Shown: piece after piece, positions 1 to 64,000 of the stretch | Numbering within the stretch: the first letter of the stretch is position 1 | How the letters are laid out: the number at the start of each line of letters is the position of its first letter | From: Rhodanobacteraceae bacterium | GTDB lineage: Bacteria; Pseudomonadota; Gammaproteobacteria; Xanthomonadales; Rhodanobacteraceae | Direction of reading: 5' to 3' | Assembly: GCA_009996615.1 (NCBI GenBank) | Contig: JAACZU010000007.1 | Coordinates: forward strand, 124,001-188,000 | DNA: 64,000 bases | Position numbers and translations under genes: made by a program | Notes under the pieces: model-generated | Seen by the model: only the letters and a program-made list of their open reading frames with translations | The model's database searches: none | Told to the model about the DNA's origin: nothing

Positions 1-208
1 GCAGGTTGTCGGCCAGCTCCGCTTCGAGCACCGCGGCCGCGTCCAGGATAAGGTGTCGGTCAGCCTGGCCAAGGACCGGATGATGCGAGTCGGTAACGAC
101 CCATACTTCCGCCGCGGCGGCGCGGGTGGCCAACGTCAGGATGGCAATGCCCGCAGCAAGCCATGCTGGGCGGGTGCGAGTGGCATGAGGAACAGCGCAA
201 GAGTCCAT
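1..208 (-). CDS. ICE protein, TIGR03757-like (PFL_4709 family), C-terminus cut by window edge
   Basis: Manual minus-strand translation from ATG at 208: MDSCAVPHATRTRPAWLAAGIAILTLATRAAAAEVWVVTDSHHPV...; signal peptide followed by a VWVVTDxxHPV-type motif; consistent with ICE context. Confidence 0.6.
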   Translation of the reverse strand, partial: MDSCAVPHATRTRPAWLAAGIAILTLATRAAAAEVWVVTDSHHPVLGQADRHLILDAAAVLEAELADNL

Positions 209-293
209 GAGACAACACCGGAGGGAAGCCAATCCGGTGACAGTCGAACCGAAATCCGGCTTCGACACGACAAACAATCCGGAGACCGCCTCA

Positions 294-425
294 TCCCGTT
301 TTCGCCATCCCTGTCATCGCGTGATCACCCCAAACGGTGCCTGCGAGTGCGCCTGCGACAAGGACGTTTTCGGATCGACAGCCAAGACGGCCGCCGCACG
401 TTCGTCTCGCCTTCAGCAGCGATGA
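294..425 (+). pseudogene. Possible remnant of an Ogt/Ada-type O6-alkylguanine-DNA alkyltransferase C-terminus
   Basis: ORF 207-425 encodes ...FRHPCHRVITPNGA...DVFGSTAKTAAARSSR; PCHRV[IV] is the MGMT active-site motif; remainder only loosely matches. Confidence 0.3.
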
Positions 426-1006
426 ATCGCTTGGAGAACGAAGTCGGCCCGCTCGGCCACACTGGCGCGCGGAAGCAACCTGACTTCGTAGCCGAGTGCC
501 CGGTAGGTTGCATCCAGGTGGGCGTACTCCGCCTCCGCCTCGGGAAAGCCGTGCCGCCGCGCCTCGTCGGCGCAATAGATGTCCGGCCAGGGCGGTGCGA
601 GGAACACGAGCCGCCCATAAGGGCGAGATTCGCCCAGGCTTTGCGCCAACGGTACGCCGCAGAGTCGTTGAAGCGCTGCAGCGGCGTCGATCAGCCCTCG
701 GTCGAAGAAGACCGGACCAGCGTCCCGTGCCGCGCCTTCGAGATCCATGGCGGCGACGCGCAGCGCCTCCCGCAGAAAGGCCGCCATGTCGGTCCATGGC
801 AAGGCGTTGCCGCCCTGTCGAATCTGCTCGGCGATGATCCTCCGCCCGGGTTCGGCGACGGTCGCATGACCACGCCGCCGCAGTTCCCCGAGCAGGGTCG
901 ACTTGCCGCCGCCGGAGCACCCCGATATGACCACCTGAGGTGGCATCGGCGTCATGTCAGGGTTTGCTTCGACCAGCAGACGGTTTGTAAATTCACTTGT
1001 CATCAT
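413..1006 (-). CDS. AAA/P-loop NTPase (AAA_28-like)
   Basis: Walker A GCSGGGKSTLL near N-terminus, FFDRGLIDA; start overlaps the upstream MFS stop (ATGA). Confidence 0.75.
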   Translation of the reverse strand: MMTSEFTNRLLVEANPDMTPMPPQVVISGCSGGGKSTLLGELRRRGHATVAEPGRRIIAEQIRQGGNALPWTDMAAFLREALRVAAMDLEGAARDAGPVFFDRGLIDAAAALQRLCGVPLAQSLGESRPYGRLVFLAPPWPDIYCADEARRHGFPEAEAEYAHLDATYRALGYEVRLLPRASVAERADFVLQAIHRC

Positions 1007-2214
1007 TGGTTTAGCCGAAGAGACAGGCCCCACGCAATGGTGGCGCTGAGCATGCCAAAGGCGCAGACCCCGGCCCATCCATGCGCGGTGAAGGCCCACC
1101 CGCCTGCAGCAGCGCCGAAGGCCCCGCCAAGCAGCATCGCGCCCATGAACACGGTGTTCAGCCGGCTGCGCGCACCCGCGTCCAACGCATAGACCATGGT
1201 CTGGTTCGCCACCTGGGCCGACTGCACGGTCACGTCGAGCAAGAAGATGCCGAGGACGAGTGCAGGGATCGATGAGCCACCCAGGTACAGCACGGCAAAT
1301 GCCGTTGCGGTTCCCACCGCGCCAGCACGGACGACTGCGTCATGTCCGCGCCGGTCGGCAAAACGGCCAGCCGCCGGTGCAGCCAACGCGCCGCACACGC
1401 CGACCAGCGCGAACAGGCCGGCGGATACCGCGCCGAGCTGCAGTGGCGGCCGCTCCAGCCAGAGCGCGAACGTTGCCCAGAAGCCGATCATGCTGGCAAA
1501 CAGCAGGAACTGGACGGCCACAGCTTGGCGCAAGGAAGCGTGCTTGCGCACCAAATGCCACATCGACAGCAGCAATCGTCCATAGCCGAGATTGGAGGAC
1601 GGCGGCACCACCGGCAGCGTCCATGCCAGCCGAAAGCCCAGTACCAGCATCAGTGCCGCAGAAAAACCGAAGACGGACCGCCAGCCCCAAAGCTCGGTCA
1701 TCCAGCCGCTCACCACACGGGCCAGCAGGATGCCGATCAGGATACCGCCCGTCACCACGCCGAGCACCTGCCCCTTGCGGTGGGAGGGCGCCAGGTGGAT
1801 GGCCAAGGGAACCAGTTGCTGCGCCACGGTGGCGCACAAGCCCACGGCGAGGCTCGCCAGTGCCAATTGAACGAAGCCGGAGGACGCGGCTGCCAGCACC
1901 AAGGAGAGCACCAGCGCCGCCAGCGTTCGCATGATGAGTGACTTGCGCTCCAGGCGGTCACCCAGTGGTGCCAGGAACAGCACGCCCAGGGTATTGCCCG
2001 CCTGGGTGAGCACGGGCAGCCAGGTCACGGTCCCCGCAGAGAGCGCGAACTCCCGGCTCAGTTCGCCGAGAAGCGGCTGGTTGTAGTAGCTGTTGGCCAC
2101 GGATGCGCCCGCCGCCAGGGCAATGGTCCACAGCAGATGGGAGGGCAAGGCTGACGTGGCAGGCATCGGTGCGGCACGCGATGCATCGCCGGGGTGACCT
2201 GGGATATTGCTCAT
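1003..2214 (-). CDS. MFS transporter
   Basis: 403 aa, about 12 hydrophobic segments, LAPLGDRLERK and FADRRG loop motifs. Confidence 0.85.
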   Translation of the reverse strand: MSNIPGHPGDASRAAPMPATSALPSHLLWTIALAAGASVANSYYNQPLLGELSREFALSAGTVTWLPVLTQAGNTLGVLFLAPLGDRLERKSLIMRTLAALVLSLVLAAASSGFVQLALASLAVGLCATVAQQLVPLAIHLAPSHRKGQVLGVVTGGILIGILLARVVSGWMTELWGWRSVFGFSAALMLVLGFRLAWTLPVVPPSSNLGYGRLLLSMWHLVRKHASLRQAVAVQFLLFASMIGFWATFALWLERPPLQLGAVSAGLFALVGVCGALAAPAAGRFADRRGHDAVVRAGAVGTATAFAVLYLGGSSIPALVLGIFLLDVTVQSAQVANQTMVYALDAGARSRLNTVFMGAMLLGGAFGAAAGGWAFTAHGWAGVCAFGMLSATIAWGLSLRLNQ

Positions 2215-2258
2215 TCAAGGGGTCCGGCCGTATCAACTCTCGGCTTGCGGACAAGCTC

Positions 2259-3635
2259 TCACCAGTTCGGGCGATCCGTTCCCGGCGGCACTGACGATCG
2301 CGCATAGCCGGCCGGTGTTCGCGCCATTTGCGCGCTGGGGCGCACGGCGCGCAGCAGGCCGAAGCCGGAGACTTCGTCGGCGAGCCAGGGGCTGAGGTCC
2401 GGCCTGCCGGCCCGCAGGCCCTCTTCGATGCGCCCCAGCCCGCGCAGCCAGTGCCCGGTCTGCGCCAGCGACACCTGCACGTGCCAGCTTCCCCCTTCGC
2501 GCGACTGTCGCCACAGCGCGGCGGCGGCGCCGAAAGCCATCAGGAAGCCGCTGGCCTGGTCGAGGATCTGCATCGGCAGCGCGCGCGGCTTGCCGTCGCC
2601 CGCCGCCTCGCCCTCGGCGTGGTTGAAGCCCATTGCCGTCTGCACCAGCGAATCGAAACCGCGCCGGTCGGCCCAGGGCCCTTGCGTGCCGTAGGCGGTC
2701 AGCGACACGGCGACGATGCCGGGCCGGCGCGCGGCCAGGGCCTCGGGCGAGAAGCCGAGCGCGGCCAGGCCGCCGGGCCGGTACCCCTGCGAGAACACGT
2801 GGGCGTCTTCCACCAGCCGCCACAGCGCTTCGCGCCCGGCCTCGCTGCGCAGGTCGATGTGCGCCGAGCGCTTGCCGCGGCTGGTTTCGGCAATAGCGGC
2901 GATGTTGGGCAGGTTCGGTGAGTTGACCAGCATCACGTCCGCGCCGAACGAGGCCATCGCCCGCCCACCAACGGGGCCGGCCAGGATGCGCGTGAGGTCG
3001 AGCACGCGCAGGCCGGCGAGCGGCCGCTCATCGGCCGCCAGGGGTGGCAGTGCGCGCGGTGGCGCATCGGCGATTCGGGTGATGGTCATCAGGGGTTGCG
3101 AGGCCACCGCCTGACCCTGGGGCGTGGCATCCCACTCGGCGAAGCTGCGCAACGCCGTGGCCACCAGCGCGTGGTCGGCCGCGGCCTGCTCGAAGTCCAG
3201 CGCCTTCCAACCCAGCAGGGCCTGCTCTGCGTCGGCGCGTGTGGCAGTTGCGGGGTCCAGGCCCAGCAGGCGCAGCGCGCCATCGCGGTGGTGCGGGAAG
3301 TTGGTGTGGACACGCACGTGACCATCGGCGCAGCGGTACAGGCCGGCGAACGGGTCCCACAGCTCGGGCTCCTGGCCGTCGAGCGTGAACCAGCCGGTGC
3401 ATTCGGCGGCGGCGTGGGCCATGTCCACGGCGACACGCTGGCGCGGAACACCCCGCTCATGGCCCAGTTCGCAGGCGGCGAGCGCAGCCGCGGCAATGCT
3501 GGTCTGCGCGGCGGTGCCGACGGCGAAGGACGAGGGGAACACCGGGTCGCTGCCCGTCAGCGCGATCCCGGCCAGCGCCTGCGGCGGCAGCCCGCCCAGC
3601 GACCAGAGCGCAGTCAGTGCATCGAGTGGATTCAT
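2259..3635 (-). CDS. CaiB/BaiF (family III) CoA-transferase
   Basis: LAGLRVLDLTRILAGPVGGRAMASFGADV; 458 aa. Confidence 0.88.
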   Translation of the reverse strand: MNPLDALTALWSLGGLPPQALAGIALTGSDPVFPSSFAVGTAAQTSIAAAALAACELGHERGVPRQRVAVDMAHAAAECTGWFTLDGQEPELWDPFAGLYRCADGHVRVHTNFPHHRDGALRLLGLDPATATRADAEQALLGWKALDFEQAAADHALVATALRSFAEWDATPQGQAVASQPLMTITRIADAPPRALPPLAADERPLAGLRVLDLTRILAGPVGGRAMASFGADVMLVNSPNLPNIAAIAETSRGKRSAHIDLRSEAGREALWRLVEDAHVFSQGYRPGGLAALGFSPEALAARRPGIVAVSLTAYGTQGPWADRRGFDSLVQTAMGFNHAEGEAAGDGKPRALPMQILDQASGFLMAFGAAAALWRQSREGGSWHVQVSLAQTGHWLRGLGRIEEGLRAGRPDLSPWLADEVSGFGLLRAVRPSAQMARTPAGYARSSVPPGTDRPNW

Positions 3636-3849
3636 CGAATGGACTCCTCACAGAAAGTTCGCCAACTGAATCGACACGCTACCCCGTCGGCCGAGTCGGG
3701 TTGGCAGATCCAGGCGGGAGGCAGGGTCGGCGCCGCGTTGTCCGCAAACGCAGCGGACCGCGGAAAGCAGCATCGCGCGCCATTGGCGATGCCGGGGAGC
3801 GCCGTATTCGCACAGGCGTGGGCGTCGCGCGCCCGCTGCAAGCGATCCA

Positions 3850-4608
3850 TCACGCGCCCGCCTCCAGCCCGAAGTACGCCGCGAGCGCCAGGCCGGTCGC
3901 CACGATCGTCCAACGCAGCGCCAGCGGCGGAATCCAGCGCGCCAACCGCGCGCCGGCATAGCCCCCAAAGATCGCGCCCAGCAGGACCGCACTGCCTTGC
4001 GCCCAGGCGATGGACCCGGTGGCGACGAAGAGCATCACCGCGGCACTGGTCACGACGGTAGCCATCGCATTCTTGACGGCGTTGGCCTCCTGGACATCGC
4101 GCACACCCAGCAAGGTCAGGATCGCCATCAGCATGATGCCCAGGCCGGCGCCGAAGTAGCCGCCATAGAGTGCGGTCAGGAACTCCGCCCCCGCAGCCAC
4201 CAGGTGCGGCACCTGACCGCGAGCATGCCGCTCGATGGCCTGGCGCAGCCAGGGTCCCAGGGCGAACAGCACGGTCGCGACGAGGATCAGCCACGGCACC
4301 AGACGGCTGAACTGTGCATCTCCGGTGAACACCAACAGTGCGGCGCCCACCAGCGAACCGGCACCGACCACGGGCAGGCTGCGCCGCAACGCGGCGCGGT
4401 GGCGCCCGAGTTCGCTGCGATAGCCGAGCAGGCTGCTCGCATGCCCCGGCCAGATCGACACCGCGCTGGTGGCGTTGGCCACCACGGGTGGTACGCCGGC
4501 AGCCAGCAGCGCGGGAAAGGTGAAGAATGTGCCGCCGCCGGCCACTGCATTGCAGATGCCGCCGATCATGCCGGCCCCAGCCAGCAGCAGGAAGGTTCCG
4601 ATGTCCAT
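3850..4608 (-). CDS. TauE/SafE family sulfite exporter/permease
   Basis: GICNAVAGGGTFFTFPALLAAGVPPVVANATSAVSIWPG; hydrophobic. Confidence 0.85.
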   Translation of the reverse strand: MDIGTFLLLAGAGMIGGICNAVAGGGTFFTFPALLAAGVPPVVANATSAVSIWPGHASSLLGYRSELGRHRAALRRSLPVVGAGSLVGAALLVFTGDAQFSRLVPWLILVATVLFALGPWLRQAIERHARGQVPHLVAAGAEFLTALYGGYFGAGLGIMLMAILTLLGVRDVQEANAVKNAMATVVTSAAVMLFVATGSIAWAQGSAVLLGAIFGGYAGARLARWIPPLALRWTIVATGLALAAYFGLEAGA

Positions 4609-4620
4609 GCCGCTCGCGCC

Positions 4621-5256
4621 TCAGCTCGTCGGCCTGGACAGGGCCAGACGCAGGCCGAACCCCATCAGCGCCAGGCCGGTGAGCGCATCGAGCGAGCGCA
4701 GCACCGTGGGCCGGCGCAGCCAGCGTGCCAGGGTCCGCGTGGCCAGCACCAGTGCGGCGAACCAGAGCAGTCCCATCGCGGCGTGGATGCCGGCCAACAG
4801 CACGCTGAACCCGACCACCGGCACGTCCGCGGGAACGAACTGTGGCAGGAGGCTCACGTAGAACACCCCGACCTTGGGATTGAGCAGATTCGTCAGCAGA
4901 CCGCGCAGGAACCAGCGCTCGCCACGCACGAGCGGCGGATCGTCTGCGGGCAGCGCCGGCCGGCTCTTGAGCGCGCCAGAGATCAGCTTCCAGCCGAGCC
5001 AGAGCAGATAGGCCGCGCCCGCGATCTGCAGCAGGGTGTAGGCGAGTCGGGAGACCGCGAGCACCGCGCCGAGCCCGAGGGCCGCGATCAGCCCCCAGAT
5101 CAGCACGCCGGTCACGATGCCGCCGCCCGCCCTCATCGCCTTGCGCCCCCCTTCCACAGCGGCCGTGCGAAGTACCAGCGCCGTGTCCAGGCCGGGGGTC
5201 AAGGTGAGCAGCAGCGCCGTCAGCGTGAAGCCCAGGATCGCAGTCGATGCATCCAT
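4621..5256 (-). CDS. LysE family translocator
   Basis: LTLTPGLDTALVLRTAAVEGGRKAMRAGGGIVTG, LLWLGWKL, LLNPKVGVFYVSLLPQF. Confidence 0.87.
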   Translation of the reverse strand: MDASTAILGFTLTALLLTLTPGLDTALVLRTAAVEGGRKAMRAGGGIVTGVLIWGLIAALGLGAVLAVSRLAYTLLQIAGAAYLLWLGWKLISGALKSRPALPADDPPLVRGERWFLRGLLTNLLNPKVGVFYVSLLPQFVPADVPVVGFSVLLAGIHAAMGLLWFAALVLATRTLARWLRRPTVLRSLDALTGLALMGFGLRLALSRPTS

Positions 5257-5269
5257 TGGGGGATCTCCG

Positions 5270-5482
5270 TCAGAGCACAGACAAGTCCAGTGACTCGCTG
5301 TACGTCGTCGATTCGATGGTCTTGACGATGGCCTGGCCGCAGATCACGGCGCCACGCGCCGCGTCGTAGGTCAGGCTCGGCTCGCCATACAGCTCCCAGC
5401 CGCTGTTCAGGGCCGCGGTGACGCGGTGGCAGAACGCCGCGTCGTCGATGCCGGTCAGGTAGCGGTACGCGAGCATGCTCAT
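5270..5482 (-). CDS. DUF1737-like small protein
   Basis: MSMLAYRYLTGIDDAAFCHRVTAALNSGWELYGEPSLTYD; overlaps end of upstream hydrolase. Confidence 0.65.
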   Translation of the reverse strand: MSMLAYRYLTGIDDAAFCHRVTAALNSGWELYGEPSLTYDAARGAVICGQAIVKTIESTTYSESLDLSVL

Positions 5483-6090
5483 GCTCCCGGTCGATTCGAT
5501 GCCGGTATCTGGACGCGCAGCCCCGCTCCGAATGCCTGCAGCAGATGCCAGCCGGTGTTCCAGTCGCCCACGCCGCTGGCGGCATTGATATGCCCGAGGG
5601 CGCCGACTTCCAAGCATCCCGCTGCCCAACCCATGGCCATGCGCCGGGCGTGCTCCGGCGAGCCATAGGGGTCGTCGCTGCTGGCGACCACCAGTGCGGG
5701 AAACGGCAGGGGTCCGGTCGGTGGCGGGCCGAACTCGCTCGCCTCGCCCGGAAACGCCGGTGCGCCGGGGTCAGGGACGGCAACGAGGAAGGCGCCCCGG
5801 ACCTGCGCGATCCGATGCTGGATGTCTTCTCCGATTCCCGGCCGCGATGCCCAGTGCGCGACGAGCAGGCACGAAAGGCTGTGTGCGACCAAGACGACGG
5901 GCGCACCGCACTCGTCGATAGCCGCATCGAGTGCCTGCAGCCAGTCGGCCAGGTCCGGCCTGTCCCAGTCGGCAGGCTGGAATCGCCGGCCATGCTCCTG
6001 GCGCGACGCCCAGCGCGTCTGCCAATGCTCCGGCCCGGAATTGCCGATACCGGGAAGTATCAAGAGGCGAACGGTCTGAAGGTGGCTCAT
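5479..6090 (-). CDS. RBBP9/YdeN-type alpha/beta hydrolase
   Basis: LLILPGIGNSGPEHWQTRWA and VAHSLSCLLVAHW; start ATG at 6090. Confidence 0.85.
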   Translation of the reverse strand: MSHLQTVRLLILPGIGNSGPEHWQTRWASRQEHGRRFQPADWDRPDLADWLQALDAAIDECGAPVVLVAHSLSCLLVAHWASRPGIGEDIQHRIAQVRGAFLVAVPDPGAPAFPGEASEFGPPPTGPLPFPALVVASSDDPYGSPEHARRMAMGWAAGCLEVGALGHINAASGVGDWNTGWHLLQAFGAGLRVQIPASNRPGA

Positions 6091-6275
6091 GGTGGCGTGC
6101 GCGGATATCCGGGGTGAGGTTGTCTGGCTGGAAACCTTAAGACCGATGCGTCGAATTGCCGAGTGAGAAGGTCTCAGCAAGCGTCGAGAAAAGCTCAATG
6201 GTCGGCTCGAATGGCCTTGGCTATCGTCGAAGTGCACTTCCTTCACAACCGACGAAGAAGCCCCCCGAGTTCGCC

Positions 6276-6935
6276 ATGTCTGATATCCCGCTCCTGATTT
6301 CCTACGTCCTGGCGGCCTGGCTGTCCATCCTTACGCCCGGTCCGGCCATCCTGCTGGCGATGCGCAATGGCGCTCGCCAGGGCGTGGTCGCGAGCCTGTG
6401 GTCGACGCTGGGCAACATGTTGGGGTTGCTCGTGGTTTCCGCGGCGGCCGCGTGGGGCGTCGGCCTGTTCCTGCTTGCATCCGCCCACGCGATGACCGCG
6501 CTGCGGCTGGCCGGCGCCGCCTACCTGGCGTACCTCGGTCTTCGCCTGCTTGTGCAGGGCAGACACACACGGCCGCCGGACCCCGGTGCCGATGACGCAG
6601 GGCCGGTGCAGGCCTTCGCGCTGGCGAAGGAAGGATTCCTGGTGGCGACATCCAATCCGAAGTCGATCCTCTTCTTCACCGCCTTCTTCCCCCAGTTCAT
6701 CCGGGCCGACCAGGCTCTCATCCCTCAGTTCATGGGCCTGACCGCGATCTTCGTGATCCTCAGCGGCGCCACCTTGACCGGCTATGCCGCCATTGCAAGC
6801 CGGGTGCGGGGAGCATTGGGCACTTCCGTCTGGCGCCAGCGCTGCACGCGCCTGGCGGGGATCGGTTTCCTCGGATTCGCCGCATGGATTCTTTTGTGGA
6901 GACCGTCCAGCGGCGCCAAGGCCCTGGCCGCGTGA
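6276..6935 (+). CDS. LysE family translocator
   Basis: LTPGPAILLAMRNGARQGVVASLWSTLGNMLG; SNPKSILFFTAFFPQF. Confidence 0.88.
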   Translation: MSDIPLLISYVLAAWLSILTPGPAILLAMRNGARQGVVASLWSTLGNMLGLLVVSAAAAWGVGLFLLASAHAMTALRLAGAAYLAYLGLRLLVQGRHTRPPDPGADDAGPVQAFALAKEGFLVATSNPKSILFFTAFFPQFIRADQALIPQFMGLTAIFVILSGATLTGYAAIASRVRGALGTSVWRQRCTRLAGIGFLGFAAWILLWRPSSGAKALAA

Positions 6936-6996
6936 TTCGTCCCCGGCCACGCGCACGCAACCGAGCACAGGCGGTGCGACCGAACCTGGAGAAGCG

Positions 6997-7884
6997 ATGA
7001 ACAAATCCTTCCTGCAAGTCGATGTGTTCACGAGCCAGCCGCTCAGGGGCAACCCGGCTGCCGTCGTGTTCGATGCCGACGACCTCGATGCGCGGACCAT
7101 GCAGCGGATCGCGCGCGAGATGAACCTGTCCGAGACGGTCTTCGTGCTGGCCCCGGAATCGCCCGACACCGACTATCGGGTGCGCATCTTCACGCCCTCC
7201 AGCGAGTTGCCGTTCGCGGGGCACCCCACCATCGCCACTGCGAGCGCGGTGCGTGCGCACCGTGGCGACCTGGCCGATGCAAGTCTGCTGCGGCAGGCCT
7301 GCGGCATCGGCATCGTGCCTGTCGAAGTCGTTCCGACCGAGGGCTCGCCGATCTACTGGATGACCCAGGCCAGCCCGCAGTTCCGCGACACGGCCATCGA
7401 TCCGGGGGAAATGTCGACCCTGCTGGGCTGCGATGCGAACATGCTGGCCGCGATGCCGGTGGAAGTCGTCTCCACCGGCATCCCGTGGCTGATCGCCGAA
7501 CTGCGCAGCGTCGCCGCCCTGGCGTCGCTGCGTCCCGACCTGCCTCGCATCGCCGAACGCTGCCGCGCATCGGGTGCCGTCGGCGTGACCGTCTTTGCCG
7601 AACACGAGGCCGACGCGCCGGTACGCTTGCGCCTGCGCACGTTCGCGCCAGGCGAAGGCGTGGCCGAGGACCCCGTTTGCGGGTCTGGAAACGGGTGTGT
7701 CGCGGCATTCTTGGCAAGGCACCGACACGCATCGGCTCTCAAGGGTGGCTACCTTGCGGAGCAAGGCATCGAGATGGGACGCGATGGCTTGATCCACGTC
7801 GAATGGACCCGAAACGGCGACGAACTGACGGTGCGCGTCGGTGGCCAGGCCGTGACCGTCGCCAGCGGCACCCTGCATCTGTAG
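6997..7884 (+). CDS. PhzF family isomerase/epimerase-like protein
   Basis: QVDVFTSQPLRGNPAAVVFDADDL, NLSETVFVL, ELPFAGHPTIATA, EDPVCGSGNG. Confidence 0.9.
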   Translation: MNKSFLQVDVFTSQPLRGNPAAVVFDADDLDARTMQRIAREMNLSETVFVLAPESPDTDYRVRIFTPSSELPFAGHPTIATASAVRAHRGDLADASLLRQACGIGIVPVEVVPTEGSPIYWMTQASPQFRDTAIDPGEMSTLLGCDANMLAAMPVEVVSTGIPWLIAELRSVAALASLRPDLPRIAERCRASGAVGVTVFAEHEADAPVRLRLRTFAPGEGVAEDPVCGSGNGCVAAFLARHRHASALKGGYLAEQGIEMGRDGLIHVEWTRNGDELTVRVGGQAVTVASGTLHL

Positions 7885-7987
7885 ACGCGGCGGCACGTTC
7901 AGCCGCTCGATCGCCCATGGCTTGCCATGGCACCTGTGCGGCGTCCCCGACGAAGGCCTGCGCTGCGACGAACGCAGTTGCCCAGGA

Positions 7988-8896
7988 CTAGATCGGGTCG
8001 ACGGTGGGACTTTCGTCGCGCGAGAGCATGGCGCGTTCGATGAAGTGCTGCAGCGGTTCCGATGGCTCACTGTCCGGCCGCAACAGGTAGGTGGTCATGC
8101 ATGCCGACGGGTCCGACAGGGGCCGCGCGATGATCTCGGGATGGCGGCAGACCGAAATCTGCGCCGCCGTGGCGAGACCCAGTCCGTAGCCCGCGGCCAC
8201 CAGCGTCAACATCAATTCCAGTGTCGCGACCCGCTCGGCAATCCGGGGCTGGATGGCGGCCGTGCGGAGCAGCCGTTTGATCTGCCGGTACGCGCCCTCG
8301 CAAGCTTCCGGGTGGCACTTGATCAGGGGATAGCGCAGCAGTTCATCCAGAGGGACCTGCCTGAAGGCCAGCAAAGGATGGCGAGTCGGAATGGCCACCA
8401 GGATGGGATCGGACCAGATCGCCTCGCACAGGATGCCCTCTCCAGCTTCGTCGGACTGCGCGAATCCGGCATCGAAAGTGTCGTCGCGCAACCCGCGGAC
8501 TTGTGACGCGAGCGGCGTCTCGAACAGGCGGATCTCCACATCGGGCTCCTCCTCCCGGCACAGGGCCAGGAGTGCCGCGAGGCGTGTCTGCGCGATACCG
8601 TCCGACAGCGCGATGCGCAGCATGCCGCGATAGCCCGTGGCGGCGGCCCGGACATTGGTTCGTGCCTGTTCCAGCACCGCGAACACGCGGCGGGCATCCT
8701 CCAGCAGCACCTGGCCCGCCCAGGTGAGCTGGGTGCCGCGCCGATTGCGCTCGAACAGCGTGGCGCCGAGGTCGGACTCCAACTCCCGGATGGTGCGCGA
8801 CAGCGGAGACTGCTCGATATGGAGCCGCACCGCCGCACGCGTGAAGTGCAGTTCCTCGGCCACTGCCACGAAACAGCGCAGGTGTCGCAGCTCCAT
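7988..8896 (-). CDS. LysR family transcriptional regulator
   Basis: MELRHLRCFVAVAEELHFTRAAVRLHIEQSPLSRTIRELESDLGATLFER. Confidence 0.92.
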   Translation of the reverse strand: MELRHLRCFVAVAEELHFTRAAVRLHIEQSPLSRTIRELESDLGATLFERNRRGTQLTWAGQVLLEDARRVFAVLEQARTNVRAAATGYRGMLRIALSDGIAQTRLAALLALCREEEPDVEIRLFETPLASQVRGLRDDTFDAGFAQSDEAGEGILCEAIWSDPILVAIPTRHPLLAFRQVPLDELLRYPLIKCHPEACEGAYRQIKRLLRTAAIQPRIAERVATLELMLTLVAAGYGLGLATAAQISVCRHPEIIARPLSDPSACMTTYLLRPDSEPSEPLQHFIERAMLSRDESPTVDPI

Positions 8897-8933
8897 CGCG
8901 CCACCTACGCGTACGTGAGGCCGGGAGCTTGAT

Positions 8934-9209
8934 TCACGCGAGCGGCTCCTCGGGCGCCGTGCCGAACAGCAGCGCCGTGATCGGCAAGGGTTGGAACAAG
9001 GGCTCGCGGCCGAGGACCTTCAGGCCGCCAGGACCGCTTTCGAGCAATCGGCGCTCTTCGCGCGCGATGAACAGTTCGGTGCGATAGCCATCGCATTCGG
9101 GAAGTCGCTGTAGCAGGTCGCGGATCGCGTCGCCCGCCCAGGGCGTTTCGCTGTCGAACTGACCCAGTAGCCGGCCATGCCGGGAAATCACGAGGCGGTA
9201 GGCGTTCAT
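8934..9209 (-). CDS. Hypothetical 91-aa protein
   Basis: ATG at 9209 overlaps stop of PdxK-like gene; last gene of the B6-linked minus-strand gene string. Confidence 0.6.
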   Translation of the reverse strand: MNAYRLVISRHGRLLGQFDSETPWAGDAIRDLLQRLPECDGYRTELFIAREERRLLESGPGGLKVLGREPLFQPLPITALLFGTAPEEPLA

Positions 9210-10048
9210 GGCCGGACACTCCCGTCCATCGCGTGTATCGCCATCTCCTCCCAGCCCAGGCGCCGGGTGCGGATCAGTTGCTCGGCAGTATCGCCGCAGG
9301 CGCGCTCGACGGCCTGAGGCATCTCTATGCCAAGCAGGCAATGGCCGGTCAGGCGCGCGGCGAAGTAGTCGCCGGCCCCTTTCACCACGCAGGGCACGTG
9401 GGGATGCTCGAAGAGGCGCGATACCCCCTCTTGCGTCTCCAGCAGCGTCTGGACGACGGCGCTTTCGGGATCATCCTGGACACTGGTCACTACCACCCAT
9501 TGGGTGGGGCCGCGCAACAGCGCACGGGCAGCCTCGCGGCAATCCGCCAGACCCTGCAGCGTTCTGCCGGTGACCTGTTCCAGCTCGAACCGATTGGGGA
9601 CGAGGCCGTGGGCTTCTGGAATCAGCAGCGTGCGCCAGGCCTCGGCCATGCCGGCCGCCGCATACACGCCCTGGTCGTAGTCGCCAATGACCGGATCCAG
9701 GTGCAGGCGCAGTTGCGGGTGGCGCTCGCGCATCGTCGACCACCAGGATGCGAGGATCCGTGCCTGCGACGGCGCGCCGAGGAAGCCGACCTGCACAACG
9801 CGAGCGCACGCGGGGATGCCGCGCGCCTCCAGGTCATCCAACCAGCCAGCGAACCACGCGTCGGGCACCGCGCCGCCATGGACCGAGGGATAGTGCGGCG
9901 TGTTGCTGAGCAGCGCGGTCGGCACCGCGATCGTAAGCAGCCCGCAGGCTTCCAACGCGGGAATCGCCGCGTTGTTGCCGACCCGCCCGTAGATCACCTG
10001 GGACTGGATGCTGATGACATCGATGGGCACAGGTTGGGTCACTGTCAT
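9206..10048 (-). CDS. Pyridoxal/pyridoxine kinase (PdxY/PdxK-like)
   Basis: VISIQSQVIYGRVGNNAAIPALEACG, LDPVIGD, LVPNRFELEQVTG, VVKGAGDYFAA. Confidence 0.88.
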   Translation of the reverse strand: MTVTQPVPIDVISIQSQVIYGRVGNNAAIPALEACGLLTIAVPTALLSNTPHYPSVHGGAVPDAWFAGWLDDLEARGIPACARVVQVGFLGAPSQARILASWWSTMRERHPQLRLHLDPVIGDYDQGVYAAAGMAEAWRTLLIPEAHGLVPNRFELEQVTGRTLQGLADCREAARALLRGPTQWVVVTSVQDDPESAVVQTLLETQEGVSRLFEHPHVPCVVKGAGDYFAARLTGHCLLGIEMPQAVERACGDTAEQLIRTRRLGWEEMAIHAMDGSVRP

Positions 10049-10762
10049 TCAGGACGCACCCCCCGTGTCCTGCTGTCGGTCCAGCCACGCGCCGATCGTG
10101 CGGTGGGCCGCAGCCTTCAGCGTTGCCCCATGCCGCTCGGCATCCGCGCGCAGCGTGCGCGGATCGATACCGGCCTGGCCCAGCTCGCAGCAATGGCCGA
10201 CCAGCCAGCGTTCGATTCGGCTGGCATCGGCTTCCAGGTGGAACTGCAGACCCAGCACGCGGTCGCCGACCGCGTAGGCCTGCTGCGCGCAGCTTTCGGT
10301 GCTCGCCAGCAGTTCACTGCCCTCAGGCAGCTCGAAGCGGTCGCCGTGCCAATGCAGCACCGGCACGCCGGCCAGCGGTGCCAGCACCGAGCGGCGGCCC
10401 GCATCCGTCAGCGTCAGCGCGCCGAAGCCGATCTCCTTGAAGCCCATGGGGGCGACGGCGGCGCCGAGCAGGCGCGCGATCAATTGCGCGCCCAAACAAA
10501 TGCCGAGCAGCGGCCGGCCGCTGGCCAGGCGCCGTTCGAGCAGACGCAGTTCGTCGGCAAGAAAGGGATAGACCCGCTCGTCGAAGGCGCCGATCGGCCC
10601 ACCCAGTGCAATGAGAAGATCGCTTGCCGCGGCCTCCTCACGGGCCAGCTCGTCCGTCGCGGGGTCGAGGTAGCGCACGTCGAATCCACGCTCGCGCAGC
10701 AGCGGTTCGAGCGTGCCGAGGTCTTCGAAATGGATGTGGCGCAGGGCCAGGGCTGTCTTCAT
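10049..10762 (-). CDS. Class I glutamine amidotransferase-like protein
   Basis: LLGICLGAQLIARLLGA nucleophile motif, VLHWHGDRFELP, LGLQFHLE. Confidence 0.85.
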   Translation of the reverse strand: MKTALALRHIHFEDLGTLEPLLRERGFDVRYLDPATDELAREEAAASDLLIALGGPIGAFDERVYPFLADELRLLERRLASGRPLLGICLGAQLIARLLGAAVAPMGFKEIGFGALTLTDAGRRSVLAPLAGVPVLHWHGDRFELPEGSELLASTESCAQQAYAVGDRVLGLQFHLEADASRIERWLVGHCCELGQAGIDPRTLRADAERHGATLKAAAHRTIGAWLDRQQDTGGAS

Positions 10763-11562
10763 GCGGTCTGCTCCGATGCGGTCGATGTCGCAGCCCGGTC
10801 GTCGTCGGGCCAGTAATCGCTGTCCGGCGTCGCGCGAGCGCCGAAGATGGCCTGGCCGACGCGCACGACGGTGGCGCCTTCCTCGATGGCCAGCTCGAAG
10901 TCGCCGGACATCCCCATCGACAGTTCGTCCATGCCGATGCCCGCCGGCGCCTCCTGGCGCAGCCGATCACGCAGTTCGCGCAACAGCACGAAACAGGGAC
11001 GGACTCGTACAGGATCGGCCGACAGCAGTGCCAGCGTCATCAGGCCTCGCACGCGCAGGGTGGAGAAGCCCGGCAGCGCCCGGACGAAGCCGGCCACTTC
11101 GGAAGGCGGCAAGCCGAACTTGCTGGCCTCGCCCGAGGTGTTGACCTGCACGAACACATCCAGTGCGCGCCCTTCGGCTTGCAGGCGACGGTCCAGCGCC
11201 TCCGCCACACGCAGGCTGTCCAGGGCCTGGAACTCGCTGGCGAAGCGTGCCACGACCTTGGCCTTGTTGGTCTGCAGGTGGCCGATGACCGACCAGCGCA
11301 GGTCGGCGAGATCCACCATCGCTTCGGCCTTGCGCTGCGCCTCCTGCACCTTGTTCTCACCCAGGTCGCGGCAGCCGGCGGCGTAGGCCAAACGGATGCG
11401 CTCCTCCGGCACGGTCTTGCTGACCGGCAGCAGGCGCACATCGGACGGATCGCGTCCCGCGCGGGAGCAGGCATCGGCGATGCGCCGATGCACCGCCGCC
11501 AGATTGCGCCGAAAGTCCTCGACGCTGTGTGCGGTGGGCCAGGGATGCGTCTGCGCGTTCAT
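10759..11562 (-). CDS. yggS: YggS/PLPBP family PLP-homeostasis protein
   Basis: LLPVSKTVPEERIRLAYAAGCRDLGENKVQEAQ; WSVIGHLQTNKAK; LSMGMSGDFELAIEEGATVVRVGQAIFG. Confidence 0.92.
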   Translation of the reverse strand: MNAQTHPWPTAHSVEDFRRNLAAVHRRIADACSRAGRDPSDVRLLPVSKTVPEERIRLAYAAGCRDLGENKVQEAQRKAEAMVDLADLRWSVIGHLQTNKAKVVARFASEFQALDSLRVAEALDRRLQAEGRALDVFVQVNTSGEASKFGLPPSEVAGFVRALPGFSTLRVRGLMTLALLSADPVRVRPCFVLLRELRDRLRQEAPAGIGMDELSMGMSGDFELAIEEGATVVRVGQAIFGARATPDSDYWPDDDRAATSTASEQTA

Positions 11563-11590
11563 GGACAAGGGGTTCTCCGTGCCGCTAACA

Positions 11591-11626
11591 TTGTCATAGG
11601 ACAAAATATACATTGTCACGGGACAA
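11591..11626. promoter_or_regulatory. Two copies of TTGTC-N4-GACAA in the divergent yggS/MocR promoter
   Basis: TTGTCATAGGACAA (11591-11604) and TTGTCACGGGACAA (11613-11626), 22 bp apart. Confidence 0.6.
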
Positions 11627-11632
11627 ACGGGA

Positions 11633-12934
11633 ATGGCAGAAAAGACCGCATCGGGCATCTTTGAGCGCATTCGCCGCGAGGCACATGCGGGCCGGCTTGC
11701 CGCGGGCCAGACACTGCCGTCCGTGCGCGAGATGGCCGATCAACTGGGCGTCAACCGCAACACGGTCGCCGCCGCGTACCGGAAGCTGGTGGCCGCAGGC
11801 ATTGCCGAGACGCTGGGGCGCAACGGAACGGTGATCCGGCCAGCGGCGCGTCTCGGTGAGCAGGAGGGCCTGCAGCCCGGCTCGGCGCTGGCGGATCTGG
11901 CCAGCGGCAATCCGGACCCGGCCTGGCTGCCCGATCCATTGCAGGCGCTGGCAGCCTGCGGCTACCGGCCCGCGCTGTATGGCCAGCCTGTACTCGACCC
12001 GGCACTCGAACGGCTGGCGCGGCAGTGGTTCGGAGCGGATCTCCGGGAGGGTGACGGTCTGGTGCTGGCGCATGGTGCGGTCGATGCGATCGAGCGTCTG
12101 TTGGCTGCCTACCTCGTCGCCGGCGACAAGGTGGCGGTGGAGGACCCGTGCTTCCTCGGCAGCCTCAACATCCTGCACAGCACGGGCCTGGCAGCGGTGC
12201 CCGTGGCCATGGATGCGCACGGCATGCGCCCGCAGGCGCTGGAAGCGGCGCTGGCCAATGGCGCCCAGGCGGTGCTGTGCACACCAAGGGCGCAAAACCC
12301 CACCGGCTGCGGCCTGAGCGAGCAGCGCGCCCGCGAACTGCGCCGCGTGCTCGCCCGCCATCCGCACGTGCTGGTGATCGAGGACGACCACTTCGCCTTG
12401 CTGGCCGAGACGCCGTACTTCTCCATCGCGCCCGCGGCCACCACGCGGCGGGCGCTGGTGCGCTCCGTGTCCAAGGGCTTCGGCCCGGACCTGCGGCTGG
12501 CCTTCATCGCTACCGATGCGGGGACCGCCGCAAGGCTCGGCATGCGACTGGCTCCCGGCACGACCTGGGTCAGCCACCTGCTGCAGGCGGCCGTGCGCGG
12601 CCTGCTCGGATCCGACGCGGCCACGGCGCGCCTGCATGCGGCCAAGACCGCCTACGCCATGCGTCGCAAGGCCCTGATCGATGCACTCGGCGCCGTGGGC
12701 ATCGCCGCCAGGCAGCCCTGCGACGGGTTCAATGTGTGGATTCCGTTGCCGGAAGACCGTGACGTTCACCGCACCGCGCAAAGCCTCGCACGCTGCGGCT
12801 GGGCCGTGCGAACCGGCGATGCCTTCGCGATCGCGCCCGCGGCCCCCGCGCTGCGAGTCACGGTCTCGACGCTCGAACCCGGGGACGCGGCGCGCTTTGC
12901 CGCGCAACTGCGCGACTGTCTGGGGCGTGTATGA
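11633..12934 (+). CDS. MocR-like GntR/aminotransferase regulator
   Basis: GntR wHTH LPSVREMADQLGVNRNTVAAAYRKLVAAG, followed by aminotransferase fold with SKGFGPDLRLAF. Confidence 0.92.
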   Translation: MAEKTASGIFERIRREAHAGRLAAGQTLPSVREMADQLGVNRNTVAAAYRKLVAAGIAETLGRNGTVIRPAARLGEQEGLQPGSALADLASGNPDPAWLPDPLQALAACGYRPALYGQPVLDPALERLARQWFGADLREGDGLVLAHGAVDAIERLLAAYLVAGDKVAVEDPCFLGSLNILHSTGLAAVPVAMDAHGMRPQALEAALANGAQAVLCTPRAQNPTGCGLSEQRARELRRVLARHPHVLVIEDDHFALLAETPYFSIAPAATTRRALVRSVSKGFGPDLRLAFIATDAGTAARLGMRLAPGTTWVSHLLQAAVRGLLGSDAATARLHAAKTAYAMRRKALIDALGAVGIAARQPCDGFNVWIPLPEDRDVHRTAQSLARCGWAVRTGDAFAIAPAAPALRVTVSTLEPGDAARFAAQLRDCLGRV

Positions 12935-12999
12935 AGCCAGTCTGCATGGCATCTTGCCTGTCCTCTCGCGGGTCCGTCTGCGTACCGGTCCATGGCGCG

Positions 13000-13977
13000 C
13001 TACGGCGCCTGCAAGGCGGAGGCGACGCGAGCGGGCCACGGGCGCCGTTCCGACAAGCCGGTCTCCCGTTCCCGCAGCGTCCGGCCGACCTGGCTCGCCT
13101 CGGTCACGGACGCGCGAAAGTCCCGGATCAGTTGTCGCGTCACCGGCCCCACGGGCCATTCGGTGGTCGCCGCGTCCTCGACCAGCGCCACCACCGGCTG
13201 CAGTTCGACCGAGGTGCCGGCGGTGAATACCTCGGAGGCGGCGCGCAGTTCGTCCAGCGTCACGGTCCGCTCCTCGACCCGCAGCCCGCGCTGGCGCGCC
13301 AGTCCCATCACGTGCCGCTTGGTGATGCCGTCGAGGAAGCAGGTCGGCAATGGGGTCGCCAGCACCCCGTCATGGACCATCAACAGGTTGGTTGCCGTGG
13401 TCTCGGCGACCCGGCCTTCGCTGTCGAGCAGCAGTGCGTCGTCGCAGCCCGCCGCTGCGGCGGCATGGCGCGCAAGGGTCCCGATCATGTACAGCCCCGA
13501 GCACTTGGCCGCGGTGGGTGCCGTGTCGGGGCGGGGACGCCGCCAACTCGCCAGCTGCAGCCGGATGCCTTCCTCGGCGCGGCCCTGGGACGCCGCCGTG
13601 GGCCAGTCCCAGGCCGCGATGGCCACGTGGATGCGGGCGCGCGGCGAAGCGATGGAAACGCTCTCCGCGCCGCGCCAGGCCACCGGGCGGATGTAGGCGT
13701 CGTCGAGCTGGTTGGCCCACAGCACCGCCTCGATGGCCTGTGTCAGCTCGCCTTGCGACCACGGCAGGTGGTAGTCCAGCAGCGCGGCGGACTGCTGGAA
13801 GCGTTCCAGGTGAGGCGCATTGAGGAAGACATGGCCGCCATAGGCGCGCATGCCCTCGAAGACGGCCCCGCCCATGTGCAGCGCATGCGTGAGCACGTGC
13901 AGGCGCGCCTCGCGCCAGGGCAGCAGTTCGCCATCGAGCCAGATCAGGCCATCGCGATCGTCAAGGGAATTGAGCAT
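13000..13977 (-). CDS. Branched-chain aminotransferase-like PLP enzyme (fold IV)
   Basis: MGGAVFEGMRAYGG, IRPVAWRG, GCDDALLLDSEGRVAETTATNLLMV. Confidence 0.9.
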   Translation of the reverse strand: MLNSLDDRDGLIWLDGELLPWREARLHVLTHALHMGGAVFEGMRAYGGHVFLNAPHLERFQQSAALLDYHLPWSQGELTQAIEAVLWANQLDDAYIRPVAWRGAESVSIASPRARIHVAIAAWDWPTAASQGRAEEGIRLQLASWRRPRPDTAPTAAKCSGLYMIGTLARHAAAAAGCDDALLLDSEGRVAETTATNLLMVHDGVLATPLPTCFLDGITKRHVMGLARQRGLRVEERTVTLDELRAASEVFTAGTSVELQPVVALVEDAATTEWPVGPVTRQLIRDFRASVTEASQVGRTLRERETGLSERRPWPARVASALQAP

Positions 13978-14046
13978 GGTGCGCACCGCTGTACAGGTTG
14001 TCGATGGCGTCAGTGTGCGGCCGGTTCGCCGTCGGCACGAGTGAGT

Positions 14047-14070
14047 AAATCTCAGACGATGCTGAGTTTT
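14047..14070. promoter_or_regulatory. Inverted repeat AAATCTCAG-N6-CTGAGTTTT in BCAT/LysR divergent region
   Basis: aaatctcagacgatgctgagtttt read directly. Confidence 0.5.
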
Positions 14071-14158
14071 GGTCCTCGCGCCGGCGAGCGTGGAGACGAC
14101 GATTTCCGGTTTAATGGGTCCATGAACGACCAATGACTTCCAGGAGGGTGAGTCCCCC

Positions 14159-15175
14159 ATGCGCATCCCTGTCCCGTTGAATGCCTTGCGCGCCTTCGAG
14201 GCCGCGGCACGCCATCTCTCGATCAAGGACGCGGCCCTGGAATTGGCGGTCACGCCCTCGGCGGTCAGCCACCAGTTGCGCACGCTGGAGGACATGCTCG
14301 GCGTCGAACTGCTGCGCCGCATCGGCACGCGGCTGGAACTGACCAGCGCCGGCCGCCGGCTGGCGCCCGGCCTCAACGAGGGTTTCGCCCTGATCGCCGA
14401 GGGCGTGGGCAGCTTGCGCGAGGAGCGGCGCGACGGGCCCCTGCGCGTGAACATGCTGCCGACCTTCGCGACCAACTGGCTGTCGCCCCGCCTGAGCCTG
14501 TATCCGTTCGAGCGGCGCGGCTTCTCGCTGGACATCTCCACCACGCAGGACGACGTGGATCTGGCCGCCGGTGTGGCCGATGCTGGCATCTGGTATGGCG
14601 ACGGCCAGTGGGCCGGTCTGCGGGCTGACCTGTTGTTCGAGGCCACCATCGACCTGTACGCGCGCCCGGGCTTTGCCACCGGCTCGCGCCGGGAACGCCT
14701 CAAGCAGGTCGCGCGCGCCAACCTGTTCGTGTCACGGCATTGCCTCAGCTGGCGGCGCTGGATGGACAGCCTGCCCGGTGGACCGTTCGAGCCGGCTGTC
14801 GTGACCCGCGTGGACTCGGGCGGCCTGACGATGCAGGCGGCCGCCGATGGGGCCGGCGTGTCGATCGCTGTCTGCGAACTGGCCGAGAGTGCCGTCCGGC
14901 TCGGACGCCTGGCCTCGGTCTTCGACCACCCCGTGAGCGCGGGCGTCGGCTTCTGGCTCGTCTATCCCGAGGCGCTGTCCGAGGACCGACGGCTGGACAA
15001 CCTGCGCGGTTGGCTGCGCGAGCAGGTCGATGAGCAAGCCCGGCACGGAGGGCAAGAACGGACGACGGCCGACACGGGCAGTGCCAAGGACGGGCCCGCG
15101 CAAAGCACCGCGTCGCCGGCGGCGAAGCCTCGATCCGCTGCCGCCTGCACGAGCCCGGTGGCTTCAATGTCCTGA
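14159..15175 (+). CDS. LysR family regulator, GcvA-like (copy A)
   Basis: MRIPVPLNALRAFEAAARHLSIKDAALELAVTPSAVSHQLRTLEDMLGVELLRR. Confidence 0.92.
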   Translation: MRIPVPLNALRAFEAAARHLSIKDAALELAVTPSAVSHQLRTLEDMLGVELLRRIGTRLELTSAGRRLAPGLNEGFALIAEGVGSLREERRDGPLRVNMLPTFATNWLSPRLSLYPFERRGFSLDISTTQDDVDLAAGVADAGIWYGDGQWAGLRADLLFEATIDLYARPGFATGSRRERLKQVARANLFVSRHCLSWRRWMDSLPGGPFEPAVVTRVDSGGLTMQAAADGAGVSIAVCELAESAVRLGRLASVFDHPVSAGVGFWLVYPEALSEDRRLDNLRGWLREQVDEQARHGGQERTTADTGSAKDGPAQSTASPAAKPRSAAACTSPVASMS

Positions 15176-15190
15176 CAGGGAGGAACTGGG

Positions 15191-16084
15191 GTGTCTCGTC
15201 GATGGATCGGTTTCGTCATGGTTGTGCTCTCGGCGGTCTGCTGGAGTTCGGCCGGGCTGTTCGTCCGGCTGACGGACCTGGACGCATGGACCATCGTCGG
15301 CTGGCGTTCCCTGTTCGCGGGCCTGGCGCTGGCCGCGGTCTTGGCCTTGCGCGGACGCGGCGAACGAGGCGGAACGTTCGGTGCAGTTGGATGGGGGGCC
15401 ACCCTCCTCGTATCGACGGCGACGGTGGCGTACATCGCCGCGCTGACACTGACCACGGTAGCCAACGTCCTGCTGATCTACGCCTGCCTGCCCCTGGTCG
15501 CTGCCGGCCTGGCGCGGTTGATCTTGGGCGAGCCACTTTCCCCGCGCGTTCTCGCCGCTGGCGCATGCTGCCTGGCAGGTGTGGCGATCGTCGTGGGGGG
15601 CCCGACCGGCAGTGGCCATTTCCTCGGCAGCGTGCTTGCCTTGCTGATGACGTCTGCGTTCGGTGGACTCCTGATCATCGTCAAAAGCCATCCTGGGCTG
15701 GACATCGTGAAGGTCAACACGCTGGGGTGCCTGCTCTGCGCCGTGGCGGCGCTGCCCTTCATGTCGCGGCAGGTTCCGGACCCGAAGGCGCTGTCGAGCC
15801 TGGCACTGCTGGGTATCGTCGCCATGGCCCTGGCCTTCCTGCTGTTCCTCGAAGGAGGCCGGCGCATTCCGGCGGGAGAAGCGGGACTGATCAGCCTGCT
15901 GGACGTGGTGCTGGGGCCGCTCTGGGTGTGGCTGGCCTTCGGCGAGGCGCCCGGGAGTGGTGCCTTGGCCGGGGGCGCGCTGATCATTGCCGCGCTGGCC
16001 TGGTACCTGCGGCGCCCACAGCGGGACCCGGCCCCGGCGGGGCAGTCCGCCGCCGTCGCCGGATGCGGCGGGACAGAACGATGA
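15191..16084 (+). CDS. EamA/DMT family transporter
   Basis: SAVCWSSAGLFVRLTDLDAWTIVGWRSLFAGLALAA; second half LLDVVLGPLWVWLAFGEAP. Confidence 0.88.
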   Translation: MSRRWIGFVMVVLSAVCWSSAGLFVRLTDLDAWTIVGWRSLFAGLALAAVLALRGRGERGGTFGAVGWGATLLVSTATVAYIAALTLTTVANVLLIYACLPLVAAGLARLILGEPLSPRVLAAGACCLAGVAIVVGGPTGSGHFLGSVLALLMTSAFGGLLIIVKSHPGLDIVKVNTLGCLLCAVAALPFMSRQVPDPKALSSLALLGIVAMALAFLLFLEGGRRIPAGEAGLISLLDVVLGPLWVWLAFGEAPGSGALAGGALIIAALAWYLRRPQRDPAPAGQSAAVAGCGGTER

Positions 16085-16114
16085 CGCCGACGCCTTGCGG
16101 AAGATGAGGGGCCC

Positions 16115-17029
16115 ATGCGCATCCCCGTACCACTGAATGCCCTGCGCGCTTTCGAAGCCGCCGCACGCCATCTGTCGATCAAGGACGCCGCCCTGGAACT
16201 GGCGGTCACGCCCTCGGCGGTCAGCCACCAGTTGCGCACGCTGGAAGACCTGCTGGGCGTCGAGTTGCTGCGCCGTGTCGGTGGCGCCGTGGAGCTGACC
16301 GACGCCGGCCGCCGCCTGGCCCCGACGCTGAATGCGGGCTTCTCCCACATCGCCGCCTCGGTTCAGACGCTGCGGGACGAACGGCTGGACGGCCCGCTGC
16401 GGCTGCACACGCTGCCGGCGATCGCCATCAACTGGCTGGCGCCGCGGCTGGCCGCCTATCCGTTCGGGACCGCCGAATCCGCGCTCGACATCACCACCGT
16501 CCAAGGCCATGCCGATCTCGCGGCGGGCACCGCCGACGTGGGCCTGTGGTTCGGCGAGCCGCCGTGGCCCGGGCTGGTTTCGGAGACGTTGTTTGCCGGC
16601 ACCCTGGGTGTCTATGCCAGGGCCGGCTCGCTGGCCGCCACTCCCGAGGGACGATTGGCGCAACTGGCGCAGGCGCACCTGTTCGTTTCCCGCTATGGCC
16701 TGCACTGGGAGCAATGGCTGCAGACGCTGCCGGCCGGTCCGCAACACCCCGCCCTGATCACCCAGGTCGATTCCTGCGGCCTCGCGCTGCAGGCGGCCAG
16801 CGAAGGAACGGGGCTGTGTCTGGTGGTGGCGCAACTCGCCGAGCGCTCGGTGCGGGCAGGCTTGCTGGAACCCTTGTTCGACCATGAGGTCCCGGCCGGT
16901 GGGGATTTCCACCTCGTGTATCCACCCGCCCTGGGCGAGGACCGGCGCCTCGGCGCCTTGCGCACCTGGCTACGCGAACACTGCCCACCGGTGGATGACG
17001 CCGACGATCCGAAGGCTTTGACGACATGA
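16115..17029 (+). CDS. LysR family regulator, GcvA-like (copy B)
   Basis: N-terminal about 50 aa nearly identical to copy A (MRIPVPLNALRAFEAAARHLSIKDAALELAVTPSAVSHQLRTLEDLLGVELLRR). Confidence 0.92.
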   Translation: MRIPVPLNALRAFEAAARHLSIKDAALELAVTPSAVSHQLRTLEDLLGVELLRRVGGAVELTDAGRRLAPTLNAGFSHIAASVQTLRDERLDGPLRLHTLPAIAINWLAPRLAAYPFGTAESALDITTVQGHADLAAGTADVGLWFGEPPWPGLVSETLFAGTLGVYARAGSLAATPEGRLAQLAQAHLFVSRYGLHWEQWLQTLPAGPQHPALITQVDSCGLALQAASEGTGLCLVVAQLAERSVRAGLLEPLFDHEVPAGGDFHLVYPPALGEDRRLGALRTWLREHCPPVDDADDPKALTT

Positions 17030-17538
17030 CACACATGAAAGCCGCACACCAGCGCGATCAGCACGCCCTGTCGGATGACGGTGTGACGCTTCGACGGCTC
17101 GTTGCCGAGGACGCCGTTGCGCTTGCCTCCCTGCTGGCCGCCTATGGCGACGAAATGCGCCACGGGCAAGGAGCCGGGGCGAATGCACTGGCCCGTGCTA
17201 ATGCCTTGATCGCCGATCCGATCGCGGAAGTGCTGGGTGGCTTTCTCGGCGACGAACTCGTCGCCTTCGCGGTGTTCTTCGATCTGCCCGAGGCGATCTC
17301 CGGAGGGCGTTCGGGCCAGCTCGACGACCTGTACGTCCTGCCCGCCGCGCGTGGGAAACGACTCGCGCAGCGGCTCATCACGGCCATCGCCGATACCGGG
17401 CGATCACGCACCTGGATTCATCTGCGCTGGCTGGTCCCCAAGGACAACCCCGATGCCATCCGGGCCTACACGCGCTTCGCCGAGCCCGCCGGCTGGAAGA
17501 GCTACGTGCTTTGGCTGGCCGGTAACGAGCGGTGGTGA
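17026..17538 (+). CDS. GNAT family N-acetyltransferase
   Basis: LDDLYVLPAARGKRLAQRLITAIADTGRSRTWIHLRWLVPKDNPDAIRAYTRFAEPAGWKSYVLW. Confidence 0.85.
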   Translation: MTHMKAAHQRDQHALSDDGVTLRRLVAEDAVALASLLAAYGDEMRHGQGAGANALARANALIADPIAEVLGGFLGDELVAFAVFFDLPEAISGGRSGQLDDLYVLPAARGKRLAQRLITAIADTGRSRTWIHLRWLVPKDNPDAIRAYTRFAEPAGWKSYVLWLAGNERW

Positions 17539-17542
17539 AGCC

Positions 17543-18112
17543 ATGAACAACCTGCAGCAGGTCGATTGGTCGCGTCTTCCGCAGCCGGAGGACGATGGAG
17601 GGGCTCGCCACCTGAAGGGCATGCGCCTGCCCACGCTTGAACTGGCATCGACGGATGGCGGCGGTGTCGATACTTCACGCCTGCACGGACGCACGGTGCT
17701 GTATCTCTTCCCGATGACGGGCCGCCCGGATGCCGCACTGCCTCCAGGCTGGGACGAGATCCCAGGGGCACGGGGCTGCACCCCGCAATCCTGCGCCTTC
17801 AGGGATCATTTCGCCGAACTGAAGTCCTTGGGCGTCGCCCAGTTGTTCGGCGTGTCCACGCAGGACACCGCGTACCAATGCGAGGCGGTGGCGCGCCTGC
17901 ACCTGCCTTTTCCCTTGCTGTCTGACCATCGCCTTTCATTTGCAACCGCGCTCGGTCTGCCGGTCTTCGAGGTGCAAGGCCTGGCACTGCTCAAGCGACT
18001 GACCCTGATTGCGCGCGATGGCGTGATCGAGCATGTGTTCTATCCGGTGTTCCCGCCTGACCGGAATGCCAACGATGTCGTCGAGTGGTTGAGGCAACAG
18101 CCAGCCACTTGA
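17543..18112 (+). CDS. Peroxiredoxin/AhpC-TSA-like protein
   Basis: GRTVLYLFPMTGRPD...GARGCTPQSCAFRDHFAELKSLGVAQLFGVSTQDTAYQ. Confidence 0.82.
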   Translation: MNNLQQVDWSRLPQPEDDGGARHLKGMRLPTLELASTDGGGVDTSRLHGRTVLYLFPMTGRPDAALPPGWDEIPGARGCTPQSCAFRDHFAELKSLGVAQLFGVSTQDTAYQCEAVARLHLPFPLLSDHRLSFATALGLPVFEVQGLALLKRLTLIARDGVIEHVFYPVFPPDRNANDVVEWLRQQPAT

Positions 18113-18174
18113 CCTAGGCCAGTCAGCGACACGATCAGCGCTCATGGTCGTGCGAAGTTCCCGTCAGGTTCCGC

Positions 18175-18312
18175 TCACCCGCAGAAGGACCATTGCTCCA
18201 ACCACACCCGCAGCAGCTCCATCGACAGCCAGGCGCGAAACACCAGCACACCCGCAGCCAGCAGCACAGCCAGCGGCGCCCAACGTTTCAACCATTCGCG
18301 GCCTTGCCTCAT
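18175..18312 (-). CDS. Small (45 aa) single-span membrane protein
   Basis: MRQGREWLKRWAPLAVLLAAGVLVFRAWLSMELLRVWLEQWSFCG; ATG overlaps the MFS stop. Confidence 0.5.
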   Translation of the reverse strand: MRQGREWLKRWAPLAVLLAAGVLVFRAWLSMELLRVWLEQWSFCG

Positions 18313-19553
18313 GAAGTCGCCAACCGTGGATCGGCGCGTACGATGGTTCTGTCGTCGATCGGCCAGTGCAGAACCGTCGCCAGCAGGCCCAGCGCAATCG
18401 CCAGCAGCCAGATGCTCAGGTACGACCCAGTGGCCTCGAACATGCGGCCACCAAGCCAGACACCGAAGAATGATCCCAACTGGTGGCCGAAGAAGACGAA
18501 ACCAAACAATGTGGTGATGTAGCGCACGCCGAAGATCTGAGACACGAGGCCATTGGTCAGCGGAACCGTCCCGAGCCAGAGGAACCCCATCACTGCAGCG
18601 AACAGGTAAACGCCCCATGTGCTGAGCGGCAGCAGAACGAACAGGGCCATGGCCACCGTGCGCGCCAGGTAGAGGCCTGCAAGTAGGTACTTCCTGCGCA
18701 GCGTGCCACCCCAAAGCCCCAGCAAGTAGGTGCCGGCCACATTGGTAAGCGCAATGATCGCCAGCGCGGCGACGGCATCGGTGGCGGCCATGCCCCGGTC
18801 CAGCAGGTAGGCTGGGAGGTGCGTGGCGATGAAGGCGAGTTGGAAGCCACAGGCCAGGAAGCCCAGGTTCAGCAGCCAGAAGCCGCGGTGGCGGAAAGCT
18901 TCACCGATCGCCGCCTTCATCGACAGCTCCGTGCCGACCACCGCGTTCGAGATGCTTGCGTCGCGCATCGGGAAGGCCAGCGGAAGCAGCAACGCCATGA
19001 CCACTGACAGAATCAGCAGCGCACCCGTCCAGGCCCAACCACCGATCAAGGCCTGCGCAACCGGGACCATGGCGAACTGCCCGAGGCCACCGATGGCACC
19101 GGCCAGCCCCAGTGCCCAACTGCGGCGCTCAGCCGGCACGAGGCGGCTGAGCGCGCCGTAGATCGCACCGAATGCCGTGCCCGACAGCGCGATGCCGACG
19201 CACACGCCAGCGCCCAGAACAAAGGCCACGTGGCTGTGCGCCTGAACCATGAAGAAAAGCCCCAGCGCATAGAACACGAGCCCGCCCGCGATGACCTTGG
19301 CCGAACCGTAGCGGTCGGCAATCATCCCGGTGAAGGGTTGAGCGAGACCCCAGGTCAGGTTCTGCACCGCCATCGCGAAGCCGAACATTTCGCGCGACCA
19401 ACCGCGATCCATCGTCACCGGCAGCAGAAACAAGCCTTGCACGTGCCGCACACCGAGGGCCAAACCCATGATCAGTCCGCCGGCCAGGATCGGAATCCAG
19501 AGCGATCGGCGCTCGTTTGCCGATGCTGTCGAGGGGGCGAGGTTCGTGTTCAT
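18309..19553 (-). CDS. MFS transporter
   Basis: LAGGLIMGLALGVRHVQGLFLLPVTMDRGWSREMFGFAMAVQNLTWGLAQPFTGMIADRYG. Confidence 0.88.
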   Translation of the reverse strand: MNTNLAPSTASANERRSLWIPILAGGLIMGLALGVRHVQGLFLLPVTMDRGWSREMFGFAMAVQNLTWGLAQPFTGMIADRYGSAKVIAGGLVFYALGLFFMVQAHSHVAFVLGAGVCVGIALSGTAFGAIYGALSRLVPAERRSWALGLAGAIGGLGQFAMVPVAQALIGGWAWTGALLILSVVMALLLPLAFPMRDASISNAVVGTELSMKAAIGEAFRHRGFWLLNLGFLACGFQLAFIATHLPAYLLDRGMAATDAVAALAIIALTNVAGTYLLGLWGGTLRRKYLLAGLYLARTVAMALFVLLPLSTWGVYLFAAVMGFLWLGTVPLTNGLVSQIFGVRYITTLFGFVFFGHQLGSFFGVWLGGRMFEATGSYLSIWLLAIALGLLATVLHWPIDDRTIVRADPRLATS

Positions 19554-20512
19554 GTCGTGGCTCCCGCTGCTTGCGGATGCTCCGCAGGTCGATGCTTCAG
19601 TGCGCCGAGGAGGCGGGCCGGTGGCTCGCCGGTACGCAACCAGTCCAGCGCCAGGGGCCACAGCGCCTCGCGGAAGCGCTCGTGGAAGAAGGCGAAATGG
19701 CCGATTTCGGCCTGCTCGACGGCCGCGGGAGCCAAGCGCAGGTGATGACGCTCGCTGCCGGTGTAGTAATCCAGCAGGCGGTCCAGCGCCGGTACCGTGC
19801 CGAATGGATCGTCCTCGATGCCCAGCGCCAGGATCGGTGCGCGCACCTGGCCGAAGCGCCGTGCCAGCATTTCGGCTTCGGGCTCGCCTTCCAGTGTCTC
19901 CCGGCCTCGGCGCACCGTGCCCTCGAAGCGGGGACCCATGCGTGCCCAGTCCAGCGCCACGCCCTTGGGCGTGTCCTCCATCCATCCCAGGCGCTTGGCC
20001 GGCACGTAGCCAAGCACCCGCGCCAGCAGCGGCATGGCCACGTGCCAGCGCAGGAACATGGCGCGGCGCGCGGCGGGCGCATAGTCGCGCCAGTAGGCGT
20101 ACTGCGCCCCCATGGTGAAGATGCGCCGCACGCGGTGTGCGGACGCGGCCAGCCCGATCACGAAGCCCCCGGCGGAGTGGCCGACCACGTCGATCGGCTG
20201 GCCGGGGAATCGCCAGGCGAGGTACTGCAGCACACCCTCGAAATCGTGCTGCCCCCAGTCGATCCAGTCGGCCTGCAGCCGACGCAGCCCACGGTGTCGC
20301 GATTCGCCGATGCCGCGGTAGTCGTAGGTCACCACGTCCCATCCGTGGCTGTGGAGCCAGTCGGCAAAGCGCGCGTAGTACCGGCAGCGCACCGAGGTGG
20401 CCGCGTTGATGACCGCGACCGGATGTGGGCGTCGTGGATCGCAGGGGCGGCGCCAGGCGAATCCACCCAGGGCATAGCCGTCGGCGGCGCGAATGTCGAT
20501 GGGCTCAGCCAT
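19550..20512 (-). CDS. Alpha/beta hydrolase
   Basis: VVTYDYRGIGESRHRG, IDVVGHSAGGFVIGLAAS. Confidence 0.87.
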   Translation of the reverse strand: MAEPIDIRAADGYALGGFAWRRPCDPRRPHPVAVINAATSVRCRYYARFADWLHSHGWDVVTYDYRGIGESRHRGLRRLQADWIDWGQHDFEGVLQYLAWRFPGQPIDVVGHSAGGFVIGLAASAHRVRRIFTMGAQYAYWRDYAPAARRAMFLRWHVAMPLLARVLGYVPAKRLGWMEDTPKGVALDWARMGPRFEGTVRRGRETLEGEPEAEMLARRFGQVRAPILALGIEDDPFGTVPALDRLLDYYTGSERHHLRLAPAAVEQAEIGHFAFFHERFREALWPLALDWLRTGEPPARLLGALKHRPAEHPQAAGATT

Positions 20513-20804
20513 TCACAGCGAGACCCTGGACCAGCAGCACCACGGCCTGTGCGCCGGCCTTGCGATCCTGGGCAATGCGTTGGTACTCGTCCGATTCCGC
20601 CCAGTCATGGAAGGCGGCTTCGTCGGGAAAGGACATGAGCACGAGCTTCTGGTGCGGCCAGGTGCCTTCGATGGTGCGCGGCTGCTCGTCCGCGGCCAGC
20701 AGACGTCCCCGGTAGTGGCGAAACACCTCCATGAAGCGGGCCTGGTAGCGGTCGTAGGCGGTCCGGTCGTGGATGGTGAGTTGGGCGATGGCGAAAACGG
20801 TCAT
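20505..20804 (-). CDS. DUF1330 family protein
   Basis: MTVFAIAQLTIHDRTAYDRYQARFMEVFRHYRGRLLAADEQPRTIEGTWPHQKLVLMSFPDEAAFHDW. Confidence 0.87.
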   Translation of the reverse strand: MTVFAIAQLTIHDRTAYDRYQARFMEVFRHYRGRLLAADEQPRTIEGTWPHQKLVLMSFPDEAAFHDWAESDEYQRIAQDRKAGAQAVVLLVQGLAVNG

Positions 20805-21202
20805 GACAAAGACTCCTCGTCGCGATGGCGATCCGGTTCGGCGGCCGAGGTCGATTCGACGCGGTCGCCTTGCGTGCTGGGGCTGGAGAACACCAGGAAC
20901 TGCACGTCTTCGTCGCCACCATTGGCGGCGATGTGGCGAGTGCCGGCCGGGACATGCACGCCTTGACCGGCTTCCAGCAGCACGTCCTGGTCGGGCGTGC
21001 TCAGGCGCAGGTGACCACCGAGCACGTAGAAGAACTGGTGCGCCCTGGCGTGCCAGTGGGGTGCCTCGGCGCCGCCGGCGGGCATCCATTCCTGGCGCAC
21101 CTGCATGTGTTGCAGTTCCAGCAGTCGCCAGCCCAGGCAGACCCCGCCCCAGTCATAGCGGTTGCCGTCGTCGGTCCGGACGGCGCGCAGCAGTGCCGTC
21201 AT
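20801..21202 (-). CDS. Cupin domain protein
   Basis: HWHARAHQFFYVLGGHLRLSTPDQDVLLEAGQGVHVPAGTRHIAANGG. Confidence 0.87.
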   Translation of the reverse strand: MTALLRAVRTDDGNRYDWGGVCLGWRLLELQHMQVRQEWMPAGGAEAPHWHARAHQFFYVLGGHLRLSTPDQDVLLEAGQGVHVPAGTRHIAANGGDEDVQFLVFSSPSTQGDRVESTSAAEPDRHRDEESLS

Positions 21203-21591
21203 GGCGTTCCCTCCTCGGCAGAGACGCCGTGCAGGGCCTCGCCATGGACCTGCCGCCCGCTCTCGAAGCGCATGATCTCGCACATGTGCGTGCGCTTGCC
21301 GCCGGCCTGCGCCACGTAATGGACGACGACGGTCTGCGCCTCGACATCGCAGATGGCCGAGATGAGTTCGAACCGCAGGTCCGGCCTGTCGGCGAGCGCG
21401 GCCAGCCAGTAGCGGCGCAGCGCGTCCTTGCCCTGTACCCGCGTGCCACCGGTATAGGGCTGCGCCAGCGCGCTCACGAACAGTGCGTCGTCGGCATAGG
21501 CCGCCAGCACCGCCGACACGTCGCGCCGGTTCCAGTCGTCGATCCAGGCCAGCGCATGAGCCCGGAGTTGATCATGGGAGAGTGTCGTCAT
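21199..21591 (-). CDS. SnoaL-like/NTF2-fold protein
   Basis: WIDDWNRRDVSAVLAAYADDALFVSALAQPYTGGTRVQGKDALRRYWLAALA. Confidence 0.85.
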   Translation of the reverse strand: MTTLSHDQLRAHALAWIDDWNRRDVSAVLAAYADDALFVSALAQPYTGGTRVQGKDALRRYWLAALADRPDLRFELISAICDVEAQTVVVHYVAQAGGKRTHMCEIMRFESGRQVHGEALHGVSAEEGTP

Positions 21592-21595
21592 GGCA

Positions 21596-22189
21596 TCAGA
21601 TCCAGAAGAGAAGAACGGTCAGGGCGGCCAGGGTCGCCATCGCACGGTTGATCGCGCGAGCAACCGTGCGGTCGCGCAGCCAGGGCCGCAGGCCGGCGCC
21701 GAAGGCGGCCCAGACCAGCATGCAGGGCAGTCCGATGGCGGCGAACACCAGGCTGACCACCAGCAGGCGCAGCGCGTAGCCTTCGCCCGGCGGCAGGAAG
21801 GTGGACACCACCGTCACCGAGATCAGCCAGGCCTTCGGATTGACGAACTGAAAGGCCAGCGCCTGCATGAAGCCGATGGGCCGGCCGGCCTCGGTCTCCT
21901 CCAGCTCGGCAGCGCGCCACAGCCGCGCGGCCAGCCAGAGCAGGTAGAGGCTGCCCACGACCTTCAATGCGACCTGCAGGCGAGGTTCGAGGGCGAACAC
22001 CGCACCGAGGCCGGCGCCGGTGATCCCAAGCTGCACCATCACGCCCGCGGGGATGCCCAGCAGGTGCGGCCAGGTTCGGCCCAGGCCGAAGAGCAGGCCC
22101 GAGGACATCAGCATCACGTTGTTGGGACCGGGCGTGATCGACATGACGAAGGCGTAGACGATCAGCGCCACGAAGGCGGTGTGTTCCAT
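21596..22189 (-). CDS. LysE family translocator
   Basis: MSITPGPNNVMLMSSGLLFGLGRTWPHLLGIPAGV; FQFVNPKAWLISVT. Confidence 0.88.
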   Translation of the reverse strand: MEHTAFVALIVYAFVMSITPGPNNVMLMSSGLLFGLGRTWPHLLGIPAGVMVQLGITGAGLGAVFALEPRLQVALKVVGSLYLLWLAARLWRAAELEETEAGRPIGFMQALAFQFVNPKAWLISVTVVSTFLPPGEGYALRLLVVSLVFAAIGLPCMLVWAAFGAGLRPWLRDRTVARAINRAMATLAALTVLLFWI

Positions 22190-22277
22190 GGGAATTCGCT
22201 GGGACGGGGAGTACCGGGGCGTTGAGGGAAAGACGAGGCCCGTCCGCAAATCGATTCTGGGCCGGGCATGGCGCCGA

Positions 22278-22312
22278 CTCCAGCGAGTTTTTTTCAGCCA
22301 GCGTTGAGATTT
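22278..22312. promoter_or_regulatory. Recurrent 35-bp upstream element, copy 1 (before LysE)
   Basis: CTCCAGCGAG-N3-TTTTCAG-N7-TGAGATTT. Confidence 0.45.
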
Positions 22313-22332
22313 CTGTGGGCGCCCGACACCAC

Positions 22333-22644
22333 CTACGGACTGCCCACCCTTTCCACGACCAGGATGCGTGCCTCGCCACGAGGAACCGCGAGGTGCTCGC
22401 ATCCCGCTTCCGCGAAGAAGACATCGCCGACGCCCAGCTCGATCACCTGCTCCCGCCCATCGACTCGATGGTGCATGTCCACCGTGCCGTCCAAGACCAC
22501 GAAGACCTCCTCGCCGTCGTTGATGTGCCAGCGATCGGCTTGGTCGGTCCAGTGAAACTTCACGGACAAGCCGGGCAGTTCGGCAATGGGGACAGCCCCC
22601 CAGGGCCTGTTGGTGGTGACCTCCCGGCCACGGACGACCTTCAT
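22333..22644 (-). CDS. Cupin domain protein
   Basis: HINDGEEVFVVLDGTVDMHHRVDGREQVIELGVGDVFFAEAGCEHLA. Confidence 0.85.
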   Translation of the reverse strand: MKVVRGREVTTNRPWGAVPIAELPGLSVKFHWTDQADRWHINDGEEVFVVLDGTVDMHHRVDGREQVIELGVGDVFFAEAGCEHLAVPRGEARILVVERVGSP

Positions 22645-22701
22645 GGAATCGCCTCCGTTGTCGATGTGTTGGCCGGCATTCTTCAAAGGCGTCGGCGACT
22701 G

Positions 22702-22736
22702 CTCCAGCGAGAAATTTTCAGTCCCACCTGAGATAT
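22702..22736. promoter_or_regulatory. Recurrent 35-bp upstream element, copy 2 (before cupin)
   Basis: CTCCAGCGAG-N3-TTTTCAG-N7-TGAGATAT, same internal spacing as copy 1. Confidence 0.45.
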
Positions 22737-22844
22737 TCGCGTTTGGACGCAAGCGTCATCGCGCAGCAGACTTCGCAGGTACTGCCCGGCGCTGCCGAAT
22801 CGATGACGGCCCGGCACTTCGGGCGGTTCCTCGCAGGAGAACCC

Positions 22845-23624
22845 ATGTCTTCCGATTTCATTCGATGCGCGTCGCACCCAGACGGCTATGCCGAGTTGGT
22901 CATCGACCGGCCGGCAGCCCGCAACGCCCTGTGCCGCTCACTGACCGATGCGATGGCCGCGCACCTCGACAGGCTGGCGGCCGACGCCGCCGTGCGGGTG
23001 GTCCTGCTGCGCGCCGAAGGCGAACACTTCGCGGCCGGTGCCGATCTCAAGGAAATGCTCGGCATCAGCGCGGAGCAGGCGCGCGCCACCGACTTCGCCG
23101 GTTGCTGCGCGCCGCTGGGCACGTTCCCCAAGCCCGTGGTGGCGCTGGTGCAGGGCTTCGCGCTCGGCGGCGGCTGCGAGCTGGTCGAGATGTGCGACAT
23201 CGTGCTGGCGGCCGAGAACGCCATGTTCGGCCACCCGGAGGTTCGCGTCGGCACCATGCCCGGCGCGGGCGGCACCCAGCGCCTGCCGCGCCTGCTCGGC
23301 ATGGCCAAGGCGCTGGACCTGCTGCTGACCGGGCGCCGCATGGACGCCCGCGAGGCCGAACGCAGCGGGCTGGTCTCGCGCGTCGTGCCCGCCGACCACC
23401 TGCTCGAAGAGGGCCGCCGGCTCGCCGCCGACATGGCATCGCTGTCGGGCGAGGTGCTGGTCCTGATCAAGCAGGCCGCGCGCGCCAGCGCCAGCCTGCC
23501 CATGGACGAAGGACTGCGCCGCGAGCGGGCCGCCTTCCACCGCACCCTTTCGCTGCCCGACCGCGAGGAAGGCATGCGGGCATTCCTGGAGAAGCGGCCG
23601 CCTCGCTTCAACCCCCATTCCTGA
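22845..23624 (+). CDS. Enoyl-CoA hydratase/isomerase family protein
   Basis: [77 protein letters not shown]. Confidence 0.92.
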
Positions 23625-23639
23625 CACCGGAGCCTTGCC

Positions 23640-24152
23640 ATGCCACTGTCCGATTTCAAGACACCGAGGGATCGACGCTACTTCGAGGACTACGAAAAGG
23701 GCCGATCGTTCGAGTACGGCCCCATCGGGGTCGAAGAGCCGGAAGTCATCGCGTTCGCGCGGCAATTCGATCCCCAGGCCATGCACATCGATCCCGAGGC
23801 GGCGGCCCGCGGGCCGTTCCACGGCCTGATCGCCAGTGGCTGGCACACCATCGGCCTGATGATGCGGCTGTTCGTCGACCACTACCTGACGTCGGTGGCA
23901 AGCCTGGCCTCGCCGGGCGTCGATGAAGTCCGCTGGTTCAAGCCGGTGCGCCCGGGCGACCAGTTGCACCTGCGGCTGACCATCGCCGACGCGGCGCCAT
24001 CGCGCTCCAAGCCCGACCGCGGCATGGTGCATACCGTGGCCGAGGGGATCAACCAGCAGGGCGAGGTCGTCGCGAGCTTCAAGGCCATGAACCTCATCGG
24101 CCGCCGCCACCCTGAGGCGACCCCACAGCGAGAAGGAACGTCCGCACCATGA
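23640..24152 (+). CDS. MaoC-like dehydratase
   Basis: [42 protein letters not shown]...ASGWHT. Confidence 0.9.
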
Positions 24153-24607
24153 CCCAAGCCGCCCCCTCCTTGCCGCTCGATCCCCAGGTCGAGCGAATCG
24201 TCCGCGACAGCTTCGCCCGCCAGGGCCTGATGCACCACCTCGGCGCCGAACTGCACGAGGTTGCGCGCGGGCGGGTCAGCATCCGGTTGCCGTTCCGCGA
24301 AACCCTCACCCAGCAGCATGGCTACTTCCATGCCGGCGGCACCAGCGCCATCGCCGACTCGGCCGGCGGCTACGCGGGCTTCACGCTGTTTCCCCCAGAC
24401 AGCTCCGTGCTGACCGTCGAGTTCAAGATCAACCTGCTCGCCCCCGCGCAGGGCGACTACCTCGAAGCGGTCGGCACGGTGGTGCGCTCCGGACGCACCC
24501 TGACCATCTGCCAGCTCGAAGTCTTCGGCGTCACCGAACAGGGGCGCGCCCAGGTGGCGCTCGGCCAGCAGACCCTGATCTGCCTGCAGGGCAAGCAGGA
24601 TCGATGA
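24149..24607 (+). CDS. PaaI-family thioesterase
   Basis: TQQHGYFHAGGTSAIADSAGGYAGFTLFPPDSSVLTVEFKINLLAPA. Confidence 0.9.
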   Translation: MTQAAPSLPLDPQVERIVRDSFARQGLMHHLGAELHEVARGRVSIRLPFRETLTQQHGYFHAGGTSAIADSAGGYAGFTLFPPDSSVLTVEFKINLLAPAQGDYLEAVGTVVRSGRTLTICQLEVFGVTEQGRAQVALGQQTLICLQGKQDR

Positions 24608-24671
24608 CGTTTCCGGTGTCCGCGCAAGGATGCGCTCGGCGGCCAGTTCCGCCATTCATGAAGGAGAACCC

Positions 24672-25265
24672 ATGACCCCAACCTCGACCCAAACCCTCGG
24701 GACCCTCGACACAACCCGCTGGCTGCGTGGACAGTCCAAAGCGACCAAGGTGCTGGCGGTGCTGTTCGGCACCCTCGTGCTCACCGCGTCGTCCTATGTC
24801 AGCGTGCCCATGGTGCCGGTGCCGATGACCATGCAGACGCTGGCCGTCACGCTGGTCGGCGCACTGTACGGCTGGCGCCTGGGTGGCCTGACGATCCTCG
24901 TCTGGCTGGCCCAGGGCGCGCTCGGCTTGCCGGTGTTCGCCGGCGGCACGGGAGGCCTGGCGCGCTTCCTGGGACCGACGGGCGGCTACCTGCTGGCCTT
25001 TCCCGTGGCCGGCGCGCTGACCGGCTGGCTGGTCGAACGCGGCTGGCATGGCGGGCGCGTCGTGTTGGCCTTCGCGGCGATGCTGATCGGCAACGCCCTG
25101 TGCCTGCTGCTCGGCGGCGCCTGGCTGGCCGCGATGGTCGGCGTGCAGAAAGCCATCGCCGTGGGCGTGGCCCCCTTCGTCCTCGGTGGCGTGCTCAAGT
25201 CGGTACTTGGTGCAGCGCTGCTCAAGGCCATCGACAGCGGTACCCGCAAGGCGGCGCACCGATGA
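24672..25265 (+). CDS. bioY: BioY biotin transporter S-component
   Basis: SYVSVPMVPVPMTMQTLAVTLVGALYGWRLG...GPTGGYLLAFPVAGALTGWL. Confidence 0.92.
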   Translation: MTPTSTQTLGTLDTTRWLRGQSKATKVLAVLFGTLVLTASSYVSVPMVPVPMTMQTLAVTLVGALYGWRLGGLTILVWLAQGALGLPVFAGGTGGLARFLGPTGGYLLAFPVAGALTGWLVERGWHGGRVVLAFAAMLIGNALCLLLGGAWLAAMVGVQKAIAVGVAPFVLGGVLKSVLGAALLKAIDSGTRKAAHR

Positions 25266-25296
25266 CGCGCGTTCCGGGCCGGCCCGGTACATCACG

Positions 25297-25719
25297 ATGA
25301 ACGCCCTCGATGCGGAGCAGGCGCGGCGCTTTGCGCTGGCGTGGCTGCCCGCCTGGACCGGCAACGATCCCCAGCGGCTGGCTTCCTTCTATTCGGAGGA
25401 TGCCTTCTATCTCGACCCTGCCGTACCCCAAGGGCTGCGGGGAAAGCCCGCGTTGCTGGGCTATTTCGAGCGCCTGTTGGCGCGCAATCCGGCGTGGGTG
25501 TGGACGCAGGTCGAGGGCATCCCCATGCAGGATGGCTTTCTCAACAAATGGCGCGCGGACATCCCGGTTGGCGGCGAGGTGTTGACCGTGGTCGGCGTAT
25601 GCCTGGTGCAACTGGACCACGCGGGCAAGATTCGCCGCAACGAGGTGTATTTCGACCGCAGCGACTGGATGACCAGGATGGGAGCGGCATCGAAGCGGGA
25701 TCGGGGCGGAGGGCCATGA
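25297..25719 (+). CDS. SnoaL-like/NTF2-fold protein
   Basis: LAWLPAWTGNDPQRLASFYSEDAFYLDPAVPQGLRGKPALLGYFERLL. Confidence 0.8.
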   Translation: MNALDAEQARRFALAWLPAWTGNDPQRLASFYSEDAFYLDPAVPQGLRGKPALLGYFERLLARNPAWVWTQVEGIPMQDGFLNKWRADIPVGGEVLTVVGVCLVQLDHAGKIRRNEVYFDRSDWMTRMGAASKRDRGGGP

Positions 25720-26513
25720 GCGAACAGCGGGCAGGAAGCGGTTGGTGGACAAGGATCTACGTCTTCGTGGTGGAGCCGGTGCTCTTGGTGTCGGGCCTGA
25801 TGCTGGTGCTTGCGTTGCTGTCGTCCCTGCGCGCGGAGCCTGGCCCCGCCAGACTGGCTGCCACGGTCCTCCTCGTCACCTTCGTCATGGGACTCATGGT
25901 CCTGGCCCGACAATATGGACGCCGCCTGCGCTGGCGACGCAGGCACATGCCCTTGCCTCGCTTCCCGGCGACGCTGCGCATTCCCATCGCGCGCGCCGCG
26001 TGGTGGGAAGTGCTGGTCATGGGCATGGGGATCGTGTTCCCTCTGCTGGTCGTCGTGCTGCCGCCCCTCGTCAGGGACATCCACGAGACGGACCCTGTCG
26101 TGCTCGCCCTTGCGCTGGGCGGCGTCATCCTGGCCGTGGCGCTCACACGGGCGATCGTGCGAACACTCGTGCGGCGGTTGCGTCGCCTCGATCCACCCGC
26201 CGACCTCGTGGCCGATGCCCTCGGCCTCACGCGCGAAGGCCCCCAGCAGGTCTTCGTTCCCTGGCAGGCGATACGGGCCATCGAACATGCGAAGTTACGA
26301 ATCTGGAACTCGCACCTGCACCTACTGGCGCTGAAAGTCGATGATCCGCATCGATATGGCCTGGACACCAGTCGCTTCCAAAGGCTGATGCTCAGGGGCA
26401 CCACCGACGAACGCGGCATGAACGTCGGGCTCATCAACCTGAGCGGCTACATGCCTTCGCCATCGGACAGCGTGCGCGCCCTCCGCGACTACTGGGCCTC
26501 GGCGAGGCCATGA
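25716..26513 (+). CDS. Membrane protein of unknown function
   Basis: ATG at 25716 overlaps upstream stop; 265 aa with several hydrophobic segments; C-terminus overlaps convergent DsbA-like gene. Confidence 0.65.
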   Translation: MSEQRAGSGWWTRIYVFVVEPVLLVSGLMLVLALLSSLRAEPGPARLAATVLLVTFVMGLMVLARQYGRRLRWRRRHMPLPRFPATLRIPIARAAWWEVLVMGMGIVFPLLVVVLPPLVRDIHETDPVVLALALGGVILAVALTRAIVRTLVRRLRRLDPPADLVADALGLTREGPQQVFVPWQAIRAIEHAKLRIWNSHLHLLALKVDDPHRYGLDTSRFQRLMLRGTTDERGMNVGLINLSGYMPSPSDSVRALRDYWASARP

Positions 26514-27283
26514 CGGCGACCACGCACCGCCGTGCCGGAGGCGTCGGCGGCCCCCACTGAACGAGCGTCCGGCCTGTCCGGCGATGCAACCAGATCGAGC
26601 GCCGACAGCAGCGCATCGCCCTCGACCGGGCCGTGCAGCAGCAGCGTTTTCCCGGTCAGGCCGTCGTCAAGCCGCACGGTGGGCGTGGCGTTGATGCCGC
26701 TGCGCAGGGCCTCTTCGGCCTGCGCGCGAACGATGGCCGCGGGGCGGTCGCTGTCCAGGCAGGTCCGCATGGCGGTCGTCAGGCCTGGCCAGGCCTGATC
26801 GGTCGGCAGCCCCTGGCCATCGCCGCGGGTGTTTTGGTAGAGCCAGGCGATGGCACCGAAGAAGGCCTCGTGGCCTTGCGCTTCGCCTGCGCACTCGGCC
26901 ACGCGGGCCAGCCGGCTTGCCTCGGGATCGTGCATCGCCAGCGGCAGGTGATGCCACCGCAGGCTGGCCTCTGGATGGGCATCGATCCAGGCCACCAAGG
27001 TCGGGTAGTAGGCCTTGCAGAACGGACATTCCAGGTCGGCGTACAGCGTCAGCGTGAAGCGCGCATCGGCAGGGCCGTGGCGCCAGGGTGGGCCGGCCGG
27101 ATGCGCCTGCGCGACCTCGGGCTCCGTGCGCGGTGTAGGTGCACCGGGCGTGCGGTACAAGGGCCAGCCCAGCAGGCCGGCTACAAGGATGCCGGCGACC
27201 ACCCAGGGCAGCCGTGGCAGGCGCCCGGCGCGCTTGCGAATGGCCTGGGACCGGCTCGGCAAGGTGGTTCGCTTCGAGGACAT
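26489..27283 (-). CDS. DsbA-like/thioredoxin-fold protein of the ICE
   Basis: FTLTLYADLECPFCKAYYPTLVAWIDAHPEASLRWHHLPL (CPFC active site). Confidence 0.88.
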   Translation of the reverse strand: MSSKRTTLPSRSQAIRKRAGRLPRLPWVVAGILVAGLLGWPLYRTPGAPTPRTEPEVAQAHPAGPPWRHGPADARFTLTLYADLECPFCKAYYPTLVAWIDAHPEASLRWHHLPLAMHDPEASRLARVAECAGEAQGHEAFFGAIAWLYQNTRGDGQGLPTDQAWPGLTTAMRTCLDSDRPAAIVRAQAEEALRSGINATPTVRLDDGLTGKTLLLHGPVEGDALLSALDLVASPDRPDARSVGAADASGTAVRGRRHGLAEAQ

Positions 27284-27295
27284 GACGCGCTCCGG

Positions 27296-30175
27296 TCATT
27301 TCGGCAGGGACAGCGGCGGCGATGCGATGCCACGCGCCTGGTCGATCTTTTCGGCCACCTTGAAGGCGGCGTCCAGTTCGCCGATGCCGTACTGGCGCAT
27401 GAGTTGGTAGCGCTCGGCCTTCTCTTCCGGTTCGGTCTGCGCAAGGGCGAGATAGAGACTGGGCGGCACGGCGCGGAACAGCACTTCCATCGACTTGGAC
27501 AGGATGACGCCCTCGCTGAACTTGCCCGCCTCCTTGCGCGCGGACAGCATCAGCGCCTTCTGCGCGGGCGACAGTTCGCGGAACCGGGCGATCTTCTCCA
27601 CCTCGTCGGGCGGCATCGACAGGCAGATCCACCACTCGATCATGTTGAGCATGGACTCGGCGGCCTTGGGCAGGTCGTCGATGTTCTGCGTCGCCAGCCA
27701 GTACCACGCACCGAGCTTGCGCCACATCTTGGTGATCTTGACCACGTAGGGCGCGAGCAGCGGGTTCCTGGTGATGATGTGGCCCTCGTCGGTGACGTTG
27801 ATGATCGGCCGGCCCAGGAACTGGTCGCGCTCGGCGATGTTGTTCACCGTGTTGATCAGCGAGATGTAGGCGATGGAGAGCTGCGCGTTGTAGCCCTCGC
27901 GCGCGAAGGTGGCCAGATCCACGATGGTGATGTCCGCTTCGGGCCAGGGCGTGCCCGGACGGTCGAACATCTCGCCGTCCGCGCCCTGGCAGAGCATGTC
28001 CATCGCATCGGCCATCTCCAGCAGCCGCGCGCGTCGGGCATCCGGCAGGTTGGCGTCGCGGGCGCGTTCGCGCAGCGCGTCGCGCACGTCGCGGGTGAGC
28101 ACCGTGCGCGCCTGTGCCACGCAGCGCTGGGCGGCGTCCAGGATGCACTGGCGAATCAGGCTGCGGTCGGCGCGCGTCATGCGCGCTTCCTCCTTGTCCT
28201 CGCCGCCGGTGATCATCAGCCGGGCGGTGATTTCGAGTTCGCCCAGCACATCGCGCTGGTCATCCCCGTCGTCGGCTGGATGGGTGTCGCCGTCCTCGTC
28301 CAGGGCGTCGGCATCCAGCGTCTGCACCTGGCCCGGTGTATCGACCAGACGCCAGGCATCGGCGAATGGCGCCAGGCTGACGCCCGCGCCGGGCGCCAGC
28401 TTCACGCGATGCACGCTCAGGCCCAGCCGAGCGGCGAAGTCACCGAACAGGCCAAAGCTGTTGCCGGCCTCGACGATGAACAACCTGGGGCGGTAGATGG
28501 CCGTGACCTGGTTGAGGATGTTGTTCAGCGTGGCGCTCTTGCCGGAGCCGGTCGGGCCGAACAGGAACAGGTGGGCGTTCATCTGCCGGTCGAGCCGGTT
28601 CAGTGGATCGAAGGTGATCGTGCCGCCGCCCCGGTTGAAGAAGGTGATGCCCGGATGGCCAGTGCCCTGGCTGCGCCCCCACACCGGCGCCAGATTGGCC
28701 GCGTGCTGCGCGAACATCAGTTGCGTGTACCACTGCCGCTTGTCCGCCGCCGGGTCGAACAGGCAGGGCAGCCAGCGCAGGTAGGTGTTGAGCGGCGCCA
28801 CCTCGTCCTCTTCGCGCACCGGCTGCAGGCCCGCATTGAGCATGACATTGACCAGTTGCAGGCCGCGAGCGTCGAGCTGCGCCATGTCGCGGCCGCGCAG
28901 GTAGAACGCCAGCGTGCCCCGGTACAGCTTGTGCGCGCTGCCGATGAGGCCGCGGGCCTGCTGCACGTCCTGGCGCGCCTGCTCGCTGGCGAGCGTCTCG
29001 CCGACCGCCTTGCGGGCCAGGTGGTTGAGGTGCGCCTCCAACACGTCCTGCGGCGTGGCGACCAGGGTCAGGCACATCACCGTGTCCTCGGGCATCTGGT
29101 CGAACAGCGCGTTCATCGCATCACCGCCCTTGCGCGTCTCGCCGGTCACGTGTCCGGTCGCGGGGGGCGAGCGCAGGCGGTCCATGACGATGACCCGGTG
29201 CGGCATGCCGTCGAAGAACCACAGGCCGCGGGCGACATCCGAGCGCGGCTGACCGAAGAACAGGCGTTGTGCGAAGTCGCCGCTGGCCAGTTCGATCTCA
29301 CCTTCTTCCCGTTCCTCCGGGTAGCGGGCGAGCGCGTAGAAGCGTTCCCGGTCTTCGGCCGTGCTGCCCAGCGCGCCGGGATTCGGGTTGAACCAGCGCA
29401 GCAGCCAGTCGTGAATGTCCGCCGCGCCAAGGCGCCGGGCCTTTACGCCGGCATTCGCCAGGCCGCCGACCAGGCGGTCGCAAATCGTCGCCAGCGCCTG
29501 CTCGGGCGATTGCCCCCGCCGGGCCGATGCGGCGTCCGGGGTGCGCCGATAGACCACCATGCGCACGCGCCGGGTCTGGCCGCGCCATGGCAGGCGTGTG
29601 ACCGTGGTGTCCTCGAACAGGCCACCCGGCTTGGCGATCGCGCGCAGGTGGTGACCGAAGAAGCGCAGGTAGAACTCGCTGAACGCGCTGCCCTGCGCGC
29701 GTGGATGCAGGTACGCCCCCAGCGTGCGCAGGTAGTGGTCCCAATCGGCTTCGTCCTGCGCGTAGAGCTGCACCACCCACGGGTTCTCGTCCAGTTCGTC
29801 GAAGGAGTCCTGCAGCGCATTCTCCAGGGCATCGCGGGCCTGCCACAGCCAGGCGGTCTCGCGCCCTTCGGTACCAATCGACTGCAACTCGAAGAACGCC
29901 GCCACCGATTGGCCATCTTCGAGCAGCATGCTCTTCGTGGCCGGCAGGTACTCGACCCAGGGCAGCAGGTCGGCGAAGGACGGCGCCACGTCATAGAGCG
30001 CCGCATGGTCGGCCTGTGTCGCGGGCCGCCGATGATCCGATCCCAGGGCGGCGCCAGGTGCCTCGATGCCGTGCGCGGCAAGGCGGGCGACATGCCGCGT
30101 CCAGGCGTCCGGCTCGGTGTCGGCCTGGACTGGCCTGGGGGCCGGACGATGCGGCCACGGCAGTCGCCAGCCCAT
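27296..30175 (-). CDS. Conjugative transfer ATPase, VirB4-like (TIGR03744/PFL_4706 type)
   Basis: 959 aa; Walker A FLFGPTGSGKSATLNNI; VTDEGHIITRNPLLAPYVVKITKMWRKLGAWYWLATQNIDDLP. Confidence 0.92.
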   Translation of the reverse strand: MGWRLPWPHRPAPRPVQADTEPDAWTRHVARLAAHGIEAPGAALGSDHRRPATQADHAALYDVAPSFADLLPWVEYLPATKSMLLEDGQSVAAFFELQSIGTEGRETAWLWQARDALENALQDSFDELDENPWVVQLYAQDEADWDHYLRTLGAYLHPRAQGSAFSEFYLRFFGHHLRAIAKPGGLFEDTTVTRLPWRGQTRRVRMVVYRRTPDAASARRGQSPEQALATICDRLVGGLANAGVKARRLGAADIHDWLLRWFNPNPGALGSTAEDRERFYALARYPEEREEGEIELASGDFAQRLFFGQPRSDVARGLWFFDGMPHRVIVMDRLRSPPATGHVTGETRKGGDAMNALFDQMPEDTVMCLTLVATPQDVLEAHLNHLARKAVGETLASEQARQDVQQARGLIGSAHKLYRGTLAFYLRGRDMAQLDARGLQLVNVMLNAGLQPVREEDEVAPLNTYLRWLPCLFDPAADKRQWYTQLMFAQHAANLAPVWGRSQGTGHPGITFFNRGGGTITFDPLNRLDRQMNAHLFLFGPTGSGKSATLNNILNQVTAIYRPRLFIVEAGNSFGLFGDFAARLGLSVHRVKLAPGAGVSLAPFADAWRLVDTPGQVQTLDADALDEDGDTHPADDGDDQRDVLGELEITARLMITGGEDKEEARMTRADRSLIRQCILDAAQRCVAQARTVLTRDVRDALRERARDANLPDARRARLLEMADAMDMLCQGADGEMFDRPGTPWPEADITIVDLATFAREGYNAQLSIAYISLINTVNNIAERDQFLGRPIINVTDEGHIITRNPLLAPYVVKITKMWRKLGAWYWLATQNIDDLPKAAESMLNMIEWWICLSMPPDEVEKIARFRELSPAQKALMLSARKEAGKFSEGVILSKSMEVLFRAVPPSLYLALAQTEPEEKAERYQLMRQYGIGELDAAFKVAEKIDQARGIASPPLSLPK

Positions 30176-30606
30176 CAGTAGTCCTCCAGCCGCTCGCCCG
30201 GCATCGCGTACTGCACGCGCTGGTAGAGCGGGAAGACGGTGCTGTAGCCAGGCACCGGTACCGAGTCGGTGCCGGCCAGGTGCGGAAAGACGTACATCAC
30301 CAGATCGGGGTTTGGCAGTCGATGGAACTGTCGCTGGATCTCGTTCGCTGCCGTGCGGGTATAGGCCTCGTTCCGGGCGGGCGCCGCGAGGGTGTCAGCG
30401 TCGATCAGCGGACGGCGCAGGTCCTGGCGTGCGTCGAGCAGCAGGCGGCCCGCCTGGCCCCCGTTGTAGCCGCCAGTCTCGTGCTGCCAGACGTCCAGCA
30501 TGGTGTGCTCGCCCCGGGGCAGCAGCTTTTCCGAACTGGTGGCACAACCCGCGAGAACGGCGGCGGCGAGCAGGACAAGGGGGCGGTCAATCCAGGTCCG
30601 ACGCAT
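30175..30606 (-). CDS. Conjugative transfer region lipoprotein (TIGR03751 type)
   Basis: Lipobox LLAAAVLAGCATSSEKLLPRGEHTMLDVW. Confidence 0.87.
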   Translation of the reverse strand: MRRTWIDRPLVLLAAAVLAGCATSSEKLLPRGEHTMLDVWQHETGGYNGGQAGRLLLDARQDLRRPLIDADTLAAPARNEAYTRTAANEIQRQFHRLPNPDLVMYVFPHLAGTDSVPVPGYSTVFPLYQRVQYAMPGERLEDY

Positions 30607-32005
30607 GTGCTTCTCCCATGAGGTGATTCACCCGGCGCCCCTTGGCGTCGTGGTCGATGGCGATCGGCTGCTCCAGGTGCACGGCCACCCTGGCGCCGGG
30701 CTGCACGTAGACCGCGGCGAAGGCCTGGCCGTAGAGCTTGTTGACCCAGTCGGCCATGTCGCGCACGCCACCGGCCAGGATGCGACCCATGGCCTCGTTG
30801 CCCGAAATGCCGACCGTGCCCAGCGAACCGTTGTTGTTGGCGACCACGGCCACGCTGCCGTTGTCGGACTTGATGAGCGAGGCGGCGCCTGCGCCGGCCG
30901 CGGTGATCAACGCCTGCGATCCCAGGTACTGCTGGGCATTGCTGCGCCGCTCGCCCGAGACGCACGGGATGCCGTAGGGATCGCTGATCCAGCCCAGGCC
31001 ATCCAGCAGGCTGGTGCTGTTCTGGCTTCGACTGCGCTTGCCGTCGTCCTCCGGCACAGTGCGGATGGTGCCGTCGCTGAACACGAAGGTGATGGAGCGG
31101 ACCTGCCCACGCACGCACGAGAGCGTCCAGTCGCCCGAGGCCGTGCCGCTGACCACCGCACCGGCCACGTCGGGGATCTCGATGCCGTTGGCCGCCAGGT
31201 TGTCGGCCCCGATCAGCACCTTGAAGGGAAACGGGTCGTTGACTGTGCCGTCGATGGGAATGCGCCCGATCAGCGCCGTCATGGCGACCGAGCCCATCAG
31301 CGTGGCATTGGTGGGCACCGTATAGACCGCCTGGGTGGTGCCGCCATCGGCCTGCGCCGTCCTGTCGCCGACGGCTTCCGCCGCGGCCGTCAGCTCCGGC
31401 GAGGCCGGGCCGAAGCTGGAGGGAAAGGCGGGCAAGCGCAGGCTGCTCGAACCGCCCTTCGGGTCGGGCCGGACGTCATCCGGCTCGATCCAGCGCATGC
31501 CGCCATCCTTGAGCGGCCCGCCGTCATGCCCATCCAGTCCAAGGCCGACCGGCAGGTCGGCGGCATCGCCCTTGCCGGACAGTCCGTCCAGGCGGCGCTG
31601 CAATTCCTGCATCAGCCCTTGCGTCTGCTGCCGGTCGTTGGCGGCCTGGGTTCGCTCCTGTTCCAGGCGGCGGCGTTCGCTGTCGAGGGCGTTCTGGATG
31701 CGCTGGTCGATCGCACCCTCGCGGGTACGCAGGCGCTCGTTCTCGGCCTTGTGCTGGCGGTTGTCGCTCAGCGCGGTCTGCAGCTCGGTGCGGAGCTGCT
31801 TGACCTGCGCGACCAGGGTGGCGACGGTATCGCGCGGGGTGTCGCCCGCGATGCCGAGCGCCTTCATCTCCTCGGGAGTGAGCTGTCCCGGGACATCCGG
31901 CTTGCCCGGTGCGGCGTCGCCGCCCGAGAACAACCTGGCACCGACGAACACCAGCAACAATGCCATTGGAATCAGCAGCCACTTCAACAGGGGATTACTC
32001 CTCAT
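30587..32005 (-). CDS. ICE T4SS protein, TIGR03752-like
   Basis: N-terminal TM, coiled coil, TraB/VirB10-like C-terminal region; syntenic position. Confidence 0.85.
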   Translation of the reverse strand: MRSNPLLKWLLIPMALLLVFVGARLFSGGDAAPGKPDVPGQLTPEEMKALGIAGDTPRDTVATLVAQVKQLRTELQTALSDNRQHKAENERLRTREGAIDQRIQNALDSERRRLEQERTQAANDRQQTQGLMQELQRRLDGLSGKGDAADLPVGLGLDGHDGGPLKDGGMRWIEPDDVRPDPKGGSSSLRLPAFPSSFGPASPELTAAAEAVGDRTAQADGGTTQAVYTVPTNATLMGSVAMTALIGRIPIDGTVNDPFPFKVLIGADNLAANGIEIPDVAGAVVSGTASGDWTLSCVRGQVRSITFVFSDGTIRTVPEDDGKRSRSQNSTSLLDGLGWISDPYGIPCVSGERRSNAQQYLGSQALITAAGAGAASLIKSDNGSVAVVANNNGSLGTVGISGNEAMGRILAGGVRDMADWVNKLYGQAFAAVYVQPGARVAVHLEQPIAIDHDAKGRRVNHLMGEAHASDLD

Positions 32006-32882
32006 CGGACGTCCTCCCCGCAGCGGCGCCCGGCGGCAGGTTCGTGCCGGCATCGATGGGGCTGAGCGCCGGCATAAGCGACTCGGCCAGGCCACGGCCG
32101 CGCGTGACCAGATAGACCACCGTGGTGTCGGTCGAAGCGCCCGCCGGCCCCAGGTCGGGATGCTGGAAGGTCGCGGCCACGAAGTCGCCTTGCAGCGCCC
32201 TTGGATCGAGATCGATACGGTGAGGCGAGGTGTTGGTCAGGCGCACGGCGGTGACCCATTGGTCTTCTAGTCGCCAGGCCGCCAGCGCCCGCGCCTTGAG
32301 CGGCAGCGTTGGCAGCAGTGTGTCCAGCGCGAGCGGGCGCCGCAGCGGCACGCGCCCGATGCCGGTCACGGGCTCGACGGTGCGCAGCGGTGCGTAGAGG
32401 TTCTGCGCCGCGTAGCGCGTCAGGACAACGGTTATCGGCGTTTGCCGACGCCTCGCGGGTTGCGCTGCTTGGGTTGGACTGGCGGCAGTGTCACCGTTGG
32501 CCTCCGCGGCGGCGTCCTGCAGGACGATGCGTACAGGCTCCAGCGGCTGCTCGCCTTCCCGGGCGTCCGTGGCTGCGATGTCGACCAGCACGATGGCGCC
32601 GGATTCCACGTCCTGCAGTTGCAGCCGCGTCGGCGCGATGGCCTCGCTGGCGCGCAGGTAGATGGCGCCGCCCGCGCTCTGCACGCGCAGCCGCTCGCCC
32701 AGGCTCGGGGGCAGGCCGACACGCACGTTGCGGTCGATGAAGACCACGCGCTCCTGGCCGACGACCAGCGGGACGGCCAGCGGCAGCCGCTGCCAGCGCA
32801 GGATCTCGATGGCATGGCTGTCCGGCACCAGGCCGAAGCCAACGGCCAGGCTCGCCACGATGGTGAAGACGTGGTGTTTCAT
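31995..32882 (-). CDS. ICE T4SS protein, TIGR03749-like
   Basis: Signal peptide; HAIEILRWQRLPLAVPLVVGQERVVFIDRNVRVGLP; syntenic. Confidence 0.85.
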   Translation of the reverse strand: MKHHVFTIVASLAVGFGLVPDSHAIEILRWQRLPLAVPLVVGQERVVFIDRNVRVGLPPSLGERLRVQSAGGAIYLRASEAIAPTRLQLQDVESGAIVLVDIAATDAREGEQPLEPVRIVLQDAAAEANGDTAASPTQAAQPARRRQTPITVVLTRYAAQNLYAPLRTVEPVTGIGRVPLRRPLALDTLLPTLPLKARALAAWRLEDQWVTAVRLTNTSPHRIDLDPRALQGDFVAATFQHPDLGPAGASTDTTVVYLVTRGRGLAESLMPALSPIDAGTNLPPGAAAGRTSDEE

Positions 32883-33568
32883 GGGTTGCCTCCCTGCGAA
32901 AGGCCGCCGTCGGGCGTGCCGGACGGAGGCACTGCCGGCGACGGTGCCTCGATGCGCTGCGGCGCGCCGTCATAGCAGTCCAGCGCAAGGCCGAAGGGGT
33001 TGTGCTGGGGGTCGACGTCCAGCCGCACCACTTTCAGCGGATAGCGCACCAGGGCCCGCTTGACCTGCTCGGCGCCGTAGTACTCGTCCGCGCTGACATC
33101 GAGCGTGACGATCCAGTCGCGGCTGGAAACCGTCTTTACCCGCATCGTGGGGTTGTCGCCAAAGCCGCGCCCCGGAATCTCGTAGATGCCGCGCACCCGC
33201 TGGCGCAGTTCGCCGCTGCTGCGCCGGTGCTCGTAGTCCTGGCGCAGGAAGGCCTGGCAGGCCGGTGTGAAATAGGCCGACAGCGCGTGGAGGTTGCGCG
33301 GGTAGTCCTGTTCGCCATCCGTCGGCCAGCGCTGGACCTGCTGCCAGACGTAGAAGGCGAAGGCATAGACACTCTCGGGCGGCACGTCCCACCATGCGCG
33401 GGTGCTGCCCGAGCGCAGATCGGGGGGCACGTGGATCGTCAGTTGCCTCGGCGCACTCCACCAGCCGAAACCGAGCAGCAGCGCCACCACGAACAACGCG
33501 CCAGCGCCCAGGCGCAGCGTGCGCACATGGGCCTGCAAGTGATGGACTTCGTTCCTGAAACGGCTCAT
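32879..33568 (-). CDS. ICE T4SS protein, TIGR03746-like
   Basis: MSRFRNEVHHLQAHVRTLRLGAGALFVVALLLGFGWWSAP...IHVPPDLRSG; VYAFAFYVWQQVQRWPTDGEQDY. Confidence 0.88.
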   Translation of the reverse strand: MSRFRNEVHHLQAHVRTLRLGAGALFVVALLLGFGWWSAPRQLTIHVPPDLRSGSTRAWWDVPPESVYAFAFYVWQQVQRWPTDGEQDYPRNLHALSAYFTPACQAFLRQDYEHRRSSGELRQRVRGIYEIPGRGFGDNPTMRVKTVSSRDWIVTLDVSADEYYGAEQVKRALVRYPLKVVRLDVDPQHNPFGLALDCYDGAPQRIEAPSPAVPPSGTPDGGLSQGGNP

Positions 33569-33975
33569 GAGGCGGCTGCTCCGCGTGAGCACCGGGTAGT
33601 CCAGTACCCCGAACGCGTGATGAGACGGTGCCCACCGAGCCAGGGCGCTGCCAGCGGATGGCGCAGCGCCAGGCGCCACTGCAGTTGCCGGTACAGCCAG
33701 GTATCCGGGCGGCCGCGCTTCTGCCGGCGCAGGAAGCCGCCACCACCGAACACGCCAGCCGCCACGCCGGCCACGATCAAGGTCGGCACCATGGCGACGC
33801 TGTGCGTGGCCCAGGCCAGCGGCACGCCGGCGATGAACCCCACCACTGCGGACAGGCCGGCGCAGATCCAGAGTTCGTCGGCGGTCAGGCCCCTCACCAC
33901 CACGGGCTGGCGGTTCAGCCTGTGCGGCAGGAAGGTGACCAGCCCGTCACACGCGATATCGTTCAAGGCAGCCAT
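33565..33975 (-). CDS. ICE T4SS protein, TIGR03750-like
   Basis: FLPHRLNRQPVVVRGLTADELWICAGLSAVVGFIAGVPLA. Confidence 0.85.
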   Translation of the reverse strand: MAALNDIACDGLVTFLPHRLNRQPVVVRGLTADELWICAGLSAVVGFIAGVPLAWATHSVAMVPTLIVAGVAAGVFGGGGFLRRQKRGRPDTWLYRQLQWRLALRHPLAAPWLGGHRLITRSGYWTTRCSRGAAAS

Positions 33976-33981
33976 CGCCGA

Positions 33982-34341
33982 TCAGAGCACGCCAGTGGCC
34001 TTGGTCAGCAGCCAGATGCCGACCACCAGCAGGATCGCACCCACGGCCACGGTGAGGCCGAACTGACCCCAGGTGGCGCGGCCGGTATGGATTTCCGAGT
34101 AGCGTGTATAGGCGTGGTAGCACACGCCGACGAACATCGAGGCGACCACCAGCAGCGCAACCAGCAGCACGATGTCGTAGCCGTAGTTCTGCAACGTCTG
34201 CATGATGCCGCTGCCCTGGCCGCGCGACGGGTCCTCGATAGTTGGCAGGCCCTGCGCCCGGGCCGCCAACGGCAGGCCCAGCAACATCAGTGGCGCGAGG
34301 ATGGTGGTGGTAACGCGATGGGGAATTGGATGGGTCTTCAT
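33982..34341 (-). CDS. ICE T4SS protein, TIGR03745-like
   Basis: Signal peptide, GSGIMQTLQNYGYDIVLLVALLVVASMFVGVCYHAYTRY. Confidence 0.85.
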   Translation of the reverse strand: MKTHPIPHRVTTTILAPLMLLGLPLAARAQGLPTIEDPSRGQGSGIMQTLQNYGYDIVLLVALLVVASMFVGVCYHAYTRYSEIHTGRATWGQFGLTVAVGAILLVVGIWLLTKATGVL

Positions 34342-34364
34342 GGCGGTCAGGCCTTTCGTGGTGG

Positions 34365-34598
34365 TCAGGACAAGAGGAAATAGGTCAGCACCAGGTACAT
34401 CGCGACGAAGCGCACGACGACACCCAGGAACTGGCGCTGGGACAGGCGCTGCTCGGCCCAGCCGGTGTAGGCGGTACGCATGGCCCACACGCCCCACAGG
34501 AGCAGGACGGCGAACACCAGGCCGAGCACCACCGTGGCCACGGCGGCGGGGGCAAAGCCGCCGTTGGCCTGGAAGGCGCTGACCTGGGCGGCGTTCAT
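34365..34598 (-). CDS. ICE T4SS protein, TIGR03758-like
   Basis: 77 aa, two TM segments, MNAAQVSAFQANGGFAPAAVATVVLGLVFAVLLLWGVWAMRTAYTGWAEQ. Confidence 0.82.
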   Translation of the reverse strand: MNAAQVSAFQANGGFAPAAVATVVLGLVFAVLLLWGVWAMRTAYTGWAEQRLSQRQFLGVVVRFVAMYLVLTYFLLS

Positions 34599-34954
34599 CG
34601 GGGTGCCTCCTCGTCGGAGGGCGGGCTGGACTGGCGGTAGTCACCGGACAGCTCGACCGGATCACGCGGCTGGGCACGCGGCGGCGTCAGGTAGTCCTGA
34701 ATGCCCGTCCGAACGCGCTGGAGGTCCTCGCGCAGGCGGGCATGGTCGAAGTGGTAGCGGGCGCGCTGCTGCGGAGCGGTATGGGCGACGTGCTCGGCCT
34801 GGCGGTCAATCAGGTCGAGCTGGCGCGCAATTGCGGCGAGTAGCTCACGCTCCGGGGTGTCGTCGGCACTGGCGGGTTGCGGGGCCGAAAGCGACACGGC
34901 CAGCAGCATGGCCAGCCGAGGCCATGCGGATACGTGGCGGTTGCTCGGTCCCAT
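34595..34954 (-). CDS. RAQPRD family ICE protein
   Basis: RELLAAIARQLDLIDRQAEHVAHTAPQQRARYHFDHARLREDLQRVRTGIQDYLTPPRAQPRDP. Confidence 0.85.
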   Translation of the reverse strand: MGPSNRHVSAWPRLAMLLAVSLSAPQPASADDTPERELLAAIARQLDLIDRQAEHVAHTAPQQRARYHFDHARLREDLQRVRTGIQDYLTPPRAQPRDPVELSGDYRQSSPPSDEEAPR

Positions 34955-35245
34955 CGTGCCATTCCTTCCTGCTAAGGCAATGGCGTGATGGTGTGGAAGA
35001 ACGGGTGTCCATGCTGCAAAGAATCAGAATCAGGGCCGTACCGGATTCCCGGTCTCACCCCATATGTCAGCCCCTAATCTTCTCGTCATGACTGGCAGCG
35101 TCCACATGCTGCACCCAGGTGAGAGATGATGCCGTCAAATCCGATGAAATCTGCTCAAACCAGGTTAAATTTGGCCAATTCGGCTTTCCCAGTGGGCTGA
35201 TTGATGTAATATCTCAATCTTGCCCGTACTCCGCCCCACTCTGTG

Positions 35246-35458
35246 ATGGAAGCTCATGTCATGTCGGATCGCTGGTTGTCGGTCGAGCAGATCGCAGAGT
35301 ATCTCGGCGTCAGTAAGGACACCGTCTACGCATGGATCGGCAAGCGGAACATGCCGGCTCACCGTATCGGCCGGCTGTGGAAATTCAAGACCGAAGAAGT
35401 GGATGAATGGGTCCGTTCTGGAGGGGCTGCGGATGCCGAGAGTAAGGGCAAGGGATGA
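35246..35458 (+). CDS. Helix-turn-helix (excisionase/MerR-like) DNA-binding protein
   Basis: RWLSVEQIAEYLGVSKDTVYAWIGKRNMPAHRIGRLWKFKTEEVDEWVRSGG; alternative start 35261. Confidence 0.82.
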   Translation: MEAHVMSDRWLSVEQIAEYLGVSKDTVYAWIGKRNMPAHRIGRLWKFKTEEVDEWVRSGGAADAESKGKG

Positions 35459-35485
35459 GGTACTGGTTTGCCATAGGTTTCGCCT

Positions 35486-35506
35486 ACTTCGTTCAAGTAT
35501 CGAAGT
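35486..35506. promoter_or_regulatory. Inverted repeat ACTTCG-N9-CGAAGT just upstream of the cytosine methyltransferase
   Basis: acttcgttcaagtatcgaagt read directly. Confidence 0.45.
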
Positions 35507-35524
35507 GGAAGCAGGAGATGTGAT

Positions 35525-36568
35525 GTGACAACGATTTCTTGCGTGGATTTGTTCTGCGGCGCGGGTGGGCTGACGCACGGTTTCGTCTTGGAGGGGCTGC
35601 CCGTGGTCGCCGGTATCGACCTGGACCCGGCCTGCCGCTTTCCGTATGAAGCCAATAACCATGCGCGATTCGTCGAACGCGACATCAGCAAGGTCACCGT
35701 GCCCGAACTGAAAACTCTGTTCGGTGACGCCGACCTGACGATTCTCGCGGGCTGTGCCCCGTGCCAACCCTTCTCGACATACGCGCAGCGGTACGAGCTG
35801 GACGGGAAGGATGGCAAGTGGGGCCTGCTGTATGAGTTCGCGCGTCTCGCCAAAGGTGCCAAGCCCGATGTCATCACGATGGAGAACGTGCCCACGGTCG
35901 CAAAGCACGAGGTGTTTCATGACTTCGTTGATACGCTGGAACGGCTCGGCTACAGCGTCTGGTTCGATGTCGTCGACAGCTCTCGCTATGGCGTGCCACA
36001 GATGCGGCGGCGCATGGTGCTACTGGCGTCGAGGCATGGCGACATCAAGATGATCGAGCCGACCCACGAGAAACCGAAGACTGTTCGTCAAGCCATAGGC
36101 CGCTTGCGCCCATTGAGTGCTGGCGAGGCGGCTCCGCGAGACAAATTGCACGTCACCTCGACGCTATCCGAAAAGAATCTCAAGCGGATCAAGGCCTCCA
36201 AACCAGGCGGTACCTGGCGTGACTGGCCGGAGGATCTCGTCGCCGACTGTCACCGTGCAGAGAGCGGACGTACCTATCCGGGCGTCTACGGCCGCATGGA
36301 GTGGGACAAGCCTGCGCCCACCATGACCACGCAGTGCTACGGCTTCGGCAACGGCCGTTTCGGACACCCGGAGCAGGATCGAGCCATCTCTTTGAGAGAG
36401 GCCGCGATTCTCCAGAGTTTCCCGCGTGATTACGCCTTCGTGCCGGATGACGGTGAAGTGAGTTTCAAGGTTCTCGGCCGGCTCATCGGCAACGCAGTTC
36501 CCGTCGATCTCGGTCGTGCCATCGCGCGCAGTATCAACACCCATCTCGCGTCCGTCGCGAACCGATGA
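35525..36568 (+). CDS. C5-cytosine DNA methyltransferase (Dcm-type)
   Basis: DLFCGAGGLTHGF, AGCAPCQPFSTYAQ, MENVP, GNAVPVDLGRAIA; GTG start preceded by AGGAG. Confidence 0.95.
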   Translation: MTTISCVDLFCGAGGLTHGFVLEGLPVVAGIDLDPACRFPYEANNHARFVERDISKVTVPELKTLFGDADLTILAGCAPCQPFSTYAQRYELDGKDGKWGLLYEFARLAKGAKPDVITMENVPTVAKHEVFHDFVDTLERLGYSVWFDVVDSSRYGVPQMRRRMVLLASRHGDIKMIEPTHEKPKTVRQAIGRLRPLSAGEAAPRDKLHVTSTLSEKNLKRIKASKPGGTWRDWPEDLVADCHRAESGRTYPGVYGRMEWDKPAPTMTTQCYGFGNGRFGHPEQDRAISLREAAILQSFPRDYAFVPDDGEVSFKVLGRLIGNAVPVDLGRAIARSINTHLASVANR

Positions 36569-36589
36569 CGAACTGACGAGGGCCTCCCG

Positions 36590-37045
36590 ATGTCGCGCGT
36601 TCCGCCCTCGTCCCCCGAGACCAGTCGCCGCATGGCAAAGGTTCGGCAGAAGGGAACCGGCGCCGAGATCGCACTGCGACGAGAGCTTTACCGAAGAGGT
36701 CTGCGTTACCGGATCGACTACGAGGTCATGAAGAAACCCCGCCGCGTGGCGGACGTGGCATTTCCGGGGTTGAGGATCGCCATCTTCGTCGATGGGTGCT
36801 TCTGGCACGGTTGCCCCGAGCATGCCACCTGGCCGAAGCAGAACGCCGAGTTCTGGCGGCAGAAGATCGAGGCGAATCGCCACAGAGACACCGACACGAG
36901 TTCGAGGCTACTTGATGCCGGTTGGGCGGTGCTGCGATTCTGGGAGCACGAGTCTCCGATACGAGCTGCAGAGACCGTCGCACAGACGGTCGCCATGGCG
37001 AAAGCGAAGCGCTGCACATCGCCTGTCGTAAACGAGAAGAACTGA
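36590..37045 (+). CDS. vsr: Very-short-patch-repair-type endonuclease (Vsr)
   Basis: SRRMAKVRQKGTGAEIALRRELYRRGLRYRIDY...RIAIFVDGCFWHGCPEHATWPKQNAEFWRQKIEANRHRD. Confidence 0.93.
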   Translation: MSRVPPSSPETSRRMAKVRQKGTGAEIALRRELYRRGLRYRIDYEVMKKPRRVADVAFPGLRIAIFVDGCFWHGCPEHATWPKQNAEFWRQKIEANRHRDTDTSSRLLDAGWAVLRFWEHESPIRAAETVAQTVAMAKAKRCTSPVVNEKN

Positions 37046-37053
37046 ACAGGAAG

Positions 37054-40000
37054 ATGGCAGACCGCATGGAAACCTCGAACGATCAGAAGCACCAGTCCTA
37101 CCGCGCCCGCCCGGAACCCGGCCAATTGGTCGAGGTTCGCCGACGCCAGTGGGTTGTGGCGGATGTCGCCTCTTCGAAATTGGAATCGGCTTCGGCGTTG
37201 CAGAACTGCGTGACGCTTTCATCCATTGATGAGGATGGGCTCGATGATGAATTGGAGGTCATCTGGGAGATCGAGCCCGGCGCACAGGTCATTGAGCGTG
37301 CAGGCCTGCCATCCATCACGGGGCAGGACGACTCGGACACGCTCGAAGCTTTCCTCGATGCTGTTCGTTGGGGTGCTGCCACCAATGCCGACAGGGGGTT
37401 CCTGCAAGCGCCGTTCCGTAGCGGCGTCAGCATTGAGGACTTTCAGCTCGACCCTCTGGTGCGTGCCATCGACATGGCCCGTGTCAACCTGCTCATCGCC
37501 GACGATGTCGGTCTGGGCAAGACCATCGAGGCCGGGCTGGTCATCCAGGAGATGTTGCTCCGGCACCGTGCCCGTACCGTCCTGATCATCTGTCCTGCAT
37601 CCCTGCAGGAGAAGTGGCGCGTCGAGATGCTGGAGAAGTTCGGCCTCGACTTCCGCATCGTCGACACCACCTACATCAAGCAGTTGCGGCGCGAACGCGG
37701 CATCCACGCCAACCCGTGGACATCTCATCCGCGCCTGATCGCCTCAATGGACTGGGTCAAGAGTGGCGAGGGTTTGCGAGCCATGCGCGACGTGCTCCCG
37801 CCACACGCAGGTCATCCGCGAAAGTTCGATCTTCTAGTCGTCGACGAAGCACACAACATCGCCCCCGCTGCCGGTGTGCATTACGCGCTGGAGAGTCAGC
37901 GGACCCGCTTCATCCGTGCGATCAGCCCGCACTTCCAGCATCGCCTGTTCCTGACCGCAACGCCGCACAACGGCTACACCGAGTCGTTCACCTCGCTGCT
38001 GGAATTGCTCGACGACCAGCGTTTCGCCCGCAACATTCTCCCCGACGAGAGGCAGCTGAGCCAGGTGATGATCCGCCGCCTGAAGAGCGATCTGGTCGAT
38101 GCCGATGGCAAACCGCTGTATGCCCAGCGCAAGCTGCAGGCCCTGGCGGTCCCTTACACGGCCGAGGAACGGGATATCCACCAGAAGCTGAACGATTACT
38201 GCGCCAGTCGAGAGAAGGACGCTGAGAAAACCGGAAGCACGTTCGGCACCTCGTTCGTCAACCAGCTGCTCAAGAAGCGTCTGTTCTCATCGCCCGCCGC
38301 ATTCGCATCCACGCTCGAGAAGCACATCGCCTCGCTGTCGAATAGCGCCAAGTCAAAAACACATGACGCCATGGCCGAGCGCATCCTGCGCAAAGCCATC
38401 CTCAAAGTGGATGAGGATTACGCCGATGACCAGCAAGTCGAGAACGCCCAGTCGGAGGCCGTCGAGGAGGCATCGCGCCGATCCCAGCCGCTGACGCCTG
38501 ATCAGCAACGGATGCTGGCCGACTTGCGGCAATGGGCGCAGCGCGCCAAGAACCAGACCGACTCCAAGGCCAGGGCCATCCTCGACTGGCTCTCCGCCAA
38601 TCTCAAGCCGGGCGGCCAGTGGAACGATCGCCGGGTGATCTTATTCACCGAATACCGCACCACGCACCAGTGGATGCACGAGATCCTCGCCAGTCACGGC
38701 TTCGGCGGTGAACGTCTCGGCCTGCTACATGGTGGCCTCACCCAGGACGAGCGCGAACCCATCAAAGCCGCGTTCCAGGCCTCCCCCAAGGATTCCCCTG
38801 TCCGCATCCTGCTCGCGACCGATGCCGCCTCGGAGGGTATCGACCTGCAGAACCACTGCAATTGCCTCATCCATTTGGAGATTCCCTACAACCCGAACGT
38901 GATGGAGCAGCGTAACGGTCGTATCGACCGTCATGGTCAACGCGAGAAGGAAGTGCTGATCTGGCACCCCGTCGACGGTGGTGGGCAAGGCCATGCTGCT
39001 GTGGGTGGTCATGGTGAGGACATCCTGCGCGCACTGCGCAAGCTGGAGTCGATGCGCGCCGACATGGGCAGCGTCAATCCGGTCATCGCGCCGCAAATGT
39101 CCGGTCTCATCGAAGGCTCGCTGAAGGATCTGGACACTCGCCTCGCGGAGGCCAAGATCGCCAAGGCTCGGCGCTTCGTCCGCGCCGAACGTGAGCTGAA
39201 AGACCGCGTCGCCAAGCTCCACGAACGGCTTCTCTCCACTCAGCAGGATTTCCACCTCACCCCCGATCACATTCAGATGGCAGTGAAGACCGGCCTCGCG
39301 CTGGCTGGCCGCCCACCACTGGAACCCTTCGCCTTTTCGGATGCGCCCCAGGGCAGCGTATTCAGGATGCCAGCGCTCTCGGGATCGTGGGCACGGTGCC
39401 TGGAGGGACTGCGTCACCCACATACCCAGCAGATACGCCCCATCACCTTCGATCACGGGGTCGCAAAGGGTCGAGACGACGTCGTGCTGGTCCACCTGAA
39501 CCATCGCTTGGTGCAAATGTGCCTGCGTCTGTTGCGCGCCGAGGTCTGGGCGCAGGACGACGTGAAGAAACTGCATCGCGTCACCGTCCGCACCGTGCCG
39601 GATGCGCTCGTCGATGGCCCCGCCGTGGTCGTCGTCTCTCGGCTCGTCGTCACCGGCGGCAACCATCATCGGCTGCACGAGGAACTGACCTTGTCGGGCG
39701 GCTACCTGCGCGATCAGTCCTTCCGCCGCGAAGAAGGCGTCACCCGCGTCCAGCAGTGGCTGGACGAATCGAAACCGATCACGGCGGCCCCGTCCCTGTT
39801 CGACGCGCTGCGCGTCCGCTTCGACCGTCAGCAGGAAGCCATCCTGAAAGCGGTCGATGCCCGCTCCAAGGAACGTCTCCGCTATCTGACCAATACGCTC
39901 CAGACCCGCAAGCAGCAGGAAGTCGGTGACATCGGCACCGTGCTCGACGAATTGGAGAAGGCGATCCAGTCCGAGTTGAAGAAAGGCGGGCAGCCCGAAC

Positions 40001-40200
40001 AGCTCACGCTCTTCACCGAGGACGAACGCACGCAACTGCGGCGCGACATCGCCGCGCTTGAAGCACGCCTCGCGCGCATCCCCGACGAGCGCGAGATGGA
40101 AATGCAGGCCATCGAAGCACGCTACGCCAAGCTCGACGACCGCACCTTCCCGGTCGCCGTGATCTTCGTCGTGCCGGAATCTGCTGGAGGTGCTGCATGA
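37054..40200 (+). CDS. drmD: SNF2-family helicase, DISARM DrmD-like
   Basis: LLIADDVGLGKTIEAGLVIQEMLLRHR, LLVVDEAHNI, LTATPHNGYTESF, ATDAASEGIDLQNHCNCLIHLEIPYNPNVMEQRNGRIDRHGQ; upstream of the methylase in a class-1 DISARM arrangement. Confidence 0.88.
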   Translation: MADRMETSNDQKHQSYRARPEPGQLVEVRRRQWVVADVASSKLESASALQNCVTLSSIDEDGLDDELEVIWEIEPGAQVIERAGLPSITGQDDSDTLEAFLDAVRWGAATNADRGFLQAPFRSGVSIEDFQLDPLVRAIDMARVNLLIADDVGLGKTIEAGLVIQEMLLRHRARTVLIICPASLQEKWRVEMLEKFGLDFRIVDTTYIKQLRRERGIHANPWTSHPRLIASMDWVKSGEGLRAMRDVLPPHAGHPRKFDLLVVDEAHNIAPAAGVHYALESQRTRFIRAISPHFQHRLFLTATPHNGYTESFTSLLELLDDQRFARNILPDERQLSQVMIRRLKSDLVDADGKPLYAQRKLQALAVPYTAEERDIHQKLNDYCASREKDAEKTGSTFGTSFVNQLLKKRLFSSPAAFASTLEKHIASLSNSAKSKTHDAMAERILRKAILKVDEDYADDQQVENAQSEAVEEASRRSQPLTPDQQRMLADLRQWAQRAKNQTDSKARAILDWLSANLKPGGQWNDRRVILFTEYRTTHQWMHEILASHGFGGERLGLLHGGLTQDEREPIKAAFQASPKDSPVRILLATDAASEGIDLQNHCNCLIHLEIPYNPNVMEQRNGRIDRHGQREKEVLIWHPVDGGGQGHAAVGGHGEDILRALRKLESMRADMGSVNPVIAPQMSGLIEGSLKDLDTRLAEAKIAKARRFVRAERELKDRVAKLHERLLSTQQDFHLTPDHIQMAVKTGLALAGRPPLEPFAFSDAPQGSVFRMPALSGSWARCLEGLRHPHTQQIRPITFDHGVAKGRDDVVLVHLNHRLVQMCLRLLRAEVWAQDDVKKLHRVTVRTVPDALVDGPAVVVVSRLVVTGGNHHRLHEELTLSGGYLRDQSFRREEGVTRVQQWLDESKPITAAPSLFDALRVRFDRQQEAILKAVDARSKERLRYLTNTLQTRKQQEVGDIGTVLDELEKAIQSELKKGGQPEQLTLFTEDERTQLRRDIAALEARLARIPDEREMEMQAIEARYAKLDDRTFPVAVIFVVPESAGGAA

Positions 40201-43200
40201 GCATGCACCACGAATGGCTCGCGCTCATCGAAATTTCCGGCCCGTTCCTCGCCGTCCCTGTCCTGGAGGAAGCCTTCCCGCAGGGGCTGGAGGAACTCGA
40301 TGCGGGCAAGCGCAAGCGGCTGCGGCAGGCCTACGACGAATGGCATGAGGCGCAGGAAACCGACGATCCCCGGCTCGAAGACCTGTACACGGCGTGGATC
40401 GACGAAGTGCTGTCGCGCGGACTGGAACTCGACGAGGACGGTCGTGGCGACGTGCTCAAACACAAAGACTGGTGCGCCAATCACCTGATCGTCGCGCTGC
40501 CGGAACATGGCGTGAGCCTGTCGCCCGACTTCGCCGTCGTCGGCAATGGCGATGCGCCGCTGATGCTCGTCCAAGCCTACGCGCCGGACGTCGATCTCGA
40601 CGCCACCCGGAAACTCGACGGCTGGGCCAGCACACCGGCGGAACGCATGGTCACGCTCTGCCGCGCCACAGGCTGCCGTCTCGGTCTGGTCACCAACGGC
40701 GAACGCTGGATGCTGGTCGATGCGCCGGTGGGTGCGGTCACCACCTTCGCCAGTTGGTATGCACGCATCTGGTCGCAGGAACCTGTCACCCTGCAAGCCT
40801 TCGTCCACCTCTTGGGCATCCGGCGCTTCTTCGTGGACGAGTCCGAACGACTGCCTGCGCTGTTCGACCGTTCGCTGAAGTTCCAGGACGAAGTGACCGA
40901 TGCCCTGGGCGAACAAGTGCGGCGCGCGGTCGAAGTGCTGATCCAGTCGCTCGACAAGGCCGACCAAGACCGCGACCGCGAACTGCTGCGCGGCGTGAAG
41001 GAAGCCGAACTCTACGAAGCCGCACTGACGGTGATGATGCGGCTGGTCTTCCTGCTGTCCGCCGAGGAGCGCGGCCTGCTGCTCTTGGGCGACGAACGCT
41101 ACGAGGCGAACTACGCGCTCTCGACCCTGCGCATGCAGTTGCGTGCCGAATCGGATGAGATTCTGGAGCGCCGCTGGGATGCGTGGTCGCGCCTGCTGGC
41201 CGTCTTCCGCGCCGTGTATGGCGGCATCGAGCACGAGAACCTGCGCCTGCCCGCGCTGGGCGGTTCGCTGTTCGACCCGGATCGCTTCCCCTTCCTCGAA
41301 GGCCGAGCGAAAGGCTCCGACTGGCGCACCGACGTCGCCAAACCGCTGCCCATCGACAACCGCACCGTCCTGTTGTTGCTCGAAGCCATCCAGCAATTCC
41401 AAGGGCGCACGCTGTCCTACCGGGCGCTGGACGTGGAGCAGATCGGCTACGTCTATGAGGGTCTGCTGGAGCGCACCGTCAAGCGCACCGCCGAAGTCAC
41501 GCTGGAACTCGACGCCACCAAGAGCGCGCAGTCGCCGTGGGTCACGCTGGCCGAACTCGAATCCGCGCGGCTGGATGGTGCCGCGCGTTTGGCCGAACTG
41601 CTCCAGCAGCGTTCCGGCAGTTCCGCCAGCCGCGTGCGCAACGATCTGGCCCGCACCGTGGACGACGCGCTCGCCGACCGCTTGCTGACGGCCTGCCACG
41701 GCGACACGGCACTGCGCGACCGCATCAAACCCTTCGGCCATCTGGTGCGCACCGATCCGTGGGGCTATCCGTTGGTGTATCCCGCCGGAGCCTTCATCGT
41801 CACCACCGGCTCCGACCGGCGCGAGACCGGCACCCACTACACGCCGAAGTCGCTCACCGAGGCCATCGTCGCCGAGACGCTCACGCCCATCGCCTACGTC
41901 GGCCCCGCGCAGGGCACGCCGCGCACGGATTGGGTGCTGAAATCGCCCGCCGAACTGCTCGATCTGAAGATCTGCGACCCGGCGATGGGTTCGGGCGCGT
42001 TCCTCGTGCAAGCCTGCCGCTGGTTGGCCGACCGGTTGGTGGAAGCGTGGGCACAGGCCGAGGCTCAGGGGCACACGGTCGGCATCGACGGGCGTGTGGT
42101 AGCCGCCGATGCCAACATTGAGCCGCTGCCGCGTGACACCGAGGCACGCACCATCGTCGCCCGCCGCCTCATCGCCGAACGCTGCCTCTACGGCGTCGAT
42201 CTGAATCCGCTGGCGGTTGAGCTGGCTAAGCTCTCCATCTGGCTGGTGACGCTGGCCAAGGGCCGCCCCTTCGGCTTCCTCGACCACAACCTGCGCTGTG
42301 GTGACAGCCTGCTCGGCATCCACAGGCTGGATCAGCTCACTCAGCTTTCGATGAATCCCTCAGGCCAGGGCCAGCTACGCCTGTTCGGCCAGAACATCGA
42401 GCAGGCAGTGCACGAAGCCATCGAACTGCGACAACGGCTGCGCGAAATCCCCATACGTGACATCAGCGACGTGGAGGCGATGGCGCATCTGGACGGCGAC
42501 GCGCGCCGCAGGCTGGCAGTGCCGGAAGGCATTGCCGATGCATTCGTCGGCGAAGTTTTCGCATCGGGCGGAAGTGGCACGGCACTGGAGAATGCGCTGG
42601 TATCGCTGACCGTCCAAGCCGGGCAGGTCATCGACGGAGACCGCGACGTGCTCGCCTCGATGCGCCGGAGATCGATCGCTGCGCTCTCGACCGACCTGCC
42701 TATCGACAAGACTGCCCGTCGGCCTTTCCATTGGCCATTGGAGTTTCCCGAGGTGTTCTCGCGTGAACGCGGTGGCTTCGATGGCATGGTAGGTAACCCG
42801 CCATTCCTTGGAGGAAAACGCATTTCTGGTGTGGCAGGAGACGCCTTCCGAAACTGGCTCGTGACCCACCTTGCCGATGGGCGACGCGGCTCCGCAGACC
42901 TCGTCGCGTACTTTTTTTTACGAGCATGGAGCCTGCTGCGAGACGGCGGCAGCTTTGGACTTCTCGCAGTCAATACCATAGCTGAAGGCGATACAAGGCA
43001 GGTCGGCCTGGAAGCGATGGTGGGTGCGGGCGCTGTCATTCATGCGGCCTACCCGAACGAGCCTTGGCCCGGAAAGGCGGCGGTCGTCACCAGTCGTGTG
43101 CATGTTCACAAGGGCGAGTGGTCGGGCAAGCCTTTACTGCTCGGGAGACCGGTGCTCTTCATCTCGGCCTTCCTGTCTGATCGTGAGGAATGGAGTCCCA

Positions 43201-44558
43201 AGCAACTCAAAGCCAACGGGGGTAAGGCTTTCGTCGGCTCCTACGTACTTGGTATGGGGTTCGTGCTTACCTCTGACGAGGCACGGCGGATGTTGGATGC
43301 TGACCCAAGAAACGCCGAGGTGCTCTTTCCCTATATCAACGGGGACGACCTCAACTCAGATCCTGAGCAACAACCGAGTCGCTGGGTTGTCAATTTCTGG
43401 GACTGGTCGGAGGAGCGTGCACAAGAATACGAATTGCCGTGGCGGAGGATCGAAGAACGGGTTAAGCCGGAGCGTCAGCGCGTCAACGAACGTGGTGAGT
43501 TCGTCCTTAGACAGCCACTGCCTGTGCGTTGGTGGCAATACGCTGACAAGCGTCCCGCGTTGTATCACACCGTCGGTCGCGGTCAAAGTTTTGAGCGTCA
43601 CCCGAAGGAGTGGGATCTCCGCACGAAGCCAATGCCTCACGTATTGGTCGCGGTGCAAACGACGAAATACCTGTCTGTAAGCCGCCAACCAAATAGCGCG
43701 GTCTTCTCACACATGACGATAGTTTTTGCCGAAGCATCGCAAGCGTTATACGCATTGCTAAATTCTGTCGTGCATGGTGAATGGGTAAGGAAGCATTCCT
43801 CTTCGCTGGAAACGCGACTTCGGTATATCCCAACCGATTGTTTTGAGACGTTTCCACTGCCATTGCTTCAAGGTGATCTGGAATCTCTCGGGCACCGGCA
43901 CAACGATAGTCGTCAGCAAGCCATGCTTGATCTGGGTATCGGTATCACAAAACTCTACAACCGTTTCCACGCCGCTACCGAGCGTGATTCCCGCATCGAA
44001 GGGCTGCGCGCCCTGCAGCGCGAAATGGATAACGCCGTCGCGCGCGCCTACGGCTGGGACGACCTCGACCTCGAACACGGTTTTCACGAAGTGCCGTACC
44101 TGCCGGAGAACGACCGCGTCCGCTTCACCATCTCGGAATCTGCGCGCGTCGAAGTGCTGCGCCGCCTGTCGGAGTTGAATCGCCAGCGATACGAAGAAGA
44201 AGTCGCGCAAGGACTACACGACAACGCCACGCCACGCACCTCGGCACCCAAACGCCGTCGCACCAGCGCCGACGTTCCGCAACCCTCGCTCGACTTCGAC
44301 GCCCTTCCCGCCAACGAAGGCCAATACCTCAAAGTCGCCGAACCCCGCCCCGATTACCGCGCTGGCCCCACCCACGCCATCGTCGAACACCTGAAAGCCC
44401 ACCCCGGCTGGCACGCCAAGTCCGACATCCTCGCCGCCACCGGTATCACCGACGGCCAGTGGAACACCGCCATCAACGAGCTGCTCGCAAGCGGCAAAGT
44501 CGAACGCCAAGGCGAGCGGCGTGGTGCGCGCTATCGCGTTCTGGGGGATGAGTCATGA
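40197..44558 (+). CDS. drmMI: N6-adenine DNA methyltransferase (PglX/Eco57I-like), DISARM DrmMI-like
   Basis: ICDPAMGSGAFLVQACRWLADRLVEAW, YGVDLNPLAVELAKLSIWL, VGNPPFLGGKRI; ATGA overlap with drmD. Confidence 0.88.
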   Translation: MSMHHEWLALIEISGPFLAVPVLEEAFPQGLEELDAGKRKRLRQAYDEWHEAQETDDPRLEDLYTAWIDEVLSRGLELDEDGRGDVLKHKDWCANHLIVALPEHGVSLSPDFAVVGNGDAPLMLVQAYAPDVDLDATRKLDGWASTPAERMVTLCRATGCRLGLVTNGERWMLVDAPVGAVTTFASWYARIWSQEPVTLQAFVHLLGIRRFFVDESERLPALFDRSLKFQDEVTDALGEQVRRAVEVLIQSLDKADQDRDRELLRGVKEAELYEAALTVMMRLVFLLSAEERGLLLLGDERYEANYALSTLRMQLRAESDEILERRWDAWSRLLAVFRAVYGGIEHENLRLPALGGSLFDPDRFPFLEGRAKGSDWRTDVAKPLPIDNRTVLLLLEAIQQFQGRTLSYRALDVEQIGYVYEGLLERTVKRTAEVTLELDATKSAQSPWVTLAELESARLDGAARLAELLQQRSGSSASRVRNDLARTVDDALADRLLTACHGDTALRDRIKPFGHLVRTDPWGYPLVYPAGAFIVTTGSDRRETGTHYTPKSLTEAIVAETLTPIAYVGPAQGTPRTDWVLKSPAELLDLKICDPAMGSGAFLVQACRWLADRLVEAWAQAEAQGHTVGIDGRVVAADANIEPLPRDTEARTIVARRLIAERCLYGVDLNPLAVELAKLSIWLVTLAKGRPFGFLDHNLRCGDSLLGIHRLDQLTQLSMNPSGQGQLRLFGQNIEQAVHEAIELRQRLREIPIRDISDVEAMAHLDGDARRRLAVPEGIADAFVGEVFASGGSGTALENALVSLTVQAGQVIDGDRDVLASMRRRSIAALSTDLPIDKTARRPFHWPLEFPEVFSRERGGFDGMVGNPPFLGGKRISGVAGDAFRNWLVTHLADGRRGSADLVAYFFLRAWSLLRDGGSFGLLAVNTIAEGDTRQVGLEAMVGAGAVIHAAYPNEPWPGKAAVVTSRVHVHKGEWSGKPLLLGRPVLFISAFLSDREEWSPKQLKANGGKAFVGSYVLGMGFVLTSDEARRMLDADPRNAEVLFPYINGDDLNSDPEQQPSRWVVNFWDWSEERAQEYELPWRRIEERVKPERQRVNERGEFVLRQPLPVRWWQYADKRPALYHTVGRGQSFERHPKEWDLRTKPMPHVLVAVQTTKYLSVSRQPNSAVFSHMTIVFAEASQALYALLNSVVHGEWVRKHSSSLETRLRYIPTDCFETFPLPLLQGDLESLGHRHNDSRQQAMLDLGIGITKLYNRFHAATERDSRIEGLRALQREMDNAVARAYGWDDLDLEHGFHEVPYLPENDRVRFTISESARVEVLRRLSELNRQRYEEEVAQGLHDNATPRTSAPKRRRTSADVPQPSLDFDALPANEGQYLKVAEPRPDYRAGPTHAIVEHLKAHPGWHAKSDILAATGITDGQWNTAINELLASGKVERQGERRGARYRVLGDES

Positions 44559-46696
44559 CATCACTCTCTGCTGATCGCCCAAGCACTGACCCTAAGGAGG
44601 ATTTGTTCGGGCATGCGCCGTTTGCAAAGAGCTTGGCTGACAGCATCTGTCGCTATCCGGGCAACGACGGGTTGGTGCTGGCTCTTTACGGCCCGTGGGG
44701 TTCCGGGAAGTCCACGGTTCTTGGCTATGTAAATCACTACCTTGAGCAGCAACCTGAAGACAATCGGCCCGTCGTCGTTACGTTCAACCCTTGGTGGTTC
44801 TCAGGGCAAGAAAATCTCGCCAGAGCCTTCCTTGGCCAGCTTCAGGCTGTGCTCCCCACCAAGAACGAGAAATTCAAAAAACTGGGTGATCTGCTAGGTG
44901 ACTTTGCCGAAGGTGTGGGCGGTTTGATCGACCTGTCTGGCATGACGGGTGGTGCGGCTGGCAAGCTCGGGAAGCTCATCGGCATGGTGACCAAGCGCAA
45001 GCCGAAAGATGTGCCCGCGCTCAAATCCGAGATCAGCAAGATTCTGAAGGAAGCAAAGAAGCGTGTTTTGATCGTCATCGACGATATTGATCGCCTCACC
45101 CCAGACGAAACTCGACAGTTATTTACCGTCATCAAAGCGTTGGCAGATTTTCCAAACGTTGTTTATCTGTTGGCCTTCGATCGCGAAGTTGCCGCGCAAG
45201 CCATTGAGCAACAGAGTGGCATGCCAGGCGAGCGCTATCTGGAGAAGATCATCCAGGTGCCGTTCGAGTTGCCGCCGATTGATCGTGTGGCCTTACGGGC
45301 TGCGCTGTTCAAACGCCTCAATCAGGCGCTGGGAGACACGCCGGACGGCCTATTCAATCAGTCGTATTGGACGAATGTTTTCCACGACGGGATCGACCCA
45401 TTGATCCAAGTGCCGCGAGATGTCGTCCGTTTCACGAATACGCTGTCTGTCACCTACCCGGCAGTGTGCGGTGAAGTCAATCCTGTGGACTTCATTGCGC
45501 TTGAGGCGATCCGAGTTTTTCTGCCGCCTTTGTATGACTTGGTTCGTACGAATCAAGACCGATTCGCTGGTCATAGCCGTGATGGCGGATATCAAGAGGA
45601 TCGGAATGCCAAGCAGGCATTTCATCAGCAATGGGTGGCTGAGCTTCCAGAGCGGCTGCGGGATAGCACGCAGGCATTGCTGGAGCGAGTGTTCCCAAAG
45701 ATCGGGCAGATGGGGTATGGCGCAGACTGGCTGGCTGAGTGGCGTAGGGAACTGCGTGCCTGCCACCCGGACTTGTTCCCTGTTTACTTCCGTCTGGCCG
45801 TTCCACAGGGCGCCATTCTGCGAAGCGAAATGATGGCGTTGTTGGCACTAGCTGGCTCGGCCGCTGATTTTGGAGCCGCACTTGTTCGTGCCAAGACTGA
45901 ACGACGACCAGATGGTTTGTCGAAAGCACGCGCCTTGCTTGAGCGTCTGATGGATCACGTCGAGCAAGAAATCGCAGACGAACATATCCCGACAGTTATT
46001 CAGGCCCTATTCGATGTTGGTGACTTGCTGATTGATCCCGCAGATGAGCGGGGAATGTTCGATTTCGGCAATATTTCGCGGGCATCTCGCCCCGTTTATC
46101 ACCTTCTGAAGCGAGTGCCCGCCGATCAGCGAACCGATATTCTTGATGAGGCAATCAAGGCAGGCAACGCGCTCGCTGTTCAGTCATGGCTCCTGCAAGC
46201 AGTGGATGAGGAGATCACCAAGGCAACAGTTTCAGGTGAACGCACACAACTGACGGCTGATGAGGTTACGAGATTGAAAGCCACCTGGATATCCAGAGTG
46301 CGAATGCTTTCAGCAAACGCCGATTTTATGGATCACCCAGAATTGTCAAGACTGCTTTCCATGTGGCGACACTGGGGTGATGGGGCGGAGACGCGTGCGT
46401 GGTGCGACCGCGTTACCGCGTCCGACGATGGGCTACTGGCGTTGCTGCCGAAATTCGTTCAGTACACCAGATCCCACACCTTGGGGGATTGGGCAATGCG
46501 CCTTCAACCGCGCCTAAATCCGAATTGGCTAGAAAACTATATCGATACCGCATGCTGTGCAGAGCGATTGAATGAGCTGTCAAGGAAGAACGCGATTCCC
46601 GATGCGGCCCAAGAGGCTGTCACCCAGTTTCTGAGGGAATTCGAGATGCTGAAGGTTGGAAAGAACCCGGATGGTGATGGTGCATTCGATGAATGA
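44555..46696 (+). CDS. KAP family P-loop NTPase
   Basis: LVLALYGPWGSGKSTVLGYVNHYLE, VTFNPWWFSGQENLARAFLGQL, KRVLIVIDDIDRLTPDETRQLF; ATGA overlap with preceding gene. Confidence 0.88.
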   Translation: MTSLSADRPSTDPKEDLFGHAPFAKSLADSICRYPGNDGLVLALYGPWGSGKSTVLGYVNHYLEQQPEDNRPVVVTFNPWWFSGQENLARAFLGQLQAVLPTKNEKFKKLGDLLGDFAEGVGGLIDLSGMTGGAAGKLGKLIGMVTKRKPKDVPALKSEISKILKEAKKRVLIVIDDIDRLTPDETRQLFTVIKALADFPNVVYLLAFDREVAAQAIEQQSGMPGERYLEKIIQVPFELPPIDRVALRAALFKRLNQALGDTPDGLFNQSYWTNVFHDGIDPLIQVPRDVVRFTNTLSVTYPAVCGEVNPVDFIALEAIRVFLPPLYDLVRTNQDRFAGHSRDGGYQEDRNAKQAFHQQWVAELPERLRDSTQALLERVFPKIGQMGYGADWLAEWRRELRACHPDLFPVYFRLAVPQGAILRSEMMALLALAGSAADFGAALVRAKTERRPDGLSKARALLERLMDHVEQEIADEHIPTVIQALFDVGDLLIDPADERGMFDFGNISRASRPVYHLLKRVPADQRTDILDEAIKAGNALAVQSWLLQAVDEEITKATVSGERTQLTADEVTRLKATWISRVRMLSANADFMDHPELSRLLSMWRHWGDGAETRAWCDRVTASDDGLLALLPKFVQYTRSHTLGDWAMRLQPRLNPNWLENYIDTACCAERLNELSRKNAIPDAAQEAVTQFLREFEMLKVGKNPDGDGAFDE

Positions 46697-46706
46697 AGGT
46701 GACTCC

Positions 46707-48683
46707 ATGATCAACAAAGAAGAAGGTGAGGTCACGCCGCCGTTCGAGATGACCGTCGATCTCAACGTCCTCGAACACCTCGGCATCAACCTCTATAGCA
46801 ACATCGCCGCTGTCCTTACCGAAGCGGTGGCCAACGCATGGGACGCGGATGCGTCCAGCGTGCAGATTCGCGTCGATCCGAACAACGAATGGATCGAGAT
46901 CGAGGACGACGGTATCGGCATGTCTGTCGATGACCTGAATGGCAAGTACCTGCGCGTTGGCTATCGCCGCCGCGACGAGGATGCGGAGCATGGTTGCAAG
47001 ACGGCCAAAGGCCGCCCTGTCATGGGCCGCAAGGGCTTGGGCAAGCTGTCGCTGTTCTCCATAGCCGATGTCATCGAAGTGCAGTCCGCCAAAGACGGCG
47101 GCAAGCACGGCTTCCGCATGACGGTGTCGGACATCAAGAAGGCCGTCCAAGACAAACAGAAATATCACCCCAAGCCACTGGCGGACGATGCGCTCACGGT
47201 GACGCAAGGCACGAAGCTGGTGCTGCGTGAAATCAAGCGGCAGCGTCTTGGCAAGGGCGTGGCCGCGCTGCGCAAGCGTTTGGCTCGGCGCTTCTCGATC
47301 ATTGGTCAGGCCAACGGCTTCGAGATCAAGATCGACGGCCTGCCCATATCGGCGACGGATCGCGGCGACCTGCCCAAAGTCCAGTTCCTCTGGACGTTCG
47401 AGGGCTACGAGCCGGAGGCCAGCACCATCGCGCACGTCGTGGAACGCGAATCGCTGCCCGCGCGGTTAGAGGCATGGGAAACGGCGTGGCGCGTGAGCGG
47501 CTGGCTCGGCACCGCGCGCAAACCCAAAGACCTCGACGACGACGAGGCAGGCAATCTGAACGGCATCGTGGTTTTCGCCCGTGGCCGCTTGTTCCATGAA
47601 AACGTCCTTGATCGCCTGAACGACGGGCGGCTCTACACCAAGTACCTCACCGGGCAGATCGAGGCGGACTTCCTCGATGCCGACGATCAGCCGGACATTG
47701 CCACCAGTGATCGCCAGCGCGTGCAGGAAGACGACCCGCGATACATCCAGTTGATTGCCTTTCTCGGCTCGCAACTCAACAAGCTCGAAAAACGCTGGAA
47801 CGAATGGCGCAGGAAGCACGAGGTCGAGAAGGCCAAGGAAACGTCTCCAGCCCTTGCGGAATGGTTGGACACGCTGCGTGAAGGCCACAGGAAGAACGCG
47901 GAAACGCTGATCGCCAAACTCAGCGCGCTGCCGGTGGACGATGAGGAGGATCGGAAGACCCTCTACAAGCACGGCATCCTCGCCTTTGAGCGCATGAAGC
48001 TGCGCGGCTCCACGGACGAGTTCGTGAGTGGCGTAGAAAGCGCCGACAAGTTGCTGGCTGTGCTCGCCGACCGCGATGCGCTGGAAGATTCCCTCTATCG
48101 AGACATCGTGCGATCACGGCTTGATGCCATCCGCTCGTTTCAAAAACTCATCGATGACGATGAGAAAGAAAAGGTGCTCCAGAAGTACCTGTTCGATCAT
48201 CTTTGGCTGCTCGATCCGTCGTGGGAGCGGGCGACTGGAACCGAAGTCATGGAAACGCGCCTGCTGGAATCAGGCATCGTTGTCGAGGATTTGACCAAGA
48301 AGGAAGAACTCGGCCGCGTGGACATCAAGTACCGCACGACGGCGGGCAAGCACATCGTGGTCGAGCTGAAGAAGGTTCAGCGTGCGATGAAGCTCCTCGA
48401 ACTTCAGGAGCAGGGCCAGACCTACGTGGACAAGCTCAAGAAGATTCTGCTTGCGCAGAACGAGCCGACACCGAACATCGAGGTCATATTCGTGATCGGG
48501 AAGCCAGTCGCTGAGGAAGCGACGAATCCAGACCGCCTCAAGTCGTCAATGGCTGCCGTGTCGCCGGGCAGTCGCATCGTCCACTACGACACGCTGATCC
48601 GTGGCGCGCAGGAAGCCTATTCGGCCTACATCGACAAGAGCAAGGAACTCGACAAGCTCGAAAACATAGTGAATAGGATTTGA
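46707..48683 (+). CDS. GHKL/HSP90-like (MORC-like) ATPase with C-terminal PD-(D/E)XK-like region
   Basis: LTEAVANAWDADASSVQIRVDPNNEWIEIEDDGIGMSVDDL, GRKGLGKLSLFSIAD; C-terminus GRVDIKYRTTAGKHIVVELKKVQRA; AAGGTGA 5 nt before ATG 46707. Confidence 0.82.
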   Translation: MINKEEGEVTPPFEMTVDLNVLEHLGINLYSNIAAVLTEAVANAWDADASSVQIRVDPNNEWIEIEDDGIGMSVDDLNGKYLRVGYRRRDEDAEHGCKTAKGRPVMGRKGLGKLSLFSIADVIEVQSAKDGGKHGFRMTVSDIKKAVQDKQKYHPKPLADDALTVTQGTKLVLREIKRQRLGKGVAALRKRLARRFSIIGQANGFEIKIDGLPISATDRGDLPKVQFLWTFEGYEPEASTIAHVVERESLPARLEAWETAWRVSGWLGTARKPKDLDDDEAGNLNGIVVFARGRLFHENVLDRLNDGRLYTKYLTGQIEADFLDADDQPDIATSDRQRVQEDDPRYIQLIAFLGSQLNKLEKRWNEWRRKHEVEKAKETSPALAEWLDTLREGHRKNAETLIAKLSALPVDDEEDRKTLYKHGILAFERMKLRGSTDEFVSGVESADKLLAVLADRDALEDSLYRDIVRSRLDAIRSFQKLIDDDEKEKVLQKYLFDHLWLLDPSWERATGTEVMETRLLESGIVVEDLTKKEELGRVDIKYRTTAGKHIVVELKKVQRAMKLLELQEQGQTYVDKLKKILLAQNEPTPNIEVIFVIGKPVAEEATNPDRLKSSMAAVSPGSRIVHYDTLIRGAQEAYSAYIDKSKELDKLENIVNRI

Positions 48684-48693
48684 GGGGGAGCAC

Positions 48694-51600
48694 ATGACAT
48701 GGAGTCCTGGACAGCTCGTCCGTCATATTGATGATCCGGCCAAGATCGGCACCGTCACCGATCAGACGCGCGCGCGTGCATCCGGCTCGCAATACCGCGT
48801 GAACTGGAATGGACGTCTGGATTGGCACTACGAGGAGGAGTTGGTCGCGGCCGATGCGGGTAGCGATGATCCTCTGGAGCTGATCCGAGAGGGACGTTAC
48901 GGGCGGGTGGATGACCTGCGCCAATTGCTGACGCACATCCATCTGGCCGGGCGGCTGTCGAACGTCGTCTATGCGATGGGTCTGACCCAGACCGACTTCT
49001 ACCCGCATCAATACAAGCCCTTGCTCACGCTGCTGGACTCGCCCGTCAATGGCCTGCTGATCGCTGACGAAGTGGGTCTGGGCAAGACGATCGAGGCGGG
49101 ACTGATCTGGACTGAACTGCGTGCCCGCTACGATATGCGCCGCCTATTGGTGGTGTGCCCCGCTATGCTGCGGGAGAAGTGGCGGTTGGAGCTTTCGTCT
49201 CGCTTCGGTCTCGATGCCCGTGTCGTCGATGCGGAAACGTTGCGGCAAGAACTGGCTTCGACCGAGCATCGGGAACGCGCGTGGATCGTCAGCTACCAGG
49301 GCATCCGCGTTCCGAGCGATTGGGACGCCAACGAGAGCGACAAGCCCAAGCGATCGGTTCGCGCCCGGCTCGCCGACTTGCTCTACCAGCACGCCGATCA
49401 AGAACCACTGCTGGACTTGGTGATCTTCGATGAAGCGCACTACATGCGCAACGAAGAAACGGGCGCATGGCGGACGGGCAGCTTGCTGAGGGATGTCAGC
49501 ACACACCAGTTAATGCTTTCGGCGACGCCGATCAATCTCGGTTCGGATGACTTGTTCAATGTATTGCGCCTGCTCGACCCAGATCATTTCGAGTATCCGG
49601 AGGACTTCCGAAATGTCGTCCTCGCCAATCGTCCGGTGATCGCCGCGAGCGACGTCGTGCGTGATCCGACGAGCGATGCCGACCAGATCATGGTGGCGAT
49701 ACGCGAAATCGAGTCGTCACGATGGTTCGAGCGATCCGAGCGCGTCGATCGCTTGATCGAGGAAGCGGAGGCGATTGAGGACTGGACGAACGACAGGCGT
49801 ATCGACATCGCCGCGAAACTCGAACGGCTCAACTTGCTCGCGCACATCGTCAGCCGCACGCGCAAACGGGAAGTGCAGTCCGACCGCGTGTTGCGTGACG
49901 TCACGGTGTTCGAGGCGGAAATGTCGCCCGTGGAGCGGGAGCTTTATCAGGCGATCACCGAAGGGACACGGGAGTATGCGCTGGCCAATGGCATCGAGCA
50001 CGGTTTCCTGCTCTCCACGCCGCAGCGCATGGTTGCGTCCAGTCCGGCCGCCTTGCTGCGGACGTGGCGCGACGACGGCCTCGACGCCGACGCCCTTGCG
50101 GCGGCAATGGACGAAATCGACGAAGATGAGGAAAAGCTGGCCGAACGGACATCTGGCCTCAAACAGTGGCTGGCGAGCAGAACACTGCCCCAGTTCGGGT
50201 TCGGCGACCTGAGCAGGAACGACTCGAAATTCGCCGAGCTTTCCAAGGCGTTCAAGCGATTCATGACCGAGGATCGAGACGCCAAGGCCATCGTGTTCAC
50301 CACCTTTCGCGGCACGGCGCGCTATCTCGTCGAGCGGCTTTCCGCCGAAAACGTGGAGGCCGGGTTGCTGATGGGCGGGGCGGAGTTCGACAAAGAGGCC
50401 GTGGTCTCCGGTTTCCGCGAGGACAGGAACTGCCGCGTGTTGGTCTGCACGGACGTGGCCGCCGAAGGCGTGGACTTGCAGTTCTGCCGCCTCGTCGTCA
50501 ACTACGATCTGCCGTGGAACCCGATGCGCATCGAGCAGCGGATCGGTCGTATCGATCGCATCGGTCAACAATCCAAGCGCATCTTGGTGTGGAACTTCGT
50601 CCACAAGGACACGATCGATGCACTCATCATTGCGAGGCTGGCCAAGCGCATCGGTGTTTTCGAAAGCACATTGGGGGAAACGGAGGAAATCCTCGGTCAA
50701 GTGCGCAAGCTCGAAGACGTCTTGTTGTCGAAGCATCTGACCACCGACGAAGAGGCGCGCCTGATCGAGGAAGTGGCGCTGGCGATCGAGAATGCCAAGC
50801 GCAAACAGGAAGAGCTTGAGCGAGAGGCAATCCAACTCGTTGCACACGGTCAGCAACTGCTGGCGCAGATCGAAGCCGCGCGCGGCGATGGAAAGATCGT
50901 CACCCGGCACGATCTGATTCGTTACGTCGATGGGTGCCTCAGAAACGTTCCCGGTTGTCGGATCAATGCTGCGCACGGTGATGCCGACACGTTCGACATC
51001 GGCTTGAGCCCGGGCTTTGCTGCGGAACTGGACGAGTTCGTGAGGCGGGAGAATCTGGTCGGGAAGACGGGTCTTGCCTCCGGCCAGACGAGGCGTTGCC
51101 GCTTCACCGACAGGATCACCGACAAGCCGAAACCCGGCGAGGAGATCGTCCATCGCTTCCATCCGATCGTTCGCTTCCTGTCGAGCAATGCCGACGGGTC
51201 GGCGGATCGCTTTCCGCTCTACGCCGCCAGAGTCGCCGCCGAAGGCATTGAGGCGGGCCGATATGCGCTGATGACTCGGCTGGCGAGCTTTTCCGGCGTG
51301 AAGGAAGAAGAACACCTCTTGGTCGCTGCCGTCCCTCTCGACGGTGAGCGATCCCTCGACGACCGGGTGGCGGAAGCTTTGCTCGACTCGGTTAGGAAGT
51401 CGGGGAACGACTGGCCGACGGTAGCGGTGGATGTCCTTGCGGATGCCGGGGTAGCCGCAGCGGAGCGGAGCGAGGAAATGCTCAGGGATCGGTACAAGGC
51501 GATCAAGGATGAGAAATGGCGCGAGAACAAAGACCGCGCCGACGTGCTTTCCCAACTTTTGGATGACCACATCCGAAAGAAACGCGAGGGGTTCGAGAAG

Positions 51601-51825
51601 CGGATCAGCAATCACGAATACTCTGCATCGTTGTATGGAAGTAGCCCGGATGGCAAGCGGCGCAAGGGCTTGGCGAATGCCGAACGCAAGAAAATGGAGG
51701 ATTTTCTGGCCCGGATGGAGACCCGTCGGGCGACGCTGGAGCGCAAAAGTCAGGCCTTTTCGGCCGAGACGCGCGACATCTGCGTCTTGCTCGTGGACGT
51801 GGTGCGGGCGGGAGGTCGTCCATGA
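48694..51825 (+). CDS. SNF2/RapA-type DEAH helicase (second SNF2 helicase of the locus)
   Basis: LLIADEVGLGKTIEAGLIWTELRARYDMRRLLVVCPAMLREKW, LVIFDEAHYMRNEETG, CTDVAAEGVDLQFCRLVVNYDLPWNPMRIEQRIGRIDRIGQ. Confidence 0.9.
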   Translation: MTWSPGQLVRHIDDPAKIGTVTDQTRARASGSQYRVNWNGRLDWHYEEELVAADAGSDDPLELIREGRYGRVDDLRQLLTHIHLAGRLSNVVYAMGLTQTDFYPHQYKPLLTLLDSPVNGLLIADEVGLGKTIEAGLIWTELRARYDMRRLLVVCPAMLREKWRLELSSRFGLDARVVDAETLRQELASTEHRERAWIVSYQGIRVPSDWDANESDKPKRSVRARLADLLYQHADQEPLLDLVIFDEAHYMRNEETGAWRTGSLLRDVSTHQLMLSATPINLGSDDLFNVLRLLDPDHFEYPEDFRNVVLANRPVIAASDVVRDPTSDADQIMVAIREIESSRWFERSERVDRLIEEAEAIEDWTNDRRIDIAAKLERLNLLAHIVSRTRKREVQSDRVLRDVTVFEAEMSPVERELYQAITEGTREYALANGIEHGFLLSTPQRMVASSPAALLRTWRDDGLDADALAAAMDEIDEDEEKLAERTSGLKQWLASRTLPQFGFGDLSRNDSKFAELSKAFKRFMTEDRDAKAIVFTTFRGTARYLVERLSAENVEAGLLMGGAEFDKEAVVSGFREDRNCRVLVCTDVAAEGVDLQFCRLVVNYDLPWNPMRIEQRIGRIDRIGQQSKRILVWNFVHKDTIDALIIARLAKRIGVFESTLGETEEILGQVRKLEDVLLSKHLTTDEEARLIEEVALAIENAKRKQEELEREAIQLVAHGQQLLAQIEAARGDGKIVTRHDLIRYVDGCLRNVPGCRINAAHGDADTFDIGLSPGFAAELDEFVRRENLVGKTGLASGQTRRCRFTDRITDKPKPGEEIVHRFHPIVRFLSSNADGSADRFPLYAARVAAEGIEAGRYALMTRLASFSGVKEEEHLLVAAVPLDGERSLDDRVAEALLDSVRKSGNDWPTVAVDVLADAGVAAAERSEEMLRDRYKAIKDEKWRENKDRADVLSQLLDDHIRKKREGFEKRISNHEYSASLYGSSPDGKRRKGLANAERKKMEDFLARMETRRATLERKSQAFSAETRDICVLLVDVVRAGGRP

Positions 51826-53456
51826 AGAGCTGGAAAGATCAACTGCGGGATCTCAAGAACGCACTGCGTGGGCCGGGACGCGGCAAGGAACAGGAACGAG
51901 GTGATGCGCCGCCCAAGATCGACTTCGACCCACCACCAGCGTGGCTGGCTGGTGGTCAGCCGACTCCGAAGAAGCCGCCTGCACGGAATCCCGTTCCGAA
52001 ACCTGCCGCTCCGGTCGCCGCAGTCGTGGCGCTCGCCACCAAGCCGCCGCGACCCCCAGCGGTTCCAACACCACCGCCATTCAAACCCCGCATCGACGAC
52101 GGATGTGTGCTGAACATGCCGGCGTGGAGCGATGTCGGCAGATTGTTGCAGCATCCCGAACATCGAGGTGAACGCTCGGCACCGATGGCTGTCAGAGTCG
52201 GGGTGGATTTCGGGACCGCTTTCACGAAAGTGGCGATTCGCGCAGGTGTCGATCTGGTACCGGTCGAATGGTCTGCCGTCACGGGAGACGATTCGGAAAC
52301 GGGGCGCTACGTGGTTCCCGGTTTCGTCGTTCGTGCGCCAGATGGCGAATTCTGCTGGCGGCGTCTCACCGAAGCTGATATTCGAGGGAACCTCAAGCTC
52401 CCGGTCATTGAGATGGCCGGGACGTATGAATGCCCGATAGCCACCGTGGCATATCTGGCGTTGGTCATCCGCTACGCGAGGGCGTTCTTGTACCGGAACG
52501 CGGAAATTGGACGCAAACTCGTGGGGCGTTCGCTGCGCTGGGAGCTGAACATCGGCTGCCCCACCGAACCACACGAGAACCCGAAGGTCGTCGATGTATT
52601 CCGGCGCATCGCCCGAACTGCGTGGCTATTGGCGGCGGAAGATCGGCTCGCAGAGCAAGACGTCTTGGCTGCATGGTCTTTGGCCGATTCTGCAATAGAC
52701 CTCGAAGCAGAACCGGGTGTCGTGCCGGAGTTCGTCGCCCAAATCGCGGGATATCTGGGGTCGCCGCAGGTAAAGGAAGGTCTGCACGCGCTGATCGACG
52801 TCGGTGCGGCCACCCTCGACGTGGCGACGTTCAACGTCGTCTTGCGAAATGATCGGGCATCTCCGCCACGCATACCCATCTTCTTTTCTGCGGTTCGTCC
52901 CCTTGGAACACACTATCTACGTCACAACCGTCATTCCAGACTCGGCCTCGATCTTTCGTGGAACGATGCAGCACCCGTCGAATCGTCCGATGACTTCGGA
53001 CAACGAAATGGAAAGCCTTTGGACGCGGTCGTGGCAGTCGATGAGGAATTCGTGGGACAAGTCGTCCGCTGCATCGTCGGCGTCATCGATGGAACCCGCA
53101 CCAACGCACGGGGAGACCCGCGAAGTGCGGCTTGGCGAGAGGGCTTGCCGATATTCGTCACCGGCGGTGGAGCGAATTGCATCTTGTATCGCCAAGCCAT
53201 CGGGGTGGTGCAACGGGAAGTGAGTTTGAGCGTGGGGCGGCGGCCGGATTCTTCGACGCATTTCCGACTCATCGAATTGAACCCAACTTCCGGCAATGCA
53301 CGACAAATCGAGGCGGGCGACAGGCTGACCGTGGCGCTCGGGCTGACGGAGGATGCCGAAAACATCGCTCGCGTCGTCCCACACCGGGACATCGAGCCGA
53401 TCACATATGGCATGCCGGAACGTGTCGATCACACGGATCTGTATGGAGACCGATGA
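51822..53456 (+). CDS. Hsp70/actin-like ATPase-fold protein with Pro-rich N-terminal linker
   Basis: Phosphate-1-like VRVGVDFGTAFTKVAIRAG, phosphate-2-like LIDVGAATLDVATFNVV; PTPKKPPARNPVPKPAAPVAAVV linker; ATGA overlap upstream. Confidence 0.75.
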   Translation: MKSWKDQLRDLKNALRGPGRGKEQERGDAPPKIDFDPPPAWLAGGQPTPKKPPARNPVPKPAAPVAAVVALATKPPRPPAVPTPPPFKPRIDDGCVLNMPAWSDVGRLLQHPEHRGERSAPMAVRVGVDFGTAFTKVAIRAGVDLVPVEWSAVTGDDSETGRYVVPGFVVRAPDGEFCWRRLTEADIRGNLKLPVIEMAGTYECPIATVAYLALVIRYARAFLYRNAEIGRKLVGRSLRWELNIGCPTEPHENPKVVDVFRRIARTAWLLAAEDRLAEQDVLAAWSLADSAIDLEAEPGVVPEFVAQIAGYLGSPQVKEGLHALIDVGAATLDVATFNVVLRNDRASPPRIPIFFSAVRPLGTHYLRHNRHSRLGLDLSWNDAAPVESSDDFGQRNGKPLDAVVAVDEEFVGQVVRCIVGVIDGTRTNARGDPRSAAWREGLPIFVTGGGANCILYRQAIGVVQREVSLSVGRRPDSSTHFRLIELNPTSGNARQIEAGDRLTVALGLTEDAENIARVVPHRDIEPITYGMPERVDHTDLYGDR

Positions 53457-56400
53457 TGAAAAATGATTCGAATACAGGCACGGCCTTCGTTTCCAACGCA
53501 TGGATCGCCGTCGATCACGGTCTCGGCACCGATCGCAGGCTCGCGCCCTATACGTTGGTCTTGAAGGGTGATCGTTCCCTGTATCAAGCCATCGCCGAGG
53601 ACGATTGGGTGCTCGTGCTGAACCCTGCCGGAGAGATCGTGCGTGCCGGGCGCGTGTTGCGGCTCCGCTCCGACCTTGAAACCACCACGATCTTTTTCGA
53701 CCGACTGTCCGTCGCCGATACGCCAGTGCCGGTCGCCAGTGTTTCGTTGGCTCCGCCGTCGTCGGGCAACGTCGGGCGCATCCAGTGGGACGAGTTCGTC
53801 GCGGCCCTGTCTTCGGCGCTGCATCAGACCGTGGGTGGCGTGCCGCCGGTCGAGGATCGGGCCTACATCCGCGAGCTGCTGCAACTGGCCGTGGTAGATG
53901 ATCTACTCGGCCCGGCGGGTGGTCCGCACGAACGCATCGTGGACATGAGCGTGCGAGACCGCTATCTGGTCGGCAAACTGGCACCGCGTGAAGATGCCCA
54001 GGGCGGCATCGAAGGACTGGAAGGCCCGTTGGCAGAGGAGGATGTGGAGGAGCCCACCGACCCCATCGTGCCCGGCCAGCACGAACCCGGTGCCGAGTTC
54101 GGCACGGCCACGGGGCGGGTGGAACCGGAATCGGATTCCTCCGACGAGATCGACGCCGCCAGTAATCAATCGCTGGTGCCCAGCAGCTTCGGCATGACCT
54201 TCTGCGTGGATGGCGATGCCGAGCGCATTGAGGTCGAGGCGCGTTGGGGCAGTTACGAGCGCGTGCCCAACGAAGAACACGAGCTGATGCGGCCCAATGG
54301 ACAGAAGGCCAAGGTCTGGCAGCGCATTCCCTGCGGCGGGAAGCTGGTGCTGCCGCTCGCTGAGGGTGTGATTCCCCATCAGGCACCGGACGCGAACCGT
54401 CCAGCAGTGCGGATTCAAGGCTCCATCCGCGGCAAGAACGCCAACGGCGACCGCTTGGTGACGCTGTTCTTGATCAACACGCAGGAAGAACCCGACACCA
54501 ACCGCGACACGGCATGGTTGTTCCAGCCGGAACTGATCGTGCGCGCGGAAGCAGAAGCATCCAAGCGCGCCATCTTCCGCCGCCGCCCGGTTCTGGACGT
54601 CGACGGGAACGACCCGGAGCGTGAATCGCTGGAGATGATCTACCGCAACCGCGTGGAGTTCGCGGTCGGGCACGGCGTCGCCATTCATGCCGAGACGGCG
54701 GACGACGTGACGCTGGCGACAGAGGTGCGCAGCACCGTGATGCCTCAATACGAAGTGCAGGTCACGGAGACACCGGGCCTCGACCCTGCCGACCGTCCGG
54801 CAATGAAGGAGATGGTGGCGAGCGGCCTGCTCGACATGCAGCGGCTCGCCACGTTGGGCGTGGACGAGTTGATCGACGCCCTGAACGTGCTGACGAAGGA
54901 CTACGCAGCTTGGATCGCCGAGCAACGCGGGCGCATCGGCAATGACGTGATCGGATACGACACGTCGGCGGTACAGGCGTTGGAGCAGTGTCAGGAAATC
55001 CAATCGCGCTTGCAGCAGGGCATCGACACGCTGAAGAATGACGGCAAGGCGCTGGCTGCTTTCCGTTTTGCCAACAAAGCGATGGCTATCCAGCGCGTGC
55101 GCAGCCTGTATGCGCTGGAAGTGCGGCGCGGGCGCGACGTGACGGTCGATCAATTCGACCTGCCGAAGAATCGGAGCTGGCGTCCTTTCCAGTTGGCGTT
55201 CCTGTTGCTGTCGATCCCGTCACTGGCCGATCCCACGCACCCGGATCGCGTGCAGCCGATGGAAGCCCATGCCGATCTGCTGTGGTTCCCCACCGGCGGT
55301 GGCAAGACCGAAGCCTACCTGGGCGTGGCGGCGTTCACGATGGCGATCCGCCGTCTGCAAGGCAAGCTCGGCGGCTACGACGGTTCGCGCGGTCTGGCCG
55401 TGATCATGCGCTACACCTTGCGCCTGCTGACCTTGCAGCAATTCCAGCGCGCCACCGCGCTGATCTGCGCGATGGAAAAGCTTCGGCGAGATGCTCTCGT
55501 GCAAGGTGATGAGTCGCTCGGCAAGGAGCCTTTCACCATCGGACTGTGGGTGGGCAACAAGGTGACGCCGGGCACGACCGAGGAAAGTCACTACGCCATT
55601 CAAGCTCTGCGTGATTCGGGAAAGAACAAAGCAGGACGTACTTCACCACTTCAGCTCACCAGTTGTCCTTGGTGTGGCTCTGCGATTGATCCTGGGAAAG
55701 ATGTCGTTGTCGATAAGGATCGTGGCCGAACAGTGGTTTACTGCGGAGACAAAAAGAGCAGTTGCACGTTCTCTCGCGGCAGGTCGAGCAGTTCGCCGTA
55801 TCCGGGCATTCCGGTGCTGACGGTGGACGAGGAGATCTACCACCGCCCGCCGACGATGATGATCGCCACCGTGGACAAGTTCGCCATGATGGCTTGGCGT
55901 GGTCAGGTGCGCACGTTGTTCGGTCGTGTGAATCAGGAATGCGAGCGCCACGGCCTGCTGTGGCCTGATTGCGATTGCACAGGCAATCACACCGCGTCGA
56001 AGAGTTCGCCAGCGGTCAAGGTCAAGAACGTTGCGCCGATCCGCCCGCCCGACCTGATCATCCAAGACGAGTTCCACCTCATCAGCGGTCCGCTGGGCAC
56101 GATGGTCGGCCTGTACGAGTCCGCCGTCGACGAACTGTCCGGCTGGACGCTTGATGGCAAGACGGTCAAGCCCAAGATCGTCGCGTCCACGGCGACAGTG
56201 CGCAAGGCCAAGGAACAGGTGAACAACGTGTTCATGCGGCGCGTTTCGGTGTTCCCGCCGCACGGCTTGGACGTGGAGGACAACTACTTCTCGGTGCAGC
56301 GCCCGATCGAAGAGCGGCCCGGCCGGCGCTATCTCGGCGTGTGCTCGCCCGGCAGCTCGCGGCCCGCGATGCTGATCCGTGTCTATACCGCCTTCCTCAC

Positions 56401-57448
56401 CGCCGCCCAAGCTCTGTTCGATCGCTTCGGCGAGCCCGCCGACCCGTACATGACGATGGTCGGTTACTTCAATTCGCTGCGCGAACTGGGCGGGATGCGG
56501 CGTTTGGCCGAGGACGACGTGCAGACTCGTTCCTATCGCGTGCAGATGAGCATGGTCGAACGGCCCGCACTCGCACAGCGCAGCGTCAACAATATCCGCG
56601 AGCTGACCTCGCGCGTCTCCAGTCAGGACATCCCGAAGTACCTCGACGATCTGGAGGTCAAGTTCAAGGCCGCGCTTGATGCGGCCACCGGGAAGTACGT
56701 GACGAAATGGAACGAGGGCGACACCCGCGCCATCGACGTTGTGCTGGCGACTAACATGCTGTCGGTCGGCGTGGACGTGAATCGCTTGGGCCTGATGGCG
56801 GTGAACGGCCAGCCCAAAGGCACGGCGGAATACATCCAAGCCACCAGCCGCGTGGGCCGTTCCTTCCCCGGCTTGGTCTGCACGGTGCTCACGTGGGCGC
56901 GTCCGCGCGACCTCTCGCACTACGAGACCTTCGAGCATTACCACGCGACCTTCTACAAGCATGTGGAGGCGCAGTCGGTGACGCCTTTCTCGCCGCGCGC
57001 GATGGATCGCGGCCTGACCGGCGCGCTGCTTTCCCTGATGCGTCTGGAAAACGATGCCTTCAGCCCGAACGTGGGCGCGAGCGAGCTGGACAAGTCCGAC
57101 AAGCCCGAGATCACTGAAGCCATCGACGTACTGGTGCGGCGCGCTTGGAACGTCAGCGAGACGACCACCATCAAGAGCTTGGCCGAGCGTGAACTGAAGG
57201 AACGCGCGGACGAATGGGCGAAGGAAGTGAGCGTGCCCGGCCGCACGCTGGCCTACGAAAAGCGTGGCGCACAGGCGGCGACGATGGTCGGGCTGGTCAA
57301 GTCGCCGGGCCTCCATGCGTGGGATAACTGGACGGTGCCGATGTCGATGCGCGAAGTCGAACCGGGCGTGCGCCTGATCATGAACACGGGGCACATCTCG
57401 GACGATCACGGGTGGAAGCCCCGTCCGGTGCCGAAGGACGAGGACTGA
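53453..57448 (+). CDS. drmA: DISARM helicase DrmA
   Basis: [98 protein letters not shown] overlap with previous stop. Confidence 0.9.
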   Translation: [1331 protein letters not shown]

Positions 57449-57450
57449 CC

Positions 57451-59307
57451 ATGACCACCAATAGAACACCCGTCGGCGAAGTCCGTCCCAGTCAACTGCT
57501 TTGGACATATGGGCCGGGCGCGCTGATCGACCTGCCGAGCCTCTCGGTGGTGACGCTGGGCATCGACCAGTGGGAAAAGGATCGCTGCCAGCCCATCGCC
57601 GAGCCGCGCTTGCTCGCCGCCGTGCGCAAGGTGCTCGGCGCACAGGTGGAGAACCTGCGCGTGCCGCCGTTTCAGAAGAGCGAACTCGTCGATCCGTGGT
57701 CGGCGGAGGCGAACATCGGCGTGCCCGTACGGCCGTTCCCGCGCTGGATGCGCTGCGTGAAATGTGGCCTGCTGTCGCCATTTGACGCGGGGTTGTTCGA
57801 TATCAAGGAAAACCGCTTCCGTCCGGAACGCACTCGCTTCGTCCACAAGGGGTGCCGCGGCTCCAAAGGCGACCAGCCCGCGAAGGATGCCGACGCCGTT
57901 CCAGCGCGTTTCCTCTTGGCCTGCCGAGACGGTCACCTCGACGACTTCCCGTGGCATTACTTCGTCCACGGCGGCAACAGCTCGTGCAAAGGCACGCTGC
58001 GCTTCTTCGAGAGTGGCGCTTCGTTGCAAACCGAGAACCTGTGGGTGAAGTGCGATGCCTGTGGGGCGTCGCGCAGCATGGCCCACGCCTTCGGCAAGGC
58101 CGGGAAGGAGAACCTGCCGAGCTGCCGGGGCAGGCATCCCCACCTCGACCACTTCGACGAAGAGTGCGACGAAGAGGCGCGGGCCGTCCTGCTGGGTTCG
58201 ACGAACAGTTGGTTCCCTATCACGCTGTCGGCGCTCGCCATCCCGCAGGCCAAAGACCCGCTCGGTCAACTGATTCAGGACGGCTGGGAGTTTTTCGAGG
58301 ATCTGGATTCCGAGGCCTCGGTTGCCGTAACGGTGAAGGCGCTGAAGAAGACCGGAGCCTTGCCGGGCATCGACAAGTACCCGGCATCAGCCATCTGGTC
58401 GGCCATCGACGCCCATCGCCTCGGCGGCGAACAGGAGGTCGTCGGCGAGGCCGACATCAAGGGCCCGGAGTGGGAGGTGCTGACGGCGGCCAATCCACCC
58501 GCGGACTATCCGCACTTCATGAGCAAGAAGGTCGCCACGCCCACGGGCTTCGAGCAGCGCATCGGCAGGGTACTGCTGTTGGAGCGACTCCGCGAGGTCA
58601 ACGCCTTGTTGGGCTTCACCCGCGTGGAGGCTCCCGAAGAAACAAGCGATCCGAATGAGCGTCCTCAGATGGCGGGGCTCGCGCGCCGCAAGCCGGACTG
58701 GGTTCCCGCCAATCAGGTTCATGGCGAGGGCATCTTCATTCAGTTCGACGAAGATGCGCTCCGGACGTGGGAGGCGCTCGACGGCGTAAAGCACGTGGAT
58801 CAGATGCTCGATGCTGGTCACCGAGGATGGCGCAATTCGCGCCACCTTGATCCCAACGAGGGCTATCCCGGCATCCGGTACGCCATGCTTCACACGCTCT
58901 CGCACCTGCTCATCCGAGAACTGGCACTCGAATGCGGCTACAACGCGGCGAGCATCCGTGAACGAATCTACGCCGACACGTCGGGCGCGAATCACCAAGC
59001 AGGCATCCTCATCTACACGGCGGCAGCCGATTCCGATGGGACGCTGGGTGGCCTCGTCGATCTGGGCAAACCGGACAACCTCGGTCGTCTGCTTCGGCAA
59101 GCGCTGAACCGTTCGAAGGTCTGCTCGTCCGATCCGCTCTGCTCGGAGCATGACCCAGGCAAAGACCGCTCGCTGCACGCCGCTGCCTGCCATGCATGCA
59201 GTCTTGTCGCCGAGACCTCCTGCGAGCGGGGCAACCGTTACCTCGACAGATCGTTGCTGGTGCAGACCCTCGAACGAGAGGATGCCGCGTTCTTCGCGGG
59301 GCTGTGA
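57451..59307 (+). CDS. drmB: DISARM DrmB (DUF1998 domain)
   Basis: VRPSQLLWTYGPGALIDLPSLSVVTLGIDQWE; C-terminal LHTLSHLLIRELALECGYNAASIRERIYAD and HAAACHACSLVAETSCERGNRYLDRSLLV. Confidence 0.92.
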   Translation: MTTNRTPVGEVRPSQLLWTYGPGALIDLPSLSVVTLGIDQWEKDRCQPIAEPRLLAAVRKVLGAQVENLRVPPFQKSELVDPWSAEANIGVPVRPFPRWMRCVKCGLLSPFDAGLFDIKENRFRPERTRFVHKGCRGSKGDQPAKDADAVPARFLLACRDGHLDDFPWHYFVHGGNSSCKGTLRFFESGASLQTENLWVKCDACGASRSMAHAFGKAGKENLPSCRGRHPHLDHFDEECDEEARAVLLGSTNSWFPITLSALAIPQAKDPLGQLIQDGWEFFEDLDSEASVAVTVKALKKTGALPGIDKYPASAIWSAIDAHRLGGEQEVVGEADIKGPEWEVLTAANPPADYPHFMSKKVATPTGFEQRIGRVLLLERLREVNALLGFTRVEAPEETSDPNERPQMAGLARRKPDWVPANQVHGEGIFIQFDEDALRTWEALDGVKHVDQMLDAGHRGWRNSRHLDPNEGYPGIRYAMLHTLSHLLIRELALECGYNAASIRERIYADTSGANHQAGILIYTAAADSDGTLGGLVDLGKPDNLGRLLRQALNRSKVCSSDPLCSEHDPGKDRSLHAAACHACSLVAETSCERGNRYLDRSLLVQTLEREDAAFFAGL

Positions 59308-59308
59308 C

Positions 59309-60070
59309 ATGGAAAGACTGCTCGAAGCCGTCACAGGTGTGGTCTGTCTCGTGTCGCCGGAGAAGGTACGGGCGCTGGCGAGCACGATTCGGAAAATTGG
59401 GGATGGGAAGGCGAACGTCGCGTTGTCGGATGTCGTCGGCACGGCCGCGGCCAAAGCCGTCGTCGAGGAGCTCGTCGACGCATGGCGGGCCACATCGGTC
59501 GGCTCGGGTGAGCTGGCCTTGATGCTGCTCGCCGCCAGCCATACGTTCGAGAAGGTGTCGAAGCATCAGTCCACCGAACTCGTGTGGACGGGTCCGACGA
59601 CGCCCTTCGTTTCCGCACGTCGCACCGAGCAGGCGCTGTTGCAAGTCATCGGCGCGGCCAAGCAGACCTTGTTCGTCACCAGCTTCGTGGCCTACGACGT
59701 CTCGACCATCGTGAAGTCGCTGAACGACGCGAACACGCGCGGCGTTAGCATCTCGATGCTGCTCGAATCGTCGCGGGATCACGGCGGCAGCATCTCGTTC
59801 GACGTGATCGAGAAGATGCGGACATTGGTCCCGAATGCGAAGCTCTACGCCTGGCGCGAACGGGCAGCTCAGTTCGCCGACGGGCGAGTTCACGCCAAAG
59901 TTGCAGTCGCAGACGGTAACGTGTGCTTCATCACCAGCGCCAACTTGACGGGTCATGCCATGGACAAGAACATGGAAGCGGGCCTTTTACTCTCTGGAGG
60001 CAATATTCCGCGACTGCTGGAAGAGCATTTGAATTCACTTGTCTATATGAGAGTGGTGTCCCCTGTGTAA
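59309..60070 (+). CDS. drmC: DISARM DrmC (phospholipase D-like)
   Basis: HKD-type VHAKVAVADGNVCFITSANLTGHAMDKNMEAGLLL; directly follows drmB. Confidence 0.9.
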   Translation: MERLLEAVTGVVCLVSPEKVRALASTIRKIGDGKANVALSDVVGTAAAKAVVEELVDAWRATSVGSGELALMLLAASHTFEKVSKHQSTELVWTGPTTPFVSARRTEQALLQVIGAAKQTLFVTSFVAYDVSTIVKSLNDANTRGVSISMLLESSRDHGGSISFDVIEKMRTLVPNAKLYAWRERAAQFADGRVHAKVAVADGNVCFITSANLTGHAMDKNMEAGLLLSGGNIPRLLEEHLNSLVYMRVVSPV

Positions 60071-60095
60071 ACAGCGATCTGCTTTTGTGCCATGC

Positions 60096-60845
60096 TCATA
60101 TGTACTTCTTGAAACTACTGGCCGCGATACTCGTTGCAACCCCGAGCATCGCCGCGCTCGGCAGCAGGATCATCAATGGGTGCAACGAAACCGGCAACGC
60201 TAGGTAGGTCACCCACGGCAACATCGCCAGCGGCATCAACGCCGCCTTCGCCCGGTGGTAGACGAAGCCCGATTCCCGCCCCGCGCCGAACTTACGGATG
60301 TCGCGGCGAACCAGTCCATCGACCAAGCCGACGAAGGCCGCGAGCAGGAACAGCGGCAGCGTGAGTACCAAGACCAGCAGGCGGACGATGAACGTCAGTA
60401 CGGTGAAGCCGGCGGCAATCAGATAGCGCTCGGTCCAGACATAGACCTGGGCGAGGTAATAGCGAAAGTCTCGGTGCGCGCCTCGACTGGGTGCGCTGGC
60501 CTGCGTCGAGGCGTCGCGCATCCAGTCCAGCAAGCCCGTCTTCACGAAAACCCACTCGTAGGTGCCCTCCACCAGCCAGCGCGCGGTGCGTCCCGGCTCC
60601 TGCACGACGGCGCTCCGGGTGAAATGGGTGGAGAGCTGGTTCAGTTCGTAGTCGAGCATGCCCTGCGCGTGGCGCCAGCCCTGGTCGGGCCAAAACAGGT
60701 GCATGCCGACGCATTCGATGACGATGGACAGCAGCAGCGAGGCGACCAGCACGCCGAACAGGCGCCATGGCAGTGTGACCACGCTGGCGACCAGGCTGCG
60801 CTGGCGTGCCTGCTGTTGCTCGGCGGTCGCGGCGGGCTCTTTCAC
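60096..60845 (-). CDS. ICE membrane protein, TIGR03747-like (PFL_4697 type)
   Basis: FGVLVASLLLSIVIECVGMHLFWPDQGWRHAQGMLDYELNQLSTHFTRS; syntenic with TraD. Confidence 0.87.
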   Translation of the reverse strand: MKEPAATAEQQQARQRSLVASVVTLPWRLFGVLVASLLLSIVIECVGMHLFWPDQGWRHAQGMLDYELNQLSTHFTRSAVVQEPGRTARWLVEGTYEWVFVKTGLLDWMRDASTQASAPSRGAHRDFRYYLAQVYVWTERYLIAAGFTVLTFIVRLLVLVLTLPLFLLAAFVGLVDGLVRRDIRKFGAGRESGFVYHRAKAALMPLAMLPWVTYLALPVSLHPLMILLPSAAMLGVATSIAASSFKKYI

Positions 60846-63001
60846 GATGGAGCCTCTTCATCCGGCGTGCCTTCTTGCACGTCCTCGGCAAGATCCGCTG
60901 GCAACGCGTCGTCGTCGTGCAACCGGGGCAGTCCGTTGCCCTCCCACCATTCGCCCGCCTCGGCATAGTGCTGGCGCATGTAGCCGGCCAGTTGTTGCAG
61001 GTCCCGGGGCATGGCTTCGTCCGGATCGGGCGCCGGCAACGGCATGCGGACCTTCCACAGGTTACCGCCTTCGATGAGGGCGAAGCATTGCCCCTTGGGC
61101 AGGCCGACCACGTGCGCAGGCTCGATGAGCGGCACGCTCGACGTGCTGATGCGGTCCTGCGCGTTGCTGGTGAAGTCGGTCGGGCCGTGGATGTCGGAAC
61201 TGTCGGTGGCGCCGCTGACAAGGGTGGTGGTGTAGACCTCCACCTTCGGCAGTTGTCGTGTCAGCAGTTCAGCGGTGGCGGTCTCCCGCACCCGCAGCAT
61301 GAACAGGTTGTTGAAGTTGCCGATGACCTGGCCGGCCTTGGCGCGATTGCCGATGCGCGCCTCGATGTCCGAGAGCGTCTGCGTATAGGCCGTGACCTGC
61401 ATGCCCGCACCGCCGCCCTTGTTGATGAGCGGAATGAACTCATCGCCCATCAGTTCGTTGAACTCGTCCGCATGGACATTGATGGCGACCTTCGCAGTGG
61501 CCGATGCCCCCGGCAGGCCATCGTCGATGCCGTGCTTGTAGATGTGCCCCGCCACCGACACCAGGTCGCTGAACATGCTGTTGCCGACGGCCGCCGCCAC
61601 TTCGGCGTCGGACAGCGCATCCAGTCCCACATAGACCACGGCCCGCTTCCTGATGATCTGCATCCAGTCGAAGATCGGGCGCGGGTCGGACAGATCGGAA
61701 TAGTTCGGCGCGAGCAGTTGCGCGATCTTGCCGGTGGTGAGCTTCTCCAGCAGCGGCAGCAGCGAAGCGACGATCTTGTCGAAGTAGGTGCGGTCATAGC
61801 GCACCGCGGAGCGCAGGCCGTCGAGCACCGCGTCATAGGTTCGCGTCTGCGACAGGTACTGCTCCAGTGCCACCACCCGCTTCTCTCGCCCGACCATGTG
61901 GCGCGGGATGGTCTTGTCGTTGAGGCGTCCTTCGAGCTGGACGATCACCTCCCAGGCCTTGGGCTCGGTTCGGGCAAAGAAGTGCTGGGCGTACTCGATG
62001 AACAGCGCATCGATGTTGACGACGTGCCGCTGGATCAGCAGGTAGTCTGGACGCTGCCCAAGTTCCACCAGGGCGCGCGCGATGATGTTGACGAAGCGCC
62101 AGGCGAACTCGCGGAACGCGGCGCTGTTGCCCTCGCCGGAAAGTTGCCCCGCAATGCGGGTGGCGACTTCCGAGATGCGCCCGAACCTGCCCACGGCGTT
62201 GTAGCGTGCCGAGATGTCGGGCCAGCCCAGGTGGAAGACGTACATCTCACCTTCGCGCCCGGCGCGCCTGGCCTCGACATACATGCGCTTGAGCAGGTCG
62301 GCATCGCCCTTGGGATCGAAGACGATCACCACCTCGTGCTCGCCATGGACCTTGCGGCGGATGTCCTGGGTGATGAACAGCTCGGCCAGGCGCGTCTTGC
62401 CCACGCGCGTGGTACCGAGCACCAGGGTGTGGCCCACACGCTCGCCCAGCGGCAGGGTGACGTCGGTCTCGTGCGGCTCGATGCCATGCAGGCGCGGCAT
62501 GCCACCCACTGGCGGCAACGGCCGGACCGGGTTGAGTGGGCTGTCCCAGGCCAATGCCCGCGCCAGCCTGGGCAGCGGCGACGGCGCGAATTCCAGCCGC
62601 TCCTCCAGGCGACGCGCCAGGCGGTAGAACGTCGTCGGTTCGGCATAGCGCCGGAACTCGGGCTTGTAGGTCTGCGTCAGCCGATGGGTGTGTCGTTGTT
62701 CCCAGCGGAAGCCACGCCCAACGAACAGGCGGTACTGGCTCACCGGCACGTCGCGGCTCGTCATCACGTAGCGTGGCAGGCGACGGATGTGGCGGCGGTA
62801 ACGCAGGATGGCCCAGGCGTCGCGCAGGCGAATCGCGCCGAAGGCCAGGAAGGCCAGCGCGCTGCCGAGGCCGAGTACCGGATTCAGCGCGAGCGACCAC
62901 GGTGCCACCACGCACACCATCGCGGCGCCTGCGCATACGGCAACGGTGTATAGCTCCACCGCTGGCCGTAGCAGGACTTCGACGGCGTGCGGCTGGGCCA
63001 T
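60842..63001 (-). CDS. traD: Type IV coupling protein TraD (SXT/PFGI type, TIGR03743-like)
   Basis: VLGTTRVGKTRLAELFITQDIRRK, VIVFDPKGDADLLKRM, NVHADEFNELMGDEFIPLINKGGGAGMQVTAYTQT. Confidence 0.93.
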   Translation of the reverse strand: MAQPHAVEVLLRPAVELYTVAVCAGAAMVCVVAPWSLALNPVLGLGSALAFLAFGAIRLRDAWAILRYRRHIRRLPRYVMTSRDVPVSQYRLFVGRGFRWEQRHTHRLTQTYKPEFRRYAEPTTFYRLARRLEERLEFAPSPLPRLARALAWDSPLNPVRPLPPVGGMPRLHGIEPHETDVTLPLGERVGHTLVLGTTRVGKTRLAELFITQDIRRKVHGEHEVVIVFDPKGDADLLKRMYVEARRAGREGEMYVFHLGWPDISARYNAVGRFGRISEVATRIAGQLSGEGNSAAFREFAWRFVNIIARALVELGQRPDYLLIQRHVVNIDALFIEYAQHFFARTEPKAWEVIVQLEGRLNDKTIPRHMVGREKRVVALEQYLSQTRTYDAVLDGLRSAVRYDRTYFDKIVASLLPLLEKLTTGKIAQLLAPNYSDLSDPRPIFDWMQIIRKRAVVYVGLDALSDAEVAAAVGNSMFSDLVSVAGHIYKHGIDDGLPGASATAKVAINVHADEFNELMGDEFIPLINKGGGAGMQVTAYTQTLSDIEARIGNRAKAGQVIGNFNNLFMLRVRETATAELLTRQLPKVEVYTTTLVSGATDSSDIHGPTDFTSNAQDRISTSSVPLIEPAHVVGLPKGQCFALIEGGNLWKVRMPLPAPDPDEAMPRDLQQLAGYMRQHYAEAGEWWEGNGLPRLHDDDALPADLAEDVQEGTPDEEAPS

Positions 63002-63011
63002 CGGGCGGTCC

Positions 63012-63563
63012 TCACTGTTCGATGCCGGTGGCGGTCACCAGCACCGGGTAGTGGCGCAGGCCCAGGCGCTGGGCCAACTCGTCACCTGAAACCGGCGCCA
63101 TCGTCAGCCCCGGTGCCAGGGCACGCAGCGCCGCGAGTGCCTGCGGTGTGTCGACCTGAACCACCAGCCCCACCGCCCCGAGTTCGCGCAGCGCCGGGGC
63201 CCGCTGGCGCAGCCAGGCATGGGAACGCTGGTCATCGCCAACCAGGAACATCGGAGTGAGTCCCGGCGCCAGGATCGCCCGGGGAACCACATCGCCAGGG
63301 GCCAAATGGGCCGAGCGCACCGGCAACATGGCCGCCTCGCCAGAAGGCCCTTCGGGCAGGCGTGGCATCTCGACCCTGGGAGATGGCCAGCTTCCGGTGC
63401 GCGGTTGCAGGTCAAGGGCCTGGTAGTAAGGCAGCGCGGAAGCGCCGCCGCGATCTTCGACGACGATCAAGGGCGGCGTTTGCGCGAAGGCGGCTGGCAC
63501 GGACACGAGCGGCAGCAAGCCGATCAGCCACCGCGTAGCCGGACGAAAGATTCGAGGCTTCAT
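63012..63563 (-). CDS. ICE protein, TIGR03765-like (PFL_4695 type)
   Basis: PLIVVEDRGGASALPYYQALDLQP; ALAPGLTMAPVSGDELAQRLGLRHYPVLVTATGIEQ. Confidence 0.88.
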   Translation of the reverse strand: MKPRIFRPATRWLIGLLPLVSVPAAFAQTPPLIVVEDRGGASALPYYQALDLQPRTGSWPSPRVEMPRLPEGPSGEAAMLPVRSAHLAPGDVVPRAILAPGLTPMFLVGDDQRSHAWLRQRAPALRELGAVGLVVQVDTPQALAALRALAPGLTMAPVSGDELAQRLGLRHYPVLVTATGIEQ

Positions 63564-64000
63564 GGCAGGGTTCTCCGGGTATCCGAGCCCCGCGCTGGCT
63601 CGCCCAGTACGCGGGCCAGGTAACGGCCAACGCTTTGGCGGTAGCGCGCAGCGGGTGCGCCACCAGCGGGGCGGTGGTAGCGGCCGATCGTGATCAGCCA
63701 GTCCTGGCCCGGCGCGTGCTGCTCGCGCAGGATTTGCGCGGCCAGCGCCAGGTTCCGATAGGGATCGAGCAGTTCGCAGGGGTGGTCGTAGCGGTGGCGC
63801 TGGTAGCCCAGGTTGATCTGGCCCAGGCCGGCGTCGATGCGGGTGCGCGGCACGTCGCGCAATGCCCGTTGCAGGCCGGCGCAGGCATCGGCACGGGTGG
63901 CGAACCGATGCGATTTCCCGGCCACGTTGAGCGTCCAGGGCCAGGGCACGAGGCGGTCGTGGTACCGGGTGCCACTCTCCTGCAAGGCCACCGCGTACAG
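63560..64000 (-). CDS. Lytic transglycosylase-like protein, 5' end beyond the window
   Basis: LYAVALQESGTRYHD...IDAGLGQINLGYQRHRYDHPCELLDPYRNLALAAQILREQH. Confidence 0.87.
   Translation of the reverse strand: MYAVALQESGTRYHDRLVPWPWTLNVAGKSHRFATRADACAGLQRALRDVPRTRIDAGLGQINLGYQRHRYDHPCELLDPYRNLALAAQILREQHAPGQDWLITIGRYHRPAGGAPAARYRQSVGRYLARVLGEPARGSDTRRTLP

Follow-up and report, generated by a model that had tools for sequence, protein, structure and literature searches.

A BbrUII/HgiDII-family restriction enzyme inside a class 1 DISARM operon, probably one half of a split restriction-modification system

Introduction

In DISARM, DrmC is dispensable, and the destruction of DNA has been assigned to no further nuclease (PMC9142583). 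The window analysed here, a stretch of 64,000 nucleotides from a Rhodanobacteraceae bacterium, bears on this point: its DISARM operon holds an intact restriction endonuclease together with an m5C methyltransferase (C5-MTase) of the cognate type, and thus a concrete, deletable candidate for the DISARM effector. The kind of protein is known; what is new is the arrangement, in which the enzyme and its matching MTase are split and woven into the DISARM operon. Here we ask what this enzyme, hereafter the focal protein, is, to which partner it belongs and what it may do in such a place.

Domain Architecture and Family of the Focal Protein

The focal ORF is genuine, running from an ATG at 46707 to a stop at 48683 and encoding 658 amino acids, with a further in-frame ATG at 46689 as a possible upstream start. 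Its Pfam match is HATPase_c_3 (9e-18), and the key GHKL residues E39, N43, D67, G69, G71, G107, G110, G112 and T169 are conserved among homologues, both of which bear out the N-terminal GHKL motifs reported in an earlier note on this DNA. Searched against the PDB as a single sequence, the protein returned Hsp90-type GHKL matches only. AlphaFold modelled the whole chain with a pLDDT of 81 from a 40-row alignment made up of the window protein, two genome loci and viral contigs, and Foldseek on this model gave Hsp90 and MORC2 as top matches, the front half resembling Hsp90/TRAP1 and MORC2 structures. The description as MORC-like in the same note holds in a loose sense but not in the strict one, for the MORC motif GhXhhpXXRhl of the S5 domain is absent from the focal protein and present in 1 of the 40 alignment rows; a MORC protein proper was ruled out by this missing motif.

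Since the full-length model matched Hsp90 and MORC2 first, the nuclease domain was modelled separately. Residues 462-658 gave an alpha-beta-beta-beta-alpha-beta core (pLDDT 84, pTM 0.80), whose best PDB matches in Foldseek were DNA-bound SduA of E. coli Shedu (9.3e-4), EndoMS/NucS and the Bacillus cereus Shedu nuclease. E488, R537, D539, E553, K555 and Y573 are invariant in the 40-homologue alignment, and two haloarchaeal members carry D instead of E553, as the name PD-(D/E)XK permits; Q569 and Y573 we take to be reminiscent of the Q-x3-Y motif of RecB-like nucleases. A Pfam search of the C-terminus of the focal protein gave no match. The Pfam profile SduA_C (DUF4263) matches 25 of the 40 homologue domains (best 1e-5) with the window's own domain left unmatched, and the PADLOC match of the focal protein to SduA is weak (1e-3). 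A C-terminal PD-(D/E)XK nuclease, as the earlier note had proposed, is therefore upheld by the invariant E488, D539, E553 and K555 and by the predicted fold, a structural comparison of the kind suggested there having returned a nuclease fold with SduA first. The VD-x12-ELK peptide from which that proposal started is indeed present (RVDIKYRTTAGKHIVVELKK, 48315-48374), one base away from where it had been placed and with a spacing from D539 to E553 of 13 residues, not 12. As a D-x(10-16)-[DE]xK pattern is found in 72% of shuffled C-termini, this spacing was dropped as stand-alone evidence, and the nuclease call is made because of conservation and fold. It is fair to regard the focal protein as a predicted ATP-gated nuclease.

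NCBIfam NF050001 (BbrUII/HgiDII restriction enzyme) matches the focal protein with 866 bits (cut-off 550) over profile positions 1-659 of 659, and PADLOC labels it REase_II. By sequence it is a member of the BbrUII/HgiDII type II restriction enzyme family, in which the fusion of GHKL and nuclease is already known. The novelty implied when the two halves were called apparently fused does not survive this result: a new domain fusion was rejected on the full-length match to an established family, whose architecture is that of paraMORC3, defined by a GHKL and an S5 domain followed by a C-terminal restriction-endonuclease fold with E-D-ExK (Iyer, Abhiman and Aravind, 2008, PMC2292703). Such a C-terminal fold with E-D-ExK is found in the focal protein.

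The DISARM Operon and its Setting

An operon-like run on the + strand (35525-60070) leads from the C5-MTase through Vsr, DrmD, DrmMI, a KAP NTPase, the focal enzyme, a second SNF2 helicase and an ASKHA-like protein to DrmA, DrmB and DrmC (Table 1). Neighbouring genes overlap or lie at most about 25 bases apart, which fits one predicted transcript. DrmD, DrmMI, DrmA, DrmB and DrmC were all found in this one operon above family cut-offs or with full PADLOC matches, which identifies it as class 1 DISARM; the association with DISARM that had been noticed before thus stands, with the correction that the focal gene lies inside the operon, not beside it. The start of DrmA was taken as the first in-frame ATG past 53438. 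A helix-turn-helix gene is annotated in Microvirga at the place before the MTase that corresponds to the small ORF of the window.

Table 1. Features of the window, in order of position
Feature	Coordinates	Strand	Evidence
Small helix-turn-helix (excisionase-like) ORF before the MTase, predicted function	35261-35458	+	ORF reading
C5-cytosine DNA methyltransferase, M.HgiDII-like, predicted cognate of focal enzyme	35525-36568	+	PF00145 4e-57
Vsr very-short-patch repair endonuclease	36590-37045	+	PF03852 1.7e-15
DrmD, SNF2-like DISARM helicase	37054-40200	+	NF038317 1430 bits, cut-off 610
DrmMI, adenine-type (Eco57I/MmeI-like) methyltransferase, class 1 DISARM	40197-44558	+	PADLOC DrmMI 2015 bits; Pfam Eco57I
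KAP P-loop NTPase (PADLOC PifA-like), variable cargo	44555-46696	+	PF07693 7e-59; PADLOC PifA 384 bits
Focal protein, HgiDII/BbrUII-family (paraMORC3) restriction enzyme: GHKL, transducer, helical linker, PD-(D/E)XK	46707-48683	+	NF050001, AlphaFold, Foldseek
GHKL ATP-binding region of focal protein (residues 33-155)	46803-47171	+	PF13589 9.3e-18
PD-(D/E)XK nuclease domain of focal protein (residues 488-658)	48168-48683	+	Conservation, AlphaFold, Foldseek
Catalytic residues of the nuclease domain	D539 48321-48323, E553 48363-48365, K555 48369-48371	+	Alignment
Second SNF2 helicase (DrmD paralogue)	48694-51825	+	NF038317 694 bits; PADLOC PDLC02623 2104 bits; synteny
544-aa protein, ASKHA-type (actin/Hsp70) phosphate motifs by eye	51822-53456	+	Travels with second helicase
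DrmA helicase (class 1)	53453-57448	+	NF038325 1495 bits, cut-off 950
DrmB (DUF1998)	57412-59307	+	NF038324 769 bits
DrmC, PLD-type nuclease	59309-60070	+	NF038319 253 bits, cut-off 133

The 544-aa ASKHA-like protein has no family match in Pfam, PADLOC or NCBIfam, and together with the second SNF2 helicase (window 48694-53456) it forms a pair that recurs in four DISARM loci (the window, G370, G580 and G732), enzyme present or not. Another variable slot lies between drmD and drmMI, where relatives carry a Mrr-like nuclease (L054:7758-8396, G370) or a Schlafen-group-3 helicase (L064:11291-13312, G390). Around the DISARM block, conjugation genes of an integrative conjugative element (ICE) are read from the other strand, TraD at 60842-63001 and TIGR03746 and TIGR03749 at 31995-33679, from which it follows that the whole DISARM cassette is probably cargo of such an element.

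The C5-MTase as Presumed Partner

The earlier reader had drawn no connection between the focal gene and the C5-MTase and Vsr that open the operon, with which the focal enzyme would form a split restriction-modification (RM) system. An orphan restriction enzyme without MTase was rejected once PF00145 had placed a C5-MTase at the operon head. With the MTases that immediately adjoin HgiDII-family enzymes in other genomes, this MTase shares 54-58% identity, and it is for this reason likely, as judged from sequence, to be the cognate partner of the focal enzyme 10 kb away; the other C5-MTase encoded in the genome shares no more than 39%, along a portion of the protein. An alignment-based scan of viral contigs recovered relatives of the enzyme (a scan with the single focal sequence found none). 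Of the 57 relatives whose identity is roughly 33% or above, 56 have a C5-MTase belonging to this family nearby. The remaining one, L079, is a DISARM locus in its own right with the order DrmMI-KAP-enzyme-DrmA, and its MTase, 98% identical to that of the window, lies about 10 kb upstream in the same record. In the P2-like E. coli phage PhiR44_1 (L078), a related enzyme annotated as ParaMORC3 adjoins a Dcm gene.

The target recognition region (TRD) of the MTase is conserved across the family. M.HgiDII, to which HVO_C0040 is homologous, has GTCGAC as its site (PMC5867850), and the C5-MTase of the Serratia DISARM recognises YMTCGAKR (PMC9142583). By analogy, the target of the RM system is probably a GTCGAC-like site with a TCGA core, GTCGAC being carried over from homologues. 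The palindromic hexamers most avoided in the window by z-score are CTCGAG (1 seen, 31 expected; 0.03) and GTCGAC (16 seen, 46 expected; 0.35), with a milder depletion in 400 kb of the chromosome (0.62 and 0.84 of expected, respectively). Site avoidance was set aside as evidence, since unrelated palindromes are depleted too and the enzyme-free G580 locus behaves likewise.

Phylogeny and Selection

MTases at the head of DISARM operons form one clade (8 rows, SH-aLRT 99) among the MTases of free-standing enzymes, the placement of G732 being unsettled. The DISARM-embedded enzymes likewise form one clade (100), joined to the nearest free-standing RM system, though not with strong support. As both trees were midpoint-rooted, the direction of transfer is one that we infer. 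Our analysis hints at an HgiDII-type RM system as the source of the C5-MTase and Vsr with which proteobacterial class 1 DISARM begins; if this origin is true, DISARM and a classical RM system would have one self-mark in common. Pairwise dN/dS among five DISARM-embedded copies of the enzyme is about 0.04-0.15 over the whole gene and up to 0.20 in the nuclease domain, values low enough to indicate purifying selection, so that the focal enzyme looks functional from its sequence.

The Slot between drmMI and drmA

A focal-type enzyme lies between DrmMI and DrmA in six loci with a head MTase (the window, G369, G370, G390, G826 and G765). The same slot holds a GHKL-TIR protein in G664 (L159:896-2776) and G827 (L167), and on a Microvirga terrae plasmid (L060:17510-19924) a third type of GHKL ATPase accompanied by a Methyltransf_35 gene. 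In four loci (G580, G732, G1200 and G249) the head MTase is present but a GHKL protein is not, which implies that the MTase has a use in DISARM even where the enzyme is missing. The slot of G580 and G732 is filled by the second helicase and ASKHA-like gene, that of G1200 by nothing, and that of G249 (L203/L204), in which drmMI is split by an insertion, by a 1062-aa reverse-transcriptase-like ORF, named by eye. Among loci without the head MTase (Oscillatoria, Rhodococcus, Nocardia, Nocardioides, Planktothrix, G107, G1133, G1220 and G1077), the slot is without a GHKL protein. The focal enzyme is no part of the class 1 DISARM core, being missing from many class 1 loci.

TIR was not found by Pfam in the G664 and G046 proteins; the assignment comes from PADLOC and a PDB match to SpbK for G664, and from PADLOC only for G046. 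Both GHKL types also occur free-standing with a C5-MTase and Vsr (G685, G630 and G646), the TIR form in G646 (L168). On a plasmid of Deinococcus AJ005 (L061:24596-28305), a plain DISARM is followed by a separate, complete Vsr/C5-MTase/HgiDII-type unit, an independent placing of the two systems together.

A Plausible Scenario and its Alternatives

The focal protein is, in our judgment, probably an ATP-dependent type II restriction enzyme that makes up, with the head C5-MTase and Vsr, a complete RM system which has been split and interleaved with class 1 DISARM. The C5-MTase would put its m5C mark on host sites with a TCGA core (in characterised relatives, GTCGAC), and Vsr would mend deamination of this mark. 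On binding ATP the GHKL domains may dimerise and clamp DNA, and the dimer would then allow the Shedu-like PD-(D/E)XK domains to cleave sites that lack methylation. DrmAB could read the same missing methylation as the restriction enzyme; class 1 DrmA has a predicted EVE-like domain for modified bases (PMC12458937), which would suit an m5C mark common to DISARM and RM. Cleavage, sequence specificity, ATP clamping and the common mark are all steps that we infer. Against this reading stand the gap of about 10 kb between enzyme and MTase, which are adjacent in free-standing systems, the four DISARM loci in which the head MTase occurs and a GHKL protein does not, and the Serratia DISARM motif, into which the GTCGAC taken from homologues does not fit.

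The constancy of the drmMI-drmA slot in six loci, within one operon of overlapping or near-touching genes, has led us to weigh a dedicated DISARM effector, in which DrmAB (with DrmD) would detect incoming DNA that is unmethylated and pass it to the GHKL protein, which would cut non-specifically or, in its TIR form, kill via NAD depletion, sequence-specific restriction having been lost. The GHKL-TIR proteins and the Microvirga ATPase in the same slot fit such a role, as do the dispensability of DrmC and a DISARM nuclease that has been called a mystery (PMC9142583). A GHKL protein is moreover present in 9/13 loci with the head MTase vs 0/10 without (p=0.0016, relatedness uncorrected), but the association weakens to 3/7 vs 0/10 (p=0.05, relatedness likewise uncorrected) when only loci found through DrmA alone are counted and enzyme-found ones are left out, and the loci are phylogenetically non-independent. 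We regard this reading as rather unlikely, for the enzyme tracks the MTase rather than DISARM, nearly all its relatives being members of free-standing RM pairs, and GHKL-TIR too is found free-standing beside C5-MTase and Vsr (G646). An effector socket between drmMI and drmA in class 1 DISARM with HgiDII-type C5-MTase and Vsr, taking GHKL ATPases with exchangeable PD-(D/E)XK or TIR domains, triggered by DrmAB and making the enzyme DISARM's missing nuclease and not an independent RM system, we hold to be unlikely.

The likeness of the C-terminal domain to SduA_C, in 25 of the 40 homologues and in the Foldseek result, and the phage protection given by the GHKL-DUF4263 protein VcSduA (PMC12137116) would also agree with a stand-alone Shedu-like nuclease that targets ends or structures of phage DNA and only happens to be housed in the operon, with an unrelated MTase. 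The strict co-occurrence with one C5-MTase family and the full-length fit to a restriction enzyme family, set against the weak SduA match of the window's own domain in PADLOC and the missing one in Pfam, make this very improbable. Least credible of all is a decaying passenger, an inactive restriction enzyme hitch-hiking in the ICE: some DISARM relatives do without the enzyme, but the ORF is intact, the catalytic residues are all kept, and dN/dS is low in every domain of the five DISARM-embedded copies.

Comparison with Known Systems

The proposed split RM system has a close counterpart in the BbrUII/HgiDII family (HgiDII of Herpetosiphon, BbrUII of Bifidobacterium breve), with which the focal protein shares full-length homology, the GHKL N-terminus, the nuclease motif and the family of the partner C5-MTase. 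Elsewhere enzyme and MTase are adjacent, whereas in the window vsr, drmD, drmMI and the KAP gene stand between them. To paraMORC3 the likeness extends from GHKL, S5-type domain and restriction-endonuclease fold to the neighbourhood, which contains C5-MTase, Vsr and SF2 helicases (PMC2292703); that paper has no DISARM setting, DISARM having been defined later. The paraMORC4-type proteins (Iyer et al., 2008) that G664 and G827 hold in this DISARM slot have a related GHKL module (28-32% identity), with an SpbK-like TIR domain replacing the nuclease.

Compared by architecture, the focal protein resembles VcSduA of the Vibrio cholerae Shedu system in joining a GHKL ATPase to a PD-(D/E)XK domain, Shedu-type in VcSduA and Shedu-like by predicted fold in the focal protein. 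What sets the focal protein apart is its full-length membership of the HgiDII family and an MTase of the cognate type. The Serratia DISARM C5-MTase, compared by its motif, has a related TCGA core in a motif that excludes GTCGAC. Class 1 DISARM itself is represented in the window by all five of its genes, drmD, drmMI, drmA, drmB and drmC, to which the operon adds the restriction enzyme, the KAP NTPase, the second SNF2 helicase and the ASKHA-like gene, with the C5-MTase and Vsr at its head.
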